DNA of 64,000 nucleotides from Rahnella sikkimica (GTDB lineage: Bacteria > Pseudomonadota > Gammaproteobacteria > Enterobacterales > Enterobacteriaceae): assembly GCF_002951615.1 (NCBI RefSeq), contig NZ_CP019064.1:124001-188000 (forward strand), given 5' to 3'. Numbering within the stretch: the stretch's first letter is position 1; every line of letters starts with the position of its first letter. The notes below the pieces were generated by a model. It was not told where the DNA came from. It did no database searches and saw only the letters and a program-made list of their open reading frames with translations. The position numbers and the translations under genes are program-made. This document shows positions 1-64,000 of this stretch, in pieces.

Positions 1-53
1 ACCTGTCGAAGCAGTTTTTGAACGTGGCCACTGGCTTTAAACCGAACTTTTAA
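1..53 (+). CDS. 3' end of an upstream transfer gene, probably traF
   Basis: The third frame is open from the window edge to a TAA at 51-53 and ends in LSKQFLNVATGFKPNF. It stops 11 bp before trbB. In F-type transfer operons the gene just upstream of trbB (allowing for loss of trbA, artA and traQ) is traF, a pilus-assembly protein of the periplasm. Only about 16 residues are visible, so the assignment rests on gene order. A second open frame ending at position 40 is also possible. Confidence 0.35.
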   Translation, partial: LSKQFLNVATGFKPNF

Positions 54-64
54 GGGACTAAATA

Positions 65-607
65 ATGATGCGTAAGCATATAAAAACGGCCTGTTTATCG
101 GCGCTTTTACTGAGCGTCACCGCGCAGGCTTCGACCTGGGATTACATCCGTGCGATAGAGGCGACTAAAGGAAATCCTTCCACGTCAGCACCGGAAAAGA
201 CGGTTAAACCCGCGGTAAAAGCGGCCCGCTGGTCGACGCTTACCAGCGGCCAGCGCGTCAATCTGAACGACTGGCGGGTGGTGGTCTTCATGCAGTCCAC
301 CTGCGAATACTGCCACCGGTTTGACCCGATGCTCAAAGCGTTCTCTGAGGAGTCCGGGCTGACGGTGACGGCGTTCAGCCTTGATGCAAAGGGCGATGAC
401 GCGTTCCCGGATGCCCTGCAGGCGACGCCGGAGGTGATGGTGCAGTTCTTCACGCCGGGCATGCCGGTGGCCACGCCGACCACGTTTTTAGTCAACGTCC
501 ATACGCTGGCCACCTATCCGCTGCTTCAGGGCGCGGTGGATAAAGCAGCGTTGGCCTCCCGTCTGGATGAGGTGTTTCAGATAGCGATGAACGGGAGTGC
601 GCGATGA
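65..607 (+). CDS. trbB: TrbB-like thioredoxin-fold thiol-disulfide isomerase of the F-type transfer system
   Basis: 180 aa, about the usual length. An N-terminal signal peptide (MMRKHIKTACLSALLLSVTA, then cleavage near AQAS) predicts periplasmic export. A thioredoxin-like fold follows, with an active-site CEYC motif near residue 80 and the cis-Pro segment MPVATPTTF near residue 142. F TrbB is a periplasmic disulfide isomerase that helps fold cysteine-rich transfer proteins such as TraH, TraN and TraU; traH lies just downstream here. AAGGGA at 52-57 is well spaced for the ATG at 65. The gene overlaps the next one by 4 bp (ATGA), typical of a coupled tra operon. Confidence 0.9.
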   Translation: MMRKHIKTACLSALLLSVTAQASTWDYIRAIEATKGNPSTSAPEKTVKPAVKAARWSTLTSGQRVNLNDWRVVVFMQSTCEYCHRFDPMLKAFSEESGLTVTAFSLDAKGDDAFPDALQATPEVMVQFFTPGMPVATPTTFLVNVHTLATYPLLQGAVDKAALASRLDEVFQIAMNGSAR

Positions 608-885
608 CATTCACAAAGCACAGTAAACAGGTTTTACGTTTGTCAGACGAGACGCTGAAGGCTGTCTCCCTGTATCTGATTTTCTTCGGCTTGCTGGTGA
701 TGGTCGCCATTGGTGCGTCGTGGGGAGTGTGGGGATTCTGGTTCGCGCCGTTGTCGTTGAGGTGGTTTATCGCCGCCGTTGTGCTGCTGTCTGCGGGGTG
801 TTTCGGGCTGCTGGTGTTAGACGTAAAGCGATGCATCAGGAAGGTAAAGCTGAAACTCAATGCGCGCAAAGGCGAGAAATCATGA
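604..885 (+). CDS. Small inner-membrane protein at the trbJ/trbF position
   Basis: 93 aa with two hydrophobic segments (about residues 18-40 and 50-71) and a basic C-terminal tail (KRCIRKVKLKLNARKGEKS). It overlaps trbB by 4 bp and traH by 3 bp (ATGA), so translation is coupled. In F, small genes of little-known role (trbJ, trbF) sit between trbB and traH; this occupies the same slot, but I do not recognise clear sequence similarity. The membrane topology is visible. A role in pilus assembly is inferred only from position. Confidence 0.7.
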   Translation: MTFTKHSKQVLRLSDETLKAVSLYLIFFGLLVMVAIGASWGVWGFWFAPLSLRWFIAAVVLLSAGCFGLLVLDVKRCIRKVKLKLNARKGEKS

Positions 886-2237
886 AGATAACCACCATTA
901 CCTGCCTTATCGGTTTGCTGCTCACCGCGCCGGTTCACGCCGACGTGAACAGCGACATGAACAACTTCTTCGGCAAGCTGGGTTTTGACGGCAACACCTC
1001 CAGGCCGCAGGTCTGGCAGGGGCAGGCTGCGGGCTACGCCAGCGGCGGTTCGATGTATATGCGCACCTCCGTGCGGCAAATCCAGATGGTCTCCCTGTCA
1101 TTACCCAACATGAGCGCCGGCTGCGGGGGCATTGATGCCTATCTCGGCTCCTTCTCACACATTAACGGCGAGGAACTGCAGCGCTTTGTGAAACAAATCA
1201 TGGGCAATGCGGCGGGCTACTTTTTTGACCTGGCCCTGCAGACCACGGTGCCGGAAATGAAGCAGGCTAAGGACTTTCTGCAACAGCTGGCCTCGGACGT
1301 GAACAGCGCGAACATGTCGAGCTGTCAGGCGGCGCAGGGGATTGTCGGCGGGCTGTTCCCGCGCACGGCGGTGAGTCAGAAAAAGGTGTGCCAGGACATT
1401 GCCGCCGAAAGCAATCTGTTCTCAGACTGGGCGGCGTCGCAGCAGGGCTGCACGGTGGGCGGCAGCTATGACAGCGTCACCAATAAGGCCAGCGACAAGA
1501 CGAAAGATCAGGTCATGAAAAACAAAAATGTGATGTGGGATGCCATTAAAGAGAAGGGCATGTTCAGCAATAACCAGGAACTGGCCGAGTTTGCGATGAG
1601 CCTGACCGGCTCGCTGATTTATGACGCCAACAGTCAGGTCAAAATCCTTTCCCCGATCACCACCAATGAAGACGTGCTGAAGGCGATGATGAACGGCGGC
1701 AGCGCGACGATTTACAAGTGTGACAGTACCGACTTGTGCCTGAATCCCAGGCTGACCAGCATCACCATCAGCGCGGCTAACTCCATGAACGGTCAGGTTA
1801 TTAGCCTGCTTAAGAGCATTCAAAACAAGGCCGTGAGCGATGACCCGCTGTCCGTGGCTGAAAAGGGCTTTCTGGAGGCGACCAGCGTGCCGGTGCTGCG
1901 CTATCTGGTGGACCCGCTGTCGGTCAACATCGGCCCTGCCGTCGTGTACCAGCTGGCCGACTATATCGGTTACGACATCATGATGCAGTACATGAACGAA
2001 ATGATTACGGCGGTTCGCACGCAGATCGGGGGCAAAAACTATCCGGGCGAAGTCGTCGACCAGCTGGATAAAAGCCTGACGCAGGCGACCACGCTTATCG
2101 CCGGGCTGCAGACGCGCGTGCAGATCAAGCAGGATGCGGTGATGGCGGTAGAACGACAGATGAGCTACCTGCGCCAACAGGTCTCAAGCCGTCTTATCCA
2201 GCGTTATCAGGGAAACTACCGGTTCACAGGAGAATAA
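882..2237 (+). CDS. traH: TraH, F-type pilus assembly protein
   Basis: 451 aa; F TraH is similar in length. The chosen start at 882 gives a clear signal peptide (MKITTITCLIGLLLTAPVHA) and overlaps the stop of the preceding gene. A longer open frame from 720 only reads through that neighbour. The mature protein begins DVNSDMNNFFGKLGF and is rich in cysteine and glycine early on, typical of TraH, with a C-terminal helical stretch (about residues 400-450) of coiled-coil character. TraH is needed for F pilus extension and works at the outer membrane and periplasm with TraF, TraW, TraU and TrbI. traG starts 2 bp after its stop codon. Confidence 0.93.
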   Translation: MKITTITCLIGLLLTAPVHADVNSDMNNFFGKLGFDGNTSRPQVWQGQAAGYASGGSMYMRTSVRQIQMVSLSLPNMSAGCGGIDAYLGSFSHINGEELQRFVKQIMGNAAGYFFDLALQTTVPEMKQAKDFLQQLASDVNSANMSSCQAAQGIVGGLFPRTAVSQKKVCQDIAAESNLFSDWAASQQGCTVGGSYDSVTNKASDKTKDQVMKNKNVMWDAIKEKGMFSNNQELAEFAMSLTGSLIYDANSQVKILSPITTNEDVLKAMMNGGSATIYKCDSTDLCLNPRLTSITISAANSMNGQVISLLKSIQNKAVSDDPLSVAEKGFLEATSVPVLRYLVDPLSVNIGPAVVYQLADYIGYDIMMQYMNEMITAVRTQIGGKNYPGEVVDQLDKSLTQATTLIAGLQTRVQIKQDAVMAVERQMSYLRQQVSSRLIQRYQGNYRFTGE

Positions 2238-2239
2238 AT

Positions 2240-5101
2240 ATGGACGTAATTTATACCATCACCGGCGGAGAGTGGTTCCGCGACTCGCTCAACGCCGTGG
2301 CGGCCTTTACGCAGTCTGACACCGGCCACAGCCTGATGCGGATCGCGACGGTTTTATCGGTCGTGACCTGCGCGATAGCCTGGATACGTACCCACGATAT
2401 TTTCACCCTGCTCAAATGGGTGACGGTGTTTACCGCCGTGACGATACTCATCGGCGTGACGCGGCCGGTACAAATCATCGATGCGACCAGCCCGCATGAA
2501 GTGTATCAGGTAGACAACGTGCCGCTCGGGCTGGTGTTGCCGGCCTCGGTTATCACGTCCGTCGGTCACGGGCTGGTGGCGGGGTATGAGCTGTTTATGC
2601 ACCAACCTGATGCGCTCTCGTATAACGAAACCGGCATGCTGTTTGGTGCCACGCTTATCGGCAACAGCACGGACTATGAATCGACCAGCGCGGAGCAAAG
2701 CGACCTGTTTGCCGACTACGTGCAAAACTGTGTGGTCGGCGACATGCTGCTTAACAAGAAGTACAGCATGAACGACCTGATGAACAGCGAAGACCCGTAT
2801 ACGCTGATATTCAGCAAGCCCAGCCCGCTGCGCGGGATGTTTAACGAGGCGGGCAACTTTGTGACGTGCCAGGAAGCGGCGACTACCCTGCAAAAGATGA
2901 TGAATACCGACGCCAGCGCGGGGGGCACGACGTGGACGTATTATGTGCGCAAATATCTGGGCAACAAGCCCGAGCGGGCAGCGTTGTACAGCCAGCTGAT
3001 GGGCGACAGCTACCAATATTTTTACGACGCAGGCAAAAGTGCCAGCGAGATTATGCGCCATAACGTGACGCTTAATGCCCTGCGCCACGGCTTTGCAGGC
3101 TATGCGGCGCGCAACGGCGACACGGCGAGCCTGGTCAACCTGTCTGCGGAGTCGTCGTTTGCCAAAATGCGCATGTCGCAGGCCACCAGTGCCAGCATTG
3201 CCACCCGCACGCTGCCGATAATGCAGACGGTGCTGACCGGCGTACTGATTGGCCTGTTCCCGCTGATGATTGCGATGGCCATGATCAGCACGCTGTCGTT
3301 CGAAGTCATAAAAGGCTACGTCTTTACGCTGGCCTATCTGCAGAGCTGGCCGGTGCTGTTTGCCATTTTGAACAACGGCATGAACGTGATGCTGAAATCT
3401 GACACCAGCGGAATACCTGTGACCTTATCCAACCTGTCAGAGCGTCAGCAGATGTTCTCCGATATCGGGACGACCGCAGGCTGGCTGGCGTTGTCCATTC
3501 CTTTCCTGGCGTTCTATCTGGTGAAAGGGCTGGGTAACGGTGTGTCGCAGGCGGGCAGTTATCTGGGTTCCGCCATGCAAAGTTCTGCGTCGCAGTCTTC
3601 ATCACAAACGGTGGACGGTAACTGGTCATTTAACAACATGCAGACCGATAACGTGCAGGGCAATAAGTGGGACACCAACAGCAGCCACGCCTCCGGGCAA
3701 ATCACCAACCAGACCGGTACGGGTGCGATGGTCACGCAGACCGGCGATGGCGGGACGGTCTACAACACCACCGGCGCGATGTCGAAATTGCCGATGGATA
3801 TCAACTTAGGCCAAACGACGAGCAGTACCGCACAGCGTTTACAAAGAGAAAGTCAGACGCAAGCCGAAAGCTCTCTGGATGGATATAGCCATTCCATAAA
3901 CAGTGCTTATAACCAGGTGAAGCAGTTTGCGTCGCAAACCGGGAATGGTTCGACAATGACGCAGGGGGCTGATCACTCAACATCCAGCGCGTTAACGGAG
4001 GGGGCCAACTTGCAGGTATCTGCCGCTAAAGCCTATGCGCAGAAAAATCATATCAGTGAGTCGCAGGCATTCAGTGAGCTGAGAGATAAATCCAGACGCG
4101 GAGAATTGAGTGGCAGCCTCATGGCCAAGGCAGGTATTGATTCAGACCGTCAAATTTTAGGCAAAGTTGCGGGATTAGCCACAGGGGCCTCAGCAGGAAT
4201 TGAATTTAGGGGCGGCGTTAGTGGAAATATGAGTAACAGTTCTGCAGATAATACACAGAAAGGGTCAACTAAAGGCGGGGATAACTCCTTTGACCAAAGC
4301 AGTCAGGAACTGAAAGATTTCAAGAAAGGTCAGGATATGGTTGATAGCGCACGCGTGTCAGAGTCGGGTAGTCATTCCGATAACTCTTCCAACACGAAAC
4401 TTGAACAACTCACTGCCACGCTCGCTGAGGCTGACAGTCAATATCAGCAATATACCAACAGCATGACCCGAAGCCACGAGTATGGAGAAATGGCCTCCGC
4501 AGCGCAGACCATGTCGGCTCAAACACAAAGTAACTACACGCAGGAGTTTGTCGGATATGTACAGGAAAAAGCTCCGGAACGAGCTGAGGCTATATTAACG
4601 GATACGGCAAATCCGGCTGTCCGGGCAGACCGTGAACAGCTTGCAGAGCAGTTTGTGGAAGAAAAACTGCGTTCTCGTGTTGAAGGCAATTTTGAAACTA
4701 ACCGCGCACAGTTGGGGTCGGGTATGACTGCTGTAAGCAATACGGCCACAGCAGGCGGCGGTGCTGCTTACCAGCGTGGCGATGCCGAGATTCAGGCGCA
4801 CACCGCAGATGCTGCTGTGCGATCAGATAGTACAGGCCGTGTGGGTTCAATGATTAGTGATACAAATCAACGTATTTCTGACTCAGACATGGAGATAAAT
4901 ACAGCTAAAAATGGTATAAATAATGAGCGAAGAGGGTTGAGTGCAGCTCACCAGATGGCAGAGAGTAAATTCGACACTGAAAATGCAAAAGCTGTTGAGA
5001 ACCAGCGCCTGCCTTGGGTTAAGGGCCAGGACAAAATGACGCAACAAGCTTTGGACATGCAGAAAGATCACAAGGGGAGCGGTGATGATGAAAGTAAATA
5101 A
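2240..5101 (+). CDS. traG: TraG, mating-pair stabilisation and exclusion protein
   Basis: 953 aa, close to F TraG. The N-terminal part (about residues 1-440) carries the membrane segments, including hydrophobic stretches near 33-75, 320-385 and 410-430. The rest is a long hydrophilic periplasmic domain rich in Ser, Gln, Asn and Ala. In F the N-terminal part acts in pilus assembly, and the C-terminal part stabilises mating pairs and is what TraS of the recipient recognises in entry exclusion. CAGGAG lies just upstream of the ATG. From about position 3830 base and codon use become less GC-rich, and this continues into the next gene, suggesting an exchanged exclusion module. The 3' end overlaps the traS-like gene. 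Confidence 0.92.
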   Translation: MDVIYTITGGEWFRDSLNAVAAFTQSDTGHSLMRIATVLSVVTCAIAWIRTHDIFTLLKWVTVFTAVTILIGVTRPVQIIDATSPHEVYQVDNVPLGLVLPASVITSVGHGLVAGYELFMHQPDALSYNETGMLFGATLIGNSTDYESTSAEQSDLFADYVQNCVVGDMLLNKKYSMNDLMNSEDPYTLIFSKPSPLRGMFNEAGNFVTCQEAATTLQKMMNTDASAGGTTWTYYVRKYLGNKPERAALYSQLMGDSYQYFYDAGKSASEIMRHNVTLNALRHGFAGYAARNGDTASLVNLSAESSFAKMRMSQATSASIATRTLPIMQTVLTGVLIGLFPLMIAMAMISTLSFEVIKGYVFTLAYLQSWPVLFAILNNGMNVMLKSDTSGIPVTLSNLSERQQMFSDIGTTAGWLALSIPFLAFYLVKGLGNGVSQAGSYLGSAMQSSASQSSSQTVDGNWSFNNMQTDNVQGNKWDTNSSHASGQITNQTGTGAMVTQTGDGGTVYNTTGAMSKLPMDINLGQTTSSTAQRLQRESQTQAESSLDGYSHSINSAYNQVKQFASQTGNGSTMTQGADHSTSSALTEGANLQVSAAKAYAQKNHISESQAFSELRDKSRRGELSGSLMAKAGIDSDRQILGKVAGLATGASAGIEFRGGVSGNMSNSSADNTQKGSTKGGDNSFDQSSQELKDFKKGQDMVDSARVSESGSHSDNSSNTKLEQLTATLAEADSQYQQYTNSMTRSHEYGEMASAAQTMSAQTQSNYTQEFVGYVQEKAPERAEAILTDTANPAVRADREQLAEQFVEEKLRSRVEGNFETNRAQLGSGMTAVSNTATAGGGAAYQRGDAEIQAHTADAAVRSDSTGRVGSMISDTNQRISDSDMEINTAKNGINNERRGLSAAHQMAESKFDTENAKAVENQRLPWVKGQDKMTQQALDMQKDHKGSGDDESK

Positions 5102-5747
5102 AAGTCGTAGAACAAATATCACATGGAAAGTGAAATTTTGGATTATGCCGGTTCTTTATCTCATTGCCTGGGGAAGGAACGCTTATGTCTTAGCGTCACC
5201 GCAGGCGATGACAATAGGCATTTCTGCTTTCCTATTAATGAATTTATGTATTTTCTGTCTTCTTTTTAAATCGCAATTCAAGCGGGTGGAAGATAGCTTT
5301 ATTAATATTGTATTTATTGAAAAGATTGTGACAAGAAAGGCTGCGAAATCTTTTTTGATGTGGTTGCCTTTAATTGTTATAGGGTGTTGGTTAGGAGTGA
5401 TTGGATTTATAGTTCTTTCCACTATAGCAATGTGGCTAAGCGCCTTTGTGTTTTTATTTTCCTCCTCGATAGATTTTAACATAATTTCGCCAGGGGCATT
5501 GAGCACTATGATAGGTAATCAGCATTCTGAAAATTATTATAATGATAAGCAATCTGCAAAATTTATGAATAATGAAAGCTTGGTGCAAACTGTTGCCTAT
5601 GAGAATTTAACTCCACTTGTCTCTGAACTTCCGACAGCAATAGCCTATGAAAATACTGACTATGGTACAAACCCCACCACGGGTTTACCTATGCTCAATG
5701 ATTCATATGATATTGGCGGTAACTTTTACGGCTTTGATAACAATTAA
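5085..5747 (+). CDS. TraS-like entry-exclusion membrane protein (by position)
   Basis: 220 aa from the ATG at 5085, which AAGGGGAG at 72-80 of that line supports; GTG at 5082 or ATG at 5088 are alternatives. Three or four hydrophobic segments lie in the first 145 residues (about 20-36, 45-65, 93-140), followed by a hydrophilic tail of about 75 residues. It starts inside the end of traG and is markedly AT-rich compared with the rest of the tra operon. TraS proteins are poorly conserved inner-membrane proteins encoded right after traG that block DNA entry from donors carrying the matching TraG. The size (F TraS is shorter) and lack of recognised similarity keep this an inference from topology and position. 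No traT follows. Confidence 0.6.
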   Translation: MMKVNKSRRTNITWKVKFWIMPVLYLIAWGRNAYVLASPQAMTIGISAFLLMNLCIFCLLFKSQFKRVEDSFINIVFIEKIVTRKAAKSFLMWLPLIVIGCWLGVIGFIVLSTIAMWLSAFVFLFSSSIDFNIISPGALSTMIGNQHSENYYNDKQSAKFMNNESLVQTVAYENLTPLVSELPTAIAYENTDYGTNPTTGLPMLNDSYDIGGNFYGFDNN

Positions 5748-5771
5748 ATTTTAAAAAATTAGCATATTGTT

Positions 5772-5792
5772 AATGCCCCTTCGTGGGGTATT
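5772..5792 (+). terminator. Hairpin in the traS-like/traD gap
   Basis: AATGCCCC and GGGGTATT form an 8-bp stem (one G-T pair) around a TTCGT loop, 25 bp after the traS-like stop. The downstream run is only weakly T-rich, so it may be an attenuator or RNA-processing hairpin rather than a full terminator. A second imperfect palindrome, CCTTTTCCTAAGGAAAGG (5800-5817), covers the traD ribosome-binding site and could mask it. Confidence 0.45.
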
Positions 5793-5819
5793 GCCACTCC
5801 CTTTTCCTAAGGAAAGGTT

Positions 5820-8036
5820 ATGAGCTTTAACTCCCGCGACTTTACGCAGGGCGGGCAGGTTGCGTTTATGCGCCTGCGGATGTTCCTGCAAATAAACAAC
5901 ATCATTTCGTTTTATATGATTATGTCATTCATGATCATCACTGTTGCGACATTATTTATTCGCATGAGCACACAGAACATCATGAATGGGCTGATGTACT
6001 GGTATGCCACAACAATAGCGCCTTTCCAGAAGCACATTGTTAATCCGACGGTTTATCATCTGGATTATTACGGCAAAAAACTTAATTACACGGCGATGCA
6101 AATTGTCAGTGACTCCTATACGTCGTACTGCGGGAAACTGCTGAGGCAGGAAATCATTATTTCTGCGCTGATATCGCTGGTTATGGTCTTTATCGGTACG
6201 GGACTCTTTTTCTGGTATCTGGGACATCTGGGTAAAAAACAGAGTGAAGATGAAATCACCGGCGGTCGTGTATTAAATACTGACCCGAAAGCCGTCGCCA
6301 GAATGATGAAAAGCCGTGACCAGGCGTCTGATATCAAGGTCGATCATCTGCCGATTAAGAAAGACAGCGAAATTCAAAACTTCGGCATGCACGGCACGGT
6401 CGGTTCCGGGAAGTCCACGCTGATGCGTAAGTTTCTGACCTACCTGCGTGAGCGCGGTGATCTGGTCATTATCTATGACAAAGGCTGTACCTTCGTTGAG
6501 GAATATTACGACGAAACCAAAGACAAACTGCTGAATCCGCAGGACGAGCGCTGTGCCAACTGGGACATGTGGGGTGAGTGTCCGACGCTGCCGTCGCTGG
6601 AAACCGTCTCCACCTCGCTTATCCCGATGGGGGCATCGGAAGACCCGTTCTGGCAGGGTTCGGCGCGCACTATCTTCTCAGAAGCCGCGCACCGCATGCG
6701 CAAAGACCCGGAGCTGAGCTACAACAAATTCCTGCGCACCCTGCTGGCCATCAAGCTCGACAAGCTGCGCGAATTTCTCGCCGGCACGCCTGCCGCGACG
6801 CTGGTGGACGGCAAAATCGAGAAAACGGCTATCTCCATTCGCAGCGTGCTGACCAACTACGTGAAGGCCATGCGTTACCTGCAGGGCATCGACCGCAGCG
6901 GGAAGCCAAAATTCACCATCCGCGAGTGGATGCAGGGCACCAAAGTGGGTGCCAAAAACCCGTGGCTGTTTATCACCTCTAACCAGCAGCATCACGAGTC
7001 GCTCAAACCGGTCATTTCCATGTGGCTGAGCATTGCCGCTGACAGCCTGCTGTCGATGGGTGAGAACCGCCACCGGCGCGTCTGGTTTTTCTACGACGAA
7101 CTGCCGTCGCTGCACAAGCTGCCGGGATTGCCCTTCATTATCGCCGAGGCGCGTAAATTCGGTGGCTGCTTCCTGCTGGGCTTCCAGTCCTATCCGCAGC
7201 TCGAAGAAATCTACGGCAACAAGTCTGCCGAAGCCATGTTCGACCTGCTCAACACCAAGTATTTCTTCCGTTCCCCGAGTGCGCTGGTGTCAAAATTTGT
7301 CGCCGAAGACATTGGTGAAACGGTGCGTAAGAGGTTCAGCGAACAGACCAGCTTTGGTAACGAGTCGGTGCGTGACGGTATCTCCTTCGGTAAGGAAGAA
7401 GAGCGGATCAATATCGTCAGCCATACCGACGTGCAGAAGCTGGAAGACCTGGAGTGCTTCGTCACGCTGCCGGGCGATTACCCGGTGGTCAAGATGGCCC
7501 TGAAGTACCAGAAACTGCCGAAAGTCGCCGAAGCCATCCTGGAACGCGACGTCGAATCCAGCCTTGACCCGGAGATAGAAGAAGACCTCGAGAGACGTGG
7601 GGCGGAAGAAAGCATGATGGATGCATTATTCAGCCAGGACGAACCCGCCGAATACCCGCCGGATACGGCAACGCTGCCAGCTACACCGGCCGTGGTTCCC
7701 GCCGCCAGTCTGATCACTCAGCCCCATTTGCCGGTTCCCGCAAACACGGTGATGAACACACCGCCTGCGCCAAAGACGACGACGCCTGTTGCTGCTGCAG
7801 CGGTAGCTACAACAGCAACGGCTGCAGAGACGGCTACCGCCGGTGGCCGTGATGAAGATATTGAGATACCCCTGCCGCCTGGCATCAGCGAGGACGGTGA
7901 GATCTTCGATCCCGATGCCTATGAGCAGTACGCCGCCCAGTCCGAAACGCAGGATGCCACGCGCCGCGAAGAGGTGAATATCAATCACGCCATTCATAAC
8001 CGGGGAAAGGACGATGACGGAGGCTTCTACTTATGA
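5820..8036 (+). CDS. traD: TraD, type IV coupling protein
   Basis: 738 aa; F TraD is 717 aa. Two N-terminal membrane helices (about residues 27-50 and 105-135) anchor it. The cytoplasmic part has a Walker A motif GTVGSGKST near residue 191 and a Walker B-like WFFYDELPSL near residue 422, both intact. TraD is a hexameric DNA-pumping ATPase that links the relaxosome to the transfer channel. The C-terminal ~130 residues are acidic and rich in Pro, Ala and Thr; in F this tail contacts TraM. The start follows AAGGAAAGG, and the end overlaps traI by 4 bp (ATGATG). Confidence 0.96.
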   Translation: MSFNSRDFTQGGQVAFMRLRMFLQINNIISFYMIMSFMIITVATLFIRMSTQNIMNGLMYWYATTIAPFQKHIVNPTVYHLDYYGKKLNYTAMQIVSDSYTSYCGKLLRQEIIISALISLVMVFIGTGLFFWYLGHLGKKQSEDEITGGRVLNTDPKAVARMMKSRDQASDIKVDHLPIKKDSEIQNFGMHGTVGSGKSTLMRKFLTYLRERGDLVIIYDKGCTFVEEYYDETKDKLLNPQDERCANWDMWGECPTLPSLETVSTSLIPMGASEDPFWQGSARTIFSEAAHRMRKDPELSYNKFLRTLLAIKLDKLREFLAGTPAATLVDGKIEKTAISIRSVLTNYVKAMRYLQGIDRSGKPKFTIREWMQGTKVGAKNPWLFITSNQQHHESLKPVISMWLSIAADSLLSMGENRHRRVWFFYDELPSLHKLPGLPFIIAEARKFGGCFLLGFQSYPQLEEIYGNKSAEAMFDLLNTKYFFRSPSALVSKFVAEDIGETVRKRFSEQTSFGNESVRDGISFGKEEERINIVSHTDVQKLEDLECFVTLPGDYPVVKMALKYQKLPKVAEAILERDVESSLDPEIEEDLERRGAEESMMDALFSQDEPAEYPPDTATLPATPAVVPAASLITQPHLPVPANTVMNTPPAPKTTTPVAAAAVATTATAAETATAGGRDEDIEIPLPPGISEDGEIFDPDAYEQYAAQSETQDATRREEVNINHAIHNRGKDDDGGFYL

Positions 8037-11000
8037 TGAGCATCAGTCCGATTGCCGGCGATGCCGGCTACTACGCAAGTCAGGATAATTACTACGTACT
8101 CGGCAGCCTCGAGTCCCGCTGGCTGGGCAAGGGCGCTGAAAACCTGGGGCTGACCGGAGCGCTGCTGGACGCCGAGATGAACGCCATGAAGGACGGCGTA
8201 CTGCCCGATGGTTCGGTGCTGTCGCGCGTTGAAAACGGTAAAGAGACGCACCGTCCCGGCTATGACCTGACGTTTTCGGCGCCTAAAAGTGTGTCGATGA
8301 TGGCTCTCATCGGCGGCGACCGGCGGTTTATTGACGCGCACAACCGCGCGGTTGATACCGTGATGAAGGAGGTTGAAGCGCTGGCCAGCGCGCGTATTAC
8401 CGAAGGTGGTCAGACGCAGACCGTGCTGACCGGCAATATTGTTGCCGCGCTCTATAACCACGATACCTCCCGCGACTTAGACCCGCAGCTGCACACCCAC
8501 GCGCTGGTATTTAACGCCACCGAAGCCGACGGGAAATGGCGGGCACTGGCCAGCGACACCAAAATGAAAACCGGCTTTTCCGAGACGATGTATGCCAATC
8601 AGGTAGCCCTGGGAAACATCTACCGTCACGCCCTGCGTCAGGATATCGAAAGCATGGGTTTTGACACCGTTAATACGGGTAAAAACGGGCTGTGGGAGAT
8701 TAAGGATGTACCGGTTGAGCCGTTCTCACAGCGCAGCCAGGCCATTAACGCGGTCGCCGGTGACGATGCTTCTTTAAAGTCCCGTGATATCGCCGCGCTC
8801 GATACCCGGAAGGCCAAAGTGGCCTCCGACCCGCTGGTACTGGTGGCGGAATGGAATCAAAGGCTGAAAGAAACCGGCTTTAACCTGCCGGACTTTGTCG
8901 GGCGGGCGAAAGCGCGCGAGCTCCGCGGGCCGGAGACCCCTGAACCTGCAGCAAGTGCGGTGGACATGGCCGGCGCCATCAGCAGTGCCATTTCTACGCT
9001 CAGTGAAAACAAGGTGCAGTTTACCTACTCTGAACTGCTGGCTAAAACCGCTTCGCAGTTGCCCGCTGAACCCGGTCTTTTTGCACTGGTGCGTGAGGGC
9101 ATAGATACCGCCATTGAACAGCAGCGTCTCATTCCGCTGGATAAGGAGAAGGGCATTTTCACCTCTGATGTCCATCTGCTGAACGAACTGAGTGTGCATC
9201 AGCTGGCGAAAACCGCGATGCAGGAAAATCGCGTATTGTCTTTCCCGGACCGCGCCGTTGAGCGTCCGCGAGCCTACGGCGACGCTTACTCTGTTTTATC
9301 TCAGGACAATGCGCCGGTGGCTATTCTCTCTGGGCGCGGCGGTGCAGCGCAGCTACGTGAGCGCATTGCTGATGCGGCCATCATGGCGGGTGAGAAAGGG
9401 CGCGATATCACCATCATTGCCGCGGATAACCGCGGCCGGGACTACCTGTCACAGGAGCCGCTGCTGACCGGCAAAGTGATGTCCCGCAGCGCGCTGATGG
9501 CAGACCTGACGCTGTCCCCGCAAAGCACACTGGTTATCGCTCAGGCGGAAAAACTCTCCCTGAAAGAAACGCTGCTGATACTGGAAAAAGGTCAGGCACA
9601 GGGAGTGCAGATGCTGTTTATTGACTCGGAAAACCGCACCGGCACCGGCAATGCGCTGTCGGTGCTCAAAGACGCTGGTGTGCCGCAGTACAAGTTCTAT
9701 GACAGTCAGAAAATCCCCACCACTGTGGTGAGCGAAGGCGATAAACGCCTGCGGTATGGCCGTCTGGCTCAGGACTATGCTGCCCTCAAAGCCGAAGGTC
9801 GGCCGGTGGTGGCACAGGCCAGCGGTCCGCGCGAACAGGTGTTGCTCAATACGGCTATCCGGACAGAACTGCAGGCGACGGGTCAGTTGGGTAAAGACGA
9901 GCGACAACTTTCTGTTATTCAGCCGGTGTGGCTGGATGGCAAAACCCGCAATCAGCGCGACAGCTACCGCGCGGGTATGGTGATGGAGCAGTGGGACAGG
10001 GAAACGAAAACGATGTCCCGTTACAGCATTGACCGCGTCACCGACAGCACCAACACCCTGCGCCTGATTTCAGAAACCGGCGAGGTGCGTGTGGAGAAAA
10101 TCAGCGGACTCGACAGCAGCTGGAGTGCCTACACGAGTAAAACGATTCCGGTCGCCGTTGGCGAACCGCTGATGGCCGTCGGCCGCGAGCTGGAAGGCAA
10201 AATTAAATCGCGGGATGGTCTGATAGTCAGCGGTTTTGTGGACGGCGGGGTCGTAGTCAGTAAAGGGGATACATCGCTGGTTCTGGACACCACACAAGCC
10301 CTGAAACTGGCCTCTCCGCTGGTGGAGGGGCTGGGCGTGAGCGTGGGCGACAACCAGACCGTGCTGGTCGCCGCCGGTCTTCGCGATATGAACGGCGCCG
10401 CACTCAACCAGGTTGCCCGCAGCGGAAATAAGGCCACGCTGTACACTGCGCTGCCGCAGGACAGGGCGGCGAAGCGGCTGACCAGCAATCCCAACTTCAG
10501 GGTGGCCAGCGAACAGGTGAAAGGGGTAGCCGGTGAGCTAAACCTCGATGCTGCCATGCAGAAAAATCGCGACGCGCTGCGCACGCCGGTGGCGCAGTCG
10601 GTCGCGCTGGGTCTGAGCCGGGCGCAGTCAAACAGTATTGCTTTCAGCAAGGCGAACCTGATTTCCGCCTCGCTTGGCTGGTCGCCGGACGTCACGGTGT
10701 CTCAGGTCGACGCTGAAGTCGACCGCCAAGTTAAAAACGGTGACCTGATCAGTCTGTCACCGGTCGCTGGAGCCGGCAGCGGGCTTCTTGTGCCGCGCGT
10801 CACCTATGAGATGGAGAAATCCATCATCCGCACCGTCGCGGAGGGCAAAAATGCCGTCGCGCCGCTGATGGAAAGGGTGCCGGACAAATATCTCGCCGAG
10901 CTGACCGGCGGTCAGCAGGCTGCCACCAAGCTCATTCTCGAAAGGCCAGACCGATTTGTGGCCATTCAGGGCTACGCCGGAACAGGGAAAACTACGCAGT

Positions 11001-13201
11001 TTAAAGCCGTGATGGCGGCGCTCGACAGCCTGCCAGAAAATCAGCGGCCGCAGGTTATCGGCCTGGCTCCGACCCATCGCGCCGTCCATGAAATGCAGTC
11101 CGTCGGCGTACGTGCGCAGACGCTGTCATCGTTTCTGAGCGAGGAGCGTCAGAAAGCCATGGCCGGTGAAAAGACCGGTTACGGCAACACGTTGTTCCTG
11201 GTCGATGAGTCCTCAATGGTGGGCAACCGCGACATGGCGGAACTTTACCAGCGCGTGGCGGCCACCGGCGGCCGGGCCATCAGCAGCGGTGACGTTGCGC
11301 AGCTGCAGTCCATCGAACCCGGACAACCGTTCCGGTTAGTGCAGCAACGCAGTGCCATCGACACCGTCGTGATGCAGGACATTGTGCGTCAGACACCTGA
11401 GCTGCGGCCAGCTATCTACAGCATGATTGAAGGCAATCCACGTGAGGCGCTGGAGAAGGTGGAGGCCGTCACGCCAGCGCAGATATTCCGTAAAATGGAC
11501 GCCTGGGCGCCGTCGTTTTCAGTGATGGAAATTAAGTCAGCAAAAGAAGATGAAAAAGAAGCGGCAGTTCAGGGGGATGACCCTGCCGACGTCATTGACG
11601 CCATCACCCGTGACTTTGCCGGACGTACGCCACAAACGCAGGCGCAAACGCTGGTGGTTGCCCACCTGAACGCCGACAGGCACGCCATCAACAGTCGTAT
11701 TCATGACGCGCTGCATAAAAACGGTGAGTTGGGGAAAAGTGAACTGACCCTGACCGTGCTGGAGCCTGCGCGCGTACCGGACAAGGCGCTGCGCAGCGCG
11801 ACGGGTTTTATTGACCATATCGGGCACGTTGCTGTGATGGATAACCGGCATATGACGGTGAGTAGCGTGGACACTGCACAGGGACTGATGACCCTGACTG
11901 ACGATACCGGCAAACCGACGGTCATATCAAACTTCGAAAATAGCACGCAGGACATCTCACTGTACGCCCCCCGCGAGATTACCGTCAGTACTGGCGACCG
12001 CATGCGCTTCACCCGCAGCGATAACGAACGGGGCTACGTGGCCAACAGTCAGTGGCAGGTGAGCAGGCTGGAAAATAGCGGGCGCATTACGCTGAGTAAC
12101 GGCGAACAGGAAAAGATGCTGGAGCCGGGCCGGTTGCCGGAAGACGGGCACATTGACCTGGCGTATGCGGTGACGGCGCACGGGGCGCAGGGTGCCAGCG
12201 AGCGGTATGTCATTACCCTTGAAGGGACTAAAGGTGGCCGTAAAAGGATGGCCACCCGCGAGGCCGGGTACGTGACACTGTCGCGTGCCAAAGAGCACGT
12301 TCAGGTTTACACCGATGACCGTGAAGGCTGGCTGAAGCAGCTCGACCGGCAGTCAGCACGCCATTCGGCGCACGACCTGCTGCACCACGATACCGACCGC
12401 GCAGCCCTGGTGGCCGAGAAGTTGCTGTCCACCGCCACTCCGCTGCAGGACACGCCGCTTGGCCGGAAACTGCTGCAAACCCGCGGCCTGGATGCGGGTG
12501 AATCCATGGCGAAGTTTATCGCCCCCGGAAAGAAATACCCGCAACCCCATATCGCGCTGCCCGTCTGGGACAGTAACGGCCGGCGCGCCGGCGTTTATCT
12601 CGATGAGTTGCGTTTTATGCCACAGGGCGGCGGCGCCTGGCTGAGCAATGAACCCCGCATCATGGGCAGTGAAGACGCGCGCTTTGCCGGCCTACAGGCC
12701 AGCCGCAACGGCGATACCCACGTGGCCGGCAGCATTCAGGAAGGGCAGGTGTTAGCCCATCAATACCCGGACAGCGGCGTTCTAGTCCGGCTTAGCGGAG
12801 AGGGCATGCCGCACAACCTTCCCCGGGTCACGGGCACAACGCTGGCTACGGATGCGGAAACCCTGCGTCAGGCACTGCCGTCTGACGGTGAACCCCTGCC
12901 GTTTATCCCGATGCATGACGAGAAGCAACAGGCTGCGCTTGAGAAAGCGCTGCATGCCGCCGCTGCGCTGCCCGAAGACGAGAAACTGCGTCTTGCCGCG
13001 GAAGCCGCGCGCGCCGGACTGGCGAAATCAGGACCTGAACCGGATGAGAAAACCCTGTCTGAAGCAGCAGGGAAGCGGACAGATCTGCCGGATCTGACTG
13101 CGGATCCTGCTGTTATGCAGATCGCGGCGAAGGAGCGGGCGGCAACCCGGTTGCAGCAAATGGAACGGGACATCGTCATCGAGAAGACGTTTGGCGAATA
13201 A
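8033..13201 (+). CDS. traI: TraI, bifunctional conjugative relaxase/helicase
   Basis: 1722 aa (F TraI is 1756). The N-terminal TrwC-type relaxase has paired tyrosines at residues 13/14 and 20/21 (AGYYASQDNYYVLGS) and the metal-binding histidines near residues 142-156 (NHDTSRDLDPQLHTH). A degenerate RecD-like region follows. The active helicase domain has a Walker A motif GYAGTGKTT near residue 980, LVDESSMVG near 1060, and a late motif TAHGAQGASERYV near 1380. The C-terminal tail is Ala/Glu-rich. TraI nicks oriT, stays bound to the 5' end and unwinds the strand for transfer. All key residues look intact. traX and finO, which follow traI in F, are absent. Confidence 0.97.
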   Translation: MMSISPIAGDAGYYASQDNYYVLGSLESRWLGKGAENLGLTGALLDAEMNAMKDGVLPDGSVLSRVENGKETHRPGYDLTFSAPKSVSMMALIGGDRRFIDAHNRAVDTVMKEVEALASARITEGGQTQTVLTGNIVAALYNHDTSRDLDPQLHTHALVFNATEADGKWRALASDTKMKTGFSETMYANQVALGNIYRHALRQDIESMGFDTVNTGKNGLWEIKDVPVEPFSQRSQAINAVAGDDASLKSRDIAALDTRKAKVASDPLVLVAEWNQRLKETGFNLPDFVGRAKARELRGPETPEPAASAVDMAGAISSAISTLSENKVQFTYSELLAKTASQLPAEPGLFALVREGIDTAIEQQRLIPLDKEKGIFTSDVHLLNELSVHQLAKTAMQENRVLSFPDRAVERPRAYGDAYSVLSQDNAPVAILSGRGGAAQLRERIADAAIMAGEKGRDITIIAADNRGRDYLSQEPLLTGKVMSRSALMADLTLSPQSTLVIAQAEKLSLKETLLILEKGQAQGVQMLFIDSENRTGTGNALSVLKDAGVPQYKFYDSQKIPTTVVSEGDKRLRYGRLAQDYAALKAEGRPVVAQASGPREQVLLNTAIRTELQATGQLGKDERQLSVIQPVWLDGKTRNQRDSYRAGMVMEQWDRETKTMSRYSIDRVTDSTNTLRLISETGEVRVEKISGLDSSWSAYTSKTIPVAVGEPLMAVGRELEGKIKSRDGLIVSGFVDGGVVVSKGDTSLVLDTTQALKLASPLVEGLGVSVGDNQTVLVAAGLRDMNGAALNQVARSGNKATLYTALPQDRAAKRLTSNPNFRVASEQVKGVAGELNLDAAMQKNRDALRTPVAQSVALGLSRAQSNSIAFSKANLISASLGWSPDVTVSQVDAEVDRQVKNGDLISLSPVAGAGSGLLVPRVTYEMEKSIIRTVAEGKNAVAPLMERVPDKYLAELTGGQQAATKLILERPDRFVAIQGYAGTGKTTQFKAVMAALDSLPENQRPQVIGLAPTHRAVHEMQSVGVRAQTLSSFLSEERQKAMAGEKTGYGNTLFLVDESSMVGNRDMAELYQRVAATGGRAISSGDVAQLQSIEPGQPFRLVQQRSAIDTVVMQDIVRQTPELRPAIYSMIEGNPREALEKVEAVTPAQIFRKMDAWAPSFSVMEIKSAKEDEKEAAVQGDDPADVIDAITRDFAGRTPQTQAQTLVVAHLNADRHAINSRIHDALHKNGELGKSELTLTVLEPARVPDKALRSATGFIDHIGHVAVMDNRHMTVSSVDTAQGLMTLTDDTGKPTVISNFENSTQDISLYAPREITVSTGDRMRFTRSDNERGYVANSQWQVSRLENSGRITLSNGEQEKMLEPGRLPEDGHIDLAYAVTAHGAQGASERYVITLEGTKGGRKRMATREAGYVTLSRAKEHVQVYTDDREGWLKQLDRQSARHSAHDLLHHDTDRAALVAEKLLSTATPLQDTPLGRKLLQTRGLDAGESMAKFIAPGKKYPQPHIALPVWDSNGRRAGVYLDELRFMPQGGGAWLSNEPRIMGSEDARFAGLQASRNGDTHVAGSIQEGQVLAHQYPDSGVLVRLSGEGMPHNLPRVTGTTLATDAETLRQALPSDGEPLPFIPMHDEKQQAALEKALHAAAALPEDEKLRLAAEAARAGLAKSGPEPDEKTLSEAAGKRTDLPDLTADPAVMQIAAKERAATRLQQMERDIVIEKTFGE

Positions 13202-13213
13202 AGGAGATAGGCA

Positions 13214-13417
13214 ATGACCAAGATGGATTTTTTACTGCGCCTGAGGCGCTGTTCAAAGCTGGACACGCTGGAGCTGGTGGTCAGTCACCAGCGGGAACGC
13301 ATGTCCCGGGAGTGGATGAATGAGTTTGAGCTGGCCGCCGATCACCGGCGCGCAGAAATCATCGTGGGCAAGTTGTTTGACCGTGTACCTAAAGCCGTCT
13401 GGCAGCAGGTTGCATGA
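13214..13417 (+). CDS. Hha/YmoA-family nucleoid-associated regulator
   Basis: 67 aa, the standard Hha length. The opening MTKMDFLLRLRRCSKLDTLE and the closing AADHRRAE...KLFDRVPKAVWQQV match the Hha/YmoA pattern (MTKxDYLxRLRxCxxxxTLE, AADHRxAELxxxKLYDKxPxxVW). These proteins bind H-NS and sharpen silencing of horizontally acquired AT-rich DNA; plasmid-borne copies can adjust expression of transfer and accessory genes. AAAGGAG lies 8 bp upstream of the ATG. It sits 12 bp after traI in the place of traX/finO, and its stop overlaps the start of a short open frame before repA. Confidence 0.88.
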   Translation: MTKMDFLLRLRRCSKLDTLELVVSHQRERMSREWMNEFELAADHRRAEIIVGKLFDRVPKAVWQQVA

Positions 13418-13461
13418 AGCCAATGGGGTCAGCAGCACTTCATATGCGTGCCCAGGCGTGA
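13414..13461 (+). CDS. Possible 15-residue leader peptide ahead of repA
   Basis: ATGA overlap: the ATG at 13414 shares bases with the stop of the Hha-like gene. It would encode MKPMGSAALHMRAQA, ending at 13459-13461, 53 bp before repA. In classical IncFII replicons a short leader peptide (tap) is translated ahead of repA to couple its expression, and an antisense RNA (copA) controls that step. The peptide is not similar to tap, and no classical copA-type hairpin could be identified in this short gap. Position and overlap are the only support. Confidence 0.35.
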   Translation: MKPMGSAALHMRAQA

Positions 13462-13514
13462 AGCTGGTCACAGCAGGATAAAGGAATTCAATCGCAAGGG
13501 ATTGTGGGGAAAAT

Positions 13515-14618
13515 ATGAGTAATACAGTGCAGATTATATCGGATAGCAGTACGCCGGTATTCACGGAAGACGCGCCGGTCAGCAATAAGCGCGGGGAATC
13601 TAACAGACGTCGCAAGGGGCATTCCAAAATTCACCGCCGCTATACGCCTAAACTTTGTTGTGCCGTGCCGCGGGGAACCGCGTCGAAAGTGGCTGCCCGC
13701 GTGCAGAATCACGACTGGCACCGCAATCTGGATCTTATCGCTCTCAGGCGCAAAGGTTATGTTCCCTACACGAAACGTAACACCCCAGACTTTGTCCCAA
13801 AGCCTATGCGTATCAGGGCCAGGGAAGAAATCAGACAGACACTGACGGTGCTTTCGATGGCAATGGCTGCGTATTGTGACTACAACCCCGACAGTGATTA
13901 CAACTTCGAGATCATGATGCCGTTCGAGCAGATTGCTGCAGCAACCGGAATGCTTCATGTCTACGAGAATGGTCGTAAAGCCTACGACAGTCCCCGGGAA
14001 GCGCTGTCAGTCATGGAGCAGATGGGCTACGTCATTGTGGATCACGATAAGGATCCGGATGCGGGCCAGAACAAACCGATGCGTATCTGGCTGGCCGATA
14101 AATTTTTCACGTCACGCGGAATAACTGGCGAAGAAATTCGTGAATGGCTCGGAAAATTTAAACTGTGGGCCCTTAAAAAAGGGCTGACAGAGAGTCTGCG
14201 AAAGAAATATGAGCACCATTTATTGCGACTCGAAGCTTTCGGGCTGAACCTGAAGAGGAAGCATTCCTTACGCAACCGGCTAAAACAAATCAAGCGGTGG
14301 GTCGTCAGTCCCGATCTCGAAGCGATTAAGGCGTCCTCAGTGGCAACGCTGGAAGGGAAGCTGGATGAGCTGGTGACTCAAGACAATATGCGTATTGATC
14401 ATTTGCTTGACGATAAAGACGTTCAGCAGCGGGCGCTGAGCAGAAAACGCAAACAGCAACATCCGTATTACAGAGCCTGGGTCCTGTGGTCAAACAGCGT
14501 CATGCCGCATGAGGCCATGACTCTTGAAGCCGCATTCAGGCATGCGCACCCGGGGCTGGTGAGTACTGACCCGGAAACATATTACCGGTTATTGCTCGAG
14601 CACGCGGATTATCGCTGA
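13515..14618 (+). CDS. repA: RepA, IncFII (RepFIIA)-type replication initiator
   Basis: 367 aa. The protein has the basic N-terminus and the body of RepFIIA-family initiators: RRKGHSKIHRRYTPKLCCAV near residue 36, PKPMRIRAREEIRQTL near 95, and a C-terminus HPGLVSTDPETYYRLLLEHA. It binds the nearby origin and starts unidirectional replication. TGGGGA is properly spaced before the ATG. It lies only 300 bp from traI, so the replicon is joined directly to the transfer operon, without the leading genes common in R1/R100. No truncation is seen. Confidence 0.93.
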   Translation: MSNTVQIISDSSTPVFTEDAPVSNKRGESNRRRKGHSKIHRRYTPKLCCAVPRGTASKVAARVQNHDWHRNLDLIALRRKGYVPYTKRNTPDFVPKPMRIRAREEIRQTLTVLSMAMAAYCDYNPDSDYNFEIMMPFEQIAAATGMLHVYENGRKAYDSPREALSVMEQMGYVIVDHDKDPDAGQNKPMRIWLADKFFTSRGITGEEIREWLGKFKLWALKKGLTESLRKKYEHHLLRLEAFGLNLKRKHSLRNRLKQIKRWVVSPDLEAIKASSVATLEGKLDELVTQDNMRIDHLLDDKDVQQRALSRKRKQQHPYYRAWVLWSNSVMPHEAMTLEAAFRHAHPGLVSTDPETYYRLLLEHADYR

Positions 14619-14983
14619 CTCCCCGATTTACCTACTTCTCCTGACTACCATGCGCCGGCATGGGATGCCCTCACGCCCCGATATCTCGTAATTCCTCAAA
14701 TTTATCGCATTTCATCTCCTGACGTCGTTTTTCTTCTAAGATTTTAGAAATTTTGTCCCAGAGGCATCGTTTTTTCTGTTTGTCTTCGGCGGACATCTAC
14801 CAAAGATGAAGTTAATTTCGTCGTCAGTAAGACTTCTGTCATTAACTTCGAACGTAATTTCTGAACAAAAGAAGCCCTTTAAAAAGGGAGTGTTTTCAGT
14901 GCGGTATTGGGAACCGCACTTCAAAACAAAATGATTTCCACCCTTCACTTCGTTACGGGTAGTGAATCTGCAGCGCAATCGTT
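14619..14983. other. Gene-free stretch downstream of repA, probable oriR region
   Basis: No convincing gene. IncFII origins lie just downstream of repA, so this is the expected place. No perfect DnaA box (TTATCCACA) was found. A strong hairpin lies at 14898-14920 (AGTGCGGT, 7-base loop, ACCGCACT). An 80-codon open frame on the minus strand (14736-14978) has no recognised similarity and no good ribosome-binding site. Confidence 0.4.
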
Positions 14984-15025
14984 ATATAAGGCAATATTGA
15001 CAATATAAGGCTTGTAACCTTATAT
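14984..15025 (+). promoter_or_regulatory. Probable operator of the toxin-antitoxin operon
   Basis: ATATAAGGC occurs at 14984-14992 and again at 15003-15011, and the inverted arm CCTTATAT lies at 15018-15025. The last two form an inverted repeat with a 7-base spacer. It sits 38 bp before the toxin start, where toxin-antitoxin complexes usually autoregulate. The repeats are seen; their function is inferred. Confidence 0.5.
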
Positions 15026-15062
15026 TTGTCTTAAGTTGATGCTGCAGTTTCAAAGGAATGAC

Positions 15063-15329
15063 ATGGCCAGAGTCGAATGGACAAAGCATGCTCTTAAACA
15101 ACTGAAGAGCATCCCGGGAAACTACCGGAAAGCAATCAGTGAAAAGATATCTATGCTGCAACGATACCCTGCCTTAGTCGCCAACCTGGATATTAAAAAA
15201 ATGGCAGGTGGGGAAGGGGAGTTCAGGATGCGTGTCGGAGACTACCGGGTCATTTACAGAATCGAAAACGGTGAGCCGGTTGTGATTACCATTCAGCGTA
15301 TCGCAAGAAGAACATCGACAACTTACTGA
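15063..15329 (+). CDS. RelE/ParE/HigB-superfamily toxin
   Basis: 88 aa from the ATG at 15063, preceded by AAAGGA; the upstream in-frame ATG at 15036 has no such site. The sequence begins MARVEWTKHALKQLKSIP and ends YRVIYRIENGEPVVITIQRI, with ARRTSTTY at the C-terminus. This is the compact alpha-helix plus beta-sheet pattern of RelE-type toxins, many of which are ribosome-dependent mRNA interferases; ParE-type members target gyrase. The RMRVGDYRVIY motif is typical. The toxin gene precedes the antitoxin gene, the order seen in higBA-like pairs. It probably stabilises the plasmid. Confidence 0.85.
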   Translation: MARVEWTKHALKQLKSIPGNYRKAISEKISMLQRYPALVANLDIKKMAGGEGEFRMRVGDYRVIYRIENGEPVVITIQRIARRTSTTY

Positions 15330-15367
15330 GCTCATGGCTTTAGACGTAATCCAGACGGGAGTTTTCA

Positions 15368-15742
15368 ATGAACCACATTCAATTTATCACTGATGAGCAT
15401 GGTGTAAAGCAGGCTGCTGTCATTCCGATGGAGCTGTTTGAGCGTCTGATGCAACAAGCCGATCTCGATGAGCTTTATGAAGACATCAGCGTTACTCCGG
15501 GTAAGCATGATGATGTGCAGATCCCAAATGAAATTGTAGAAATCATGGTGAGTAAAGATGTCACCATCCAGGCGGCGTGGCGTATTTACCGTGGACTGAC
15601 CCAAAAAGACGTTGCCGAAAAACTGGGGATTAAACAGGCCGCAGTATCTCAGTTCGAGAAGTCCGAGAACCCACGAAAAGACAAAATTGAGCGTTTGGCC
15701 CAGTTGTACGAATGCAAAGTGGAACAACTGACCATGGACTGA
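15368..15742 (+). CDS. XRE-family antitoxin
   Basis: 124 aa. The N-terminal ~50 residues (MNHIQFITDEHGVKQAAVIP) look like the Phd-like or prevent-host-death-style extension seen in several RelE partners. The C-terminal half is a helix-turn-helix of the Cro/C1 type (TQKDVAEKLGIKQAAVSQFE, residues ~77-96). It should neutralise the preceding toxin and repress the operon through the ATATAAGG-type repeats upstream. GGGAG lies 8 bp before the ATG. The two genes are 38 bp apart on one strand. Confidence 0.85.
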   Translation: MNHIQFITDEHGVKQAAVIPMELFERLMQQADLDELYEDISVTPGKHDDVQIPNEIVEIMVSKDVTIQAAWRIYRGLTQKDVAEKLGIKQAAVSQFEKSENPRKDKIERLAQLYECKVEQLTMD

Positions 15743-16332
15743 TGCACATCAGTCCTGCTCTTAACCCAATCACTAAATTAGTTACAACATTCACTTCGTT
15801 CTCTTTCACTACTGCGTGCAAATCTGAAACTCCCGAGCGCACCTGACCACCGCACCGTGCACAGATGCAGCCCCTGAGGGGAACCCGTCCGCCCTGAAAA
15901 GCCCCCCGGCCGAAGGCCGGGATCAGTGCCGCTTTAATAGACGAATGTTGTAACTACTGCATTGGTGTTGCTGTGAGAATTTCGGGAACACGCCCGTAAG
16001 CGCCCAGAGGGCGCCAACGCGGAGATATGCCACGGCTGCGGCTAAAGCCTTACCGTGACCACTCCGACGGCGCACAAAAGATATGGTGCTTGTTTAAGCG
16101 GGTTGGCTTAGCAGGGAAGGGGGAATTGGTGAGGCCATTCAGAACAAGGCGCCCCTCAGAATCAGTAAAATCTGAAACATTCTCTATCCCTTCATGCGCT
16201 AAAGCGCATAAAATAAAACTATAAGGTTTTATTTCGAGCAGGGTAATATCGCTCCTAAGTGGCATAATAATCCGTATCTCAAACATACAACTTTAATATG
16301 AGATTTCTCATTAAATCAAAAATGAAGGGAAC
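15743..16332. other. 590-bp stretch without a recognised gene
   Basis: Contains a GC-rich hairpin at 15905-15921 and a second one at 16000-16014 (GCGCCC-AGA-GGGCGC). A 78-codon minus-strand frame (16050-16286) begins without a ribosome-binding site and has no recognised similarity. Palindrome-rich DNA between replication and maintenance genes could hold a small RNA or incompatibility element, but none could be named. Confidence 0.4.
15896..15921 (-). terminator. Rho-independent terminator, minus strand
   Basis: Read on the minus strand, CCCGGCC-TTC-GGCCGGG is a perfect 7-bp stem, followed by GGGGCTTTTC. This is a standard terminator shape. No recognised minus-strand gene ends here, so it may end transcription of an unannotated RNA from the 16-kb side. 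Confidence 0.55.
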
Positions 16333-16680
16333 ATGGATGTGAAAAGTTCAAATCGCGATTTGGAAGAGTGTAGTACAGGCTTGGTTTTTGGCCTTTTATT
16401 ATTTTCATTTTGTTTAATTTTTCTTGGTGGATTTATTATTTACGCATTTGGTTCTAATGTTTTAGATGCAATTATCGGTGGTTATATATATGGAGGTGGG
16501 AACGCTAGGATGGGGATTCATTCCTCTAAACTAACCAGTGGGTTTGAGTTTTGGATTGCTTTATTTGTATCAATATCTATGTTGTTACTAGGTATGTTAT
16601 TTTTTACGGCAGCTTATTTTGGCATAGTAACTTCAATAGCTGAAGTCATTTTCAGAGTTAAAAAAATGATAACAAAATGA
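16333..16680 (+). CDS. Small membrane protein of unknown function
   Basis: 115 aa, preceded by AAGGGA with good spacing. Two long hydrophobic segments (about residues 16-42 and 73-102) flank a Gly-rich loop (IIGGYIYGGGNARMG). AT-rich relative to the tra genes. Not recognised. The two-helix layout and isolated, acquired-looking context fit an immunity-type or accessory membrane protein, but nothing in the sequence proves it. Confidence 0.6.
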   Translation: MDVKSSNRDLEECSTGLVFGLLLFSFCLIFLGGFIIYAFGSNVLDAIIGGYIYGGGNARMGIHSSKLTSGFEFWIALFVSISMLLLGMLFFTAAYFGIVTSIAEVIFRVKKMITK

Positions 16681-16879
16681 AGCTTTCGCTTTTTGGTTAG
16701 ATTGGGTTTCCCATTAGCGAAACCGATCAATTGGTCTTTCCGCGTAGACATACATTTACGCTTGCAGAACGGGTAAGCTAAGACCACTTAATCAGGCGGC
16801 AAATAATCTGAGATATCTGATAGTAGCACCGGCGGCTGATGGCCAATCGTCATAAACAATAATTAAGGAAGAAAACAAA

Positions 16880-17362
16880 GTGGCAGAAAGGGGATCTCAA
16901 ACACATGATATATTTATCTTGTTATTAATATGTTTATTGGTAGGTGGTGCCTCCGCACTGGGAATCTGGGCAGAACTCAATACGATACATAAAGCACACC
17001 TAACAGGGTGTTTTCCAGGAAATCCCTACGCCATCGGAAAAGCGGCAGCACATCCCCCCGTCTGCATTACCGAGGGAGCCTCTTTTACACATGAATTTGT
17101 CATGAGTTACATCCTGATAGCTATCCTATCGGCCGGGGCCCTTTTGGCACTGACGCTCCCCGTTTTGTGCATTTTTACGGAGCTCCTTACGGTTTTACTT
17201 AGCATCATCACCAGGCTGGCAAACCTTTTTTCTTGGGCAAGAGATATCACAGGGGGAAAAGACAAACACATGTCGCAAAAAAAATTGCCGTTGCCACCCC
17301 TGGAGCAGCAACGGCAATTACTTCGCAGGCGGTACAGGAAAAAAAGAAGAAAGTCATCGTAA
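16880..17362 (+). CDS. Membrane protein with basic C-terminal tail, unknown function
   Basis: 160 aa starting at GTG, with AAGGAAG 10 bp upstream. Hydrophobic segments near residues 10-30 and 73-115 flank a loop with two cysteines and a histidine/proline patch (TGCFPGNPYAIGKAAAHPPV). The last 30 residues are strongly basic (RQLLRRRYRKKRRKSS) and would lie in the cytoplasm. Not recognised. It follows the other small membrane gene by 200 bp on the same strand and may share its history. Confidence 0.6.
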   Translation: MAERGSQTHDIFILLLICLLVGGASALGIWAELNTIHKAHLTGCFPGNPYAIGKAAAHPPVCITEGASFTHEFVMSYILIAILSAGALLALTLPVLCIFTELLTVLLSIITRLANLFSWARDITGGKDKHMSQKKLPLPPLEQQRQLLRRRYRKKRRKSS

Positions 17363-17503
17363 TGATCCTCCCCCCTCTGGCAAGCTCATCGCCGCGCATC
17401 AGTGGCTGGCGATGCGGCGCGGGTGGCCGATATCTTGGCCGAGTGACTCATGGCTTATATCGCGGATTTTATGAATCAACATAATTGATCTTACCCAGCC
17501 ATA

Positions 17504-17848
17504 GTGGACACGGCGCTATGCCTGTCTGCACTTTCGCTTCCCCAGTACCGGAAAAATTGGTTTAACCAAAACGTCGCCGTTCCACGGGGGCAGGTCATCC
17601 CGTCAACGATGATATGCAATAGCCTTGAGGCTCTGTTATTTATGGTTAAAGAGGGGCGTGGTATTACCTGCCTGGCGGACTACTCAGTTTAAGATGCTTT
17701 TGATGCAACTGAGCTCAGGACCATATTGGATAGTTACGTTATTCACATCACTACATTTCATATTCTCTGGCCAAGTATGCGACAGATGACGCCAAAGGTG
17801 GGTGCATTTGTCGATCATATGACGGCATGTTTGACCTTTTTATGGTGA
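17504..17848 (+). pseudogene. C-terminal remnant of a LysR-type regulator
   Basis: The frame reads NSLEALLFMVKEGRGITCLA then DYSV and a TAA at 17690, and continues in frame with DAFDATELRTILDSYV to a stop at 17848. This matches the effector-binding end of LysR proteins of the kind with a full-length DNA-binding half (PxxVxxNSxEALLxxxxxGxGIxxLP). The N-terminal helix-turn-helix is missing and one stop lies within, so it is not functional. It points toward the adjacent hydrolase gene, which it may once have controlled. Confidence 0.6.
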
Positions 17849-17985
17849 AAAAATGAAGCACGTTATGACAGCACACCGAATGGCTTCTGATACAGGGCTG
17901 CTGTTGCAGCCCTGACAAAAATAAACTTAACTTAACACTAAAATATCATGAAAATCATCGACTTCAGTGCTCAGCGAACGAAGTA

Positions 17986-18792
17986 TCAGTTTCCGAGTGC
18001 AGGCAATGCGGTGTACTCAACGGATACCCATGCATAACCTGTAGTGTCATCTTTACGTACACGACCAATGCCCGGGAACGGCAGATGAGCCGCACCAATG
18101 ACATAACCTTCTTTTGCTGAAGCAGCCAGTACGCGTTCGCGTGAAGCAATGGCCATTTCCGGATACACATCCAGTTCAATCGTTGCACCTGGGTGCGGCA
18201 GCTGAATAGAGGGAAGGTGAGAAATATCACCCCAGAACAGCATTTTTTCACCGGCAGAAGTCACCATAAAGGCTGTGTGACCTGGCGTATGACCCGGTGC
18301 CTCAACGATGCTGACCAGCCCCGGAATGAGGTCGTCCCCTGGTACGAAAGTGTTGAAGCGATCGCTTGCAATATAGGGTGCGGCAGCATCCTGAGCAATG
18401 CTAAAGAACGGACGCTGATCTTCTGCGAGAGTGGCTGCGAGGTCGTTATCCAGCCAGAAGTCAGCATCATCTTTATGGGCCCAGACGGTCGCGTTACGGA
18501 ACAAAGCTTCGCCTTTATCATTGGTGATGCCACCAATATGATCAGGGTGCATGTGTGTCAGAAGAATAGTGTCTACGTCTTCAGGCTTGTAGCCGGCAGC
18601 AGCGATGTTGTCTAGCAAGCGTCCCATACTTGGACCCGCAAAGTGAGCCGAACCTGCGTCGATAAGGATGAGGCGATCACCGTTATGGATGAAGAAGGCG
18701 TTCACTGAGGTATCCAGCGCACCGCTGGTTGGCAGCAGTTGTCTGGCCAGATCGGATTTACGCTCTTCGTCAGTGATCCCTGAGAGTGACAT
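17986..18792 (-). CDS. Metallo-beta-lactamase-fold hydrolase, 5'-truncated
   Basis: 268 aa from the first ATG. The zinc motif HMHPDH near residue 81 and the second-shell PGHTPGHTAF near residue 168 and WGDISH near 190 are intact, as in the AHL-lactonase/arylsulfatase-like branch. Upstream the frame stays open to 18858 and reads DPLYDGYVTLDP, which matches the domain start of periplasmic family members, but there is no signal peptide or good start. The gene has therefore lost its 5' end, probably including an export signal. It might still be translated from ATG 18792. The substrate cannot be told. Confidence 0.75.
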   Translation of the reverse strand: MSLSGITDEERKSDLARQLLPTSGALDTSVNAFFIHNGDRLILIDAGSAHFAGPSMGRLLDNIAAAGYKPEDVDTILLTHMHPDHIGGITNDKGEALFRNATVWAHKDDADFWLDNDLAATLAEDQRPFFSIAQDAAAPYIASDRFNTFVPGDDLIPGLVSIVEAPGHTPGHTAFMVTSAGEKMLFWGDISHLPSIQLPHPGATIELDVYPEMAIASRERVLAASAKEGYVIGAAHLPFPGIGRVRKDDTTGYAWVSVEYTALPALGN

Positions 18793-18899
18793 CGGGTCTA
18801 AAGTAACGTATCCGTCATACAGGGGGTCAGTTTGGATATCGAAAATTATTGTACGTTAAGGTTATTTTTTGTACCTCTGAGCTATGGTAAAACTTGACC

Positions 18900-19512
18900 A
18901 CTTTGACAGGCAGCTTTGAGCGAACAGCAGAAGTTCGCTGCTGTTCACTCGGGAGAGTGACCTTCCCCCTGATAGACCGCCACTACCTTTCACCCTCTCT
19001 TACGGTGGTTCACGCCAGCGACGCCCTGCCACAGCAGTTGAACGCACTGCAGGAAGCCGGAGGAGGGCTGGCATTAACACCGGTCAGTGAGCAGCGCGTT
19101 GGTTACGGACTTACGCTGCTTAATCATTTCAGGGGCATTGAAAGACAGGGATTGGGTATCGACGGAAATGCTCTGGCCGGGGGAGGAAACATGTTTGAAA
19201 CGCTTCGTATCTCTGCGCTTACCCAGAGCGGAGAAGCTAAGGATGAAACGCTGCCTGATCCTCGGGAACTGCTGAGGTTAGCAACGCGGCGCTCAGCTGA
19301 ATCTCTGGGGCTGAGTGATATTACCGGCACTCTGGAAGAGAGAAAACGGGCAGATAATTAACCCTGACAGTCTCAATGTGGCAGGTTTTGGCGGCGGCGA
19401 TCCTTCATCACTTATTGTTTACTCCGCTCAACCAGATAATGTTGAGACAGTGATCATCGATGGTCGAATTGTAAAAAAAGAGGGAAAAATGCAGGGTGTT
19501 AATCTGGAATAG
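18900..19512 (+). pseudogene. Remnant of an Atz/Trz-type amidohydrolase
   Basis: Two frames together give the C-terminal third of a chlorohydrolase/SsnA-like amidohydrolase: LALTPVSEQRVGYGLTLLNH, then GIDGNALAGGGNMFETLR (the metal-ligand Asp region is altered), LLRLATRRSAESLGLSD, then after a frameshift near 19345 NPDSLNVAGFGGGDPSSLIV and VETVIIDGRIVKKEGK. The 5' two-thirds are missing. A metabolic gene in decay, on the opposite strand to the hydrolase beside it. Confidence 0.65.
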
Positions 19513-19882
19513 CTGCTTAAGGCCGTAAATATTTCCGCAAAATCGTTATTAAAGCGCGATGAACCCTAAATAACTGTTCGCAACAGGAGATCACTTTGAG
19601 GGCGCTCAGCCGGATTGTGCGATCTGATTAATCACCAAACTCAGCATTATTCGCCCTGGTGCAACGCTGGCTGACGCCTTCAGCCAAAAAGATAACCTGG
19701 TGGATGCTCAGGAAGCCGCAAACTGCCCCCGCCGTGCAAGGCCGCTAAGCCGTCAGGAGCGGGAAGAGTATGACTTCTGAACCGACGTCAATGGTGGGTA
19801 GGATCAGTATTCCTGATGGCAGGTTTACAGAGAGACAAGATTTATCTTGCCTCTCTGCGGATTGTGCACTAATCCCTGAGCA
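19513..19882. other. Gene-free stretch ending in a terminator-like hairpin
   Basis: No intact gene or recognised remnant. Near the right end it carries the hairpin annotated at 19829-19856, which closes the large minus-strand operon. Confidence 0.4.
19829..19856 (-). terminator. Hairpin ending the biosynthetic operon
   Basis: AGAGAGACAAGA and TCTTGCCTCTCT pair with a single A-C mismatch around a TTTA loop, 27 bp beyond the stop of the MFS gene. There is no long T tract, so it may act as a terminator with help or as an mRNA 3'-end stabiliser. Confidence 0.55.
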
Positions 19883-21139
19883 CTACTCTGACACCGTGGA
19901 AGGCACAATCTTTGTTTTGACGCACAAACGGGAATACAGCCAGCCAATAAGCATAACGAGAGCGCCAGTCACACCGACGGCGAGAATGACTATCGCACCA
20001 GCGATACTACCTTTCTGGCTTATCAGATCAAAGATCACCGGGGAGAGGAAAAACAGCGTTGCCCCGCCAAGCATAGAAATAAATCCAAGAACGGCAGATG
20101 CTCTGGCGGGATCGGCCGTTCTCAGTATTTCACTTCTTATTATCGGTATATAAGCGCCTTTACCAACCATAAACCCGCTATAAGTGAGTAAAAATAGTGC
20201 GTAAGACCAGCTGTTTTCGACCAGAATCACCAGAAAAATACCGTGAATTAATACCGCTATCAGGATAAATGTTATTAATACGCCGAACGATAACGAGAGC
20301 CTTGATATAACGGTAGATGCAACGCCGCTGCCTAATAGCAGGAAACTAAACAGCATGGCTATCGAGTCTGAAGAGAATCCTTTTTCGCCAAGCAGCACTT
20401 GGGTAAAAGGGATGGAGAAAAATTCAATAAAGTAGAGGCAGGAATAAGCAATCGCTAGCGAGCTAATCCATAATTTTCCAGAAAAGTCTTGCCGTTGTGA
20501 GCCTCTTTCACGCTTGCTTTTGCCGCTGACCTGACGGTTTTCAGCATCATGGTGTGGGCAAAACAGATGAACCGTGGCGATAGCTGCTGCGATTGCGCCA
20601 ATGCTTAATATAAACAACCCACGCAATCCATAAAAATGTAAAAGAATGGCACCGCAGTTCACACCGACGAACAGAGAGAAATTGCGACTTGCCGTACCAA
20701 CAGATTCTGCCACACGATACTTGCTGGCAATTATCAGGTTAAGCAAAGACTGGCGGCAGCCTGCAGAATCTGAAACGGCAGTCAGACTGTGCCCCATCGC
20801 CACGATAATCTGAGCTGCAACACACTGTGAAAAACTGGTGCTGAACACCAGCAGCGTAAGAGAGGCAATAATCAGTGCGTTGCCGATATAAAGTCCGCGC
20901 CGGTGTCCATATCTGTCAGCTGCATAGCCTGAGGGAACGTCGGAGAACAGTTTGGTTCCCCAGTATGCTGCCTCCAGCCAGCCGATCTGGGCAACGGACA
21001 GCCCGATGCTGAGGTAAAAAGAGACCATTATGGCATAGTGAAAGGTCAGGTTTCTGAATACGCGAAAAATAGAAAAACCAAAGATTATTTTATGGTAGTT
21101 CTCTTTCAGATTCCCTTGCATAAAAAATGTTCTGTTCAT
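19883..21139 (-). CDS. MFS transporter, likely exporter of the cluster product
   Basis: 418 aa with about 12 hydrophobic segments. The loop between helices 2 and 3 reads DVPSGYAADRYGHRRGL, the signature of the major facilitator superfamily (DxPxGxxADRxGRR). It is the last gene of the operon, starting 3 bp after the ATP-grasp stop, which ties it to the pathway. Export of, and self-protection from, the product is the likely role by analogy with other biosynthetic clusters. The N-terminus MNRTFFMQGNLKENYHKIIF is a short cytoplasmic lead. Drug versus metabolite specificity cannot be read from sequence. Confidence 0.85.
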   Translation of the reverse strand: MNRTFFMQGNLKENYHKIIFGFSIFRVFRNLTFHYAIMVSFYLSIGLSVAQIGWLEAAYWGTKLFSDVPSGYAADRYGHRRGLYIGNALIIASLTLLVFSTSFSQCVAAQIIVAMGHSLTAVSDSAGCRQSLLNLIIASKYRVAESVGTASRNFSLFVGVNCGAILLHFYGLRGLFILSIGAIAAAIATVHLFCPHHDAENRQVSGKSKRERGSQRQDFSGKLWISSLAIAYSCLYFIEFFSIPFTQVLLGEKGFSSDSIAMLFSFLLLGSGVASTVISRLSLSFGVLITFILIAVLIHGIFLVILVENSWSYALFLLTYSGFMVGKGAYIPIIRSEILRTADPARASAVLGFISMLGGATLFFLSPVIFDLISQKGSIAGAIVILAVGVTGALVMLIGWLYSRLCVKTKIVPSTVSE

Positions 21140-21142
21140 AGG

Positions 21143-22432
21143 TTACACCAGCGGGGTGTCGATAATAAGTTTGATGCCATAATGTTGTGCGATGGCATTC
21201 AGTCCGTGACGGTTTTGCTCAAGCGCTAGGCTGCGTTGTTCTGCGGCATTAATAAACCAGCCCTGGGAGTCATAATTGCTTCTGAAGGCGTTAAACGAGG
21301 CGTTCTCATCAATTTTTATATAGAGATCGACATGATCATCTATAGTCAGTGCAGCATTTTTCTGTACCGCTGGTTTTCCTGCTTCCAGCGGCGCGATATG
21401 ATGTCCGACAGTGGTTTTTACTGGCTGTTGCGGGATATCGCCAAAGTCATTGCCAAGGTAAGCATCAATAATGGCCTGATCGAGATTAAACGCATAAGAA
21501 GAGATAATCATCTTACGGCCATTACCACCAATTATTCTTGGGTTGATCTCTATCAGTACTATCTCATTACCCGTATCAATCACTTCGACATGGAATATCC
21601 CACGCCCAAGATTGATGGCGGCGACGCAGTTGATGGCGTAGGAAGATATTTCTCTGAATTTATCTGCACTGGTATTGGCGGGTATAATTGCGCCCAGCTC
21701 AACGAAGGATGAGGTATTCCAGACAATTTTTTCAGTAACGGTGATACATCTTAATTCACGACCATTGGCAATCAGCTCCACGGAGTACATTTTGCCGGAT
21801 AAATACCTTTCGGCTAGAAATCCATGTGATAACACCTCGGCATCAATGCCGGTATCATTTGCCGAGGGCTGGGCATGTTGCACCAGAAACAGCTGTAAAT
21901 CTTTTTCATTTTCTATGATATCGATAAATTTGCTGACTGCCCCACGGCGAGGTTTGACAATCAGCGGCAGGCCGATTTCCTCAACGGCACGGTAAATTTC
22001 TCCTCTCTCGCGTAGTTCATACCAGGGCAAAGTCGGAATACCCTGCTCATGTAGAAAGGCGCGGCAGCGCAGCTTATCCCGGCAGATTGCGACAGCCTCA
22101 GCGTGAGTGAAGGGGAGATGCAAATCATCTGCAGCCTGCGCACAGGCATTAATGGCTATTTCAAAAAAACAGATAACGGCATCGATCTGATGCTGCTGAG
22201 TGATGGTGGCTAATGCGGATCTGACATCTTCGCGTTCGGCGCTATTGTCCACCCAGATTAAATTCTGTAACCGCGACTGCAGCGCGCGGAATTCCGGCCC
22301 GTCATAAGAGTCAGAATAACGTCGTGAACCGACATAGCTGACCCGGTAGCCGGCATCCAACGCGTAATGGAGCGTTTTAAGATTGGTATAACGCGTTTCC
22401 ACAAAAACCAGGTGTGAACTTTTTGCTTCCAT
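21143..22432 (-). CDS. ATP-grasp ligase (carboxylate-amine ligase type)
   Basis: 429 aa. ATP-grasp features: LPLIVKPRRGAVSKFI near residue 153 (ATP-binding lysine and glycine-rich loop), FLAERYLSGKMYSVELIANG near 205, and the metal-binding HVEVIDTGNEIVLIEINPRI near 278. This resembles the BL00235/L-amino-acid ligase branch that joins a carboxylate to an amine through an acyl-phosphate. In Pantoea an ATP-grasp enzyme of this kind makes the dapdiamide amide bond; sequence identity with that enzyme was not tested. It lies 80 bp after the carrier-protein gene and 3 bp before the exporter gene. Likely role: forming an amide in the final product. Confidence 0.85.
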   Translation of the reverse strand: MEAKSSHLVFVETRYTNLKTLHYALDAGYRVSYVGSRRYSDSYDGPEFRALQSRLQNLIWVDNSAEREDVRSALATITQQHQIDAVICFFEIAINACAQAADDLHLPFTHAEAVAICRDKLRCRAFLHEQGIPTLPWYELRERGEIYRAVEEIGLPLIVKPRRGAVSKFIDIIENEKDLQLFLVQHAQPSANDTGIDAEVLSHGFLAERYLSGKMYSVELIANGRELRCITVTEKIVWNTSSFVELGAIIPANTSADKFREISSYAINCVAAINLGRGIFHVEVIDTGNEIVLIEINPRIIGGNGRKMIISSYAFNLDQAIIDAYLGNDFGDIPQQPVKTTVGHHIAPLEAGKPAVQKNAALTIDDHVDLYIKIDENASFNAFRSNYDSQGWFINAAEQRSLALEQNRHGLNAIAQHYGIKLIIDTPLV

Positions 22433-22512
22433 ATCTCTTCTTCCTGTACGTCACCGAGGAAATTAACCGTGAAATAGTATTGAGACCATCTGCGGCGATA
22501 AAAACGCGATCT

Positions 22513-23187
22513 TCACCTTGATTCGATAGCCTGACAGAGAGCGTCAAATGAAGTGAGTTCAGAAATAGCGCTACCGGAGAGCGTAATGCCAAATTTTTCT
22601 TCAACTTCCAGCGCAATTGCGATTTGAATCATTGAGTCCCAGCCAGAAATATTATTCATTCGCAGCTGCTGATCGGATTTACCGACCGAGTCCGGCAAAA
22701 TCTGATTAAGCAGGGCACGTAGTGCGCTGCGCGAGTGCGTTACTGCAGCGTTGACCCCCGCCGGCGTGGGGGCTGTTTTTTCTGGCGGGATATCGTGCAG
22801 CGCAGCGGCGCTTTTTTCTTCATCCCGTAACTCGAAAAGTCCATTACTGGTCAGAATGTAATGCCCTGCCAGACGCTGCTGCTGAAGCCCCGTGGTGAGC
22901 ACGCTTTCTGCCACCTCTTCCGGTTCAAGCGGCGTTGTGCCAGGGAGATCCAGAGCAGATGAAAACGCGCTGCGCGTTAAATCACACAAAATAGTGGTGG
23001 TTTCGATGCCATTTTCCCGGTACCGCAGAGCGGTCTGCTGCAGATACCAGTCTGCGAGGCTTTTCGCTCCTGCGTAGTCGGTTAGTGGTTCACTGGCCCG
23101 TTGTTGAGCAACAGAACCAATATTAATGATGCGCCCGCGCTGGGCGGCAAGCATGCTAGGCAGAGAGGCTTCCGTCAGCGATTTCAA
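22513..23187 (-). CDS. C-terminal SDR part plus acyl carrier protein (3' half of a broken gene)
   Basis: 224 aa from ATG 23187. Residues 1-110 are the second half of a short-chain dehydrogenase: GRIINIGSVAQQ, then the YxxxK pair in DYAGAKSLADWYLQQ. Residues ~150-224 are an acyl carrier protein with GWDSM, whose serine takes the phosphopantetheine arm. The same frame continues upstream without a start to about 23290 (AEAVKQYQPALIIHSASADI), joining the 3' end of the MaoC-SDR frame. It is therefore the 3' half of one MaoC-SDR-ACP protein. It could still be translated separately and supply a working carrier domain, but the reductase lacks its cofactor half. Confidence 0.75.
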   Translation of the reverse strand: MKSLTEASLPSMLAAQRGRIINIGSVAQQRASEPLTDYAGAKSLADWYLQQTALRYRENGIETTTILCDLTRSAFSSALDLPGTTPLEPEEVAESVLTTGLQQQRLAGHYILTSNGLFELRDEEKSAAALHDIPPEKTAPTPAGVNAAVTHSRSALRALLNQILPDSVGKSDQQLRMNNISGWDSMIQIAIALEVEEKFGITLSGSAISELTSFDALCQAIESR

Positions 23188-23255
23188 CGATTGGTAATTG
23201 GTGGCAATCAGCTCCTGCAGTGGTGCGATGATGTCGGCGCTGGCGCTGTGAATAA

Positions 23256-23822
23256 TCAGCGCTGGCTGGTACTGTTTAACCGCCTCCGCCAGCCTGCTTT
23301 TTCAAATTGCGTTGCACAAGCGGAGCCTATTGCACCGTCAGATCCGGTAATCAGCACAAGATTATTTGGCTGCTTAAGCGTAAATTCAGCGGTGAGATCG
23401 GCGGGAATTTCCCATTCATCAAATCTGGCCTGTACCACCATTTCACCTGAAATCAGCGCAACGGTTTTTTCGTATGCCTTGAGCTCAAGTTTCAAAATCC
23501 TTTTTTCCGCAGATATATGGGTTATTTTAGCGGAGTAGGTAATATCCCGGTCATAGTGTACCGGGCTGTGTGCGTTATACGATGATGAGATAATTAAGGA
23601 TGGCACCCCCGGAAAGGCCATTCCCGCAATAGCTGAAAACGGCGAGGTCGCCAGCCCCAGCGGAAGTATCAGCTGAGCACTTCCCGAGGCAAGAGCAAAG
23701 TCGCGGTTCCAGTGCAGAGGATTTGAATCTGCACTGAAGTCGCGGAATTTCTCGTAATCTGTCAGAGAGAATGTTTTGTCAAACGATACATACTGCCCAA
23801 CAGAAAACTGGCTGAATTTCAT
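23256..23822 (-). CDS. MaoC-like hot-dog domain plus N-terminal SDR stub (5' half of a broken gene)
   Basis: 188 aa. Residues ~1-125 are a MaoC-type dehydratase/hydratase hot-dog fold with the active-site pattern DSNPLHWNRDFA near residue 30. A linker leads into an NAD(P)-binding start, LVLITGSDGAIGSACATQFE (about 151-170). After KAGW the frame turns and stops at SQR. About 38 residues expected between the glycine-rich loop and the IIHSAS strand of the dehydrogenase are missing, and the reading frame changes at the junction near 23290. The start overlaps the preceding gene by 4 bp (ATGA). Function of the intact form: hydration or dehydration and keto-reduction of a carrier-bound acyl group. 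Confidence 0.78.
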   Translation of the reverse strand: MKFSQFSVGQYVSFDKTFSLTDYEKFRDFSADSNPLHWNRDFALASGSAQLILPLGLATSPFSAIAGMAFPGVPSLIISSSYNAHSPVHYDRDITYSAKITHISAEKRILKLELKAYEKTVALISGEMVVQARFDEWEIPADLTAEFTLKQPNNLVLITGSDGAIGSACATQFEKAGWRRRLNSTSQR

Positions 23823-26341
23823 AAAGGGAGTTCCTCAAGCCCTGAAAGGGTCACTGCCGGGATGGCAACACTGATGCTGTCGGCGCTGGCAGTCCAGCTA
23901 CCATCCTGCTCGGTAAACTTTAAGCCGCTGAGAATATCGGCGACGATATGGTTTTTACTGGTTTTAATAAATTCCACGCGGAGAGCACGCGCGAAACGCT
24001 CGAAAGTCTGTTTTGTCAGCACGTGAAAAATAGCCTGCTCAATACCTTTACCAAATGCGCGACAGGAAATAACGATTGAATCGACAACCTCATCTTTCAT
24101 CACCAGTACGCCCATTATCTCCTGCGGATTATATTTATCTGTCACCTCTAATACCTTTACCGTATAACCACGATCTTGCAGAGATTTTAAATCCAGCGCG
24201 CTGTATCGCTTAATCGTGGTATTAAACTGATTGGTTTTTGTCATCAGCTGTTCAGCACGCGAACTGTTTCCGGACGATAGTGCCGAAAATGTCAGCGTGA
24301 CATTGAGCTCCTTAATAAAGGAGAATGCGTCAGAGGCGCTGCTGCGCGCTGTGGCTACGGTTTTGAGCTGCTTAAATGACTGCACGCGATGACGGTCATT
24401 TTCGGTGATCAGCGCCCGGTTAAGCCCCGGTGTTTTAATCAACACTTCACAATAGAGGGCTGGTTCATTGCCCAGCTCAGGCACAATGACCTGCGGGAGC
24501 GTGCGTCTGACCGCTTCGCGCTCAATCGGATTATCATCCAGGAACATAATATTAGAGAGACCGAGATTTAAACGGCTCGCAATACGCTGGATTGAGTCCG
24601 CCTTTGGTTGCCAGTGGATCTCATCGTCGACGAAGTCATCCCGCTGCAGAACCATTTCCGGGTGGCGATCAATAATTTCCCATGCGACATCTGCATCGTT
24701 TTTACTGGCGACAGCCAGTCCGATCCCACACTGCGACAGGGACTTAAGCAGCAGCTGAAAATCTCTGTGGGCGTTGCCCGGATAGTCTCCTCCCAGCGCC
24801 ACGCCTTCAATGCCATCATCGGTTGCCACACCGCCCCACAGCGTGTTATCGAGATCCACCACAATCAGACGCACGGAAAGACCGCAGCGGTCGAGGATCA
24901 AACCGGCTATCCGGTTGGCCGCAGCCCGGGCAAACTGAGGGGACCAGGGCGTACGCGCCAGATACCAGGTGCGCGGATCGCGAAGCGGGCTGGCTGCCTC
25001 TGCGGCCAGGGTTGCGGTATCTATCAGGATGCCGCCGCGCTGACGTAACTCTGCGCTTAGCTGAGCGGCAAGCTCTTCTACCTCTGCGTCATACCGTGTG
25101 GAAGAAGCACCAACGCCTTCATCCGCCGGCGCAGAAATGCTCCAGACCGGTTTAAACACCACCACCTGATGGTCACTGTTTGCCATCCATGAAGAGACAG
25201 CGCTGTGCCAGCGCTGTAACCGACTGTGGTGGCTCTCCTCATCGAGCGCATAACGCCCGGCCTTACCGCTGATGCTTTCGAGTGTATCGGCAATAATCGT
25301 CAGGTTGGGTTTGAAGTCGCGGAGGGAAGAGTCGTTTAAGGTCAGATCCTGATAGAAGTTGCCATAGTGATTGGCATAAAAAACAAAACGTCTTGACGGA
25401 GCAGCGATCGCCAGCTGCTTTTTTAACGCTTCTACAAGGTAATCGGGATTCTCGGCGCTGAGCAGTGCAACGCGAAACGGCTGCTGCTGCTGCTGTAACT
25501 CAAGGTTGGCAATATCGGCAGCGACCCGGTTGCCTTCTTGCAATAAGAAAAATGGGCTGGCGGCCATCTCCCGGTTACAGATGTTCACGATAGTGCGCAG
25601 CCAGACAAATTTAATCTCTCCCTGTCCCAGCGCAAACGAGGTAACGACCCCCTCTGCTTCTGCTGTCAGCCCCGCCGCGGCAAAGTTCAGTTCAGTGTTG
25701 ATATCGCGGCGGCGCACATAAACGCGCATATCCGGGTCAACCGGCCCGTTGCCGAAGTCCGCAAGGATATTAAAGGTTTTAAATTCACGGTAGGGGACGG
25801 CGTGCTGTTGCTCCATTTTATGCAGAAAGCTGAGGTAATCCCAGGCTGCGCCAATCATCAGCGCACCGGCATTCTGCTCTTCAAGCACCGCAAAAACCGA
25901 GCGCGGACCATAGGCATCGTGGTGATCGGCATTTAAAAACAGGGGGGATTTGGGGCCGATAACCACAAAAGAGAAAATTGGATTGGGTGTGCGCCTCGCT
26001 TCCGGCAGACTCAGCACCCAGTCCGCCAGCACCCCGGTTTCCGACGGAGAATGGTGAATATTGAACTCTTTGCCCGCTGAATAGGAAAACGTAAATGCGG
26101 GAAACAGTAACGTTTTACCCTGTCTTACTAGTTCTCTGATTGCACGCAGAAAACTCCATTTGGCTGTACCGCGTTTCAGCCCGGAGAGCGTTGGTATTGA
26201 GGAGTGCACTTCAATAACATCGCAATCTGCATCCAGCACTTTATGGATGGCAAAGAGGATCTCCCGGGTGGTTAAAATCTCCCTTTCTCCCCTGAAGGGG
26301 ATACCCGCAGAAAATACCTGACCAGTTCCCATGGCGATCAC
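23819..26341 (-). CDS. Fusion of an AAC(3)-like acyltransferase, an FkbH-like HAD domain and a GNAT-like domain
   Basis: 840 aa. Residues ~20-280 resemble AAC(3)-type antibiotic N-acyltransferases (EVHSSIPTLSGLKRG, LLFPAFTFSY, GAAWDYLSFLHKMEQ). A linker leads to a HAD subfamily IIIC domain with VVDLDNTLWGG near residue 492, GLAVASKNDADVA near 540 and NIMFLDDNPIER near 592, as in FkbH. Residues ~660-810 resemble the GNAT-like tail of FkbH proteins (TKTNQFNTTIKRYS, VLVMKDEVVDSIVISCRAFG). FkbH proteins load a glyceryl unit from 1,3-bisphosphoglycerate onto an acyl carrier protein, and a carrier domain is encoded two frames downstream. The AAC(3)-like part may transfer an acyl group to an amine. 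It starts at GTG (26341), overlapping the previous stop; ATG 26332 is an alternative. Confidence 0.85.
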   Translation of the reverse strand: MIAMGTGQVFSAGIPFRGEREILTTREILFAIHKVLDADCDVIEVHSSIPTLSGLKRGTAKWSFLRAIRELVRQGKTLLFPAFTFSYSAGKEFNIHHSPSETGVLADWVLSLPEARRTPNPIFSFVVIGPKSPLFLNADHHDAYGPRSVFAVLEEQNAGALMIGAAWDYLSFLHKMEQQHAVPYREFKTFNILADFGNGPVDPDMRVYVRRRDINTELNFAAAGLTAEAEGVVTSFALGQGEIKFVWLRTIVNICNREMAASPFFLLQEGNRVAADIANLELQQQQQPFRVALLSAENPDYLVEALKKQLAIAAPSRRFVFYANHYGNFYQDLTLNDSSLRDFKPNLTIIADTLESISGKAGRYALDEESHHSRLQRWHSAVSSWMANSDHQVVVFKPVWSISAPADEGVGASSTRYDAEVEELAAQLSAELRQRGGILIDTATLAAEAASPLRDPRTWYLARTPWSPQFARAAANRIAGLILDRCGLSVRLIVVDLDNTLWGGVATDDGIEGVALGGDYPGNAHRDFQLLLKSLSQCGIGLAVASKNDADVAWEIIDRHPEMVLQRDDFVDDEIHWQPKADSIQRIASRLNLGLSNIMFLDDNPIEREAVRRTLPQVIVPELGNEPALYCEVLIKTPGLNRALITENDRHRVQSFKQLKTVATARSSASDAFSFIKELNVTLTFSALSSGNSSRAEQLMTKTNQFNTTIKRYSALDLKSLQDRGYTVKVLEVTDKYNPQEIMGVLVMKDEVVDSIVISCRAFGKGIEQAIFHVLTKQTFERFARALRVEFIKTSKNHIVADILSGLKFTEQDGSWTASADSISVAIPAVTLSGLEELPL

Positions 26342-27033
26342 CTTGTTTCCCCGCTGTTCTGCGCTGAAAAAATTTGACGATAGTCGGCAAGCAGGTCATT
26401 GAAGTCGGCATAAACCGTTGCACCCGACGTGCGCAGTTGCTCTGCTTTTGTCCCTTCGCCAATGCCCAGGAACTCATAACCAAGATTTCTGGCGGTCTTC
26501 AGATCCCAGATGCCATCGCCTATCGATATCACCCGCTGTGGCTGGCGGATTTGATAACGCAGGCTGCCAGCCTGAACGGCCTGCTGGACAATCTCTTCAC
26601 GCGTATGAAACTCTGATGCCGTAATCAGAATAAAGTCATCAGGATCAATGCCAATCACGCTCAGCTTGTGCAGAGCGCCTGAACGCAGGCTGCCGGTGGC
26701 GAAAACAATGCCCCACGTCTGGCTGAGGCTGGCAATAAAAGCAGAAGCGCCCGCAACTGGCGTCACCGGATGCTGCGCCAGCACCTGGTCATAAGCGAGG
26801 CGGTACTGCTCTTCAAGCTGTATAAGGTCTGGTTTACCGTTAAAGCCCGCCAGCTCCCAGGCTTCATAAAAGATCCCGCTATCTGAGTGGTGCTGGTATT
26901 GCCCCCAGTCAGTGGATAATGCCGGGAAAGGGAAAGAGCGTAACGACTGTTCAAACGCAATCTGGTGTGGACGCACGCTGTCAGTCAGCGTGCCGTCAAT
27001 ATCAAGAACAATAATTGAATCTGCGGATGACAT
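26338..27033 (-). CDS. HAD-superfamily phosphatase
   Basis: 231 aa. The nucleophile motif VLDIDGTLTDS lies at residues 9-19, a motif II-like FATGS near 116, a conserved lysine-region basic residue, and motif IV SIGDGIWDLKTARNLG near 171. The DxDGTxxD signature and size fit subfamily IA phosphoglycolate-phosphatase or phosphonatase-like enzymes with a helical cap. It may dephosphorylate a pathway intermediate, for example after the nucleotidyl- or alcohol-transfer step. It begins 14 bp after the phosphatidyltransferase gene and overlaps the next start by 4 bp. Confidence 0.85.
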   Translation of the reverse strand: MSSADSIIVLDIDGTLTDSVRPHQIAFEQSLRSFPFPALSTDWGQYQHHSDSGIFYEAWELAGFNGKPDLIQLEEQYRLAYDQVLAQHPVTPVAGASAFIASLSQTWGIVFATGSLRSGALHKLSVIGIDPDDFILITASEFHTREEIVQQAVQAGSLRYQIRQPQRVISIGDGIWDLKTARNLGYEFLGIGEGTKAEQLRTSGATVYADFNDLLADYRQIFSAQNSGETR

Positions 27034-27047
27034 TAAAAGATCTCCAG

Positions 27048-27662
27048 TTAAAATGTTGCCGGAAATAACACACGGCTGAAGGAAAGAGTAGCCAGAAAAA
27101 TAAGAATCAATGCGAAAAGATAGAGCCCCTTGTGGCTGAATTTAGGGAAATAAAATTTACCGGTTTGTAGTGCCACCATAATAAGTGAGTAAAGAATATA
27201 AACGACCGATGCTGATTGCTGCGCCGGGAACAGGTTGGCAACAATACCCAGGGTCAGCGGTAGATATGTCACCGGCACGCCAACAAAGAAACCGGGTTTG
27301 TCTGAGCCCACGGCGGTGAAATAGGCCAGCCTTGTCGTTCCTGCGGCGGCAAGGATAAGGCCGCACAGAATGCCAGTCAGCGATCCTCCCTGTGCAAGCG
27401 TGACAAACAGCGCGGGTGCCAGCACGCTGTGACACATATCTCCCAGCGTATCCAGCCCCTGGCCAAACTCGCTGAAAAGCAGTGGACGGTTTAGCGTTTT
27501 TCTGGCTAAAGGCCCGTCAAAAACGTCGGCAATGGCACCCAGCAGAATAAAGCCTAGGGCCAGAGACATCTCTGATTGGGTCAGAGAATAAAGTGCCACA
27601 CAGCCCGCAATAAACCCGAAAAAAGAGCAAAGGTTGGCCCGGTCTTGATAAAAACTCAGCAT
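27048..27662 (-). CDS. CDP-alcohol phosphatidyltransferase family enzyme
   Basis: 204 aa with about six membrane helices. The metal-binding catalytic motif is intact near residues 46-74: DVFDGPLAR, then G, QGLD and TLGD, fitting D(x)2DG(x)2AR...G(x)3D(x)3D with the longer spacing seen in PssA-like members. Such enzymes transfer a phosphoalcohol from a CDP-ester to an acceptor alcohol, or use CDP-diacylglycerol with a small alcohol. It starts 1 bp after the nucleotidyltransferase-aminotransferase gene, so the two probably work in sequence: one makes a CDP-activated head group and this one transfers it. A membrane lipid or a lipid-like product is therefore possible. Confidence 0.88.
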   Translation of the reverse strand: MLSFYQDRANLCSFFGFIAGCVALYSLTQSEMSLALGFILLGAIADVFDGPLARKTLNRPLLFSEFGQGLDTLGDMCHSVLAPALFVTLAQGGSLTGILCGLILAAAGTTRLAYFTAVGSDKPGFFVGVPVTYLPLTLGIVANLFPAQQSASVVYILYSLIMVALQTGKFYFPKFSHKGLYLFALILIFLATLSFSRVLFPATF

Positions 27663-27663
27663 A

Positions 27664-29526
27664 TTAAGACGCCACTGCAGAAATAAATTTACTGGCTTTA
27701 CGTAAAACCGCGCGTGAAATAGCCTCTGTCAGTTTTCTGTTATCTTTACCATTACGCGAAGAAACGCGGAAATATTGCTGAGAGTCTTGCAATATTTTTC
27801 CGGAGCAGTCTTTAAGGAATATGGCATCTGTCTGCAGAAGTTCTGTGATCAATTCACGTGCGGTTCCCAGTTCATTATCCAGACGGCAAAAGATAAAGTT
27901 GGCCTCAGTAGGGAAAACCTGTAATCCGGGAATATCGCTGAGCGCTTTTTGCAATGCTTGCGTTTCATCAAACACTTTCTGACATGAGGCTTCGTACTCT
28001 TTGCGGTGAGCGGAAAACATTCTTAAATACTCTTCAGCAAAGGAGTTGATGTTCCAGATTGGCAGCCGCTGGCGCACGTCAGCAACCCGCTCCTGATTTG
28101 CTGAGGCAAATAATCCCAGACGAATGCCGCCAATACCGTGCGATTTACTCAGGCTGAACAGCAGCGACAGATTAGTATGCTGCAGCAGATCAGGCAGGAA
28201 TGACGGCGTGCGTCCTTGTCCCTGGAAGTCGACAAAAGACTCATCAAGAATTACCTCAATACCCAGCTCCTGCGCGCCTCGAGCAATCAGGGCGATATCC
28301 TCTCTGGTCAGAGCATTACCGGTCGGATTGTTGGGGGATATCAGCACAATGTGCCCGACACCGGTTTCTCTTGCATATTCAAGGATTTTTTGTGGACTGA
28401 GCGCAAATCCATCCTCTTCGCTCAGCATAAAGCGTCGCACCAGATGCGCGGGGATAACCGCTTCATATTCGTTAAAGGAGGGGCTGGGGATCACCAGCGG
28501 TTTGTTAATGCCGGATAACAGCAGGGGGATCAGCTCACTGACGCCGTTTCCTACCACCAGGTTTGTTGCCTGCACGCCATAGTATGATGATAGATGTTCA
28601 ACTATCGGCTTCTGCGCTGAGGGATATTCACGTACCAGATTCACTAACCGGGCGGAGAGGTGATCCAGCAATTTTTTCGGTGGATAATGGAAGTTATACA
28701 GTAGGCAGTGATCCTGCACCGGATAGCGCCAGTAACCGCCGTGCCTTTTTTCAAGCCATGTCTGTTGATCTTCAACCGGCTTGAGCAGATATTCGGCAAT
28801 ATCGAGGTCGTTAAGATTATCGACTTCATACCAGTCATATGAAGGAACAATGGATGCCTGAAAATCCTCAATCCCCTCGGAGATGGCTTGAGCAAAAAGC
28901 GTTTCATAGTAATCTGACAGTTCGTCACTATTTACCTTGTGCTGAAGCTGCGGTAAAAGCCAGCCGCTGGCAAATGATGATGACAGACGGTAGAAGTTTA
29001 ACGTCTTGTAATGATGCGGGCCCTGCTTATGCACCGGCACCTGTTTTGGCGCGGTGACAACCAGCGGAACACCTCTCAACTCCACGCATGCGCCATCCAT
29101 AAAAATCGCTTTTGGCGCAACCATGCAGGCGCTGGTATTTTTCTTACCGCCGACCAGTTGTTCAAGCACAGAGCTGCGTAAAACAACATCGGCCTCTAAC
29201 AGCAGAAAGTCTTCAGTAAAATACTCTCTGGCAAGCCATAGTGAATAGATATTATTTGTCGTCTGATAGCGGGTGTTTTCAATAAAGGTGATATCGACAT
29301 CAGGGAATGCAAGATTCAGCTGCGACTGAATTTTTTTACCAAAATGTCCTGTTACAACCACTATCTGATTAACACCAGTTTCCTGCAGATTAATAACCAG
29401 TCGTTCAATAATGCTCTTACCGTTAACGGGAGTTAACGGCTTCGGGATAATTTCAGTAATTGGGAAGAGACGATTACCTGTTCCGGCTGCAAGAATAACA
29501 GCTTTCTTAATAGATTCATCAGACAT
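27664..29526 (-). CDS. Nucleotidyltransferase-aminotransferase fusion
   Basis: 620 aa from ATG 29526, preceded by AGGAAG; a longer frame to 29586 lacks such a site. Residues ~7-240 are a sugar-phosphate-type nucleotidyltransferase: AVILAAGTGNRLFPITEIIP, then PKPLTPVNGKSIIERL and a DxD-like LLLEADVVL. Residues ~265-620 are a PLP fold-type I aminotransferase or CobD/HisC-like decarboxylase: SPNNPTGN near 395, LDESFVDF near 432 and the PLP lysine in SLSKSHGIGGIRLG near 460. Cytidylyltransferase-aminotransferase fusions are known in phosphonate and phosphocholine-type pathways (PntC, LicC relatives). Here it probably makes an amino-alcohol phosphate or amino-phosphonate and activates it with CTP. 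It lies 4 bp after the preceding gene. Confidence 0.85.
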   Translation of the reverse strand: MSDESIKKAVILAAGTGNRLFPITEIIPKPLTPVNGKSIIERLVINLQETGVNQIVVVTGHFGKKIQSQLNLAFPDVDITFIENTRYQTTNNIYSLWLAREYFTEDFLLLEADVVLRSSVLEQLVGGKKNTSACMVAPKAIFMDGACVELRGVPLVVTAPKQVPVHKQGPHHYKTLNFYRLSSSFASGWLLPQLQHKVNSDELSDYYETLFAQAISEGIEDFQASIVPSYDWYEVDNLNDLDIAEYLLKPVEDQQTWLEKRHGGYWRYPVQDHCLLYNFHYPPKKLLDHLSARLVNLVREYPSAQKPIVEHLSSYYGVQATNLVVGNGVSELIPLLLSGINKPLVIPSPSFNEYEAVIPAHLVRRFMLSEEDGFALSPQKILEYARETGVGHIVLISPNNPTGNALTREDIALIARGAQELGIEVILDESFVDFQGQGRTPSFLPDLLQHTNLSLLFSLSKSHGIGGIRLGLFASANQERVADVRQRLPIWNINSFAEEYLRMFSAHRKEYEASCQKVFDETQALQKALSDIPGLQVFPTEANFIFCRLDNELGTARELITELLQTDAIFLKDCSGKILQDSQQYFRVSSRNGKDNRKLTEAISRAVLRKASKFISAVAS

Positions 29527-29530
29527 ATAT

Positions 29531-30790
29531 TTATCTTCCTGTGGCAATATTTTCCGGGATATGTTGGTCTTCGGTATATGCGTCAATAATTACATCTCCG
29601 ACATCGTTTATGTATAGCCAGACGCCATCTAATCGCCCTTTAAACGAGGGTTCCCCTCCTGCTTTTTCTGAAGGAGATAAGCCTGCTCCCAGTCCAAATG
29701 AATAAAGGCCAGGAACGGGATTTCCAGCGATATCTCTGACTCGTCCATCTGTATCTTTCCCGGATAACCCGGTAAAGGGGCTGGCTGAACGATATCCTGT
29801 TGCGAGGATACAGAGCTCCTGATTACTGCTGTTGCTGGCAGTAATAAAGGGATTATCGCTAACGATAAAATTGACTGCAGGACTCTGTGGGCTCACAGAG
29901 CCGGTGCGGAAAATAGAGAGTGCTGCCTGATGGGAGTCGTATCTCAGTCCGGCAAAGCGGTTAATGCGACCACTGAGAGGGCAGACATCCGCGACGGGAT
30001 CGAATGCATATCCTTCATCCTGGGCAGCGGCTGCGGTTTCAAAATAGAGACGTGGAAGCGAGCGACAGTAGATCGTAATAGCCACGCTTGCGTTGTCGGC
30101 AATCTCAGAGAGTCTGATAACGCTGGAGATCGCGCTGTGTGACCCGCCGATAATCGCGACGCGCTGAATCTTATGCCGGTGTAACAGGGCGCTGGCATCA
30201 TCTTTATCGATACTCAGAAACTCGTCAGAGGTGACAGCAACGGGGGCGATATCATTGAGTAGCGACTGCTCAGCCGTCTGGTATCCGCCACAATTGGTGA
30301 AAACGAATTCACTTTCTGCCGTGGCGATATTGCCATTATGGTTAAAAGAAATAGAAAAACTCTTCCCTGACCTCTTTATCTGCGTAACCTCTGCTTCACG
30401 ATAGAGTGTTATCTGATATTTTTCAGCCAGACGTGAAATTATTTTTTCTGCCAGTCTTTCTAACAGATCGGCTACAAGAGATAGCTGTGGTGCTGTATCC
30501 GGATAATCTCTTAAAAATGTGAGTGCGTCGCCGCCGATAAAATCAGAAGTTAATTCATAAAATCGTGGGTCGTCGATGCATTCTAAAAAAACAGATGAGA
30601 GGGAATTGGCTGTTATCTGATAATATCCCAGTTTGCCAGCTCCCAATCGGGGTGATTTTTCAAAGATGGCAATACCATTCTTTGCTATCTCTGAAAGTTT
30701 ATTTTTCCGATATGCAGAAAGAAGTAATCCTAAATTGGCTGGTCCAAAACCAACTAATGCGGTCGTATACAGGCGGTGAGTATTTCCCAA
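29531..30790 (-). CDS. FAD/NADPH-dependent monooxygenase-like protein (N-hydroxylase style)
   Basis: 419 aa. The FAD-binding motif VGFGPANLGLLLSAY lies at residues 13-27 and the NADPH-binding motif AIIGGSHSAISSV near residue 212. GFGPANLGL resembles the GxGPxNLxLA motif of lysine/ornithine N-hydroxylases (IucD, PvdA, SidA), and a late ATGYR (LATGYRSASPF) is also typical. It could hydroxylate an amine nitrogen, but it may be a more distant flavin oxidoreductase. The start is TTG at 30790, chosen because GGAAGGGGG lies at the right distance; no ATG is available. It is the first gene of the operon. Confidence 0.82.
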   Translation of the reverse strand: MGNTHRLYTTALVGFGPANLGLLLSAYRKNKLSEIAKNGIAIFEKSPRLGAGKLGYYQITANSLSSVFLECIDDPRFYELTSDFIGGDALTFLRDYPDTAPQLSLVADLLERLAEKIISRLAEKYQITLYREAEVTQIKRSGKSFSISFNHNGNIATAESEFVFTNCGGYQTAEQSLLNDIAPVAVTSDEFLSIDKDDASALLHRHKIQRVAIIGGSHSAISSVIRLSEIADNASVAITIYCRSLPRLYFETAAAAQDEGYAFDPVADVCPLSGRINRFAGLRYDSHQAALSIFRTGSVSPQSPAVNFIVSDNPFITASNSSNQELCILATGYRSASPFTGLSGKDTDGRVRDIAGNPVPGLYSFGLGAGLSPSEKAGGEPSFKGRLDGVWLYINDVGDVIIDAYTEDQHIPENIATGR

Positions 30791-31052
30791 TATCTGTCCC
30801 CCTTCCTTTGTTTTGTATTTTATCTTCGTGGAAATATGAATTTCATTAATGTTTGTATATCACGACTGTCACAAAAAATCATATAAGGATTTGAGATAAC
30901 TTTATGACAGGGTGGTGTTTCGTAGGGGGGGAGAGTACATCCTGATGGATAGTCGGGTGGATACGGAGAGTGAAAACCCGCCTCTGCTATAAAGTGGGCC
31001 ATCCCTGAGAAGATGACATTGGATTTGAACAAGGGGTCGGACGTTGAGCAGA

Positions 31053-31645
31053 CTACTCAACGTCGTCAGATAGCGACTTAATCTCCCAGTTTTTACCGGG
31101 TGGGGCCTTCAAAGTAGATGCTACTGATATGACAACTACGCGGTTGTCCCAGCACAAAACGAATGGTTTCCCAGATCGAGCGCCATTCAATAAACGCTCC
31201 CCCATTTTGGATTGGCTATGGATAAACGTATCTAACCCTGTCAGTTCGAAATCCGGGGGATACAACCCGGTCACACGTATATTCTCATTGGAGAGCAGAT
31301 GAGAAATTTTATTTGTAAACCCGCTAAGTCCATGTTTACTTGCAAAAAAAGCGGGGTGCGCAATTGAATCCGTAAAATTATGAATCCCGCAGGAAGATAT
31401 AATTGAGATAATATCCGCACTTTCTGAATGCCTTAATCCTGGCAGTAATGACTGAGTCAGTAAAATCGAACCTGTCAGTCCTGAACTGATAGTGCTAATG
31501 ATTTCTGTGTCTGGTTGGTCGTCTAAAGATCCTGACAGCCACCGAGCAGCATTGAGAATCAAAATATCTATGGGTTTGTCTGAAGTTAATAACTTTGAAG
31601 AAAACTGAGAAAGGGCATCAGGCTGGGTTAAATCACAGACATACC
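31053..31645 (-). pseudogene. 5'-truncated short-chain dehydrogenase
   Basis: The frame is open from about 31645 and reads CDLTQPDALSQFSS, then DILILNAARWLSG (the NNAG-like strand), DIISIISSCG with catalytic Ser, and PAFFASKHGLSGF in place of YxxxK. The glycine-rich cofactor loop and start are missing, cut off next to insertion-sequence debris. The catalytic tyrosine appears to be phenylalanine (FFASK), a further sign of decay. It ends 263 bp upstream of the FAD gene on the same strand and may once have belonged to the biosynthetic operon. Confidence 0.65.
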
Positions 31646-31899
31646 TGAAAAAAACCTGCCAGCGTGTTTTTTAGTTTTTAGAGCAAGAGATTACGACGTT
31701 AAAAATTATCTCAAGAAGATCATCTAAGATCAGTTCACCCTCGATAAGGTAGCTCCGAAATATCGACCGTAATTTCACATGACTTAGATTCACTAATTGA
31801 ATTCAACTTTAATATAATCATGGAAAATGATATTAATGATAAATCCTGACTTTTAGATGGCCCCAGCATAACCCCTTTAATTTCTGATAACTTATAACC

Positions 31900-32070
31900 A
31901 TGTATGGCCAGTATCCTGTTTTGTTTCATGATCTTGGCTACCCGGTTTCTGCTGCACGCTTCACCGACTTCACGTAGGTCGCAGTGAACCCTGCGATAGC
32001 CGTAAACACCACCGCTCAGTGCATAAGAGTCGCGGATTAATTGCTGCCATACGCTGGGTCTGAAGATCAT
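31900..32070 (-). mobile_element. IS3-family transposase OrfB fragment
   Basis: The minus strand reads VWQQLIRDSYALSGGVYGYR then RVHCDLREVGEACSRNRVAK and HGYK, the HTH_21-type region of IS3-family OrfB. It breaks off into unrelated AT-rich sequence (31735-31895) on one side and abuts an IS110 fragment on the other. Only about 55 residues of the transposase remain. Confidence 0.75.
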
Positions 32071-32071
32071 T

Positions 32072-32423
32072 CTATTTTCTAACAGTCGGCTCTGTCGCCT
32101 GAGCGAAGCGACATATCACTGCTGCATCAATCGCATCAGTTTTGGCGAGCTTCTCCAGCGTCCGGGCAAAGTTTTTAACCTGTCGTGGGTTAACCACTGC
32201 GACGGGAAGTTTTGCCAGCGTGAGCTCATAGCAAAGTGGGCCGTGATATTTGCCCGTCGCTCCCATAGAAATGAGTTCAATATCGTAGTATGTGAGCAGG
32301 CTGATTAAGGCCTGAAATCCTGAGGGTGTATTGTCAATACTGAGCCAGACAATTGTCTGTACTGATAAAAATATCGAATTTCTCTTTGGCAATATCAATG
32401 CCGACGTACGTTTTAGATGTCAT
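32072..32423 (-). mobile_element. IS110-family transposase fragment, frameshifted
   Basis: From ATG 32423 the frame reads MTSKTYVGIDIAKEKFDIFI, with the first catalytic Asp of the DEDD transposase. A frameshift near 32345 moves to the frame PSGFQALISLLTYYDIELIS then LEKLAKTDAIDAAVICRFAQ. The C-terminal half is gone. The region to about 32610 may be its left end. Not functional. Confidence 0.75.
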
Positions 32424-32747
32424 AACATGTCTTCCCGCCTTGTCTGATACGGACTGACGTTGCCGTCGTCCTGGCAGCTGTTCGGGCTCATCATGAAACC
32501 AACGTGGCGCAATAAGCTCCTCGACGGGCTTGGAGTACCAGAGGAAAAACGTGCTGCCACGCCGGGTACAGCGCAGTAAAACTAATCTTTGTGCAGCAAC
32601 TACAAACATACAAGGACAAGAAGGGAGGCGTTAAGTACCTGTCATATTCAAGAAATAAAATTCTTTGTTTAATAACTTCGTTCTCGCGTTCAAAGCTTCA
32701 ACCCCTTCGCAATACATGACCTTAAAGGTATTGAAAGACGGATCCTA

Positions 32748-33120
32748 CTAAGGCACCACGCGGTTTGCAGATTATCCCTTGGCGGGACGACCGTTACCGG
32801 CGCGGCGCGGCGCGGCGCTGCTTGGCGTTGCGGATCACCGCGTGCGGGTAATCGCCGTTAAGCCTGAAGTCGCGCCTTTTCAACGCCAGCACTTCATTGA
32901 TCCGCCCGCCGTTATTCCACAACGTGGAGACCAGAGCGTGCTGTGACCAGTCGGGTAAGTAGTGGAGCAGGGCGCTGACCTCCGGCAATAAAAGGTATCT
33001 TGGCAGGTCGGCATAGGCCATCGCCATCTGGCGAAGAGCCAGCGCGCGCCGGTGATCTTCCGGACTCACCATTAACATCGGGCGGCGTGTGGGACCCGGC
33101 AGCGTGGTCAACTCAGTCAT
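32748..33120 (-). pseudogene. Broken resolvase D-like site-specific recombinase
   Basis: The N-terminal ~105 residues match the tyrosine-recombinase family ResD/D protein found next to RepFIB-type origins (SPEDHRRALALRQMAMAYAD, LVSTLWNNGGRINEVLALKR with the first active-site Arg). The frame then runs through a CGGCG repeat (four copies, 32798-32817) and stops. In the next frame GNGRPAKG follows, then a TAA and SANRVVP before a final stop. The catalytic His-Arg-Tyr region is absent. One unit more of the repeat would restore the frame, so slippage plus later mutation and truncation probably killed it. It would have resolved plasmid multimers. Confidence 0.75.
32798..32817. repeat. Pentanucleotide repeat (CGGCG)4 inside the broken recombinase
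   Basis: Four perfect tandem CGGCG units. Because the unit is 5 bp, loss or gain of one unit shifts the reading frame of the recombinase gene. Confidence 0.85.
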
Positions 33121-34395
33121 CGGTCATCTTCCCCCTTCAAACAGAACCGTAAATGTCATCACGTTTGGCAAAAAACGAAGCAGATCGCGCTACGTAAAAA
33201 ATAGCGCCAAAACAACCCTTGCCCGTTTTCCAGAATTAACACAGCGCTGCCTGCGCAAAATTGTCCCCCGGCGGCGGCTAAGGTGACCATTTTCGCCCAG
33301 CGGCGGGGCGGATACCACGGCAAAAACTCGTGGGCGCTTCCGGTCATCATTTCCGACTTGTGGAATTATGCCATAAAACGGAATTAAATAATTTGGCATG
33401 TTGTAGAGGGTGGATCCGAAAAGGATCCTTTTGATGCTGTATTTAGTGCTCATTAAAGGTGCCGAATACCAGATGGTGTGGTCATGGCCAAAATCGCGCC
33501 CGAAGGTCGCGGTTACCGGTAATTGCAGAAAACGGAATGCGATCGGTCTGGAGTAACAAGCGGCCAGGTTTTACAGAAGAGGGAGGCTATGTTGGTCAGT
33601 GGGATTTTGCTCATAATCATTCAGGCAGAATTGAGGTAGGTGAATTCTGCAAACTTTCGTGGGTGATAAAGGCTCGATTTTTTAATCTCCGCAATCTGCG
33701 TCGCAGAGCCGGCTTCCGGCGGCGATTTTTAAGACATTGGTGATAGTGTGCCGAAAATTGGCGGCCCGATCGACCAGAATAAATACCAAAATGGTGATCG
33801 GTCGTTTTGGGGAGTTTTCCGGTATACGGGAAAAAGCCCAACGTGCGGGGGAAGGTGAAAGCGGTCGGCAACGCCCCCGTTCCCGCCGCTTTACCGCATC
33901 ATACGGTATGCAAGCCCCTGATACAGCTGAAATTATACCGTATCGCCTGAAAAAAACCTCCCTTTAACGTCAACCGAAAATTTCTCCACGTTAAACGGGA
34001 AAAAACCGCAACATCTAGTGTTTTTTGAGATGACAAACGCTAAATGTAGTCTTATCCACAAAAACGGGGGATAAGTCTGTGGGCAATTAGGCAGTCTAGG
34101 GGTAAACCCCAATCAGTCCGAAAGCGTGACAGGTCAGCGTGTGGATGCCTCTCCAGCAGTCATGGACACCCTGGGGCATAGAATATTTTCACACCACGAT
34201 ATGACCCCATGGAGCATTATTGTTATAAAAGAGAAAAATAATTAACGGCATTCCATTAAAACACCTAATAGTTATTAAAATAGTCCTCATAATTTAAGCG
34301 GTAGATTATTATAGCTAATGCTAACCTTCTGTGGCGACCAACTCTTTATAAGGGGACGTGATATAATCTTCTTTTACACAATAAAGGCTATAACA
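33121..34395. other. 1.3 kb without genes: probable remnant of a second replication origin
   Basis: No convincing gene. It follows the resolvase D remnant, which in F-like plasmids lies beside the RepFIB origin, and contains a DnaA box (TTATCCACA, 34052-34060) within the repeat annotated at 34039-34120. AAGGATCC-type palindromes occur near 33412-33429 (GGATCCGAAAAGGATCC). No RepFIB repA gene is present in the window. The replicon is probably decayed or was lost by recombination. Confidence 0.45.
34039..34120 (+). repeat. 80-bp repeat with DnaA box, copy A (inverted relative to 61587-61663)
   Basis: Runs from GCTAAATGTAGTCTTATCCA through GGGGGATAAGTCTGTGGGCA to GGGGTAAACCCCAATC. It differs at only a few positions from the reverse complement of 61587-61663. 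It carries TTATCCACA, a related inverted TTATCCCCC, and the palindrome GGGGTAAACCCC. A partial third copy is at 38752-38782. Confidence 0.85.
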
Positions 34396-34626
34396 ATGAA
34401 TAGAGATAACGGCGTCGTTTACAAAATGCTGAAGTTCGTCAAAATCAATGGTCAGGCTCAGTTACTAGACTTCCCTGAATTGTCACCTGAAATTGCTGAG
34501 TGGCATTTTCATTACCTCATCGACAACAGGCTGGTGTCTAGCGTTCAGAGTAAATATGATGATCAATACATTATTACTGGCCTCACGACGGCGGGTAATA
34601 TGCAATTAATTGAGGGGACTGAATAA
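34396..34626 (+). CDS. Small winged-helix-like protein (DUF2513-like)
   Basis: 76 aa from ATG 34396; a longer frame from 34318 lacks support. It begins MNRDNGVVYKMLKFVKINGQ and ends SKYDDQYIITGLTTAGNMQL, with a central HFHYLIDNRLV. The order (N-terminal NRD..., H...LIDxxLV, then GLTxxG) resembles the DUF2513 family of small winged-helix-like proteins common in accessory DNA; similarity was judged by eye. AT-rich. Its TAA overlaps the ATG of the next short gene. It faces the large minus-strand gene. Confidence 0.55.
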   Translation: MNRDNGVVYKMLKFVKINGQAQLLDFPELSPEIAEWHFHYLIDNRLVSSVQSKYDDQYIITGLTTAGNMQLIEGTE

Positions 34627-34718
34627 TGGCGACGCTTATCATTGTAAAATACATAGTCTGGGGTGTAGTCTGGGCGCTCAGTCTTTGGGTGAAGAATATG
34701 AATACAAAGCTGCCATAA
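34626..34718 (+). CDS. 30-residue membrane peptide
   Basis: ATG at 34626-34628 overlaps the stop of the preceding gene (TAATG), a classic coupling arrangement. It encodes MATLIIVKYIVWGVVWALSL followed by WVKNMNTKLP: one hydrophobic helix with a short basic tail. Too short for most gene finders. Its stop lies in the first arm of the 34711 hairpin. Single-helix peptides of this kind can be toxins or partners of membrane proteins, but its role is unknown. Confidence 0.45.
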   Translation: MATLIIVKYIVWGVVWALSLWVKNMNTKLP

Positions 34719-34730
34719 CAAATTATGGCA
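34711..34730. terminator. Hairpin between convergent genes
   Basis: TGCCATAA-CAAA-TTATGGCA is a perfect 8-bp stem with a 4-base loop between the small plus-strand genes and the large minus-strand gene. It is repeated exactly at 38896-38915, downstream of the decayed copy of the same gene tail, which supports a conserved bidirectional terminator role. No strong T tract. Confidence 0.5.
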
Positions 34731-34789
34731 AGCCAATAGAAAAAAACTGACACTCAAGCGAAAATATATAAATAATCTATTTATTACGG

Positions 34790-37700
34790 TCATGTGTTCT
34801 TTAAAAATTTTTTATTAAATTCATCTGCTAACGCGGGCAGTATACTATTAATTCTTTTGATATTCATAAAATGACCAGTCGCGTATCTCGTAGCCAAGTG
34901 ACAGATAAAGTCTGTAATACGTCCAGACCCATTTATGATTGTAAGAATTAAAATAAAAGTGGCAAACTGGTCCTCTCTTAAACGATTTCTATTTCTTTCT
35001 AGAACTGCGTTACAGCATGCGTTGAAAACCTTATCAATATTATATCCAAAAGGATTGCATTCATAAGTATTCCCCAACAAAATATCACTATCACTAAACC
35101 AATGTGTATAGGAAACCTTCTTCAGGTAAGAATTAAAAACAGATGCCATAAAAAAGTTGATTTCAATTTCTTCATTAAAATTCTTTACGTACTTATTAAT
35201 TAAAGAAGAAATATAAATCCCGTGCATATCGTCTTTCGAACGGCAAAGACTGATGAAGTCATTTGGGGGTAAAATATAAGGTAATTCTGAAATACTGTGC
35301 AGCAGCACAGCCTCCTCACGGTAAGAATATTCAATGTTATTAGCTGCATCTAAAAGTATAGAGAACGTATTAGATAGAATATTCCCTGAACGATACTTAA
35401 GATAGTTTGCCACTTGTGTATCGATGGTAAAAAATGGCAGATTGCTGGACTTTAGTGCATAAAGAGATTTCATATAAACAGGACCAGTCATTTTACTGAT
35501 AATCCGAAATTCATTTGTCGAATTAGTAATCTGTAAAGTAAGCGGTGTAATAGAAGGTAAAAGTCTTTTTAGATTTTTAATAAATGTTTTAAAAACCAAC
35601 TCCAGAGTTTCAGAAGTAGTGATTGATAGTTCCCCACCAGGTCTTACATTCATTGACATATATGACTTATTATCAATATCATCTAGCCATTTACGCAAGC
35701 TATTAATATCTTCCTCAATCAAGTTTATAGTCACCCCCTGATTTACAAAGTGCTGACTCAAAGATGTAAGGCAAAGATAGACCACTGTCACAATATCACT
35801 GCTCACACCGCCACTCAGCAATTCCCCCTCATTAATGAAACCGATGTATTTAGTTCTCTTATGTGTCAGAAGTTGCAATGCAGACTTTACAGAATCATTT
35901 TTTTCTAAATAACAAGCCTGAATACTTAGGAATATACTCTCTTGAAAATCCATCATCGAGGTTTCGTTACTAATAGGGAAGAAATTCTTAATAGCCTCTA
36001 CCATTTTGTCAGGGTCACGAGGTAGATGGATTATTTGAAAAGCATCTGAACCATCATTCGACTCATGTCTTATCGCACTCGCCATTCTATACACGGCGAC
36101 ATACGGGGGTAGTTTTTCCTGCAAGGTAATAAGTTTATTCCCAACCATCACCTGAACTCCAACTTCTGCACTGAGAAGGGCTTTTCCAATTAAAGAGATA
36201 TTACTCAGAAAATATAAGTTTTGGTTAGGTTGATTGTTTAGAATTAACTTAGTGAATGTTGAACCTGAGTCAATATATTGGACTCCACATAAACAATCAT
36301 CCAAAGAAGAAGACAGAACGTGTTTCTCACGTTCAGGCCCTATCATTAGATGATTACCCACGTCAGAGACGAATTTAGCATTTTTTTCAGGGGAAATAAG
36401 GAAAAGATTCACCGAAATGAGTTCTATCAGATCATAACGATTTAACTTTGCCAAGATGCATAAAAAATTAAATACAGTGGGAGAATGTGAAATAATGACA
36501 GAAAAGTCGAAGGTATTGATGACATTCTCGGCCTCTAGGTTCTTCCTCAAACTATCAAAAGTCATTAATTTAAGAACAATAAATTGCAAATCGCTTGTGT
36601 CTTTAACACGAGCAATGACTTCCTCTGCGCGCTCAGGCATGGAATGATAGAGATAGGATTCCATTAGCTGACAGAAAACAAACGTAGGTTTATCGGTATC
36701 TATAATATTTTTTTCTGCATTATGAAAATCGAGATACCGTCCACATGAGTACAAATTAATAAGATATTGCTCGATCAGTGGAGAACACCATAGGTTTTCT
36801 CTCCGGCCTATGTACTTGGCCATAATGTCACATGCATCTTCCGGCAGATCTGTCGCACATAGCATACTTGCAACTTTAAGGATAAACATGGATGACAGTT
36901 TTCCCTCAAAATCTCCATCAAATTCAGAAAGAAATTTTAATATTTCCCTGACACTTTCACTTCCATTACCATTAATGGATAACTTAACGCAAAGTTTGGA
37001 AAAATTATTCTCAAGGATATTTTGACTACCTATAATTTCAACACCTTTGAGTACCCAATTGGAAAGCTCATCGGGTGTCAAAACATCTTTCGCCATCAAA
37101 AAGTCAGAAGTTTCAACATTTGTTTTTGAAGAGATTTCATCTACAAAATTTAGTCGATACTCTTCATCTGACTTACACCTTCTGACCACAGCCATCTTAT
37201 TATTTTCGTTAAAAGGCTCGTCAAAGAATAAAGACTTTAACTCTGCAGCAAAATCCGGATAGATTATCTTTAACAAATCCAAATTTTCGAGACATAATTT
37301 ACGCAAATCATTACTTTGCTCTTTGGTAAAGATATAAATAGGTACAATAATATTAAACATTCTTATATCGTTTCCATGATATGTCGCCATAAAAGAAACG
37401 ATATTATTTATAAGGCATTCCACTTCGTTTTTACTTTCCTGAGATAGCAACCAATAGTCGGTATTACTTAATAATGGGTTGAGACTCAATGCTTGCGTAT
37501 ACAGGAATATCACAGTGGAGTTGTTATTTGCATAAGTTTTTTTTAAATACTCTGCAATATTTCTTGCCTCAGTTGAACATTCGACCCTCATCAACCCAGC
37601 TACCAGCCCGACCAGTTCTTCTTCAGAAAACTGATATTTATTATTTTTTGCCAAAGTCAACAAATCATGTTTTTCTGTGAAAAGCTCATACTTAACCGCC

Positions 37701-38146
37701 TGGGTGTTATTGCCAGAGACAGTAAAACCCTCAAGCCTATTGCGGGCCTCCTCTTCTCCTTCTTGTCTCAAGGAGGCCCTTAAAGCCAGAGATATAGCTA
37801 AATCCTTTATCATCAGGTCTTCAGTAGAACGAATGATTTTGTACAAAATCCCTAAATCTACATGATGGTTAGCATTTTCAATGATTGAGCATCTAACATT
37901 TATTAGATGTAACAGCGAACGGACATCTTCACTTAAGTTAGCGATACTGGAGATAAATTGAATTTTTTCACGTGCTTCAGGAATACTTCGATTTGAGAGC
38001 AAATTTAAAATAGTTTGAATGGGTTCCCGTAAATTTTCCGGAATTACTGTGCTCGAAGTAATATAAATATTTTCAATATTACATTCTAACTTACTTCCCC
38101 ATACATTATCTCCCCTACCATGATGAATTTGTGTATTCTCTATCAT
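34790..38146 (-). CDS. Large alpha-solenoid protein with GreA/GreB C-terminal-like segment; putative defence effector
   Basis: 1118 aa, AT-rich. Residues 8-21 read HHGRGDNVWGSKLE, matching FGTGDNVGGNKIVN at the end of the neighbour encoded just upstream. Residues ~40-630 are leucine-rich helical repeats, TPR-solenoid-like. Around 640-685 a segment NISLIGKALLSAEVGVQVMV resembles the IGKALLGKKVGDEV core of the GreA/GreB C-terminal domain. The remaining ~430 residues are mixed and unassigned. Solenoid plus GreAB-C-like plus a C-terminal effector is an architecture described by Aravind and colleagues for biological conflict systems, but I cannot confirm a nuclease (PIN) domain by eye. It starts 3 bp after the 109-aa gene, so the two form an operon. 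Not a standard housekeeping gene. Confidence 0.7.
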   Translation of the reverse strand: MIENTQIHHGRGDNVWGSKLECNIENIYITSSTVIPENLREPIQTILNLLSNRSIPEAREKIQFISSIANLSEDVRSLLHLINVRCSIIENANHHVDLGILYKIIRSTEDLMIKDLAISLALRASLRQEGEEEARNRLEGFTVSGNNTQAVKYELFTEKHDLLTLAKNNKYQFSEEELVGLVAGLMRVECSTEARNIAEYLKKTYANNNSTVIFLYTQALSLNPLLSNTDYWLLSQESKNEVECLINNIVSFMATYHGNDIRMFNIIVPIYIFTKEQSNDLRKLCLENLDLLKIIYPDFAAELKSLFFDEPFNENNKMAVVRRCKSDEEYRLNFVDEISSKTNVETSDFLMAKDVLTPDELSNWVLKGVEIIGSQNILENNFSKLCVKLSINGNGSESVREILKFLSEFDGDFEGKLSSMFILKVASMLCATDLPEDACDIMAKYIGRRENLWCSPLIEQYLINLYSCGRYLDFHNAEKNIIDTDKPTFVFCQLMESYLYHSMPERAEEVIARVKDTSDLQFIVLKLMTFDSLRKNLEAENVINTFDFSVIISHSPTVFNFLCILAKLNRYDLIELISVNLFLISPEKNAKFVSDVGNHLMIGPEREKHVLSSSLDDCLCGVQYIDSGSTFTKLILNNQPNQNLYFLSNISLIGKALLSAEVGVQVMVGNKLITLQEKLPPYVAVYRMASAIRHESNDGSDAFQIIHLPRDPDKMVEAIKNFFPISNETSMMDFQESIFLSIQACYLEKNDSVKSALQLLTHKRTKYIGFINEGELLSGGVSSDIVTVVYLCLTSLSQHFVNQGVTINLIEEDINSLRKWLDDIDNKSYMSMNVRPGGELSITTSETLELVFKTFIKNLKRLLPSITPLTLQITNSTNEFRIISKMTGPVYMKSLYALKSSNLPFFTIDTQVANYLKYRSGNILSNTFSILLDAANNIEYSYREEAVLLHSISELPYILPPNDFISLCRSKDDMHGIYISSLINKYVKNFNEEIEINFFMASVFNSYLKKVSYTHWFSDSDILLGNTYECNPFGYNIDKVFNACCNAVLERNRNRLREDQFATFILILTIINGSGRITDFICHLATRYATGHFMNIKRINSILPALADEFNKKFLKNT

Positions 38147-38149
38147 GGC

Positions 38150-38479
38150 CTACTTACCAGTATTGACTATTTTATTTCCACCAACATTGTCACCAGTACC
38201 GAAATGAGTCTGGTTTATTGTTGTAGTGGAGCCTTCAGGAATATTCTGCAGAATCTCAACAATATCTGGCTGTGTATTTAACACCTTTTCAATTGCTTTT
38301 TGGCTCATATCTTCATTAACACTCAGCTTTTCGAGCTTATCGGCCAAGATTTCTACATGTTGGTCACTGGTGATAAACTCAGTCAACTTTTTCTTTATGC
38401 CCTCCTTCGTATATGAAAGTCCCGTAGAAAAAATATCGTAAATACTTCTGGCAAGAATTGCTGTTGTCAAGGCGCTCAT
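38150..38479 (-). CDS. Small helical partner protein with GDNV motif
   Basis: 109 aa, preceded by GAGGAG. Residues 1-85 are mostly helical (IYDIFSTGLSYTKEGIKKKL, AIEKVLNTQPDIVEILQNIP). Residues ~86-109 form a short Gly/Asn-rich tail TTINQTHFGTGDNVGGNKIV, matching the N-terminal motif of the 1118-aa protein encoded next. Such GDNVxGxK tails and heads are seen in multidomain bacterial conflict proteins and may let partners assemble. Function unknown. The gene pair, the shared motif and the AT-rich, unlinked setting suggest a two-component system. Confidence 0.65.
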   Translation of the reverse strand: MSALTTAILARSIYDIFSTGLSYTKEGIKKKLTEFITSDQHVEILADKLEKLSVNEDMSQKAIEKVLNTQPDIVEILQNIPEGSTTTINQTHFGTGDNVGGNKIVNTGK

Positions 38480-38751
38480 TATTTACTCCTCAATTGAAAT
38501 CAGCCAATTTCGGCTCCGACCAATATAAGTTAAACGTGTTCCAGTATTTTAGCAATTACAGACCCATCAAAATCAGTACTAAACTCCCTAAGTCCATTAA
38601 ACCACACATGGTGACAGTAGATCCTTACAGGGCAAGAGACAATTCGAATCATTCAGCCTTAACGCATGTTGGTACGCAGACTCGTCACTCGTCAGTAATC
38701 ACGACATCCATAATAGGCAGCCTGGGGGAACCCCAACATAGTGAAAACTGC

Positions 38752-38782
38752 ATTGGGCAGTCTGCGGGTAAACCCCAATCCG
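38752..38782 (+). repeat. Partial copy of the GGGTAAACCCC repeat
   Basis: ATTGGGCAGTCTGCGGGTAA followed by ACCCCAATCCG matches the distal part of the repeats at 34039-34120 and 61587-61663 (CAGTCTnGGGGTAAACCCCAATC). The DnaA-box half is absent. Confidence 0.75.
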
Positions 38783-38836
38783 GGAAAAATAAGAGCGTAC
38801 GAGTGAAAGCTGGTCGAGAAGGTTGCCCAGGCTCAT

Positions 38837-38877
38837 GGAAAAGGAGAAGGAGAAGGAGAAAGAGAAGGAGAAGGGAT
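38837..38877 (+). repeat. Purine tract of GGAGAA-like units
   Basis: About six imperfect GGAGAA/AGAGAA units in a row, all purine on the plus strand, in non-coding DNA. Prone to replication slippage. Confidence 0.7.
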
Positions 38878-38977
38878 CGACCATAGTAACTTTGCTGCCA
38901 TAACAAATTATGGCAGGGCAATAGAAAAACCTGATACTTAAGCAAAAGCATATAAATAAGAAATCTATTTATTAGCG

Positions 38978-39583
38978 CTATGTGTTCTTTGAAAGAATTT
39001 TATTAAATTCAGCCACTAACTCAGGCAGAATGATATTAACTTCTTTGATATTCATAAAATGGCCAGTGACGTATCTTGAAGCTAAGTGGCGAATAAAGTC
39101 TTTGATAAGTCCAGAATCAACTTTGTTAATAAGAATTAAATAGAATTTCGCAAACTTGTACTCTACTGATTGTGTCTTATTGCTTGCAACAATTGCGTTA
39201 CAGCATGCATTGAAAACCTTATCAACATTACCACCAAAAGGATTATTTTCATAAGTATTTCTCAGCAGGAAATTCTTATCATTAAATAAATCGGCACGAA
39301 AAACCTTCAATAAATAAGAATAGAATATGTGGGTCATGAATTCGTATAACTTAATTTCTTCATTTAATTCCCCGCGTACTTATTAATTAATGATGAAATA
39401 TATATACCATGACTATCTTCTTTGACTTTAGAAATACTTAAGAAATCTAGAGGGGGAGAACGTACGGAAAATCAGAAATACAGTGAAGCAGTAAAGACTC
39501 TTCCCGTAGAGAGTATTTAACATTATGAGCCGCATCTGAAAGTATTGAGAACACATTAGAAATAACACCTCCCAAACAAAACT
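38978..39583 (-). pseudogene. Decayed duplicate of the tail of the 1118-aa gene
   Basis: The last ~118 residues (NTYENNPFGGNVDKVFNACC, RHLASRYVTGHFMNIKEVN, ending KILSKNT) closely parallel the end of the 1118-aa protein (NTYECNPFGYNIDKVFNACC, ending KFLKNT). A frameshifted upstream part (GGVISNVFSILSDAAHNVKY, 39450-39583) parallels its residues around 915-945. The 3' flanking DNA, including the TGCCATAA hairpin, is copied too. It stops abruptly near 39583. This is the end of a lost tandem copy of the operon, not an intact gene. Confidence 0.8.
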
Positions 39584-39842
39584 TGTGATAAAGCGGAGCA
39601 GTATCCCGTTGCATCCGCTGTTTCCCTGATACTGAGTTTCTTAACCTGCCGGTAGTACAGGACTTTCTGATGACGCTCTTTATCGGCCTGTTTTCCCGGT
39701 ATTTACTCAGCATATGTGCGCATTCAATTCCCTGTTTATGCCGCAGGCGGCGGCTCAGCTCGTCCTTATGCAACATAGCGACCCATCTTATTGATGGCGG
39801 TTATTCACGGCGCGGGTAGCCGTATATGCAATTTTACTGGCA
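39584..39842. other. Junction DNA with an unassigned coding remnant
   Basis: Minus-strand frames read KQADKERHQKVLYYRQVKKL and SIRETADATGYCSALSQV, reminiscent of the helix-turn-helix end of a recombinase or transposase, broken by stops. Nothing intact. Confidence 0.35.
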
Positions 39843-41504
39843 TCAGAAGCTTTGCCAGTTCCCTTCCGTTGACTCCCCGTTGTTCCTGGCGGCGCGTCCG
39901 TCAGGTAAAGATGGCTTTAAGCCTACACTACCTGTCGATGTGGGCAGTCCCTTTACCGGGGGGGAGCCGATGACAAAGGTCGAAACCAGCTGGTTCAGCA
40001 CGTTAGCCTGCTCCATCAGCGAGTTTGCGGCTGCTGATGCTTCTTCAACTAGTGCAGCATTCTGTTGTGTCACGTCGTCCATCTGATTCACCGCCTGGTG
40101 GACCTGACCGATGCCCAGCATCTGTTCGTGAGCGGCGGCCGCAATTTCATTGACAAGGTCTGCAACCTGCCCGATAGCGTCCTTCAGGCTCCCCATGTTA
40201 TTCCCAACCTCTTCCGCCTGCTGTGCGCCTGTTTCTACAAAACGCATTGAGGACTCAATGAGCACTTTTATTTCGCGCGCTGAAGACGACGAGCGCTGCG
40301 CAAGATTGCGAACCTCTCCAGCCACTACAGCAAATCCACGACCTTGCTCGCCCGCCCGCGCCGCCTCAACCGCTGCATTGAGTGCCAGAATGTTAGTCTG
40401 AAAAGCAATGCCCTCTATGACGGAAATAATATCCGTGATTTTTGTTGAGCTGCCTCTGATATCGGACATGGTCTGGAGCATCGTGGTTACCTTCTGCGCG
40501 CTGTCTTCTGAGAGACTACGGGCGTTCTGCGAGAGCTGGCTCGCGGTGTCGGTATTCTCTGCCGTCTGACGGACCGTTTCGCTCAGCTCCGACATGCTGG
40601 CCGCCGTCTGTTCCAAGGAAGCCGCCTGCTCCTCGGTTCTGGCTGACAGGTCCTCATTGCCTGCGGATATCTGCACAGAGGCCGTGCTCACGGACTGGGA
40701 TGATGTGCTCACGGACATCAGCGAAGCCGCAACATTTCCTGCAAGCTCGTTATATGCCCTTGCCATCAGGCCAATTTCATCATTACGCGAGTCGTCAACC
40801 CGGAGAGTAAGGTCAAGGCGTGAATTTGCCAGCTGCATGGTGGACCGCATGGCATTAAGATTTCTCCGGATGCCGGTTATCGTTCTAACAGCGAAAAAAG
40901 CCAGCACAAAAATAACGACCGCTGAGCCACCGATCATACCCCATAAAGATTTCTGATAAATTCGGGTGTTATGAACGTTGAGCGACTCTACAATATCCAC
41001 GTTCAGTTTCAGCTGTTTCTGATAGCCGGCGATCAGGGTGCGGGCAGATGAACCACTGCCGTTACTACCCTCGATTGCCGTAAGCGATATGGCGTCATTC
41101 TGCGATCGTGACCCCTGAAGGAAAGCCGGGAGCCTGCTACGGAAGTCTTTAATGTTGGTAAATGCAGCCTCAGTCATCTCCCTGTCTTCTTTATTGGAAA
41201 TATTATTTTCGAGATAATAACGATTAAGTGACTCCAGCTGACTTACCTTCTCGTCGAGGAGCTTCTCTAGGTTGGCCTGCCTCGCCAGGTCAGTTGAGCT
41301 CTGATGGCGATACATCAAGTTAATCAGCTGGTTGCTGCCATCCACCAGTTTTCCCATTACTATAATGGAGGGGGTTGCATTACTTTGTATGTACTGGAAG
41401 CGTGATTGAAACCCCGTCAGCACCAGTACAGCTACGATTATCAGAGTGATAAACGAGGCGATCAATAAAGAAAAGATTGTGAGCAGCCTCTGTGTAATCG
41501 TCAT
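39843..41504 (-). CDS. Methyl-accepting chemotaxis protein
   Basis: 553 aa. The first membrane helix is at residues ~8-32, a four-helix-type periplasmic sensor domain at ~33-185, a second helix near 190-210, a HAMP domain near 212-265, and a long coiled-coil signalling domain. The hairpin tip [20 protein letters not shown] near residue 375 is perfectly canonical, as is [19 protein letters not shown]. The ligand is unknown; TarH-type sensor domains bind amino acids and related molecules. AGGTGG precedes the ATG. It would feed the host's chemotaxis system. A second, decayed receptor fragment lies at 47.6-48.1 kb. Confidence 0.95.
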
Positions 41505-41952
41505 ATTTTTCCACCTGTTCTGTTGAAAGACTCAAAAAACCGCTAATGCGGGACTATGTGTACTTATCGGCATCAGGCGGAAAATAGTGAGCAGTATCAG
41601 CTGTCATTGGTAAGCTTCAGCCAAAGGCCGTATTGATTTATCCTGGCATCAATATTGGGAAGGGATCAGGACAGACACTGCCGCCGTGAGGGCGATTGTG
41701 GCACGCATACGGGAAGAAACGCCGAGAGTCAGCAAGTCGCAGCGCAGTTTTGACCCGAAATAAGGCTGTGATGTTACCCCGTCGGCAAGATTGACGGCAG
41801 GAGAACGGGCTCGCTAGCCTGAAAAGCGGACATTGGCAAAGAAATCCATCGAAAAACCAAATCAGGATTATTTTATAACTGAGTGATTTAAAGATTGATA
41901 CTTGAAGGGGATAAATAGAAAATGCCTGAATTAATCAGGCACTTAAATAATA
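41505..41952. other. 450-bp stretch with an IS3-type end remnant
   Basis: No gene. GATTTATCCTGGCATCAATA at 41636-41655 followed by TTGGGAAGGGATCA closely matches the terminal DNA of an IS3-type element at 61196-61228 (GATTTATCCTGGCTCCGATA, TTGGGAGGAGATCA). It is therefore an orphan IS end. Confidence 0.55.
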
Positions 41953-42357
41953 TTATTTCTTATATTGTTCGTCGGTTACGGGCTCAAGCCAAGTTGAATT
42001 AACTCCGTCAATCGATTCAACAATAGCAATGTGCGTCATTGCTGTATCTGAACTCGCTCCGTGCCAATGCTTGATGCCTTCTGGGATCCAAACAATATCG
42101 CCCACATTCATTTCGCAAATTTCTTCACCTTCTTCCTGCAACCAGCCGCGGCCTTGGGTAATGATGAGCGTCTGGCCCAGTGGATGGGTGTGCCAGTTAG
42201 TACGTGCACCAGGAGCAAACGTCACAGTTGCGCCGCCAATAGTCGCGGCGCCGGTACCGCTAAATGGTGAATCAATTCTTACTTGGCCAGTAAACCAGCT
42301 TTCAGGGCCTACGATTGATGCCTGTGAACCACTTTTGATAATTTTCATGTTGTCCAT
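41953..42357 (-). CDS. Cupin-domain protein
   Basis: 134 aa. A single conserved beta-barrel with the metal-binding set of cupin motif 1 (RTNWHTHPLGQTLIITQGRG, residues ~52-71) and motif 2 (IPEGIKHWHGA, near 92-102). The His residues needed for metal binding are present. It follows a carboxymuconolactone-decarboxylase-like gene by 48 bp on the same strand; this pairing is common in enterobacteria and is usually controlled by a divergent LysR regulator, as here. The substrate is unknown; a small carbonyl or quinone-like compound is plausible. AGAGGAA precedes the ATG. Confidence 0.88.
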   Translation of the reverse strand: MDNMKIIKSGSQASIVGPESWFTGQVRIDSPFSGTGAATIGGATVTFAPGARTNWHTHPLGQTLIITQGRGWLQEEGEEICEMNVGDIVWIPEGIKHWHGASSDTAMTHIAIVESIDGVNSTWLEPVTDEQYKK

Positions 42358-42405
42358 TAGGTTTCCTCTGTTAGAAAATTTGAGATGTTGATTTACAAAA
42401 GCCAG

Positions 42406-43137
42406 TTATTTTTGACGTGTAATAAATACTTCTTTAAATACAGGTAATGCTGAGAAAATATTTGGCCAACCTGCATAAAATGCTAAATGCGTCAGCACTT
42501 CTGAGGCTTGGTCATGCGTTAATCCATTATCCATCGCTCGGTTCAAATGGAATGGAATTTGAGCTACCTGACCTGCTGCAACGAGAGCCGCAACGGTTAC
42601 CAGGCTTCGGTCGCGAGGCGCCAAAGCAGGGCGAAGCCAAAGATTACGAAAAAGGTAATCCGTTGTGTTTTTGACGACACCCGGGGAGGTGCTGCCAAAA
42701 TTATCCTCAACAAATTTTGCTCTCTGTGCTTCTGTATTCTCGTCTAACGGTAATAGGTCGTCATTTGAGGTTGGCAGTTCAGATAGGTTAACTTTATGAC
42801 GCTCAAACACTTCTTTTGTGGGCAAGATCGCAGCCATAGCATTGCCCCAGCCTGCATAAAAAGCTAGATGAGTGATAATCTCTGAAATCTCAGAGGGTTT
42901 AACACTGTTATCAATGGCACGATCAAGCATTGGTGACATTTCAACTTGAATATTGCGTGTAATGACCGCAGCTAAAGTGATCATACTTCTGTCACGAGGT
43001 GATAATTCGTCTTTATCCCATACTTTAATCCAAACATTTTCAAGCAAATCATTTTTCGTAAAATCTTTGAGCGCTGGCGCGACCATTTTGATTTCATCAA
43101 GAGTTGGGGTTGTTGTTTTATTTTTCTGATTGCTCAT
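42406..43137 (-). CDS. Carboxymuconolactone decarboxylase-family protein, two-domain
   Basis: 243 aa with two repeats of the family's helical domain: DELSPRDRSMITLAAVITRN...ITHLAFYAGWGNAMAA and LAPRDRSLVTVAALVAAGQV...LTHLAFYAGWPNIFSA. The AhpD-type CxxC motif is absent, so a peroxidase role is unlikely; it is closer to gamma-carboxymuconolactone decarboxylase-like proteins. First gene of a two-gene operon with the cupin, divergent from the LysR gene. GAGGAA lies 10 bp before the ATG. Confidence 0.88.
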   Translation of the reverse strand: MSNQKNKTTTPTLDEIKMVAPALKDFTKNDLLENVWIKVWDKDELSPRDRSMITLAAVITRNIQVEMSPMLDRAIDNSVKPSEISEIITHLAFYAGWGNAMAAILPTKEVFERHKVNLSELPTSNDDLLPLDENTEAQRAKFVEDNFGSTSPGVVKNTTDYLFRNLWLRPALAPRDRSLVTVAALVAAGQVAQIPFHLNRAMDNGLTHDQASEVLTHLAFYAGWPNIFSALPVFKEVFITRQK

Positions 43138-43268
43138 GAAAATTTTTTCCTCTAGGAATAAAAGCCTGAATTTTACAAAGGGATTTAACCTTTGGCTGAA
43201 AGGCGTAGAAAGATCTTATCGCGAACAAGACCTCATGATAATATGCAAAAATAGGAATACACTTATTC

Positions 43269-44168
43269 ATGGGTGCATTAATGATTCAGGAAAATTTAAG
43301 CGATCTTTTCGCGTTTATGACCGTCGCCCAAGTGGGCAACTTCACTAAAGCTGCTGCTCAGTTAAGGGTCTCTCAATCTGCCTTAAGCCGAACAATCAAG
43401 GCATTAGAAGAGCGCATGGGATTTGCTTTATTGACAAGAACCACACGAAGTATGCGTATAACTGACGCTGGACAAAAAGTTCTTGAGGCGATCGTGCCAA
43501 GGTTCACTGAGCTGGATCATGATCTTGCTGCCTTAAGCGATTTGAGCAGTAAGCCAAACGGGACAATAAGAATTACCACGATTGATTATGCTGCCGAGAC
43601 CTACATATGGCCTAAATTGATGCCGCTTTTGAAAAAATATCCTGAGCTTCGAATCGAGTTAATTAACGACTATAGCCTTGCTAACATTGTTCAGGAGCGT
43701 TATGACATCGGTATTCGATTAGGAGACCAAATTGAAAAAGATATGGTTGCTAAACGGATTGGCCCCGACATGACTATGGCAATTGTTGGTTCCCCAAACT
43801 ATTTAAAAAAATGTCCTGCTCCGGAGACACCGCAGGAGTTATTGAAGCATAACTGTATAAATTTAAGGTTGCCTACGCATGATTCCCTTATGTCTTGGGA
43901 TTTGAAGAAAGGTGGTCAGCAAGTGTCAGTGCAGGTAGAAGGCCAGCTTATCTTTAATACTAGTTATCAGATGCTTAATGCTGTTATTGATGGATTTGGA
44001 TTAGCTTATCTTCCCAAAGAGATGGTTGAAAAGCATGTTCAAACAGGAACGTTGACCTGGGTACTGGAAGAATGGCATCCAACTTATGTTGGTTTTCATT
44101 TGTATTATCGCAGCCGCAAGCAAAAGTCTTTAGCGACCACACTTGTCATTGATGCATTAACCCTTTGA
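43269..44168 (+). CDS. LysR-type regulator
   Basis: 299 aa (296 if the better-looking ATG at 43281 is used; neither has a strong ribosome-binding site). N-terminal winged helix-turn-helix: NFTKAAAQLRVSQSALSRTI near residues 24-43, then an effector-binding domain (GFGLAYLPKEMVEKHV near 240). It is divergent from the decarboxylase-like/cupin pair with a ~130-bp gap, so it probably controls them in response to an unidentified compound. Confidence 0.93.
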   Translation: MGALMIQENLSDLFAFMTVAQVGNFTKAAAQLRVSQSALSRTIKALEERMGFALLTRTTRSMRITDAGQKVLEAIVPRFTELDHDLAALSDLSSKPNGTIRITTIDYAAETYIWPKLMPLLKKYPELRIELINDYSLANIVQERYDIGIRLGDQIEKDMVAKRIGPDMTMAIVGSPNYLKKCPAPETPQELLKHNCINLRLPTHDSLMSWDLKKGGQQVSVQVEGQLIFNTSYQMLNAVIDGFGLAYLPKEMVEKHVQTGTLTWVLEEWHPTYVGFHLYYRSRKQKSLATTLVIDALTL

Positions 44169-44285
44169 ATATATTGATTAAATACGCACTAAAGACCTTA
44201 CAACAAAATTGAAAAAAACCTCAAGGCGTACTTGACCTAATCTTTTTCTCGAACTATCACAATAGTAGGGCTGCTTTGAGCGAAG

Positions 44286-44357
44286 TATAGTCATTCGTAC
44301 CCTGAGAATTACACTTTGAAGTGATTCAGGGTATGCGCTTACTGATTACGAATAATG
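44286..44357 (+). repeat. 72-bp direct repeat, copy 1
   Basis: Matches 63928-63999 at about 66 of 72 positions. Its centre is a long imperfect hairpin: ACCCTGA and TCAGGGT outside, ACACTT and AAGTG inside. Both copies are followed by TATGCGCTTA and a GATTACGAATA-type stretch. Function unknown. Confidence 0.85.
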
Positions 44358-44417
44358 AGCGAGAATCATGTGATGATCGCTGCTTATCTTTCGAACCCGT
44401 AGGTGCTCCTGTAGTGG

Positions 44418-45668
<1,251 letters not shown>

Positions 45669-47438
45669 TTACACACCTTTAATTACAGGCTCCATGTCGT
45701 GATACCAGACTTCGAGAGCTTCGGGTAGCAGTGGTTTGGCATAAACATACCCCTGTACCTCATCGCAGCCCAGTCCACGCAATATCTTTAGCGTTTTGTC
45801 ATCTTCCACGCCTTCGGCCAGAACAACATAGTCAAGCTGCTTAAGCAGCCTGACTATGTTGCGAACAATGATGCGACTGCCTTTGTCGCGGGCAATGTTA
45901 CTCACGATAGAGCGATCAAGCTTGATAATGTCAATCGGGATTTGTCTAAGGTAATTTATGTTGCTGTAGCCGGACCCAAAGTCATCAAGATATATCTTAA
46001 ACCCGCGTAATTTCAGCATATCTAGTCCGTTAAGGGCTGTCGGACTTTCCAGCATTCTCTCCGTCTCCAAACACTCAACTCCAAGTAGAGCCGGATCTAA
46101 ACGCGCATCCCGCATTTTCTGTTCAAGCTCATCGGCAAAATTTGGCCGCGAAAAATCACTTGCGGCCAGATTAACGGACACATGTAAAGAAAGCCCCCGG
46201 CTCCGCCAGACGGTTAGTTGCGCGATAGTATGATCGATCACCCACGCAGTGAGCTCCCGCATCAGGCTGGTATTTTCCACCAGAGGAATAAATACGCCCG
46301 GCGGCACTTCGCCGTGTTCAGGGTGTTGCCATCTCAACAATGCTTCAGCCCCCGTCACTCGGCCCGTCACCAGTGAGACCTTAGGCTGATAGACCAGATA
46401 TAAACCCAGGTCTTCTTGCAACGCCTGCCTCAATCCGGTCAGAAGGCTGAACTCACTCTTTTTGCGGGTATCCAGTACATCGTCATAGGTTATGCACCGA
46501 TGGTCTTGGCTAATAGCTTCATGCAATGCACTGACTGCACGGCGCAGAATTTCAATCGGCGTCAGCATTTTGTCACAGAGCCCGGAGTCACCCATATGAA
46601 TATTCAGATCCAGGGAGACCTCCGGGGTGATCCTGGCTTGAGTTCCCCGCAGGTTCTGAGCGATGTTATCCAGGGTCGGCCCCGTTTTCTCATGAGCTAG
46701 AAAGGCAAATCTTCCGAACGCCACTGCATAGAGCTGCCCCGACAATGGCAGACGAACCGAGAACTGTGCGGCCATATCACGGAGTAGATTTTCTACAGCA
46801 GTCATCCCCAATGAGCGCTCCATGGAGTAGGCAAATGGCATGTCTATCCCGTCAATGATGATAAGCCTGAAAGCATCCTCAGCCGAAACAGCAATATCCT
46901 TTAGCAGTCGCTGGCGGTTTGGCAACATAGTGACGATATCGACATAACCCACAGCGTACCAGGATGCCAAAAATTCTGAAATCAGGCCGGCCAGCTTTTC
47001 AAAAATATCGACCTGCTCGTCTGAAATAACCCTCGGTTGAGTATCTAATATGCAAAGGGTGCCTATTGTCACCCCGTCCTGACTTTTAAGAGGACACCCC
47101 GCATAAAAACGAATGAAGGGTGCTTCTTTCACCGCACGATAGCTCCGAAAGGCCGGATGCTGATGCGTATCAGGACAAATAATGGTCTTACCGTATTTTA
47201 GGGGCTGTACGCAAAAAGCCTCGTCCAGGCCAGTTTCCGTGACCGCGATATTCTGAGCTGATTTAATGTATTGTTTTTCATCATCGAGAACGGATACAAA
47301 ACTCATCGGCATCTTCAGTAATTGGCAGACCATCTGAGTGTATTTTTTTAACGCTTCATCACGTTCCCTATCATGGCTTTTCAACAACCCGATCGTCGCG
47401 TGTCTTTTACTTTCGTTGCTGATGAGATTAGTCAACAT
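45669..47438 (-). CDS. GAF - degenerate GGDEF - EAL cyclic-di-GMP phosphodiesterase
   Basis: 589 aa from ATG 47438, which AGGGGA supports; an upstream frame to 47519 lacks a good site. A GAF sensor domain (about residues 25-165: PMSFVSVLDDEKQYIKSAQN, GCPLKSQDGVTIGTLCILDT) is followed by a GGDEF domain whose active loop is degenerate (VAFGRFAFLAH replaces GGDEF) and an EAL domain with GAEALLRWQHPEHG near 343 and YLDDFGSGYSNINYL near 488, plus KLDRSIV. The EAL residues needed for metal binding and catalysis look intact. It should break down cyclic-di-GMP and so promote motility over biofilm. The gene ends right at the IS110 boundary, and its last residues may have been changed. Confidence 0.92.
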   Translation of the reverse strand: MLTNLISNESKRHATIGLLKSHDRERDEALKKYTQMVCQLLKMPMSFVSVLDDEKQYIKSAQNIAVTETGLDEAFCVQPLKYGKTIICPDTHQHPAFRSYRAVKEAPFIRFYAGCPLKSQDGVTIGTLCILDTQPRVISDEQVDIFEKLAGLISEFLASWYAVGYVDIVTMLPNRQRLLKDIAVSAEDAFRLIIIDGIDMPFAYSMERSLGMTAVENLLRDMAAQFSVRLPLSGQLYAVAFGRFAFLAHEKTGPTLDNIAQNLRGTQARITPEVSLDLNIHMGDSGLCDKMLTPIEILRRAVSALHEAISQDHRCITYDDVLDTRKKSEFSLLTGLRQALQEDLGLYLVYQPKVSLVTGRVTGAEALLRWQHPEHGEVPPGVFIPLVENTSLMRELTAWVIDHTIAQLTVWRSRGLSLHVSVNLAASDFSRPNFADELEQKMRDARLDPALLGVECLETERMLESPTALNGLDMLKLRGFKIYLDDFGSGYSNINYLRQIPIDIIKLDRSIVSNIARDKGSRIIVRNIVRLLKQLDYVVLAEGVEDDKTLKILRGLGCDEVQGYVYAKPLLPEALEVWYHDMEPVIKGV

Positions 47439-47550
47439 GGCAAAGCTCCCCTTGTAACAAACGTCTGAGTTATCTCCCGCGTTGCAGGAATCTTTTTCTT
47501 CGTCAGCGGCAGGTGGCAATAAGTATTTTGTGGCTCATCCAAACCCCACA

Positions 47551-48060
47551 TCAGGACGTTTTCCAGTGATCCTGAGGGGAGGTTTTCGCATGCGTACCCG
47601 ATGAGTCTGAGCGAATCAGTCGCACAGCGGTCGTCAATTCCGGTACGACGTGGGCATCAGCGGGAATCATCTGAAAGATGGCCGCGATTTCCTTAAGCCT
47701 GTGAGACTGTCCTTCGAGATATGACGCGGACGACTTGTCTACCAGCAACGTATTTTGCGGCGTCACGCGGTCCATGCCTGACCTTGCGGATACCCAGACT
47801 TTGTCCTTGCAATGCATAGGCGACTTCACACATGAATTGCGTCACCTGATTCTCCGTATTAATGATGTGCACGATTGTACCTCCCGCCTGCCCCCTTGCG
47901 ACCCTCAGATGAATTTTATCAACGGATTCAGCAATCAGCCGCACGATTTATTTTGCCCAAGCGCGCTGCTCTGTGCCAGATGGCGCAGCTCGTTAACCAC
48001 CACGGCAAGCCCCGCACCCTGTTCAACTTTTAACTCTTTAAGCGCATACAAAGAAAAAGT
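47551..48060 (-). pseudogene. Decayed chemoreceptor C-terminal region
   Basis: Broken frames give EQGAGLAVVVNELRHLAQSS, then NPLIKFI, VTQFMCEVAYALQGQSLGIR and DRVTPQNTLLVDKSSASY, HRLKEIAAIFQMI, which track the signalling domain of a methyl-accepting chemotaxis protein with several frameshifts. It follows the c-di-GMP gene on the same strand. Not functional. Confidence 0.7.
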
Positions 48061-48497
48061 CCGCCTTCGGCCTTATTAAGATGGGAAAGTGAATATTAAC
48101 AAGACCATTTTCCGAATTTTAATATTACGAATTTGGTTCATGGTGTAAATAATAAATTTAAAGACATCCAGTGGGGCATTTTAACAACAGCTTGCTGAAG
48201 TGACCCTCCTGTGAGATGTGTATCGGCGTCAACAATTTTTTATGGTTACCGATACAATAATATTATCGGCGAATTGTCGGCAAACTTTATAACGAGGAGT
48301 AACTCTTTATAGTTAGAGTAGGATGAAAAAATAGCCCTAAATGGCTGGGGCTTTGTTAAATAAATCACAATCTTGGCTGTAATCAGGAACAGAACGCCAT
48401 ATTTCTCATCCTGAAGTGGTATCCCCTAGCAAAAAATGTCAAAAGCATTCAGGTTTTATTGAATAAATCGGATTTAGATAAAACAATGACCTTGTCA

Positions 48498-49160
48498 TTA
48501 CCGTCCCCTAGCAATTCGTACACTTTCTGGCATACCTGCCCGCGTCATTTTGTTCAACGCACGGTTCATCGCCATAGCTTCACCGACCTGTGCATCGTAG
48601 TCGCGCAGCATAAGATGCACACCAAACAGCTGTTTGACATTATACATCACCGTTTCTACCACCGAACGTCGGTTATAAACCGTGTGCCATTTCCAGTAAG
48701 CATTACTTCCCGTAAGACGTTGTCTCGCCACCGCCTGATTTCTTTCGGCATACTCCACCGGCCAATAACCGGCGCGTTTTCCTGGTGGGATCAGCACCTT
48801 GATTTTCTTACCTCTGAGTTCGTCATGGCATAGTCACGTTGTTCAGGGAAAGGTAAGCGTAGATAGCCTCAGGAGTACCAGCGTCCACGGCCAGGTGCAG
48901 TTTCCGACAGAAGCGGCGCCTTTCCTGACCGTGTTTTTTCACCTTCTACTCACCCTCACCGAAAACTTTTAAGCCGGAGGAGTCGATAACAAGGTGGGCA
49001 ATTTCACCGCGGGTGGAGTTTTTGAACGGGATGCAGATGGATTGAGCCCGTCTGCTGATGTAGGAATAATCCGGGCAGCGGAGCGGAAACTTCATTAAGG
49101 TAAAAATGGAGTCAATAAGCTCCTGAGCGGCGCGGAGTGTGAGGCGAAAGACGCTTCATA
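48498..49160 (-). pseudogene. IS5-family transposase remnant
   Basis: The minus strand gives SYISRRAQSICIPFKNSTRG, then HLVIDSSGLKVFGEGE, a TAG, KVKKHGQERRRFCRKLHLAV, then after a frameshift YNRRSVVETVMYNVKQLFGV and the end VRIARGR. Catalytic Asp (VIDSSGLK) and Glu (RSVVET) neighbourhoods are present, but a stop and frameshifts break the gene. The N-terminus is cut off by the IS630 copy. Confidence 0.8.
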
Positions 49161-50120
49161 AAACGCGTGGCAAAAACCACGCACGACGGCTTACGGGACT
49201 GCTTATGCTGAACCGGGGGGACAGCGTAAGCGAGGTTGCCAGAACGCTCTGCTGCGCCCGTTCATCCGTGGGTCGCTGGATAAACTGGTTCACCCTTTAT
49301 GGCACCGACGGCCTGAAATCCCTGCCCCCGGACGCGGCCGTCGCTGGCCTTTTGAGAATATCTGCTCGCTTCTTCGCCAGCTGATAAAACACTCTCCGTG
49401 TGATTTTGGCTACCGGCGTTCGTGCTGGAGCACAGAACTGATGGCAATAAAAATCAGAGAGATAACCGGTTGTCATCTGCATGCATCCACCGTCTGCCGC
49501 TGGCTTCCTTGGGCCGGCCTGGTCTGGCGAAGAGCGGCCCCGACGCTCAGGATCCGTGACCCGCACAAGGAAGACAAAATGGCCGCTATCAACGCCGCTC
49601 TTGCGCAGTGCATCCAGGAAAATCCGGTGTGTTACGAAGACGAGGTGGATATCCACCTCAACCCAAAAATCGGCGCTGACTGGCAGATGAAGGGGCAGCA
49701 GAAACGGGTTGTCAGAATGAAAAGTATTACCTGGCGGGTGCCCTGCACAGCGGTACCGGGAAGGTCAGCTACGTGGGTGGCAGCAGTAAAAGTTCGGTGC
49801 TGTTTATCAGTCTGCTGAAACACCTCAGAGCGACCTACCGCAGGGCAAAAAGCATCACGCTCATCGCGGATAACTACATTATCCATAAGAGTCGTGAAAC
49901 GTTGCGCTGGCAGAAAGAGGACCCAAATTTCAGGATGATTTACCAGCCGGTTTACTCGCCGTGGGTAAATCACGTTGAACGGCTGTGGCAGGCATTACAC
50001 GACACAATCACCCGCAACCATCAGTGCCGTTCAATGTGGCAACAGCTCAAAAAGGTGAAGCATTTTATGAGTACGGGCAGCCCCTTCCCGGGCGGTCAAC
50101 ACGGTCTGACCAAAGTGTAG
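49139..50120 (+). mobile_element. IS630-family transposase, frameshifted
   Basis: Three frames in order: RLTGLLMLNRGDSVSEVART and SSVGRWINWFTLYGTDGLKS (helix-turn-helix), then REITGCHLHASTVCRWLPWA and VCYEDEVDIHLNPKIGADWQ (DDE first Asp in the ED/VD region), then ITLIADNYIIHKSRETLRWQ and YQPVYSPWVNHVERLWQALH (second Asp and catalytic Glu). At least two frameshifts (near 49390 and 49720-49790) make it inactive. Inserted in the IS5-like element. Confidence 0.85.
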
Positions 50121-50214
50121 CGATATTAGGATGAGCTATTTAGATACCGCTACAAGTTCAGGAATGTGGTGATCTGATCCTGATTGATTTCAAAAGTTTT
50201 TATTCAACAAAGCC

Positions 50215-50392
50215 ATTGTAATGTTGAAAGACCTATATTCATCGTTTCAGCAGACTGGGTCACCAAGTACTTGTGTTACAGAACCAAATTGACACATTCC
50301 TGCTTGAATTCATGGTAAACGTTTTTCTTCGAATGCTCACTTCGTTAACATTGCTCATTATATCTCTAACAAAGCGTCTGGTCTAATTAGAA
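50215..50392 (-). mobile_element. Left end of an IS3-family element, minus orientation
   Basis: The reverse complement starts near TAATTAGACCAGACGCTTTG and continues TTAGAGATATAATGAGCAAT to CTTTCAACATTAC, nearly identical to 54113-54290 on the plus strand. It is cut at CATTAC by the IS5-like element. Only the terminus and the start of orfA remain. Confidence 0.75.
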
Positions 50393-51276
50393 AATCACAT
50401 TCGGTCATCTTGCGAAATTTCAGGTGAAAAATAGGATACCACATGCGAATTTTTAAGAGGCAGCAGGGATATTTGAAATAGATAATATAATTTTAAATAT
50501 TCGGCCATTATATCGTAAGTTAATAAACATTCCCTTAAAATCCGCTTGTGAGATTTACTTATTTCATGAAATAAATAAAATTGCTGGTCAAAATATTTTT
50601 TTGGAAAACAAACATGACAACACTCAGCATATAACAGTATATTAATCTGGCGATGGCGAAAAAATATATTAGTAGGGTTTATTGAAGATGCTCTCCTTAC
50701 AGAAACAGCAGATTATGACGTAACTCCACAGGTAGTTAAATGCGGCTGTGACCTAAAGTTGTTAGGAACGTAGATTCATAAGGCATCTGGCTAAAACGAT
50801 GTTTGAGCCAGATTGTCGCCTAACTGCAGGACCGTTCAAGTTATCTTAAACGATCAGCGTTAGCGTTAAGGGCGGGATATCAGTATGTAATTTTATAGTC
50901 TTGGCAGATCTGCTAATCTTTTTCCAGTAGTCTGCTACAAGTGCAGGATAAAGATTTTCGCCAGATTTAAAGAAAAAAAGCCCACTCTAGTGGGCTGCAA
51001 ATGCAATTAATCAATTTTTACCATATCGAACAGCTTTGGTACTTAGTGCTTGCCTAATATCTCAGATTGATGTGACACATCACAATACTTGGTGACAAAA
51101 AATTTTTATACGGGCGGAAATTCGTTCAAGAGTGGTAACTGAATATCGGCATTTTCAGGTTTTATGGCTTTTATCTGGTTCACGTTAAGGCGCGATGAAC
51201 CAGATAATGCCTTAGCGAAGGTGATTCCCTTTTCCATACGGCTTTGTAATATGACCGATTGTCTAACGCTGAGGCG
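50393..51276. other. 880-bp AT-rich stretch without genes
   Basis: No gene or recognised remnant. It contains the strong terminator at 50973-50996, which closes the minus-strand LysR gene. Confidence 0.5.
50973..50996 (-). terminator. Rho-independent terminator, minus strand
   Basis: On the minus strand AGCCCACT-AG-AGTGGGCT is a perfect 8-bp stem followed by TTTTTTC. It lies about 280 bp beyond the LysR stop and is the only clear terminator for that gene. Confidence 0.8.
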
Positions 51277-52152
51277 TTATCCGTTGAGAACAAGAGACAT
51301 ATGCGGGTATCGGGCGCACAGGAAATCGACGAATACGCGAACCTTTGGCGCAGCAAGCCGCCTGGAAGTATGCAATACCCAGAGTGTCGGCTCTGGGCCC
51401 GACGCGATGCCCCACTGAACTAAATCGCCGCGGGCAAGCTGGTTCCATGCGATGGACTGCGGAATGAGGGCAGCGCCGCCGCCGGCGATAGCCGCATCCC
51501 GGACCATCAGTAGCGAAGAGAAGCGCAGCTTTGGGATTGGTTCCAGAACTAGTTTGCCTCCATCCAGAGTCCAGTTTCTGGGCTGAAAACCAGAGGTGAC
51601 AATAGCTGGTATTGCCCTTATTGCTCCGGGTATTGGTCTGATTATTTGAGGCGCCGCCACGACAACCAGACTGTCCCTTGCGAAACACCGTCCGACTAAA
51701 TTACTGTCGGGGCTCGGGTTGATCCGGATCGCGACGTCAAATTGTTCCTCGATGAGATCCACCATGCGGTCTTCCGCCACGATTTCAATTTCAATTTCAG
51801 GGTAGGCCGCACAGAATTCGGCTCCAATACGCCCCATGGCAAGCTGGGAAAACAGGGCCGGAGCTGCGACACGCAAGCGACCGCGTGGCGTCGAAATACC
51901 GTCACCGACCGCCGTCATGGCTTCACTCACTTCACTCAACAGACCTTCAGTCCGGAACATCAGCATCGTACCGGCTTCGGTGAGCTTCAAACCACGAGAG
52001 CTACGTTCGATCAGCCTCACACCCAGTTGCTCCTCAAGATCGGCAATGCGTCGCGATAACGTGGCTTTGGAAATGCCGCTTGCACGACTTGCCTTCCCAA
52101 GCCCCTCATTCGTTGCGACAAGTATAAAATCAGACAGTGCGTTCAGATTCAT
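51277..52152 (-). CDS. LysR-type regulator
   Basis: 291 aa from ATG 52152 (MNLNALSDFILVATNEG), the usual family start; an upstream ATG at 52173 is possible. Helix-turn-helix: GLGKASRASGISKATLSRRI near residues 17-36. The effector domain follows (ALIPQSIAWNQLARGDLVQW near 235). It is divergent from the oxidoreductase gene with a ~100-bp gap, so it probably regulates the oxidoreductase and NmrA-like pair. Confidence 0.92.
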   Translation of the reverse strand: MNLNALSDFILVATNEGLGKASRASGISKATLSRRIADLEEQLGVRLIERSSRGLKLTEAGTMLMFRTEGLLSEVSEAMTAVGDGISTPRGRLRVAAPALFSQLAMGRIGAEFCAAYPEIEIEIVAEDRMVDLIEEQFDVAIRINPSPDSNLVGRCFARDSLVVVAAPQIIRPIPGAIRAIPAIVTSGFQPRNWTLDGGKLVLEPIPKLRFSSLLMVRDAAIAGGGAALIPQSIAWNQLARGDLVQWGIASGPEPTLWVLHTSRRLAAPKVRVFVDFLCARYPHMSLVLNG

Positions 52153-52254
52153 GGTGTTCCAGTTATGAGACAAGGTATCTATTGTTTATGATCTTTGTTT
52201 TTTTATTGCAACGGAATACTGTCTCGTTATCAAAACTGACGACGAGGAAATGAT

Positions 52255-53190
52255 ATGAACAATATACAACGTGCTGTACTGATCCGACACTACGGCGGGG
52301 CTGATGCGGCGGAAGTGGCCGAGATCGAAAAGCCTACACCGGGACAAGGCCAGGTTCTGGTCCGGGTTCTTGCCGCTGGCGTGAACGGTATTGACTGGAA
52401 AGTTCGTGAAGGCCTGTTACAGAATGACTTTCCGCTTCCACTACCGATCATTCTGGGCGCCGAGTTGGCCGGGATTGTCGTCGCTGTCGGTCCCGGTACC
52501 TCTCGCTTTCATATCGGTGACCGTGTCATGGGCGCAATAGAAGGGTTGGGTGCATATGCCGAATTCGTGGCAATCAATGAAGTAATCCTTTCTCCGACAC
52601 CTGAGGGTCTGAAAAATATCCATGCTGCCGCCATCCCCGTAGCAGCCGTCGCGGCATGGAACAGCTTATATCAAGCAGGACCGCTCTATCGGGGGCAGCG
52701 CATCCTCATTCATGGCGCTGCCGGTGGCCTGGGGTCTTACGCTGTACAATTTGCCAAACGAGAGGGTGCCGAAGTCTTTGCCACTGCGGGGTCGGCTGAT
52801 CTGGACTTCGTCCGCAGCCTTGGTGCAGATCATGTCATTGATTATCATTCACAACGTTTTGAGGACGTTGCCCGGAACATAAACCTGGTGCTGGATTACG
52901 TAGGCGGAGACGTGCTGGACCGCTCCTGGCAGGTTTTGACAGAGGATGGCGTTATCACTGGCACCACCTCGCCAGACATTCTGGCCCGAAAGCCGGCTAA
53001 TCGCCGGGGGTTCTGGTTTATGAATAAGCCTGATCCCGTATTACTGGAAACGCTGGCCAGAGAAGTCGCCTGCGGCACGCTTCAGTCCAGAATTGGCGGC
53101 ATCGTGGGATTCGCTGATATTCCGAACGCCATCGAACGTAACCGTACCGCCTCTCGGACCGGGAAGGTCATTGCAGACTTTTCACGTTAA
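52255..53190 (+). CDS. NADP-dependent zinc-free alcohol dehydrogenase/quinone oxidoreductase family protein
   Basis: 311 aa, medium-chain dehydrogenase fold. GroES-like N-terminal half (GVNGIDWKVREGLLQNDFPL, PIILGAELAGIVVAVGPGTS, FHIGDRVMG), then a Rossmann domain with the NADPH motif HGAAGGLGSYAVQFAKREGA near residues 151-170. No catalytic or structural zinc ligands are seen, as in quinone oxidoreductases. Probably reduces quinones or reactive carbonyls. GAGGAAATG-type site precedes the start. It shares an operon with the NmrA-like gene 29 bp downstream. Confidence 0.92.
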   Translation: MNNIQRAVLIRHYGGADAAEVAEIEKPTPGQGQVLVRVLAAGVNGIDWKVREGLLQNDFPLPLPIILGAELAGIVVAVGPGTSRFHIGDRVMGAIEGLGAYAEFVAINEVILSPTPEGLKNIHAAAIPVAAVAAWNSLYQAGPLYRGQRILIHGAAGGLGSYAVQFAKREGAEVFATAGSADLDFVRSLGADHVIDYHSQRFEDVARNINLVLDYVGGDVLDRSWQVLTEDGVITGTTSPDILARKPANRRGFWFMNKPDPVLLETLAREVACGTLQSRIGGIVGFADIPNAIERNRTASRTGKVIADFSR

Positions 53191-53219
53191 CCATTCTCTG
53201 TATCTACAGGAGTCAAAAT

Positions 53220-54089
53220 ATGAGCATTCTCGTTACCGGTGCCACGGGCACTATTGGTTCACTCATCATTCAGGGCCTGGCCAACGCCGGCGCCGAAGCT
53301 AAAGCCCTTGTACGCAGGGCAGGTAACCGTAAATTCCCCGCAGGGGTCACGGAGGTCGTTGCAGACCTGACCGATATTGCTTCAATGCGCGCGGCACTGT
53401 CATCAATACGCACGCTATTTTTGATCAATGCTGTCACGCCCGACGAGGTTACACAGGCCCTGACCACTCTCAATCTGGCTCGCGAGGCGGGCATCGAACG
53501 TATCGTGTATTTGTCAGTCATTCATTCTGACAAGTTCACTAACGTGCCGCATTTCACCGGCAAGTATACGGTTGAACGAATGATAGAAAGCCATGATATT
53601 CCTGCAACCATTCTGCGTCCGGCTTACTTCATGCAAAACGATCTTATGGTTCAGCAGACCATTCAGAGTTATTCAGTATATCCAATGCCGATTGGATCGG
53701 CAGGCATCTCAATGATTGATGCTCGGGATATCGCGGACGTCGCCGTGGCTGAGCTGCTGCGACGTGACAAAGCAACGTCTGCACTTGAAAGGATAATACT
53801 GGAACTGACTGGGCCGCAGCCGCTTACCGGAACATCCGTTGCGAAAATCTGGAGTTCCGTTCTGGGGCATGAGATCACTTACGGGGGTGATGATGTCGCC
53901 GCTTTTGAAGGACAGCTCACTTCATACTCTCCGGGCTGGCTGGCATACGACATGCGCCTGATGATGGCGGGCATCCAGACATTCGGCATGCACTCCTCAG
54001 AAGGAACGACCGCGAAGTTACAATCCATCATGGGACATCCGCTACGTACCTATGAAGACTTCGTACGCGAATCTGTAGCAGGGAACTAA
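53220..54089 (+). CDS. NmrA-family/atypical SDR NAD(P)-binding protein
   Basis: 289 aa. N-terminal cofactor loop SILVTGATGTIGSLIIQGLA, then LVRRAGNRKFPAGVTEVVAD as in NmrA/QOR2-type proteins that sense or use NADPH. The body continues IERIVYLSVIHSDKF and ILRPAYFMQNDLM. No classical YxxxK pair is evident, fitting the atypical group, whose members act as redox sensors or quinone reductases. CAGGAG precedes the ATG. Second gene of the LysR-controlled pair. Confidence 0.88.
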   Translation: MSILVTGATGTIGSLIIQGLANAGAEAKALVRRAGNRKFPAGVTEVVADLTDIASMRAALSSIRTLFLINAVTPDEVTQALTTLNLAREAGIERIVYLSVIHSDKFTNVPHFTGKYTVERMIESHDIPATILRPAYFMQNDLMVQQTIQSYSVYPMPIGSAGISMIDARDIADVAVAELLRRDKATSALERIILELTGPQPLTGTSVAKIWSSVLGHEITYGGDDVAAFEGQLTSYSPGWLAYDMRLMMAGIQTFGMHSSEGTTAKLQSIMGHPLRTYEDFVRESVAGN

Positions 54090-54112
54090 AACAGCAGGCA
54101 CAAGGGTTGAAA

Positions 54113-54770
54113 TGGTCTAATCAAACCGGACACTTTGTTAGAGATATAATGAGCAACGCTAACGAGGTGAGAATGCGAAGAAAAACGTTTACCCATGAGT
54201 TCTAGCAGGAATGTGTCAATTTGGTTCTGCAGCATAAGTATCCAGTAACTCAGGTTGTTGAAACGATGAATATAGGCCTTTCAACATTACAATGCTGGTT
54301 ACGCCAATATAGCGGAGAATTCAGGGGAGATACTCCCATCGCGATTACATCTGAACAACGACGATTACAGGAACTTGAAAAGCAGGTACGTCAGTTGCAA
54401 AGCGACAATGACCTGTTAAAAAAAGCTTCTGTAGATTCAATTGAACAACGACAAAAAGTCGCGGTGAAACTGAAGAAGGCCGGGGCAAACATCCAGCAAG
54501 TATGTTGATGTCTGTCGCTCACGCGCAGTGTATTTTACGCCCGGAGCAGGCGGCCAGCCTTCAGAGCAAATGTACTGATGCTTCATGCGGCGGCTAAGTA
54601 TGCCCATGCTGAAATGGATGCGACGTATGGCAGTCGGCGCATGTGTATTGAGCTGCGTGAACAGGGGGTTTACGTTGGCCGATACGGTGTCCGTAAGATA
54701 AGGGATCTGAGGTCCAACCGTGCGAAAATATACGCTAAGCATGCATTTTGCACAATCCTCTCAAATTAGC
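54113..54770 (+). mobile_element. IS3-family element, left end with broken orfA and partial orfB
   Basis: Terminus GGTCTAATCAAACCGGACAC at 54115-54134. orfA begins MRRKTFTHEF, meets a TAG at 54202, and continues QECVNLVLQHKYPVTQVVET and the leucine-zipper LQELEKQVRQLQSDNDLLKK. orfB is present as HAEMDATYGSRRMCIELREQ and then lost near 54770. Inverted partner of the fragment at 50215-50392. Confidence 0.85.
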
Positions 54771-54890
54771 TTCCCAGATATTCTGTTAGAAGTGTCAGGG
54801 AAATCAGAATGCAATCTTAACCTTTCGGTATTTTAGCTTTATCCTGACGTCTGATGTGTGCTTAAAGCTTACAATTCAGAAAGTTACGAG

Positions 54891-54928
54891 CTTAACGCAC
54901 GTTTTCGTTCCAGTGGGCTGCAGACCCC
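54891..54928 (+). repeat. Tn3-family 38-bp terminal repeat, copy 1
   Basis: CTTAACGCACGTTTTCGTTC followed by CAGTGGGCTGCAGACCCC. It matches the Tn3-type end (complement of GGGGTCTGACGCTCAGTGGA) over much of its 38 bp. It lies directly before a transposase fragment, so one transposon end has landed inside another element. Confidence 0.8.
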
Positions 54929-54949
54929 GTACATCAGCCTGAGCGCGGT

Positions 54950-56090
54950 ACTGATGGTGAAGCCTGCAATATCGGATTGGAACCGCTGATAAAGCACAAT
55001 GTACCGGTACTGACGCGCCACCGGCTCAGTTGGGTGAAACAGAATTACCTCCGGGCAGAAACGCTGGTCAGCGCCAATACCCGCTTGGTTGATTTTCAGT
55101 CCACACTGGAGCTTGCTAGCCGTTGGGGTGGCGGCGAGTTGGCTTCAGCTGACGGCATGCGCTTTGTCACGTCAGTGAAAACGGTCAATTCCGGGCCGAA
55201 CAGAAAATATTTTGGCTCTGGGCGTGGCATCACCTGGTACAACTTCGTCTCTGATCAGTACTCTGGATTCCACGGCATCGTTGTCCCCGGCACATTACGG
55301 GACTCCATTTTTGTGCTGGGAGGCCTTCTTGAACAGCAGACAGGGCTGAATCCGGTTGAGATCATGACAGACACAGCCGGTACCAGCGACTATATATTTG
55401 GCCTGTTCTGGCTACTTGGGTATCAGTTTTCCCCCCGTCTGGCTGATGCCGGTGAAGCCGTATTCTGGCGAGTGGATAAATCGGCAAATTACGGAGCACT
55501 TGATGAATTGGCCCGTGGGTGTGCAGATCTGTCGAAGGCAGAAAATAAGTGGGATGAGATGATGCGAACTGCGGGTTCGCTGAAGCTGGGTACCATTCAT
55601 GCTTCAGAACTCATTCGTTCGCTACTTAAAAGCTCACGGCCGTCAGGGTTAGCTCAGGCTATCATGGAGGTCGAGCGTGTAAACAAGACGCTGTATCTTC
55701 TTAATTATATTGATGATGAAGATTATCGTCGTCGGTTCCTGATGCAACTCAATCGGGGAGAGAGTCGCCATGCAGTGGCGCGTGCAATTTGTACGGGCAG
55801 CGCGGTGAGATCAGAAAACGCTACCGTGAGGGGCAGGAAGAGCAACTTGGGGCACTGGGGCTGGTCACTAACGCAGTGGTAATGTGGAACACGCTTTATA
55901 TGCAGGAAGCACTGAGCTGGATGCGCAGTAATGGAGAAGAAACCAGGGATGAGGATATCGCCCGTTTATCCCCACTGATGCACGGGCATATCAATATGCT
56001 GGGGCATTATACGTTCACGCTATCCGATGATACTTTAAACGGAGATTTGAGAGCATTGAATTTCAATTTAAACAATGAATTATCTCCTTA
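54950..56090 (+). pseudogene. Tn3-superfamily (Tn4651-like) TnpA C-terminal fragment
   Basis: Frame opens near 54950 with ACNIGLEPLIKHNVPVLTRH, then ASADGMRFVTSVKTVNSGPN (first catalytic Asp region), TWYNFVSDQYSGFHGIVVPG and IMTDTAGTSDYIFGLFWLLG (second Asp). A frameshift near 55790 moves to QRGEIRKRYREGQEEQLGAL with the catalytic Glu region, ending NFNLNNELSP. The N-terminal two-thirds are missing. Confidence 0.85.
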
Positions 56091-56124
56091 ACGTACGTTT
56101 TCGTTCCATTGGTCTTCAAACCCC
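56087..56124 (+). repeat. Tn3-family 38-bp terminal repeat, copy 2
   Basis: CTTAACGTACGTTTTCGTTC followed by CATTGGTCTTCAAACCCC. It lies right at the end of the TnpA frame, as expected for a Tn3-type right end, in the same orientation as copy 1 at 54891. Confidence 0.85.
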
Positions 56125-56223
56125 GTGTAATGCTCCCTGATTTCCAGGTCGCTTTCGTTGTACAGCAATCCATCGAGCACATTGGTTGAATCCCTGACCC
56201 GACTGATTAAAAAGGCTGCCGAC

Positions 56224-57231
56224 CTATCCACGGCGAACTTGGTCGGGCGTCGCTCCTGTCCAAGTCTTGAATGCGCGATAGAACGAGTTCGCCTCGTCGA
56301 ACCCAAGCAAGAATGAGATCTCTGCCGCCGGCATTGTGGTTTTCTTCAAATAATGCCGTGCCAGCTTCTCGCGGGTTTCATTCAGGATCTGTTGGAAGTT
56401 ACCACCTTCAGCGTGGACTCGACGCTGCAGCGTCCGTTTGCTCACCGCCAGTTTGCGCGCGATAGCGTCTATCGTCACAAGTCCACTAGGCAGCTCCTCG
56501 AGTAGTGCGGCGCGCACGCGCTGCGTTGTCGTCGCGGTGGTATCGAGACTGGCTAGCCTCTCCCGAAATTCCGGTTCAAAGGCGTTCCACATCGCCTCGT
56601 TTGATGTGAGGAACGGACGCGTGGCATCAGCGGTGGAAAACGTCACGCGGTGCGTCGTCCCGCGTTCAATGCGGGCGCCTAGAAACGATTCGTATAGCGC
56701 GCGGTGTGACGGCAGCACGTGTGTTGTAACGCCTAATGGCCGGATTTCCTCCCGTGTTCCCATGCGTGCGAGCGTTACGCAGAACAGCAGCTCCATCACA
56801 ACAAGCGATAGCGGCGGTAGCAAGGCGTCGTCGAGCCAGCTGAACTCTATCGAGACGCGTCCATCGGCTTGCGTCACTTCGAGACGCATCGGGCCGATTA
56901 ATGTCTTGTAACGCGCGATGCGTTGCGCAGCTACCAGCAGGTTTGGGCTGCACAGCGAAGCGAAGAGCGCCGGTGAGAAAGACTCGCTACGAATGGCGTA
57001 ACACAGCCGCAGCGGCAACGGCAACGGCAACGGGGAGTCGTCGAGCTCCGCCTCAATGCCGTACCAGAGGCGATAGTAGTCTGCGGATGCGAGTCGGACG
57101 GACGGCTGATGAAGTAGGTCGTCCGGTAGGCCCGCCCGGCGCAGTACGTTGGCCGGGGAGATGTCCAGGTCTTTAAGAAGCGTGCGCCAAGTGGAGTCGA
57201 GTGCGTAGCCGGCGGTACCCATTAACGACAT
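56224..57231 (-). CDS. AraC-family regulator with Arabinose_bd/OruR-type N-terminus
   Basis: 335 aa, GC-rich. The N-terminal ~210 residues match the ligand-binding type seen in OruR/ArgR-like AraC proteins (GLPDDLLHQPSVRLASADYY). The C-terminal HTH_18 domain is intact (TIDAIARKLAVSKRTLQRRV, AEISFLLGFDEANSFYRAFK). A run of Pro-Leu pairs (SPLPLPLPLRL) is encoded by a GGCAAC-type tandem repeat near 57020-57040. It probably regulates the adjacent dehydrogenase. Codon use looks more like a Burkholderia-type genome than its neighbours. Confidence 0.92.
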   Translation of the reverse strand: MSLMGTAGYALDSTWRTLLKDLDISPANVLRRAGLPDDLLHQPSVRLASADYYRLWYGIEAELDDSPLPLPLPLRLCYAIRSESFSPALFASLCSPNLLVAAQRIARYKTLIGPMRLEVTQADGRVSIEFSWLDDALLPPLSLVVMELLFCVTLARMGTREEIRPLGVTTHVLPSHRALYESFLGARIERGTTHRVTFSTADATRPFLTSNEAMWNAFEPEFRERLASLDTTATTTQRVRAALLEELPSGLVTIDAIARKLAVSKRTLQRRVHAEGGNFQQILNETREKLARHYLKKTTMPAAEISFLLGFDEANSFYRAFKTWTGATPDQVRRG

Positions 57232-57277
57232 GGTTCGTCAACGTGGTGAATACGTCTATCGTTCCGCGCCAACGTAC

Positions 57278-58099
57278 TCATGCCTCAGGCGCGAAGAGGG
57301 CTGCCATGCCGGCGAAGAAGGTTGCGTCATCAGTTGCGCGCCGATGCGCGAGGATCTGCACAGCATCCGCACCTGCCTCGTAGCGCAGTTGGTCGGTACC
57401 GTCGGTCGCTGCCGCGTAGATGATCGATGCGACATCTTCAGGTAGAGAACCTTTTTCCATCATCGGTCCTAGTTTGCCAAGTACAGATGCGATGAGCAAC
57501 TGATACTCTTCCATCGTGACGTCGTTGCTGAAGTCTAGGGAACGACCACCGAAGTCAGTCTTCATGCCACCAGGCTCGACAACCTTCACTCGGATTCCGA
57601 GTGGCGCCAGTTCGTAGTGTAGCGACTCGGACAAACCCTCGACCGCAAACTTGGTTCCGTGGTACAGCGTGCCAAGTGGGAACGCCATCCGCCCGCCCAT
57701 CGACGATACGTTGACGATGATGCCACTGCGATTGGCACGGAAGTGCGGCAGCAGGGCCTGCGTAGTCGCCATAAGGCCCAGCACGTTGACGTCGAACTGG
57801 CGACGAATCGTCTCGAATGGCGTTGCCTCCAACGGTCCGTACGCGCCATATCCCGCATTGTTAATGAGTGCGTCGATTCGTCCGAAACGGGCTAGGCCGG
57901 CACTGACGGCTGCGTGGATCGAGTCAACGTCCTGGACGTCGAGCCGCGTCACGAGCATGCGGTCGCGCTGAGTCAGTTCTGCTTCGCGCTCCGGAGCGCG
58001 CATCGTCGCGACGACGTTCCAGCCCTGTGCCTGGAAATGCAGTGCAGCGGCGCGGCCGAGGCCGCTGGATGTACCAGTAATGAGGACGCTGGGTGTCAT
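57278..58099 (-). CDS. Short-chain dehydrogenase/reductase
   Basis: 273 aa, complete classical SDR. Cofactor loop LITGTSSGLGRAAALHFQAQ at residues 6-25, NNAGYGAYG near 86, catalytic Ser in IVNVSSMGGRMAF and Tyr-Lys in LYHGTKFAVEGLSESL near 156. NAD(P)-dependent oxidoreductase of unknown substrate. GC-rich. It lies upstream of the AraC gene on the same strand with a 46-bp gap, so the two are likely co-transcribed. Confidence 0.92.
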   Translation of the reverse strand: MTPSVLITGTSSGLGRAAALHFQAQGWNVVATMRAPEREAELTQRDRMLVTRLDVQDVDSIHAAVSAGLARFGRIDALINNAGYGAYGPLEATPFETIRRQFDVNVLGLMATTQALLPHFRANRSGIIVNVSSMGGRMAFPLGTLYHGTKFAVEGLSESLHYELAPLGIRVKVVEPGGMKTDFGGRSLDFSNDVTMEEYQLLIASVLGKLGPMMEKGSLPEDVASIIYAAATDGTDQLRYEAGADAVQILAHRRATDDATFFAGMAALFAPEA

Positions 58100-58239
58100 G
58101 AGAACTCCTTTAGAAGAGCCTCCAGAATACCCTGTTACTTCGGGTCATTCAGTGGCTAGACGTGCCAGTCTGCCATCGGATAGCGCCAGATGTCCCAGGC
58201 CGAACGTATTCGAACATGGGGCGACAACTGTCGAGCCCG

Positions 58240-58500
58240 CAGCGCGAGCATCGGGCGAAGACGACCAGCGGCGATTGGATGCCGTGTGTGGCATGAGGCC
58301 TGGTGTTGAGGCTGTCGGCGATGGCATCGAGCTGTTCTTGGCTGTAGACGCTCAGGTCCGTGCCCTTGGGCAGGTACTAGCGCCGCAGGCCATACGTGTT
58401 CTCGCAGGTGCAGCGCAGCCACGGACAGACGTGGCCCCGGCTGTTCAGACAGTTTCCCGGGTTTGCTAAGTGGAACTCTGCGGGGTTGAAGTCGAACTAC
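58240..58500 (-). mobile_element. IS30-family transposase 3' remnant
   Basis: The minus strand reads ENTYGLRR, a TAG, YLPKGTDLSVYSQEQLDAIA then DSLNTRPHATHGIQSPLVVF, the conserved C-terminal part of IS30 transposases (NGLLRQYFPKGTDLSxxxxxxLdaVa). The gene is broken and upstream parts are unrecognisable. GC-rich, like the surrounding block. Confidence 0.75.
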
Positions 58501-58636
58501 GCAACATGGAAGTTGCCAGTCAAGCTGCTTTCCGGAGCGCGGGCAGCGAGCCGAACCAGAACACGGTTGCACCCGCCAACGCTTTTGCGATGTGGGAGTA
58601 GCTTGCCGCGGGCGTAATAAGTTGCGTGAATAGATG

Positions 58637-60088
58637 TCAATGGCCACGATCTGAAGCTGCCTTGGATTTCGACGCGTCGGTACGGCGGCGGGCTTGACGT
58701 TCTGTGTAGGCGAGTACAAGGGTCGGGATCGCGGCAGATATCGTTATCACGAGCACCCATAAGAAAGTGTTCCCGAAGCCATCTGCCTGTACTGCGGGCA
58801 TGGCGTAGTGGCGTAACCGATCATCAAGAATGACGGTGAGAACCGTCGTGCCGATTGCGCCGCCAACCCGTTGAAGAATATTGAGTTGCGGCGTTGCGTC
58901 GGCGATCTTTTTCGGCGCGATGGCCAGGTAGGCTGCAGTCATCGCCGGGATGATCGACAGACCGAAGCCGATACCCCGGACAACCATAAGAAGGCACAAC
59001 AATGTGTAGGGGGTGGTGGCGGTCAGGAAAACGAATGGAATCGTCGAGATCGCCAGGATGACTGTGCCCGCAAAGGCGGTGATGCCAGCTTTGTAGCGGT
59101 CGATGAACGGCGAAGCGAGCAGTGCGCCAAGCCCGGTAGGTGCAACTAGCAGCCCGGCAACGATCACGCCTTCGCCCCGGACGGTCTGTAGGTACAGCGG
59201 CATGAGGATCATCCCGCCGTAATTCGCAGCGCCGAGCGCGAACGTTGCCACCGCCGCCGCGGTGAACAAACGGTTGTTGTATATCTTTAGATCGAGCAGC
59301 GGCTGCTTTGCCTGCAATGCGTGCGCGACGAAGCCGGCCAGGGCAACCACCCCGATCACTAGCGACACCAAGGCTGTCGCGGTCTGTCCCGCCGCCGCCA
59401 GGCCGTAAGTGATGCCCATGACCCCGGTGGACGACAGAATCAGGCCAGCCACATCGAGGCGTCCCGCGTTGCTTCCTTCTTTATCCTGTGGCAGCAGACG
59501 CAGAGCGAGTCCGATTCCAAGGACGCCGAACGGAATGTTCAGCCAGAAGATTGCCTGCCAGTTGATGTATTGAATCAGCAGGCCTCCGATGGTGGGGCCG
59601 AGTGTTGGAGCAAGGATGATCGGAATGGCGATCAAGCCCATCACTCGGCCCATCTGCGCCTTTGAGGACTGTGCGGTCCAGATCATCGTACCAACAGGCA
59701 TGATCGCCCCACCACCGATCCCTTGAATTGCTCGGGAGACGACCAGCATCTCCACGCTGTGCGAGCATGCGCACATTACCGAGCCCACGGTGAATACTGT
59801 GAGCGCGGCCACGTATAGCCGTGCGGCGCCATATCGACGGGCTGTCCAGCCCGTCAGGGGGATGACAGCCGCGAGCGCCAGCAGGTACGCGGTCATCACC
59901 CACTGCACAGCCCCCAGTCCAGCGTGCAGGTCGACCGAGAGGGTACGCACCGCGACGTTGATGATCGTGGTGTCCAGAAATGACAACGATGCGCCGATCA
60001 TCACTACACCTACTGATCGGCGTAAAGCTGGTGAAAAAGACTCAGGATTGGTTTTCACGGACGAGCCTCCTCTACGCGTTTTTTTCAT
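58637..60088 (-). CDS. DHA2-family (EmrB/QacA-type) MFS drug transporter
   Basis: 483 aa with about 14 hydrophobic segments. Family motifs: SFLDTTIINVAVRTLSVDL (motif D1) near residue 36, LTGWTARRYGAARLYVA (motif A) near 78, and SRAIQGIGGGAIMPVGTMIW (motif B/C) near 119. Members export lipophilic drugs using the proton gradient. It overlaps the PadR gene by 17 bp, so the repressor and pump form one operon, as is common for PadR-controlled pumps. GC-rich. Confidence 0.92.
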   Translation of the reverse strand: MKKTRRGGSSVKTNPESFSPALRRSVGVVMIGASLSFLDTTIINVAVRTLSVDLHAGLGAVQWVMTAYLLALAAVIPLTGWTARRYGAARLYVAALTVFTVGSVMCACSHSVEMLVVSRAIQGIGGGAIMPVGTMIWTAQSSKAQMGRVMGLIAIPIILAPTLGPTIGGLLIQYINWQAIFWLNIPFGVLGIGLALRLLPQDKEGSNAGRLDVAGLILSSTGVMGITYGLAAAGQTATALVSLVIGVVALAGFVAHALQAKQPLLDLKIYNNRLFTAAAVATFALGAANYGGMILMPLYLQTVRGEGVIVAGLLVAPTGLGALLASPFIDRYKAGITAFAGTVILAISTIPFVFLTATTPYTLLCLLMVVRGIGFGLSIIPAMTAAYLAIAPKKIADATPQLNILQRVGGAIGTTVLTVILDDRLRHYAMPAVQADGFGNTFLWVLVITISAAIPTLVLAYTERQARRRTDASKSKAASDRGH

Positions 60089-60626
60089 TGGTCAGGGGTT
60101 TGGCCAGACTCTCCAGCAACATCTCATGCCAGGCAATCTCGGCTTTGAGTCGGACATCGCGGTGATGCACGATAAACTTCTCATTCATGGCCAGGTTATG
60201 CGCAAACTGCTCGGTCTTTGTACGCTCGTGGGCCAGCATGGCGCGCAGTTTTTCCAAGCGTAGTTCCAGCACGGCCGGAAACTCGTTGAGCTGTTCGCTG
60301 TTCAGTTGCGAAATCGCTAGGTCAAACGGGTCTGGGCGGAAGACGACCTCACCCAGCACCTTTTCATGCAGTCGGGCGAGGGCGACGCGGCCCTCAGCAG
60401 TAATTCGCCAGATTTGGCGTTCGGGGTAGCCGCCCGCCCGTTCGATGCGCACCTCCTCGATGAGTCCCTCGTTCGCCATGCGCTTGAGCGCGCCGTAGAG
60501 GGCTCCGACGGAGATGTCGGCCCAAAAGGATACGTACTCCTTGTCCGCGAGTTGGCGGAGTTGGTGTCCGTGCATCTCACCATGGTTGGCAAAAACGCCG
60601 AGAATGTAGAGTCTTATACTTGACAT
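60072..60626 (-). CDS. PadR-family transcriptional repressor
   Basis: 184 aa. Winged helix-turn-helix: [20 protein letters not shown] near residues 5-24 and [20 protein letters not shown] near 40-59, then [20 protein letters not shown]. The C-terminal half (about 95-184) is a helical PadR dimerisation domain. PadR proteins repress efflux or detoxification genes and release them on binding small phenolic or drug-like ligands. The operator-like palindrome immediately upstream and the pump gene overlapping its 3' end support autoregulation. Confidence 0.92.
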
Positions 60627-60678
60627 GAGACTATTCCTGCAATTTTACATGAAACTACTCTTGCAAGAATAGTTTCAT
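60624..60678 (-). promoter_or_regulatory. PadR operator-like palindrome
   Basis: Arms ATGAAACTACTCTTG and CAAGAATAGTTTCAT (60649-60678) pair at 14 of 15 positions. A related half-site ATGAGACTATTCCTGCAA at 60624-60641 overlaps the PadR start. Three similar half-sites in a row suggest cooperative repressor binding. Confidence 0.7.
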
Positions 60679-60700
60679 TTGTCAACTATCCAAAATACCT

Positions 60701-61005
60701 GCTCACGATCCTTGCGGAAGGGATCAATCTTGGTCTAACCAAAATGGCAGAAGCCTGCCCCAGAAGCACCAAATCATCGCTCGAAGATATTCAGGCATGG
60801 TATATCCGTGACGAAACCTATTCAGCCGCCCTGGCGGAACAGGTGAATACACAGGGGAAACAACCGTTAGCGGCATTCTGGGGAGACGGAACAACATCGT
60901 CATCGGATGGCCAGAATTTCAGAACGGGCAGTATCGGCCGCTACGCAGGGCAGGTGAACCCCAAATATGGTCAGGATCCGGGGCTCCAGTTTTATACCCA
61001 TACAG
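60701..61005 (+). pseudogene. Tn3-type TnpA internal fragment
   Basis: [20 protein letters not shown], then [40 protein letters not shown] (first catalytic Asp) and [19 protein letters not shown]. This is the Tn3/Tn21 subgroup, unlike the Tn4651-like fragment at 54950, so at least two Tn3-type transposons have been here. It ends where IS3 DNA begins. Confidence 0.8.
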
Positions 61006-61235
61006 GCTACAGACGGACAACGGCAGCCTACGTGATGAATGTCTGAACGTGCACTGATTCCTGTCACGGGAATATACTCAGAAGAAGATCGAGCACTGGC
61101 GGCAGGAATATAACCAGTATCGGCCACATTCCTCATTAAATAACCAGACTCCGGCAGAATTTGTCCGAAGCCTGCAAACAGGCCCGGACCTCTGATTTAT
61201 CCTGGCTCCGATATTGGGAGGAGATCATTTACTCT
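61006..61235 (+). mobile_element. IS3-family orfB 3' end
   Basis: [14 protein letters not shown], a stop, then SREYTQKKIEHWRQEYNQYR and PHSSLNNQTPAEFVRSLQTG, the catalytic-Glu end of an IS3-family transposase. The element's end follows (TTTATCCTGGCTCCGATATT and GGGAGGAGATCA). It joins directly to Tn3 DNA on its left. Confidence 0.8.
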
Positions 61236-61691
61236 CCTTTGTCGAGTTGCTCCCGAATACGCATTTTCTATTTATGCCCTGCATGACTATGTACTTTTAA
61301 TAAAGTACTTCGCTCAACAAAAATTTTATAAACACAATACTTCCCCGCCTACTTGTTCAGGAGTAAACAAATACATTGCCTGTTCGCGCGAACAGTTAGC
61401 CTGGATGAATAATAGATGTTATGACTGACGCTAGCGTCAAGAACATCTTTATTTCATCACTGCCAGTCATGAAACACGTACAGTTTTCAGGTTTTTGCTT
61501 CCGACCCCCTCCTTCGTGCGTAAACCGAACGCCGCCGCGGGGCATCGCATTTCACCCCGACGTCGCCCGAAGGTCTTTTCTTTTCACGGATTGGGGTTTA
61601 CCCCAGACTACCCAATTGCCCACAGACTTATCCCCCGTTTTTGTGGATAAGACTACATTTAGCTTCAGCGCCACAGTCCGTGGTGGATATT
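61236..61691. other. 450-bp stretch holding the inverted DnaA-box repeat
   Basis: No gene; a plus-strand frame at 61421-61708 is not supported. It contains the repeat copy at 61587-61663. The Bcr/CflA-type gene ends right beside it. Confidence 0.5.
61587..61663 (-). repeat. 80-bp repeat with DnaA box, copy B
   Basis: Reverse-complement match to 34039-34120, with GATTGGGGTTTACCCC, CCCACAGACTTATCCCCC and TGTGGATAA (DnaA box, 61642-61650). The two copies are inverted and 27.5 kb apart. Confidence 0.85.
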
Positions 61692-62846
61692 TCATTTTGC
61701 TGGCCTGAGTTGACACACTAACAAGGCTGTTAATGCCAGAGCCAGAACTGACATGCCCAGAACGGCATAACTTACCCCAAAATTTGCGCTAGCCCCTGCG
61801 GCGAACACAGCGGCACTACCAATCTGTAAACATCCTACCAGGCCGGAAGCGGTCGCAGCATGCCCATTGCCACAATTTACTGCAGCTGAAACGGCCAGAG
61901 AAAGGCTGGAGCCATTAGCTAAGCTCACCAGGCACATCGGAAGAAGGATGCCGTATGTACTTTCAATACCTGACAGAATCAACGTTGCGTAAGCCACGCC
62001 TCCCAGTACAAAACAGCCGATACCAGTATTAACGATATGGTCATACTTCCAGCGGTTAAGTAGTCGTTTTGTCAGAAGATTGGCGCTGATTATGCCACCC
62101 GTCAGCGGAAGATAGAGCCAGCCTCTCTCCTCTTCAGCTATCCCCTCCTGCGCGAACAAAAAGGGAGACTGGGTCAGGTAGATAAACCATGCACTGTAAA
62201 TGCAGCAGACGATAAGCGTATAACGCCAGAAAATACGGTTTGTCAGTATCTGTTTAAAGCCAGAAAAAGGCGAAATCACAGCATGCGAATGCTGCGGCCG
62301 TGTCTCTTCCATCTTGATAACCATAACAAGTGTTAGCAATCCGAACAAAGCCACAAAAAGAAAGTCCGCTCGCCATCCGAATGCGACAGCAAGATAACCA
62401 CCGATAAGTGGAGCCAGGGCGGGTGAAAGCGAGACCAGAGGGTAAACCAGCGAGTAAACTTTAGCGGAAGTTGGTTTGTCGCAGGTGTCTGCAATCAGAG
62501 CCCGGCCAATCACCAGACCGCTCGCCGCCCCCAACGCTTCCACGATGCGCCATGTAAGGAACAACCGATAACTGGCTGTGCCCGCGCACCCAAGCGACCC
62601 TGCAATATAGAGAATAATTCCGGCAATAATGACCGGTTTACGTCCAAATATGTCCGATAAAGGCCCGCAGAAAAGCTGGCATATAGCGAGCGCCAGCAAG
62701 TAAACCGATATGGTCTGCGACATCTGAGATGAGGCAATAGAAAACTCCATTGCCATATCCGGCATGGCGGGAAGATAGATGTCGGATGCAATTAGCCCAA
62801 AAGCACTGAGCATCGCGACGGTGAAAATAAAAGTGAGTCTTGGCAT
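61692..62846 (-). CDS. Bcr/CflA-family MFS efflux transporter
   Basis: 384 aa with about 12 hydrophobic segments. Family traits: GLIASDIYLPAMPDMAMEFS near residues 17-36, FCGPLSDIFGRKPVIIAG (motif A) near 58 and TWRIVEALGAASGLVIGRAL near 97. Bcr/CflA proteins export antibiotics or small metabolites such as bicyclomycin and chloramphenicol. Divergent from the LysR gene with a ~125-bp gap. Complete, although its end lies right next to repeat DNA. Confidence 0.9.
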   Translation of the reverse strand: MPRLTFIFTVAMLSAFGLIASDIYLPAMPDMAMEFSIASSQMSQTISVYLLALAICQLFCGPLSDIFGRKPVIIAGIILYIAGSLGCAGTASYRLFLTWRIVEALGAASGLVIGRALIADTCDKPTSAKVYSLVYPLVSLSPALAPLIGGYLAVAFGWRADFLFVALFGLLTLVMVIKMEETRPQHSHAVISPFSGFKQILTNRIFWRYTLIVCCIYSAWFIYLTQSPFLFAQEGIAEEERGWLYLPLTGGIISANLLTKRLLNRWKYDHIVNTGIGCFVLGGVAYATLILSGIESTYGILLPMCLVSLANGSSLSLAVSAAVNCGNGHAATASGLVGCLQIGSAAVFAAGASANFGVSYAVLGMSVLALALTALLVCQLRPAK

Positions 62847-62972
62847 GAAATTTCCGAAGATGAGTTGTCAGGCGGCACCTGAAGAATTGACGGGCACATG
62901 TTAACTTCAGTCTCTTTCATGCTAAAATGCATTAATTCGCACGACCATCATGCAAAATTGCAGTGGAGAGAG

Positions 62973-63857
62973 ATGAACTGGGATGATGTAAGAATTTTTT
63001 TGGCCGTTTACCGTGCTGGTACGCTACGAGGAGCCGCTGACCTGCTCGGCATCGATCAAACTACTGTCGGACGCCGCCTTACTGCGCTCGAACAGCAGCT
63101 CGGCAGCAAATTATTTTTACGCACCACTGGTGGCTGGGTTCTGACGTCCGCAGGCCGGGAAATACTTTCCACGGCTGAAGAAATTGAGCAGTTGGCCGTC
63201 AGCTTCGAGCGCCGAAGTGAAGGAAGTGACGAAAGGATGGAAGGCGAGGTTCACGTCACCACAACCGATGCGCTGGCAGTGGATTTCGTGATCCCTGCCA
63301 TCGAACATATACAAGCAAGATATCCGGCCATACGCGTTACTCTCACCACCACGATACGACTGCTTAATCTGGGGCGACGCGAAGCAGATATCGCAGTCCG
63401 AACCCAGCGTCCGGAGCAACCGGATCTCATCGTCAGAAAACTGAGTGCCTGGGATGTGGGACTCTTTGCCACACAAAAATATCTGGACGTATTTGGTGAA
63501 CCAGAATCCAATACTGGTTTTGCTGGGCATCGCATTGCACTTTACCGGGCGGGCGTGACTCAGCATCAGGATGAGCGACTGGTCGGTGAGCGACGTGACA
63601 AGGGCCGTATTGTAGCGGAACTGGACTCCAGCTTGATGCTGACAACCTTTATCCGCGCCGGCCAGGCACTGGCAGAACTTCCTGCTTATCTACCGCAGAA
63701 ATATCCGGAACTCATACGACTTTGGCCAGACCGTTCGCGCAATAAACCTTATGAAGTCTGGCTGGTTATGCATCAGGATCTGGCTCATACGGCAAGGGTA
63801 AGAGCTGTGATGAATACCATTGCTGACGAATTCCGTTTACAGCAACAGACTTGCTGA
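62973..63857 (+). CDS. LysR-type regulator
   Basis: 294 aa from ATG 62973 (MNWDDVRIFLAVYRAGTLRG), which GGAG just upstream supports; the longer frame from 62898 does not match the family start. Helix-turn-helix: LRGAADLLGIDQTTVGRRLT near residues 18-37. The effector domain follows (TFIRAGQALAELPAYLPQKY near 226-245). Divergent from the Bcr/CflA-type pump gene, which it probably regulates. Confidence 0.92.
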   Translation: MNWDDVRIFLAVYRAGTLRGAADLLGIDQTTVGRRLTALEQQLGSKLFLRTTGGWVLTSAGREILSTAEEIEQLAVSFERRSEGSDERMEGEVHVTTTDALAVDFVIPAIEHIQARYPAIRVTLTTTIRLLNLGRREADIAVRTQRPEQPDLIVRKLSAWDVGLFATQKYLDVFGEPESNTGFAGHRIALYRAGVTQHQDERLVGERRDKGRIVAELDSSLMLTTFIRAGQALAELPAYLPQKYPELIRLWPDRSRNKPYEVWLVMHQDLAHTARVRAVMNTIADEFRLQQQTC

Positions 63858-63927
63858 GCGAAGAAAAACAGGCGGTCTGCTTTTCGCTCATAGCTGACCC
63901 GCCCGTATTAAAGCGCCAAGTGCCAGA

Positions 63928-63999
63928 TATAGTCATTCGAACCCTGAGAGTTACACTTTTAAGTGATTCAGGGTATGCGCTTATTGGTTACGAATATTG
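63928..63999 (+). repeat. 72-bp direct repeat, copy 2
   Basis: Near-identical to 44286-44357 (about 92%). Shares the ACCCTGA...TCAGGGT hairpin and the TATGCGCTTA tail. It ends at the window edge, so a longer repeat may continue beyond. Confidence 0.85.
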
Positions 64000-64000
64000 T

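What the first reader, a model, noticed from the sequence alone, without database searches (positions are those of the whole stretch)
19829..30790. Undescribed eight-step operon combining CDP-alcohol transfer, carrier-protein acyl loading and ATP-grasp ligation
Eight gene products are encoded head-to-tail on one strand with overlaps or gaps of a few bases, ending in a hairpin: N-monooxygenase-like flavoprotein, nucleotidyltransferase-aminotransferase, CDP-alcohol phosphatidyltransferase, HAD phosphatase, AAC(3)/FkbH/GNAT-like fusion, MaoC-SDR-ACP, ATP-grasp ligase and MFS exporter. I know of no described cluster with this set. It joins lipid-headgroup chemistry with FkbH-type acyl loading and peptide-type ligation. 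Phosphoenolpyruvate mutase, the usual mark of phosphonate pathways, is absent in the window. A small antibiotic, siderophore-like compound or modified lipid is possible.
Basis: partly seen in the sequence, partly recalled or inferred. Interest (0 to 1): 0.9.

Follow-up and report, generated by a model that had tools for sequence, protein, structure and literature searches.

The report
Phosphonate-free fosmidomycin-like antibiotic operon
A plasmid operon in an Erwinia-like bacterium resembles the late steps of a known antimalarial and antibiotic pathway but lacks its carbon-phosphorus step, so it may make a phosphate-ester relative of fosmidomycin, a class isolated in 1990 for which I found no described gene cluster.

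Summary
The eight-gene operon is real (window 19883-30790, minus strand, hairpin after it). One gene is broken: MaoC-SDR-ACP lacks 85 bp between two 12-bp repeats and is frameshifted; an Erwinia rhapontici plasmid carries an intact copy. The set is not without precedent. Its flavoprotein and nucleotidyltransferase-decarboxylase, and more distantly its AAC(3) domain, correspond to FrbG, FrbH and FrbF of FR-900098 biosynthesis, but no PEP mutase was found in the whole genome. In 83 flavoprotein loci, those with the fusion gene also hold an acyl- or formyltransferase (18 of 18); those without it hold none (0 of 65). Some Pseudomonas and Photorhabdus carry a simpler operon with a formyltransferase, the set that fosfoxacin/fosfocytocin would need. 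Priestia megaterium carries the core next to a plasmid dxr, the fosmidomycin target. I infer: phosphoserine to CDP-ethanolamine, N-hydroxylation, N-acylation by an FkbH-made acyl group, giving a phosphate-ester hydroxamate, then elaboration by a CDP-alcohol transferase, a phosphatase and an ATP-grasp ligase. No chemistry was tested; substrate, acyl group, acceptor and target are inferences. New variant of a known kind.

The parts
29531..30790 (-). FrbG-like flavin N-hydroxylase (419 aa)
   Evidence: 29% identity (162 bits) to the flavoprotein of Streptomyces rubellomurinus ATCC 31215, the FR-900098 producer; one homologue is named FrbG by UniRef; the family profile reaches KtzI and MbtG only weakly
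27664..29526 (-). FrbH-like cytidylyltransferase + CobD-type PLP decarboxylase fusion (620 aa from ATG; the TTG ORF runs to 29586)
   Evidence: 34% identity to the S. rubellomurinus counterpart, GxGxR..PK and PLP-lysine motifs kept; CobD profile 155.2 bits, below cut-off 290.55
27048..27662 (-). CDP-alcohol phosphotransferase (204 aa)
   Evidence: PF01066 above cut-off; DxxDGxxAR...GxxxDxxxD motif; homologues beside the same core in Priestia and Saccharothrix
26338..27033 (-). HAD phosphatase (231 aa)
   Evidence: PF00702/PF13419 above cut-off, DxDGT motif; 32-38% homologues in L050, L064, L071, L084
23819..26332 (-). AAC(3)-type N-acyltransferase fused to FkbH (HAD-IIIC + acyltransferase)
   Evidence: PF02522 84.5 bits, TIGR01686 253.1 bits above cut-off; the two parts adjoin in one frame in L050, L071, L084, L124, L125
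23256..23822 (-). MaoC domain and start of SDR: 5' part of the broken MaoC-SDR-ACP gene
   Evidence: MaoC DxNPLH and SDR TGxxxAIG motifs
23287..23298 (-). junction of an 85-bp deletion: the one remaining copy of a 12-bp direct repeat
   Evidence: alignment with pERA53 and pERA55; BLAST segments overlap by exactly these 12 bases
22513..23187 (-). rest of SDR and carrier protein (ACP): 3' part of the broken gene, other frame
   Evidence: YxxxK motif; ACP identical to that of L003, with GWDSM in the translation
21143..22432 (-). ATP-grasp ligase (429 aa)
   Evidence: PF02655/PF13535 above cut-off; best NCBIfam PRK02186, 130 bits, below cut-off 625
19883..21139 (-). MFS exporter (418 aa)
   Evidence: PF07690 66.9 bits, above cut-off
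19827..19858 (-). 14-bp hairpin after the last gene
18823..31326 (.). 12.5-kb block shared with E. rhapontici plasmid pERA53 (two segments, 99.33% and 99.39%)

Best explanation
The operon is a PEP-mutase-free relative of the FR-900098 pathway that makes a phosphate-ester (not phosphonate) hydroxamate of the fosfoxacin/fosfocytocin type, further elaborated. Proposed steps: (1) the NTase-CobD fusion joins O-phospho-L-serine to CMP and decarboxylates it to CDP-ethanolamine (inferred; FrbH does this to 2-amino-4-phosphonobutyrate, the CH2 isostere of phosphoserine); (2) the FrbG-like flavoprotein N-hydroxylates the CMP-linked amine (inferred from homology); (3) FkbH loads a three-carbon glyceryl unit on the ACP, MaoC-SDR reshapes it (perhaps to lactyl), and the AAC(3) domain transfers it to the hydroxylamine, giving a hydroxamate (inferred); (4) the CDP-alcohol transferase moves the phospho-hydroxamate from CMP to an alcohol acceptor, with the HAD and ATP-grasp trimming it and adding an amino acid, possibly as a delivery form (least certain); (5) the MFS protein exports it. 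The likeliest target class is DXP reductoisomerase or another phosphate-binding metalloenzyme. In the window's strain the MaoC-SDR-ACP gene is broken, so step 3, and hence the product, is probably lost or altered there.
For: Positive control: the locus of the FR-900098 producer (L069) holds PepM with motif, AAC(3), flavoprotein, NTase-CobD, NUDIX and DXR. Of 83 flavoprotein loci, 18 have NTase-CobD and all 18 an AAC(3) or formyltransferase in the stretch held; 65 have neither. The PepM motif is in 1 of those 18 loci, the control. Priestia plasmid pBM700: ATP-grasp x2, flavoprotein, AAC(3), NTase-CobD, CDP-alcohol transferase, then dxr. Pseudomonas piscis, 3 further Pseudomonas and 9 Photorhabdus loci: MFS, flavoprotein, NTase-CobD, N-formyltransferase, HAD (Pfam for L070 and L073; tblastn for the rest), the set needed for an N-formyl-N-hydroxy product; fosfoxacin came from P. 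fluorescens (passages). FrbH is a cytidylyltransferase-decarboxylase (passage) and FrbG recognises the CMP moiety (passage). NTase-CobD also lies beside a SAM methyltransferase and LicD in Gloeothece, with no PepM motif in the stretch, as expected of a CDP-ethanolamine maker. The acyl cassette AAC(3)-FkbH + MaoC-SDR-ACP recurs in L050, L071, L084 with the core and, without it, in L124 and L125 in nonulosonate-type clusters (ACP not detected in L125).
Against: No metabolite or enzyme was tested. The window has no dxr copy and its genome only one, so the DXR target is inferred from two relatives. Two genomes with PepM-less clusters (S. katrae, Saccharothrix) hold a PepM motif on other contigs, and a Rhizobium plasmid has a related CDP-alcohol transferase in a locus with PepM, so phosphonate substrates are not excluded in the wider group. 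The AAC(3) domain is only 18% identical to that of the FR-900098 locus. The window flavoprotein groups with other proteins, not with FrbG, in a tree with many long branches. The NTase-CobD scores are below the NCBIfam cut-offs in all 25 families shown of 92. Acyl identity and acceptor are guesses. The gene for step 3 is broken in this copy.
Confidence: 0.6

Rival explanations
1. The operon makes a true phosphonate: the NTase-CobD acts on 2-amino-4-phosphonobutyrate or a similar compound supplied from elsewhere.
For: The closest biochemically known relative, FrbH, uses a phosphonate (passages); two genomes with related clusters carry an unlinked PepM; a related CDP-alcohol transferase lies in a PepM locus.
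Against: No PepM found in the window's own genome; no PepM motif in 17 of 18 core loci. The other early FR-900098 genes were not searched for.
Confidence: 0.1
2. The operon modifies membrane lipids or a surface polymer: the CDP-alcohol transferase puts an N-modified ethanolamine head on a lipid.
For: CDP-OH_P_transf family; best profile matches are archaetidylserine synthase and PssA; the acyl cassette also occurs in nonulosonate surface-glycan-type clusters.
Against: Both scores below cut-off; an MFS exporter and an ATP-grasp ligase are part of the unit; a homologous set sits beside dxr in Priestia, as in the FR-900098 control locus, and the formyltransferase operons show no such transferase.
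Confidence: 0.12
3. The product is a hydroxamate metal chelator (siderophore-like) and not an enzyme inhibitor.
For: N-hydroxylation plus N-acylation gives hydroxamates; exporter present.
Against: Only one hydroxamate per nucleotide-activated unit is predicted; two relatives carry dxr. Receptors and iron-regulation sites were not searched for.
Confidence: 0.08
4. In this strain the operon is a decaying remnant with no product.
For: 85-bp frameshifting deletion in MaoC-SDR-ACP; only 1 of 14 genomes of the genus, the window's own, has the AAC(3)-FkbH gene.
Against: The other seven genes are as long as in MAFF 311153 and keep their motifs where checked; 99% identity to a plasmid with an intact copy. 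This concerns activity, not what the system is.
Confidence: 0.4

Closest known systems
FR-900098 biosynthesis (frb cluster, Streptomyces rubellomurinus)
   Same: FrbG-like N-hydroxylase, FrbH-like cytidylyltransferase-decarboxylase and an AAC(3)-family acyltransferase, with CMP as a handle
   Different: No PEP mutase, no NUDIX hydrolase, no dxr in the window operon; the acetyl donor is replaced by FkbH + MaoC-SDR-ACP, and a CDP-alcohol transferase, HAD and ATP-grasp are added
Fosfoxacin / fosfocytocin / fosfadecin (nucleotide and phosphate antibiotics, 1990; no gene cluster found described)
   Same: Predicted P-O-CH2CH2-N(OH)-acyl core, made without PEP mutase and through a CDP intermediate (that fosfocytocin is a CDP ester is recalled)
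   Different: The candidate fosfocytocin operon uses a formyltransferase; the window uses a custom acyl cassette and further tailoring
Priestia megaterium QM B1551 pBM700 cluster (no description found)
   Same: Flavoprotein, AAC(3), NTase-CobD, CDP-alcohol transferase, ATP-grasp
   Different: Has dxr and a second ATP-grasp; FkbH and MaoC-SDR-ACP were not detected in the stretch held
FkbH glyceryl-ACP loading systems
   Same: FkbH domain above the curated cut-off with an ACP
   Different: Fused to an AAC(3) domain, no polyketide synthase in the operon; paired with MaoC-SDR-ACP
Argolaphos pathway (alp cluster)
   Same: ATP-grasp ligase matching PRK02186, predicted cytidylyl activation, MFS (passage)
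   Different: PEP mutase based phosphonate; different core

Membership tests
FR-900098 (frb) pathway | FrbG-type flavin N-hydroxylase | tested here: met
   29% / 162 bits to the S. rubellomurinus locus; activity not tested
FR-900098 (frb) pathway | FrbH-type cytidylyltransferase-decarboxylase fusion | tested here: met
   34% identity, motifs kept; activity not tested
FR-900098 (frb) pathway | FrbF-type (AAC(3)) N-acyltransferase | tested here: inconclusive
   same Pfam family, only 18% identity
FR-900098 (frb) pathway | PEP mutase (EDKxxxxxNS) | tested here: not met
FR-900098 (frb) pathway | second dxr for self-resistance | tested here: not met
   one DXR in the genome
Fosfocytocin/fosfoxacin pathway (no reference cluster) | PepM-free core of N-hydroxylase and NTase-decarboxylase | tested here: met
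Fosfocytocin/fosfoxacin pathway (no reference cluster) | N-formyltransferase | tested here: not met
   not among the window operon's genes; present in nine Photorhabdus loci, L073 and L126-L128
Fosfocytocin/fosfoxacin pathway (no reference cluster) | the compound itself | not testable with these tools
   needs metabolite analysis
FkbH domain family (TIGR01686) | score above curated cut-off | tested here: met
   253.1 against 146.65 bits
CDP-diacylglycerol-serine transferase PssA (TIGR00473) | score above equivalog cut-off | tested here: not met
   59.7 against 107 bits
Phosphonate biosynthesis | PEP mutase in the genome | tested here: not met

The most novel reading that the evidence does not exclude
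There is a whole, undescribed family of PEP-mutase-free biosynthetic operons, spread over Erwinia, Photorhabdus, Pseudomonas, Priestia and actinomycetes, that builds fosmidomycin-like hydroxamates on ordinary phosphate by turning phosphoserine into CDP-ethanolamine. It includes the missing genes for fosfocytocin/fosfoxacin; FR-900098 is a later phosphonate offshoot that borrowed the FrbF-G-H trio; and the Erwinia version makes a new phosphodiester, aminoacylated, custom-acylated member.
Probability: 0.45. Interest if true: 0.87.

Novelty: new variant of a known kind. Interest (0 to 1): 0.72.

Why it matters
Fosmidomycin-type compounds are studied as antimalarials and antibacterials. Phosphonate genome mining looks for PEP mutase, so a phosphate-ester branch would be missed. 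The comparison gives a concrete, testable five-gene candidate for fosfocytocin/fosfoxacin, known since 1990 without genes as far as I found, and a larger family with new acyl groups and possible delivery forms. It also hints at where the FR-900098 late genes came from: the only NTase-CobD with a PepM in its own locus, in a tree of 16, branches among those from PepM-free loci (midpoint root, one such member only).

Tried and rejected
PEP-mutase phosphonate pathway in this genome: rejected. Second DXR as resistance gene in this genome: not found. Pantoea clusters: one paper search listed PMC4010436 on a Pantoea cluster; it was not opened, so a match there is not excluded by reading. Flavoprotein-only Pseudomonas loci (first suspected to be fosfadecin clusters because P. 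viridiflava is among them): no NTase-CobD or acyltransferase in the stretches held and a separate clade, so set aside; some of these stretches are cut short by contig ends. FrbG structure in the PDB by family profile: not found. Lactyl as the acyl product is an idea from recalled bryostatin-type FkbH/DH/KR logic; the paper search for it listed one paper, not opened. Acceptor of the CDP-alcohol transferase: alignment did not settle it. Promoter and terminator pattern scans gave hardly more sites than shuffles (16 against a mean of 14.6, and 16 against 12.7).
Full report
What is there. Eight genes run head to tail on the minus strand from 30790 down to 19883, with gaps of 4, 1, 14, 5, -4, 80 and 3 bases, and a strong hairpin follows at 19827-19858. 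Two corrections matter. The MaoC-SDR-ACP gene is broken: 85 bp between two copies of a 12-bp repeat are missing compared with E. rhapontici MAFF 311153 and 311155, which shifts the frame and leaves ORFs 23256-23822 and 22513-23187. And the nearest relatives of the DNA are two E. rhapontici plasmids (2 of 72,556 plasmid records, 99.4% and 99.2%); the second, pERA55, is annotated in many small fragments and was left out of counts. The shared block is 18823-31326; beside it the window carries F-type transfer genes about 88% like those of Rahnella plasmids. In the family sample 5 of 392 genomes have the flavoprotein, the window's genome and four of one other genus; in the genus 1 of 14, the window's own, has the AAC(3)-FkbH gene.

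Identity of the core. A search with the flavoprotein found 60 proteins, among them the same gene of E. rhapontici and one named FrbG by UniRef. A scan of one genome each for 84,980 species, with one peptide pattern, gave 84 relatives of which the best 80 were kept, among them Streptomyces rubellomurinus ATCC 31215, the FR-900098 producer (L069). That record came without annotation; I named its genes by content. There the flavoprotein gene lies between an AAC(3) gene and an NTase-CobD gene, with PEP mutase, NUDIX and DXR genes near, so the method recovers the known pathway. Published passages say that FrbH is a cytidylyltransferase fused to a decarboxylase acting on 2-amino-4-phosphonobutyrate (PMC8976061; PMC6697681) and that FrbG hydroxylates an aminopropylphosphonate unit within a CMP conjugate and recognises the CMP moiety (PMC7347517). 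The window fusion is 34% identical to the L069 fusion and keeps the nucleotidyltransferase and PLP motifs.

Association. Taking the window, L003, L006 and L012-L091 (83 loci; L004 and the short L092-L096 left out), 18 have both flavoprotein and NTase-CobD and all 18 also have an AAC(3) or formyltransferase gene within the stretch held; 65 have neither (tblastn). Stretches from the genome scan reach at most 10 kb to each side and some end earlier at contig ends. The 18 are not independent: 9 are Photorhabdus and 2 are Erwinia. The PEP-mutase motif EDKxxxxxNS occurs in 1 of the 18, the FR-900098 control. In six relatives' genomes with PepM-free clusters there are 20 above-cut-off PF13714 matches; 17 were fetched and 2 carry the motif: S. 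katrae and Saccharothrix, on contigs other than the cluster's. The three not fetched lie in frames of 439-458 aa, isocitrate-lyase size. The window's own genome has two matches, neither with the motif.

Variants that explain the chemistry. (a) P. piscis and nine Photorhabdus loci have MFS, flavoprotein, NTase-CobD, N-formyltransferase and a HAD gene in that order; in one of the nine, L081, the NTase-CobD gene is interrupted. In 398 Pseudomonas genomes, 7 have NTase-CobD at E 1e-60: P. piscis, three more with the same five genes (L126-L128), and three without flavoprotein in the stretch held (L129-L131; L131 is cut by a contig end); in L129 the neighbour is a LicD gene. The formyltransferase keeps the NxH motif and its PDB matches include nucleotide-sugar N-formyltransferases. 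Flavoprotein plus decarboxylating NTase plus formyltransferase is what an N-formyl-N-hydroxy-aminoethyl phosphate on CMP would need. Fosfoxacin, the natural phosphate congener of fosmidomycin, was isolated from P. fluorescens in 1990 and inhibits DXR (PMC9782300; PMC9919496; passages). That fosfocytocin is its CDP ester is recalled; I saw only the title of the 1990 paper in reference lists. (b) Priestia pBM700 has ATP-grasp, ATP-grasp, flavoprotein, AAC(3), NTase-CobD, an unannotated CDP-alcohol transferase, then dxr. A dxr was found in 52 of 72,556 plasmid records at E 1e-20; of the 30 listed several are chromosome-sized. Whether the Priestia chromosome has its own was not checked. (c) Saccharothrix has AAC(3), flavoprotein, NTase-CobD, a CDP-alcohol transferase (29%, 54 bits), HAD, two ATP-grasps and an MFS. 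(d) Two Streptomyces (in L084 the contig begins inside the flavoprotein) and a Kutzneria MAG have flavoprotein, NTase-CobD, AAC(3)-FkbH, MaoC-SDR-ACP and HAD, with an AMP-binding gene; MaoC of L050 was found by Pfam, not by tblastn. L050 also has two ATP-grasp genes (one below the Pfam cut-off) and an MFS. No CDP-alcohol transferase was detected in these three loci by tblastn; PF01066 matches exist in their genomes and were not mapped to the loci.

The acyl cassette. AAC(3)-FkbH followed by MaoC-SDR(-ACP) also occurs without the core in Maritalea and Sinorhizobium plasmids, with pseB and a NeuB-type gene in the first and NeuB and a CTP_transf_3 cytidylyltransferase in the second (the ACP part was not detected in L125). 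In the plasmid collection 4 of 136 records with a match cover at least 80% of AAC(3)-FkbH: the two Erwinia and these two. So it looks like a movable module that makes an acyl group on a carrier and places it on an amine. This supports N-acylation as its job here. The acyl group is unknown; FkbH chemistry suggests a glyceryl start, and MaoC plus SDR could turn it into lactyl (recalled logic).

Direction of evolution. In a tree of 16 NTase-CobD proteins the one from the PepM locus groups with four from PepM-free actinomycete loci (99/100 support), inside a larger PepM-free set when rooted at the midpoint. Long branches make finer placements unsure, only one PepM-linked member was included, and two of those four genomes hold a PepM elsewhere. 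A flavoprotein tree of 98 rows needs 7 changes for the NTase-CobD label, and the window protein groups with unnamed database proteins and a Rhizobium protein, not with FrbG, so the flavoprotein does not track one clade.

What is shown and what is inferred. Shown: gene content, order, homology, no PEP mutase found, association counts, the deletion. Inferred: every substrate and product, the order of late steps, the target, the role of export. The late steps are the weakest. The CDP-alcohol transferase, HAD and ATP-grasp suggest, as a working idea, a phosphodiester carrying an amino acid that is trimmed after uptake; that fosmidomycin must be actively carried in, for example through GlpT (PMC9919496, passage), shows why a delivery form could matter.

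Literature. Ten searches of the open-licence library were used. Nine papers hold fosfoxacin, fosfocytocin or fosfadecin; none, by title or the start of its abstract, concerns their genes. I read passages of four of these and passages of five other papers. Subscription papers are not covered, so prior description elsewhere is possible. PMC9296572 (passage) says that biosynthesis of this pharmacophore seems to have evolved independently at least twice; a phosphate route would add to that.

Verdict. A real, recurring biosynthetic core with a known cousin, in a PEP-mutase-free and heavily tailored form; the copy in the window is probably not fully active.

Noticed in passing
L073 8545-14608; L070 8403-14671; L126, L127, L128: Five-gene operon MFS, flavoprotein, NTase-CobD, N-formyltransferase, HAD in Pseudomonas and Photorhabdus: candidate genes for fosfocytocin/fosfoxacin.
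   Followed up: partly
L006 7540-15644 (Priestia megaterium pBM700): PepM-free FrbG/FrbH/AAC(3)-like cluster with an unannotated CDP-alcohol transferase at 13859-14434 and a dxr gene directly after it.
   Followed up: partly
L129 1496-11611, also L130, L131: NTase-CobD fusion in Pseudomonas without the flavoprotein; in L129 with GTP cyclohydrolase II, RibD, LicD, FGE-sulfatase and MatE genes (toxoflavin-like by recall).
   Followed up: partly
L007 9974-13436: NTase-CobD, SAM methyltransferase and LicD in a row on a Gloeothece plasmid, as if making CDP-choline from phosphoserine.
   Followed up: no
L124 12013-15991; L125 11872-16089: AAC(3)-FkbH and MaoC-SDR(-ACP) pair inside nonulosonate-type clusters: apparently a movable N-acyl cassette.
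   Followed up: partly
65 of the loci L012-L091: Flavoprotein of the FrbG family without NTase-CobD or acyltransferase nearby, mostly in Pseudomonas, most of them in a separate clade; function unknown.
   Followed up: partly
L005 14131-17913: Agrobacterium vitis NTase-CobD (55% to the window) appears cut at its 5' end next to an IS21 gene, followed by a CDP-alcohol transferase (49%).
   Followed up: no
L081 12049-14188: NTase-CobD gene of Photorhabdus thracensis interrupted by about 1.1 kb.
   Followed up: no
window 18894-19361 and 31053-32609: Truncated amidohydrolase on one side, truncated SDR and IS3/IS110-like remnants on the other side of the operon block.
   Followed up: partly
window 15036-15742: ParE-like toxin gene next to an HTH protein gene: a likely toxin-antitoxin pair.
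   Followed up: no
window 34790-38146: 1118-aa ORF without a Pfam match at E up to 0.001.
   Followed up: no
L004 (pERA55): The operon region of E. rhapontici MAFF 311155 is annotated in many fragments, perhaps from sequencing errors.
   Followed up: no
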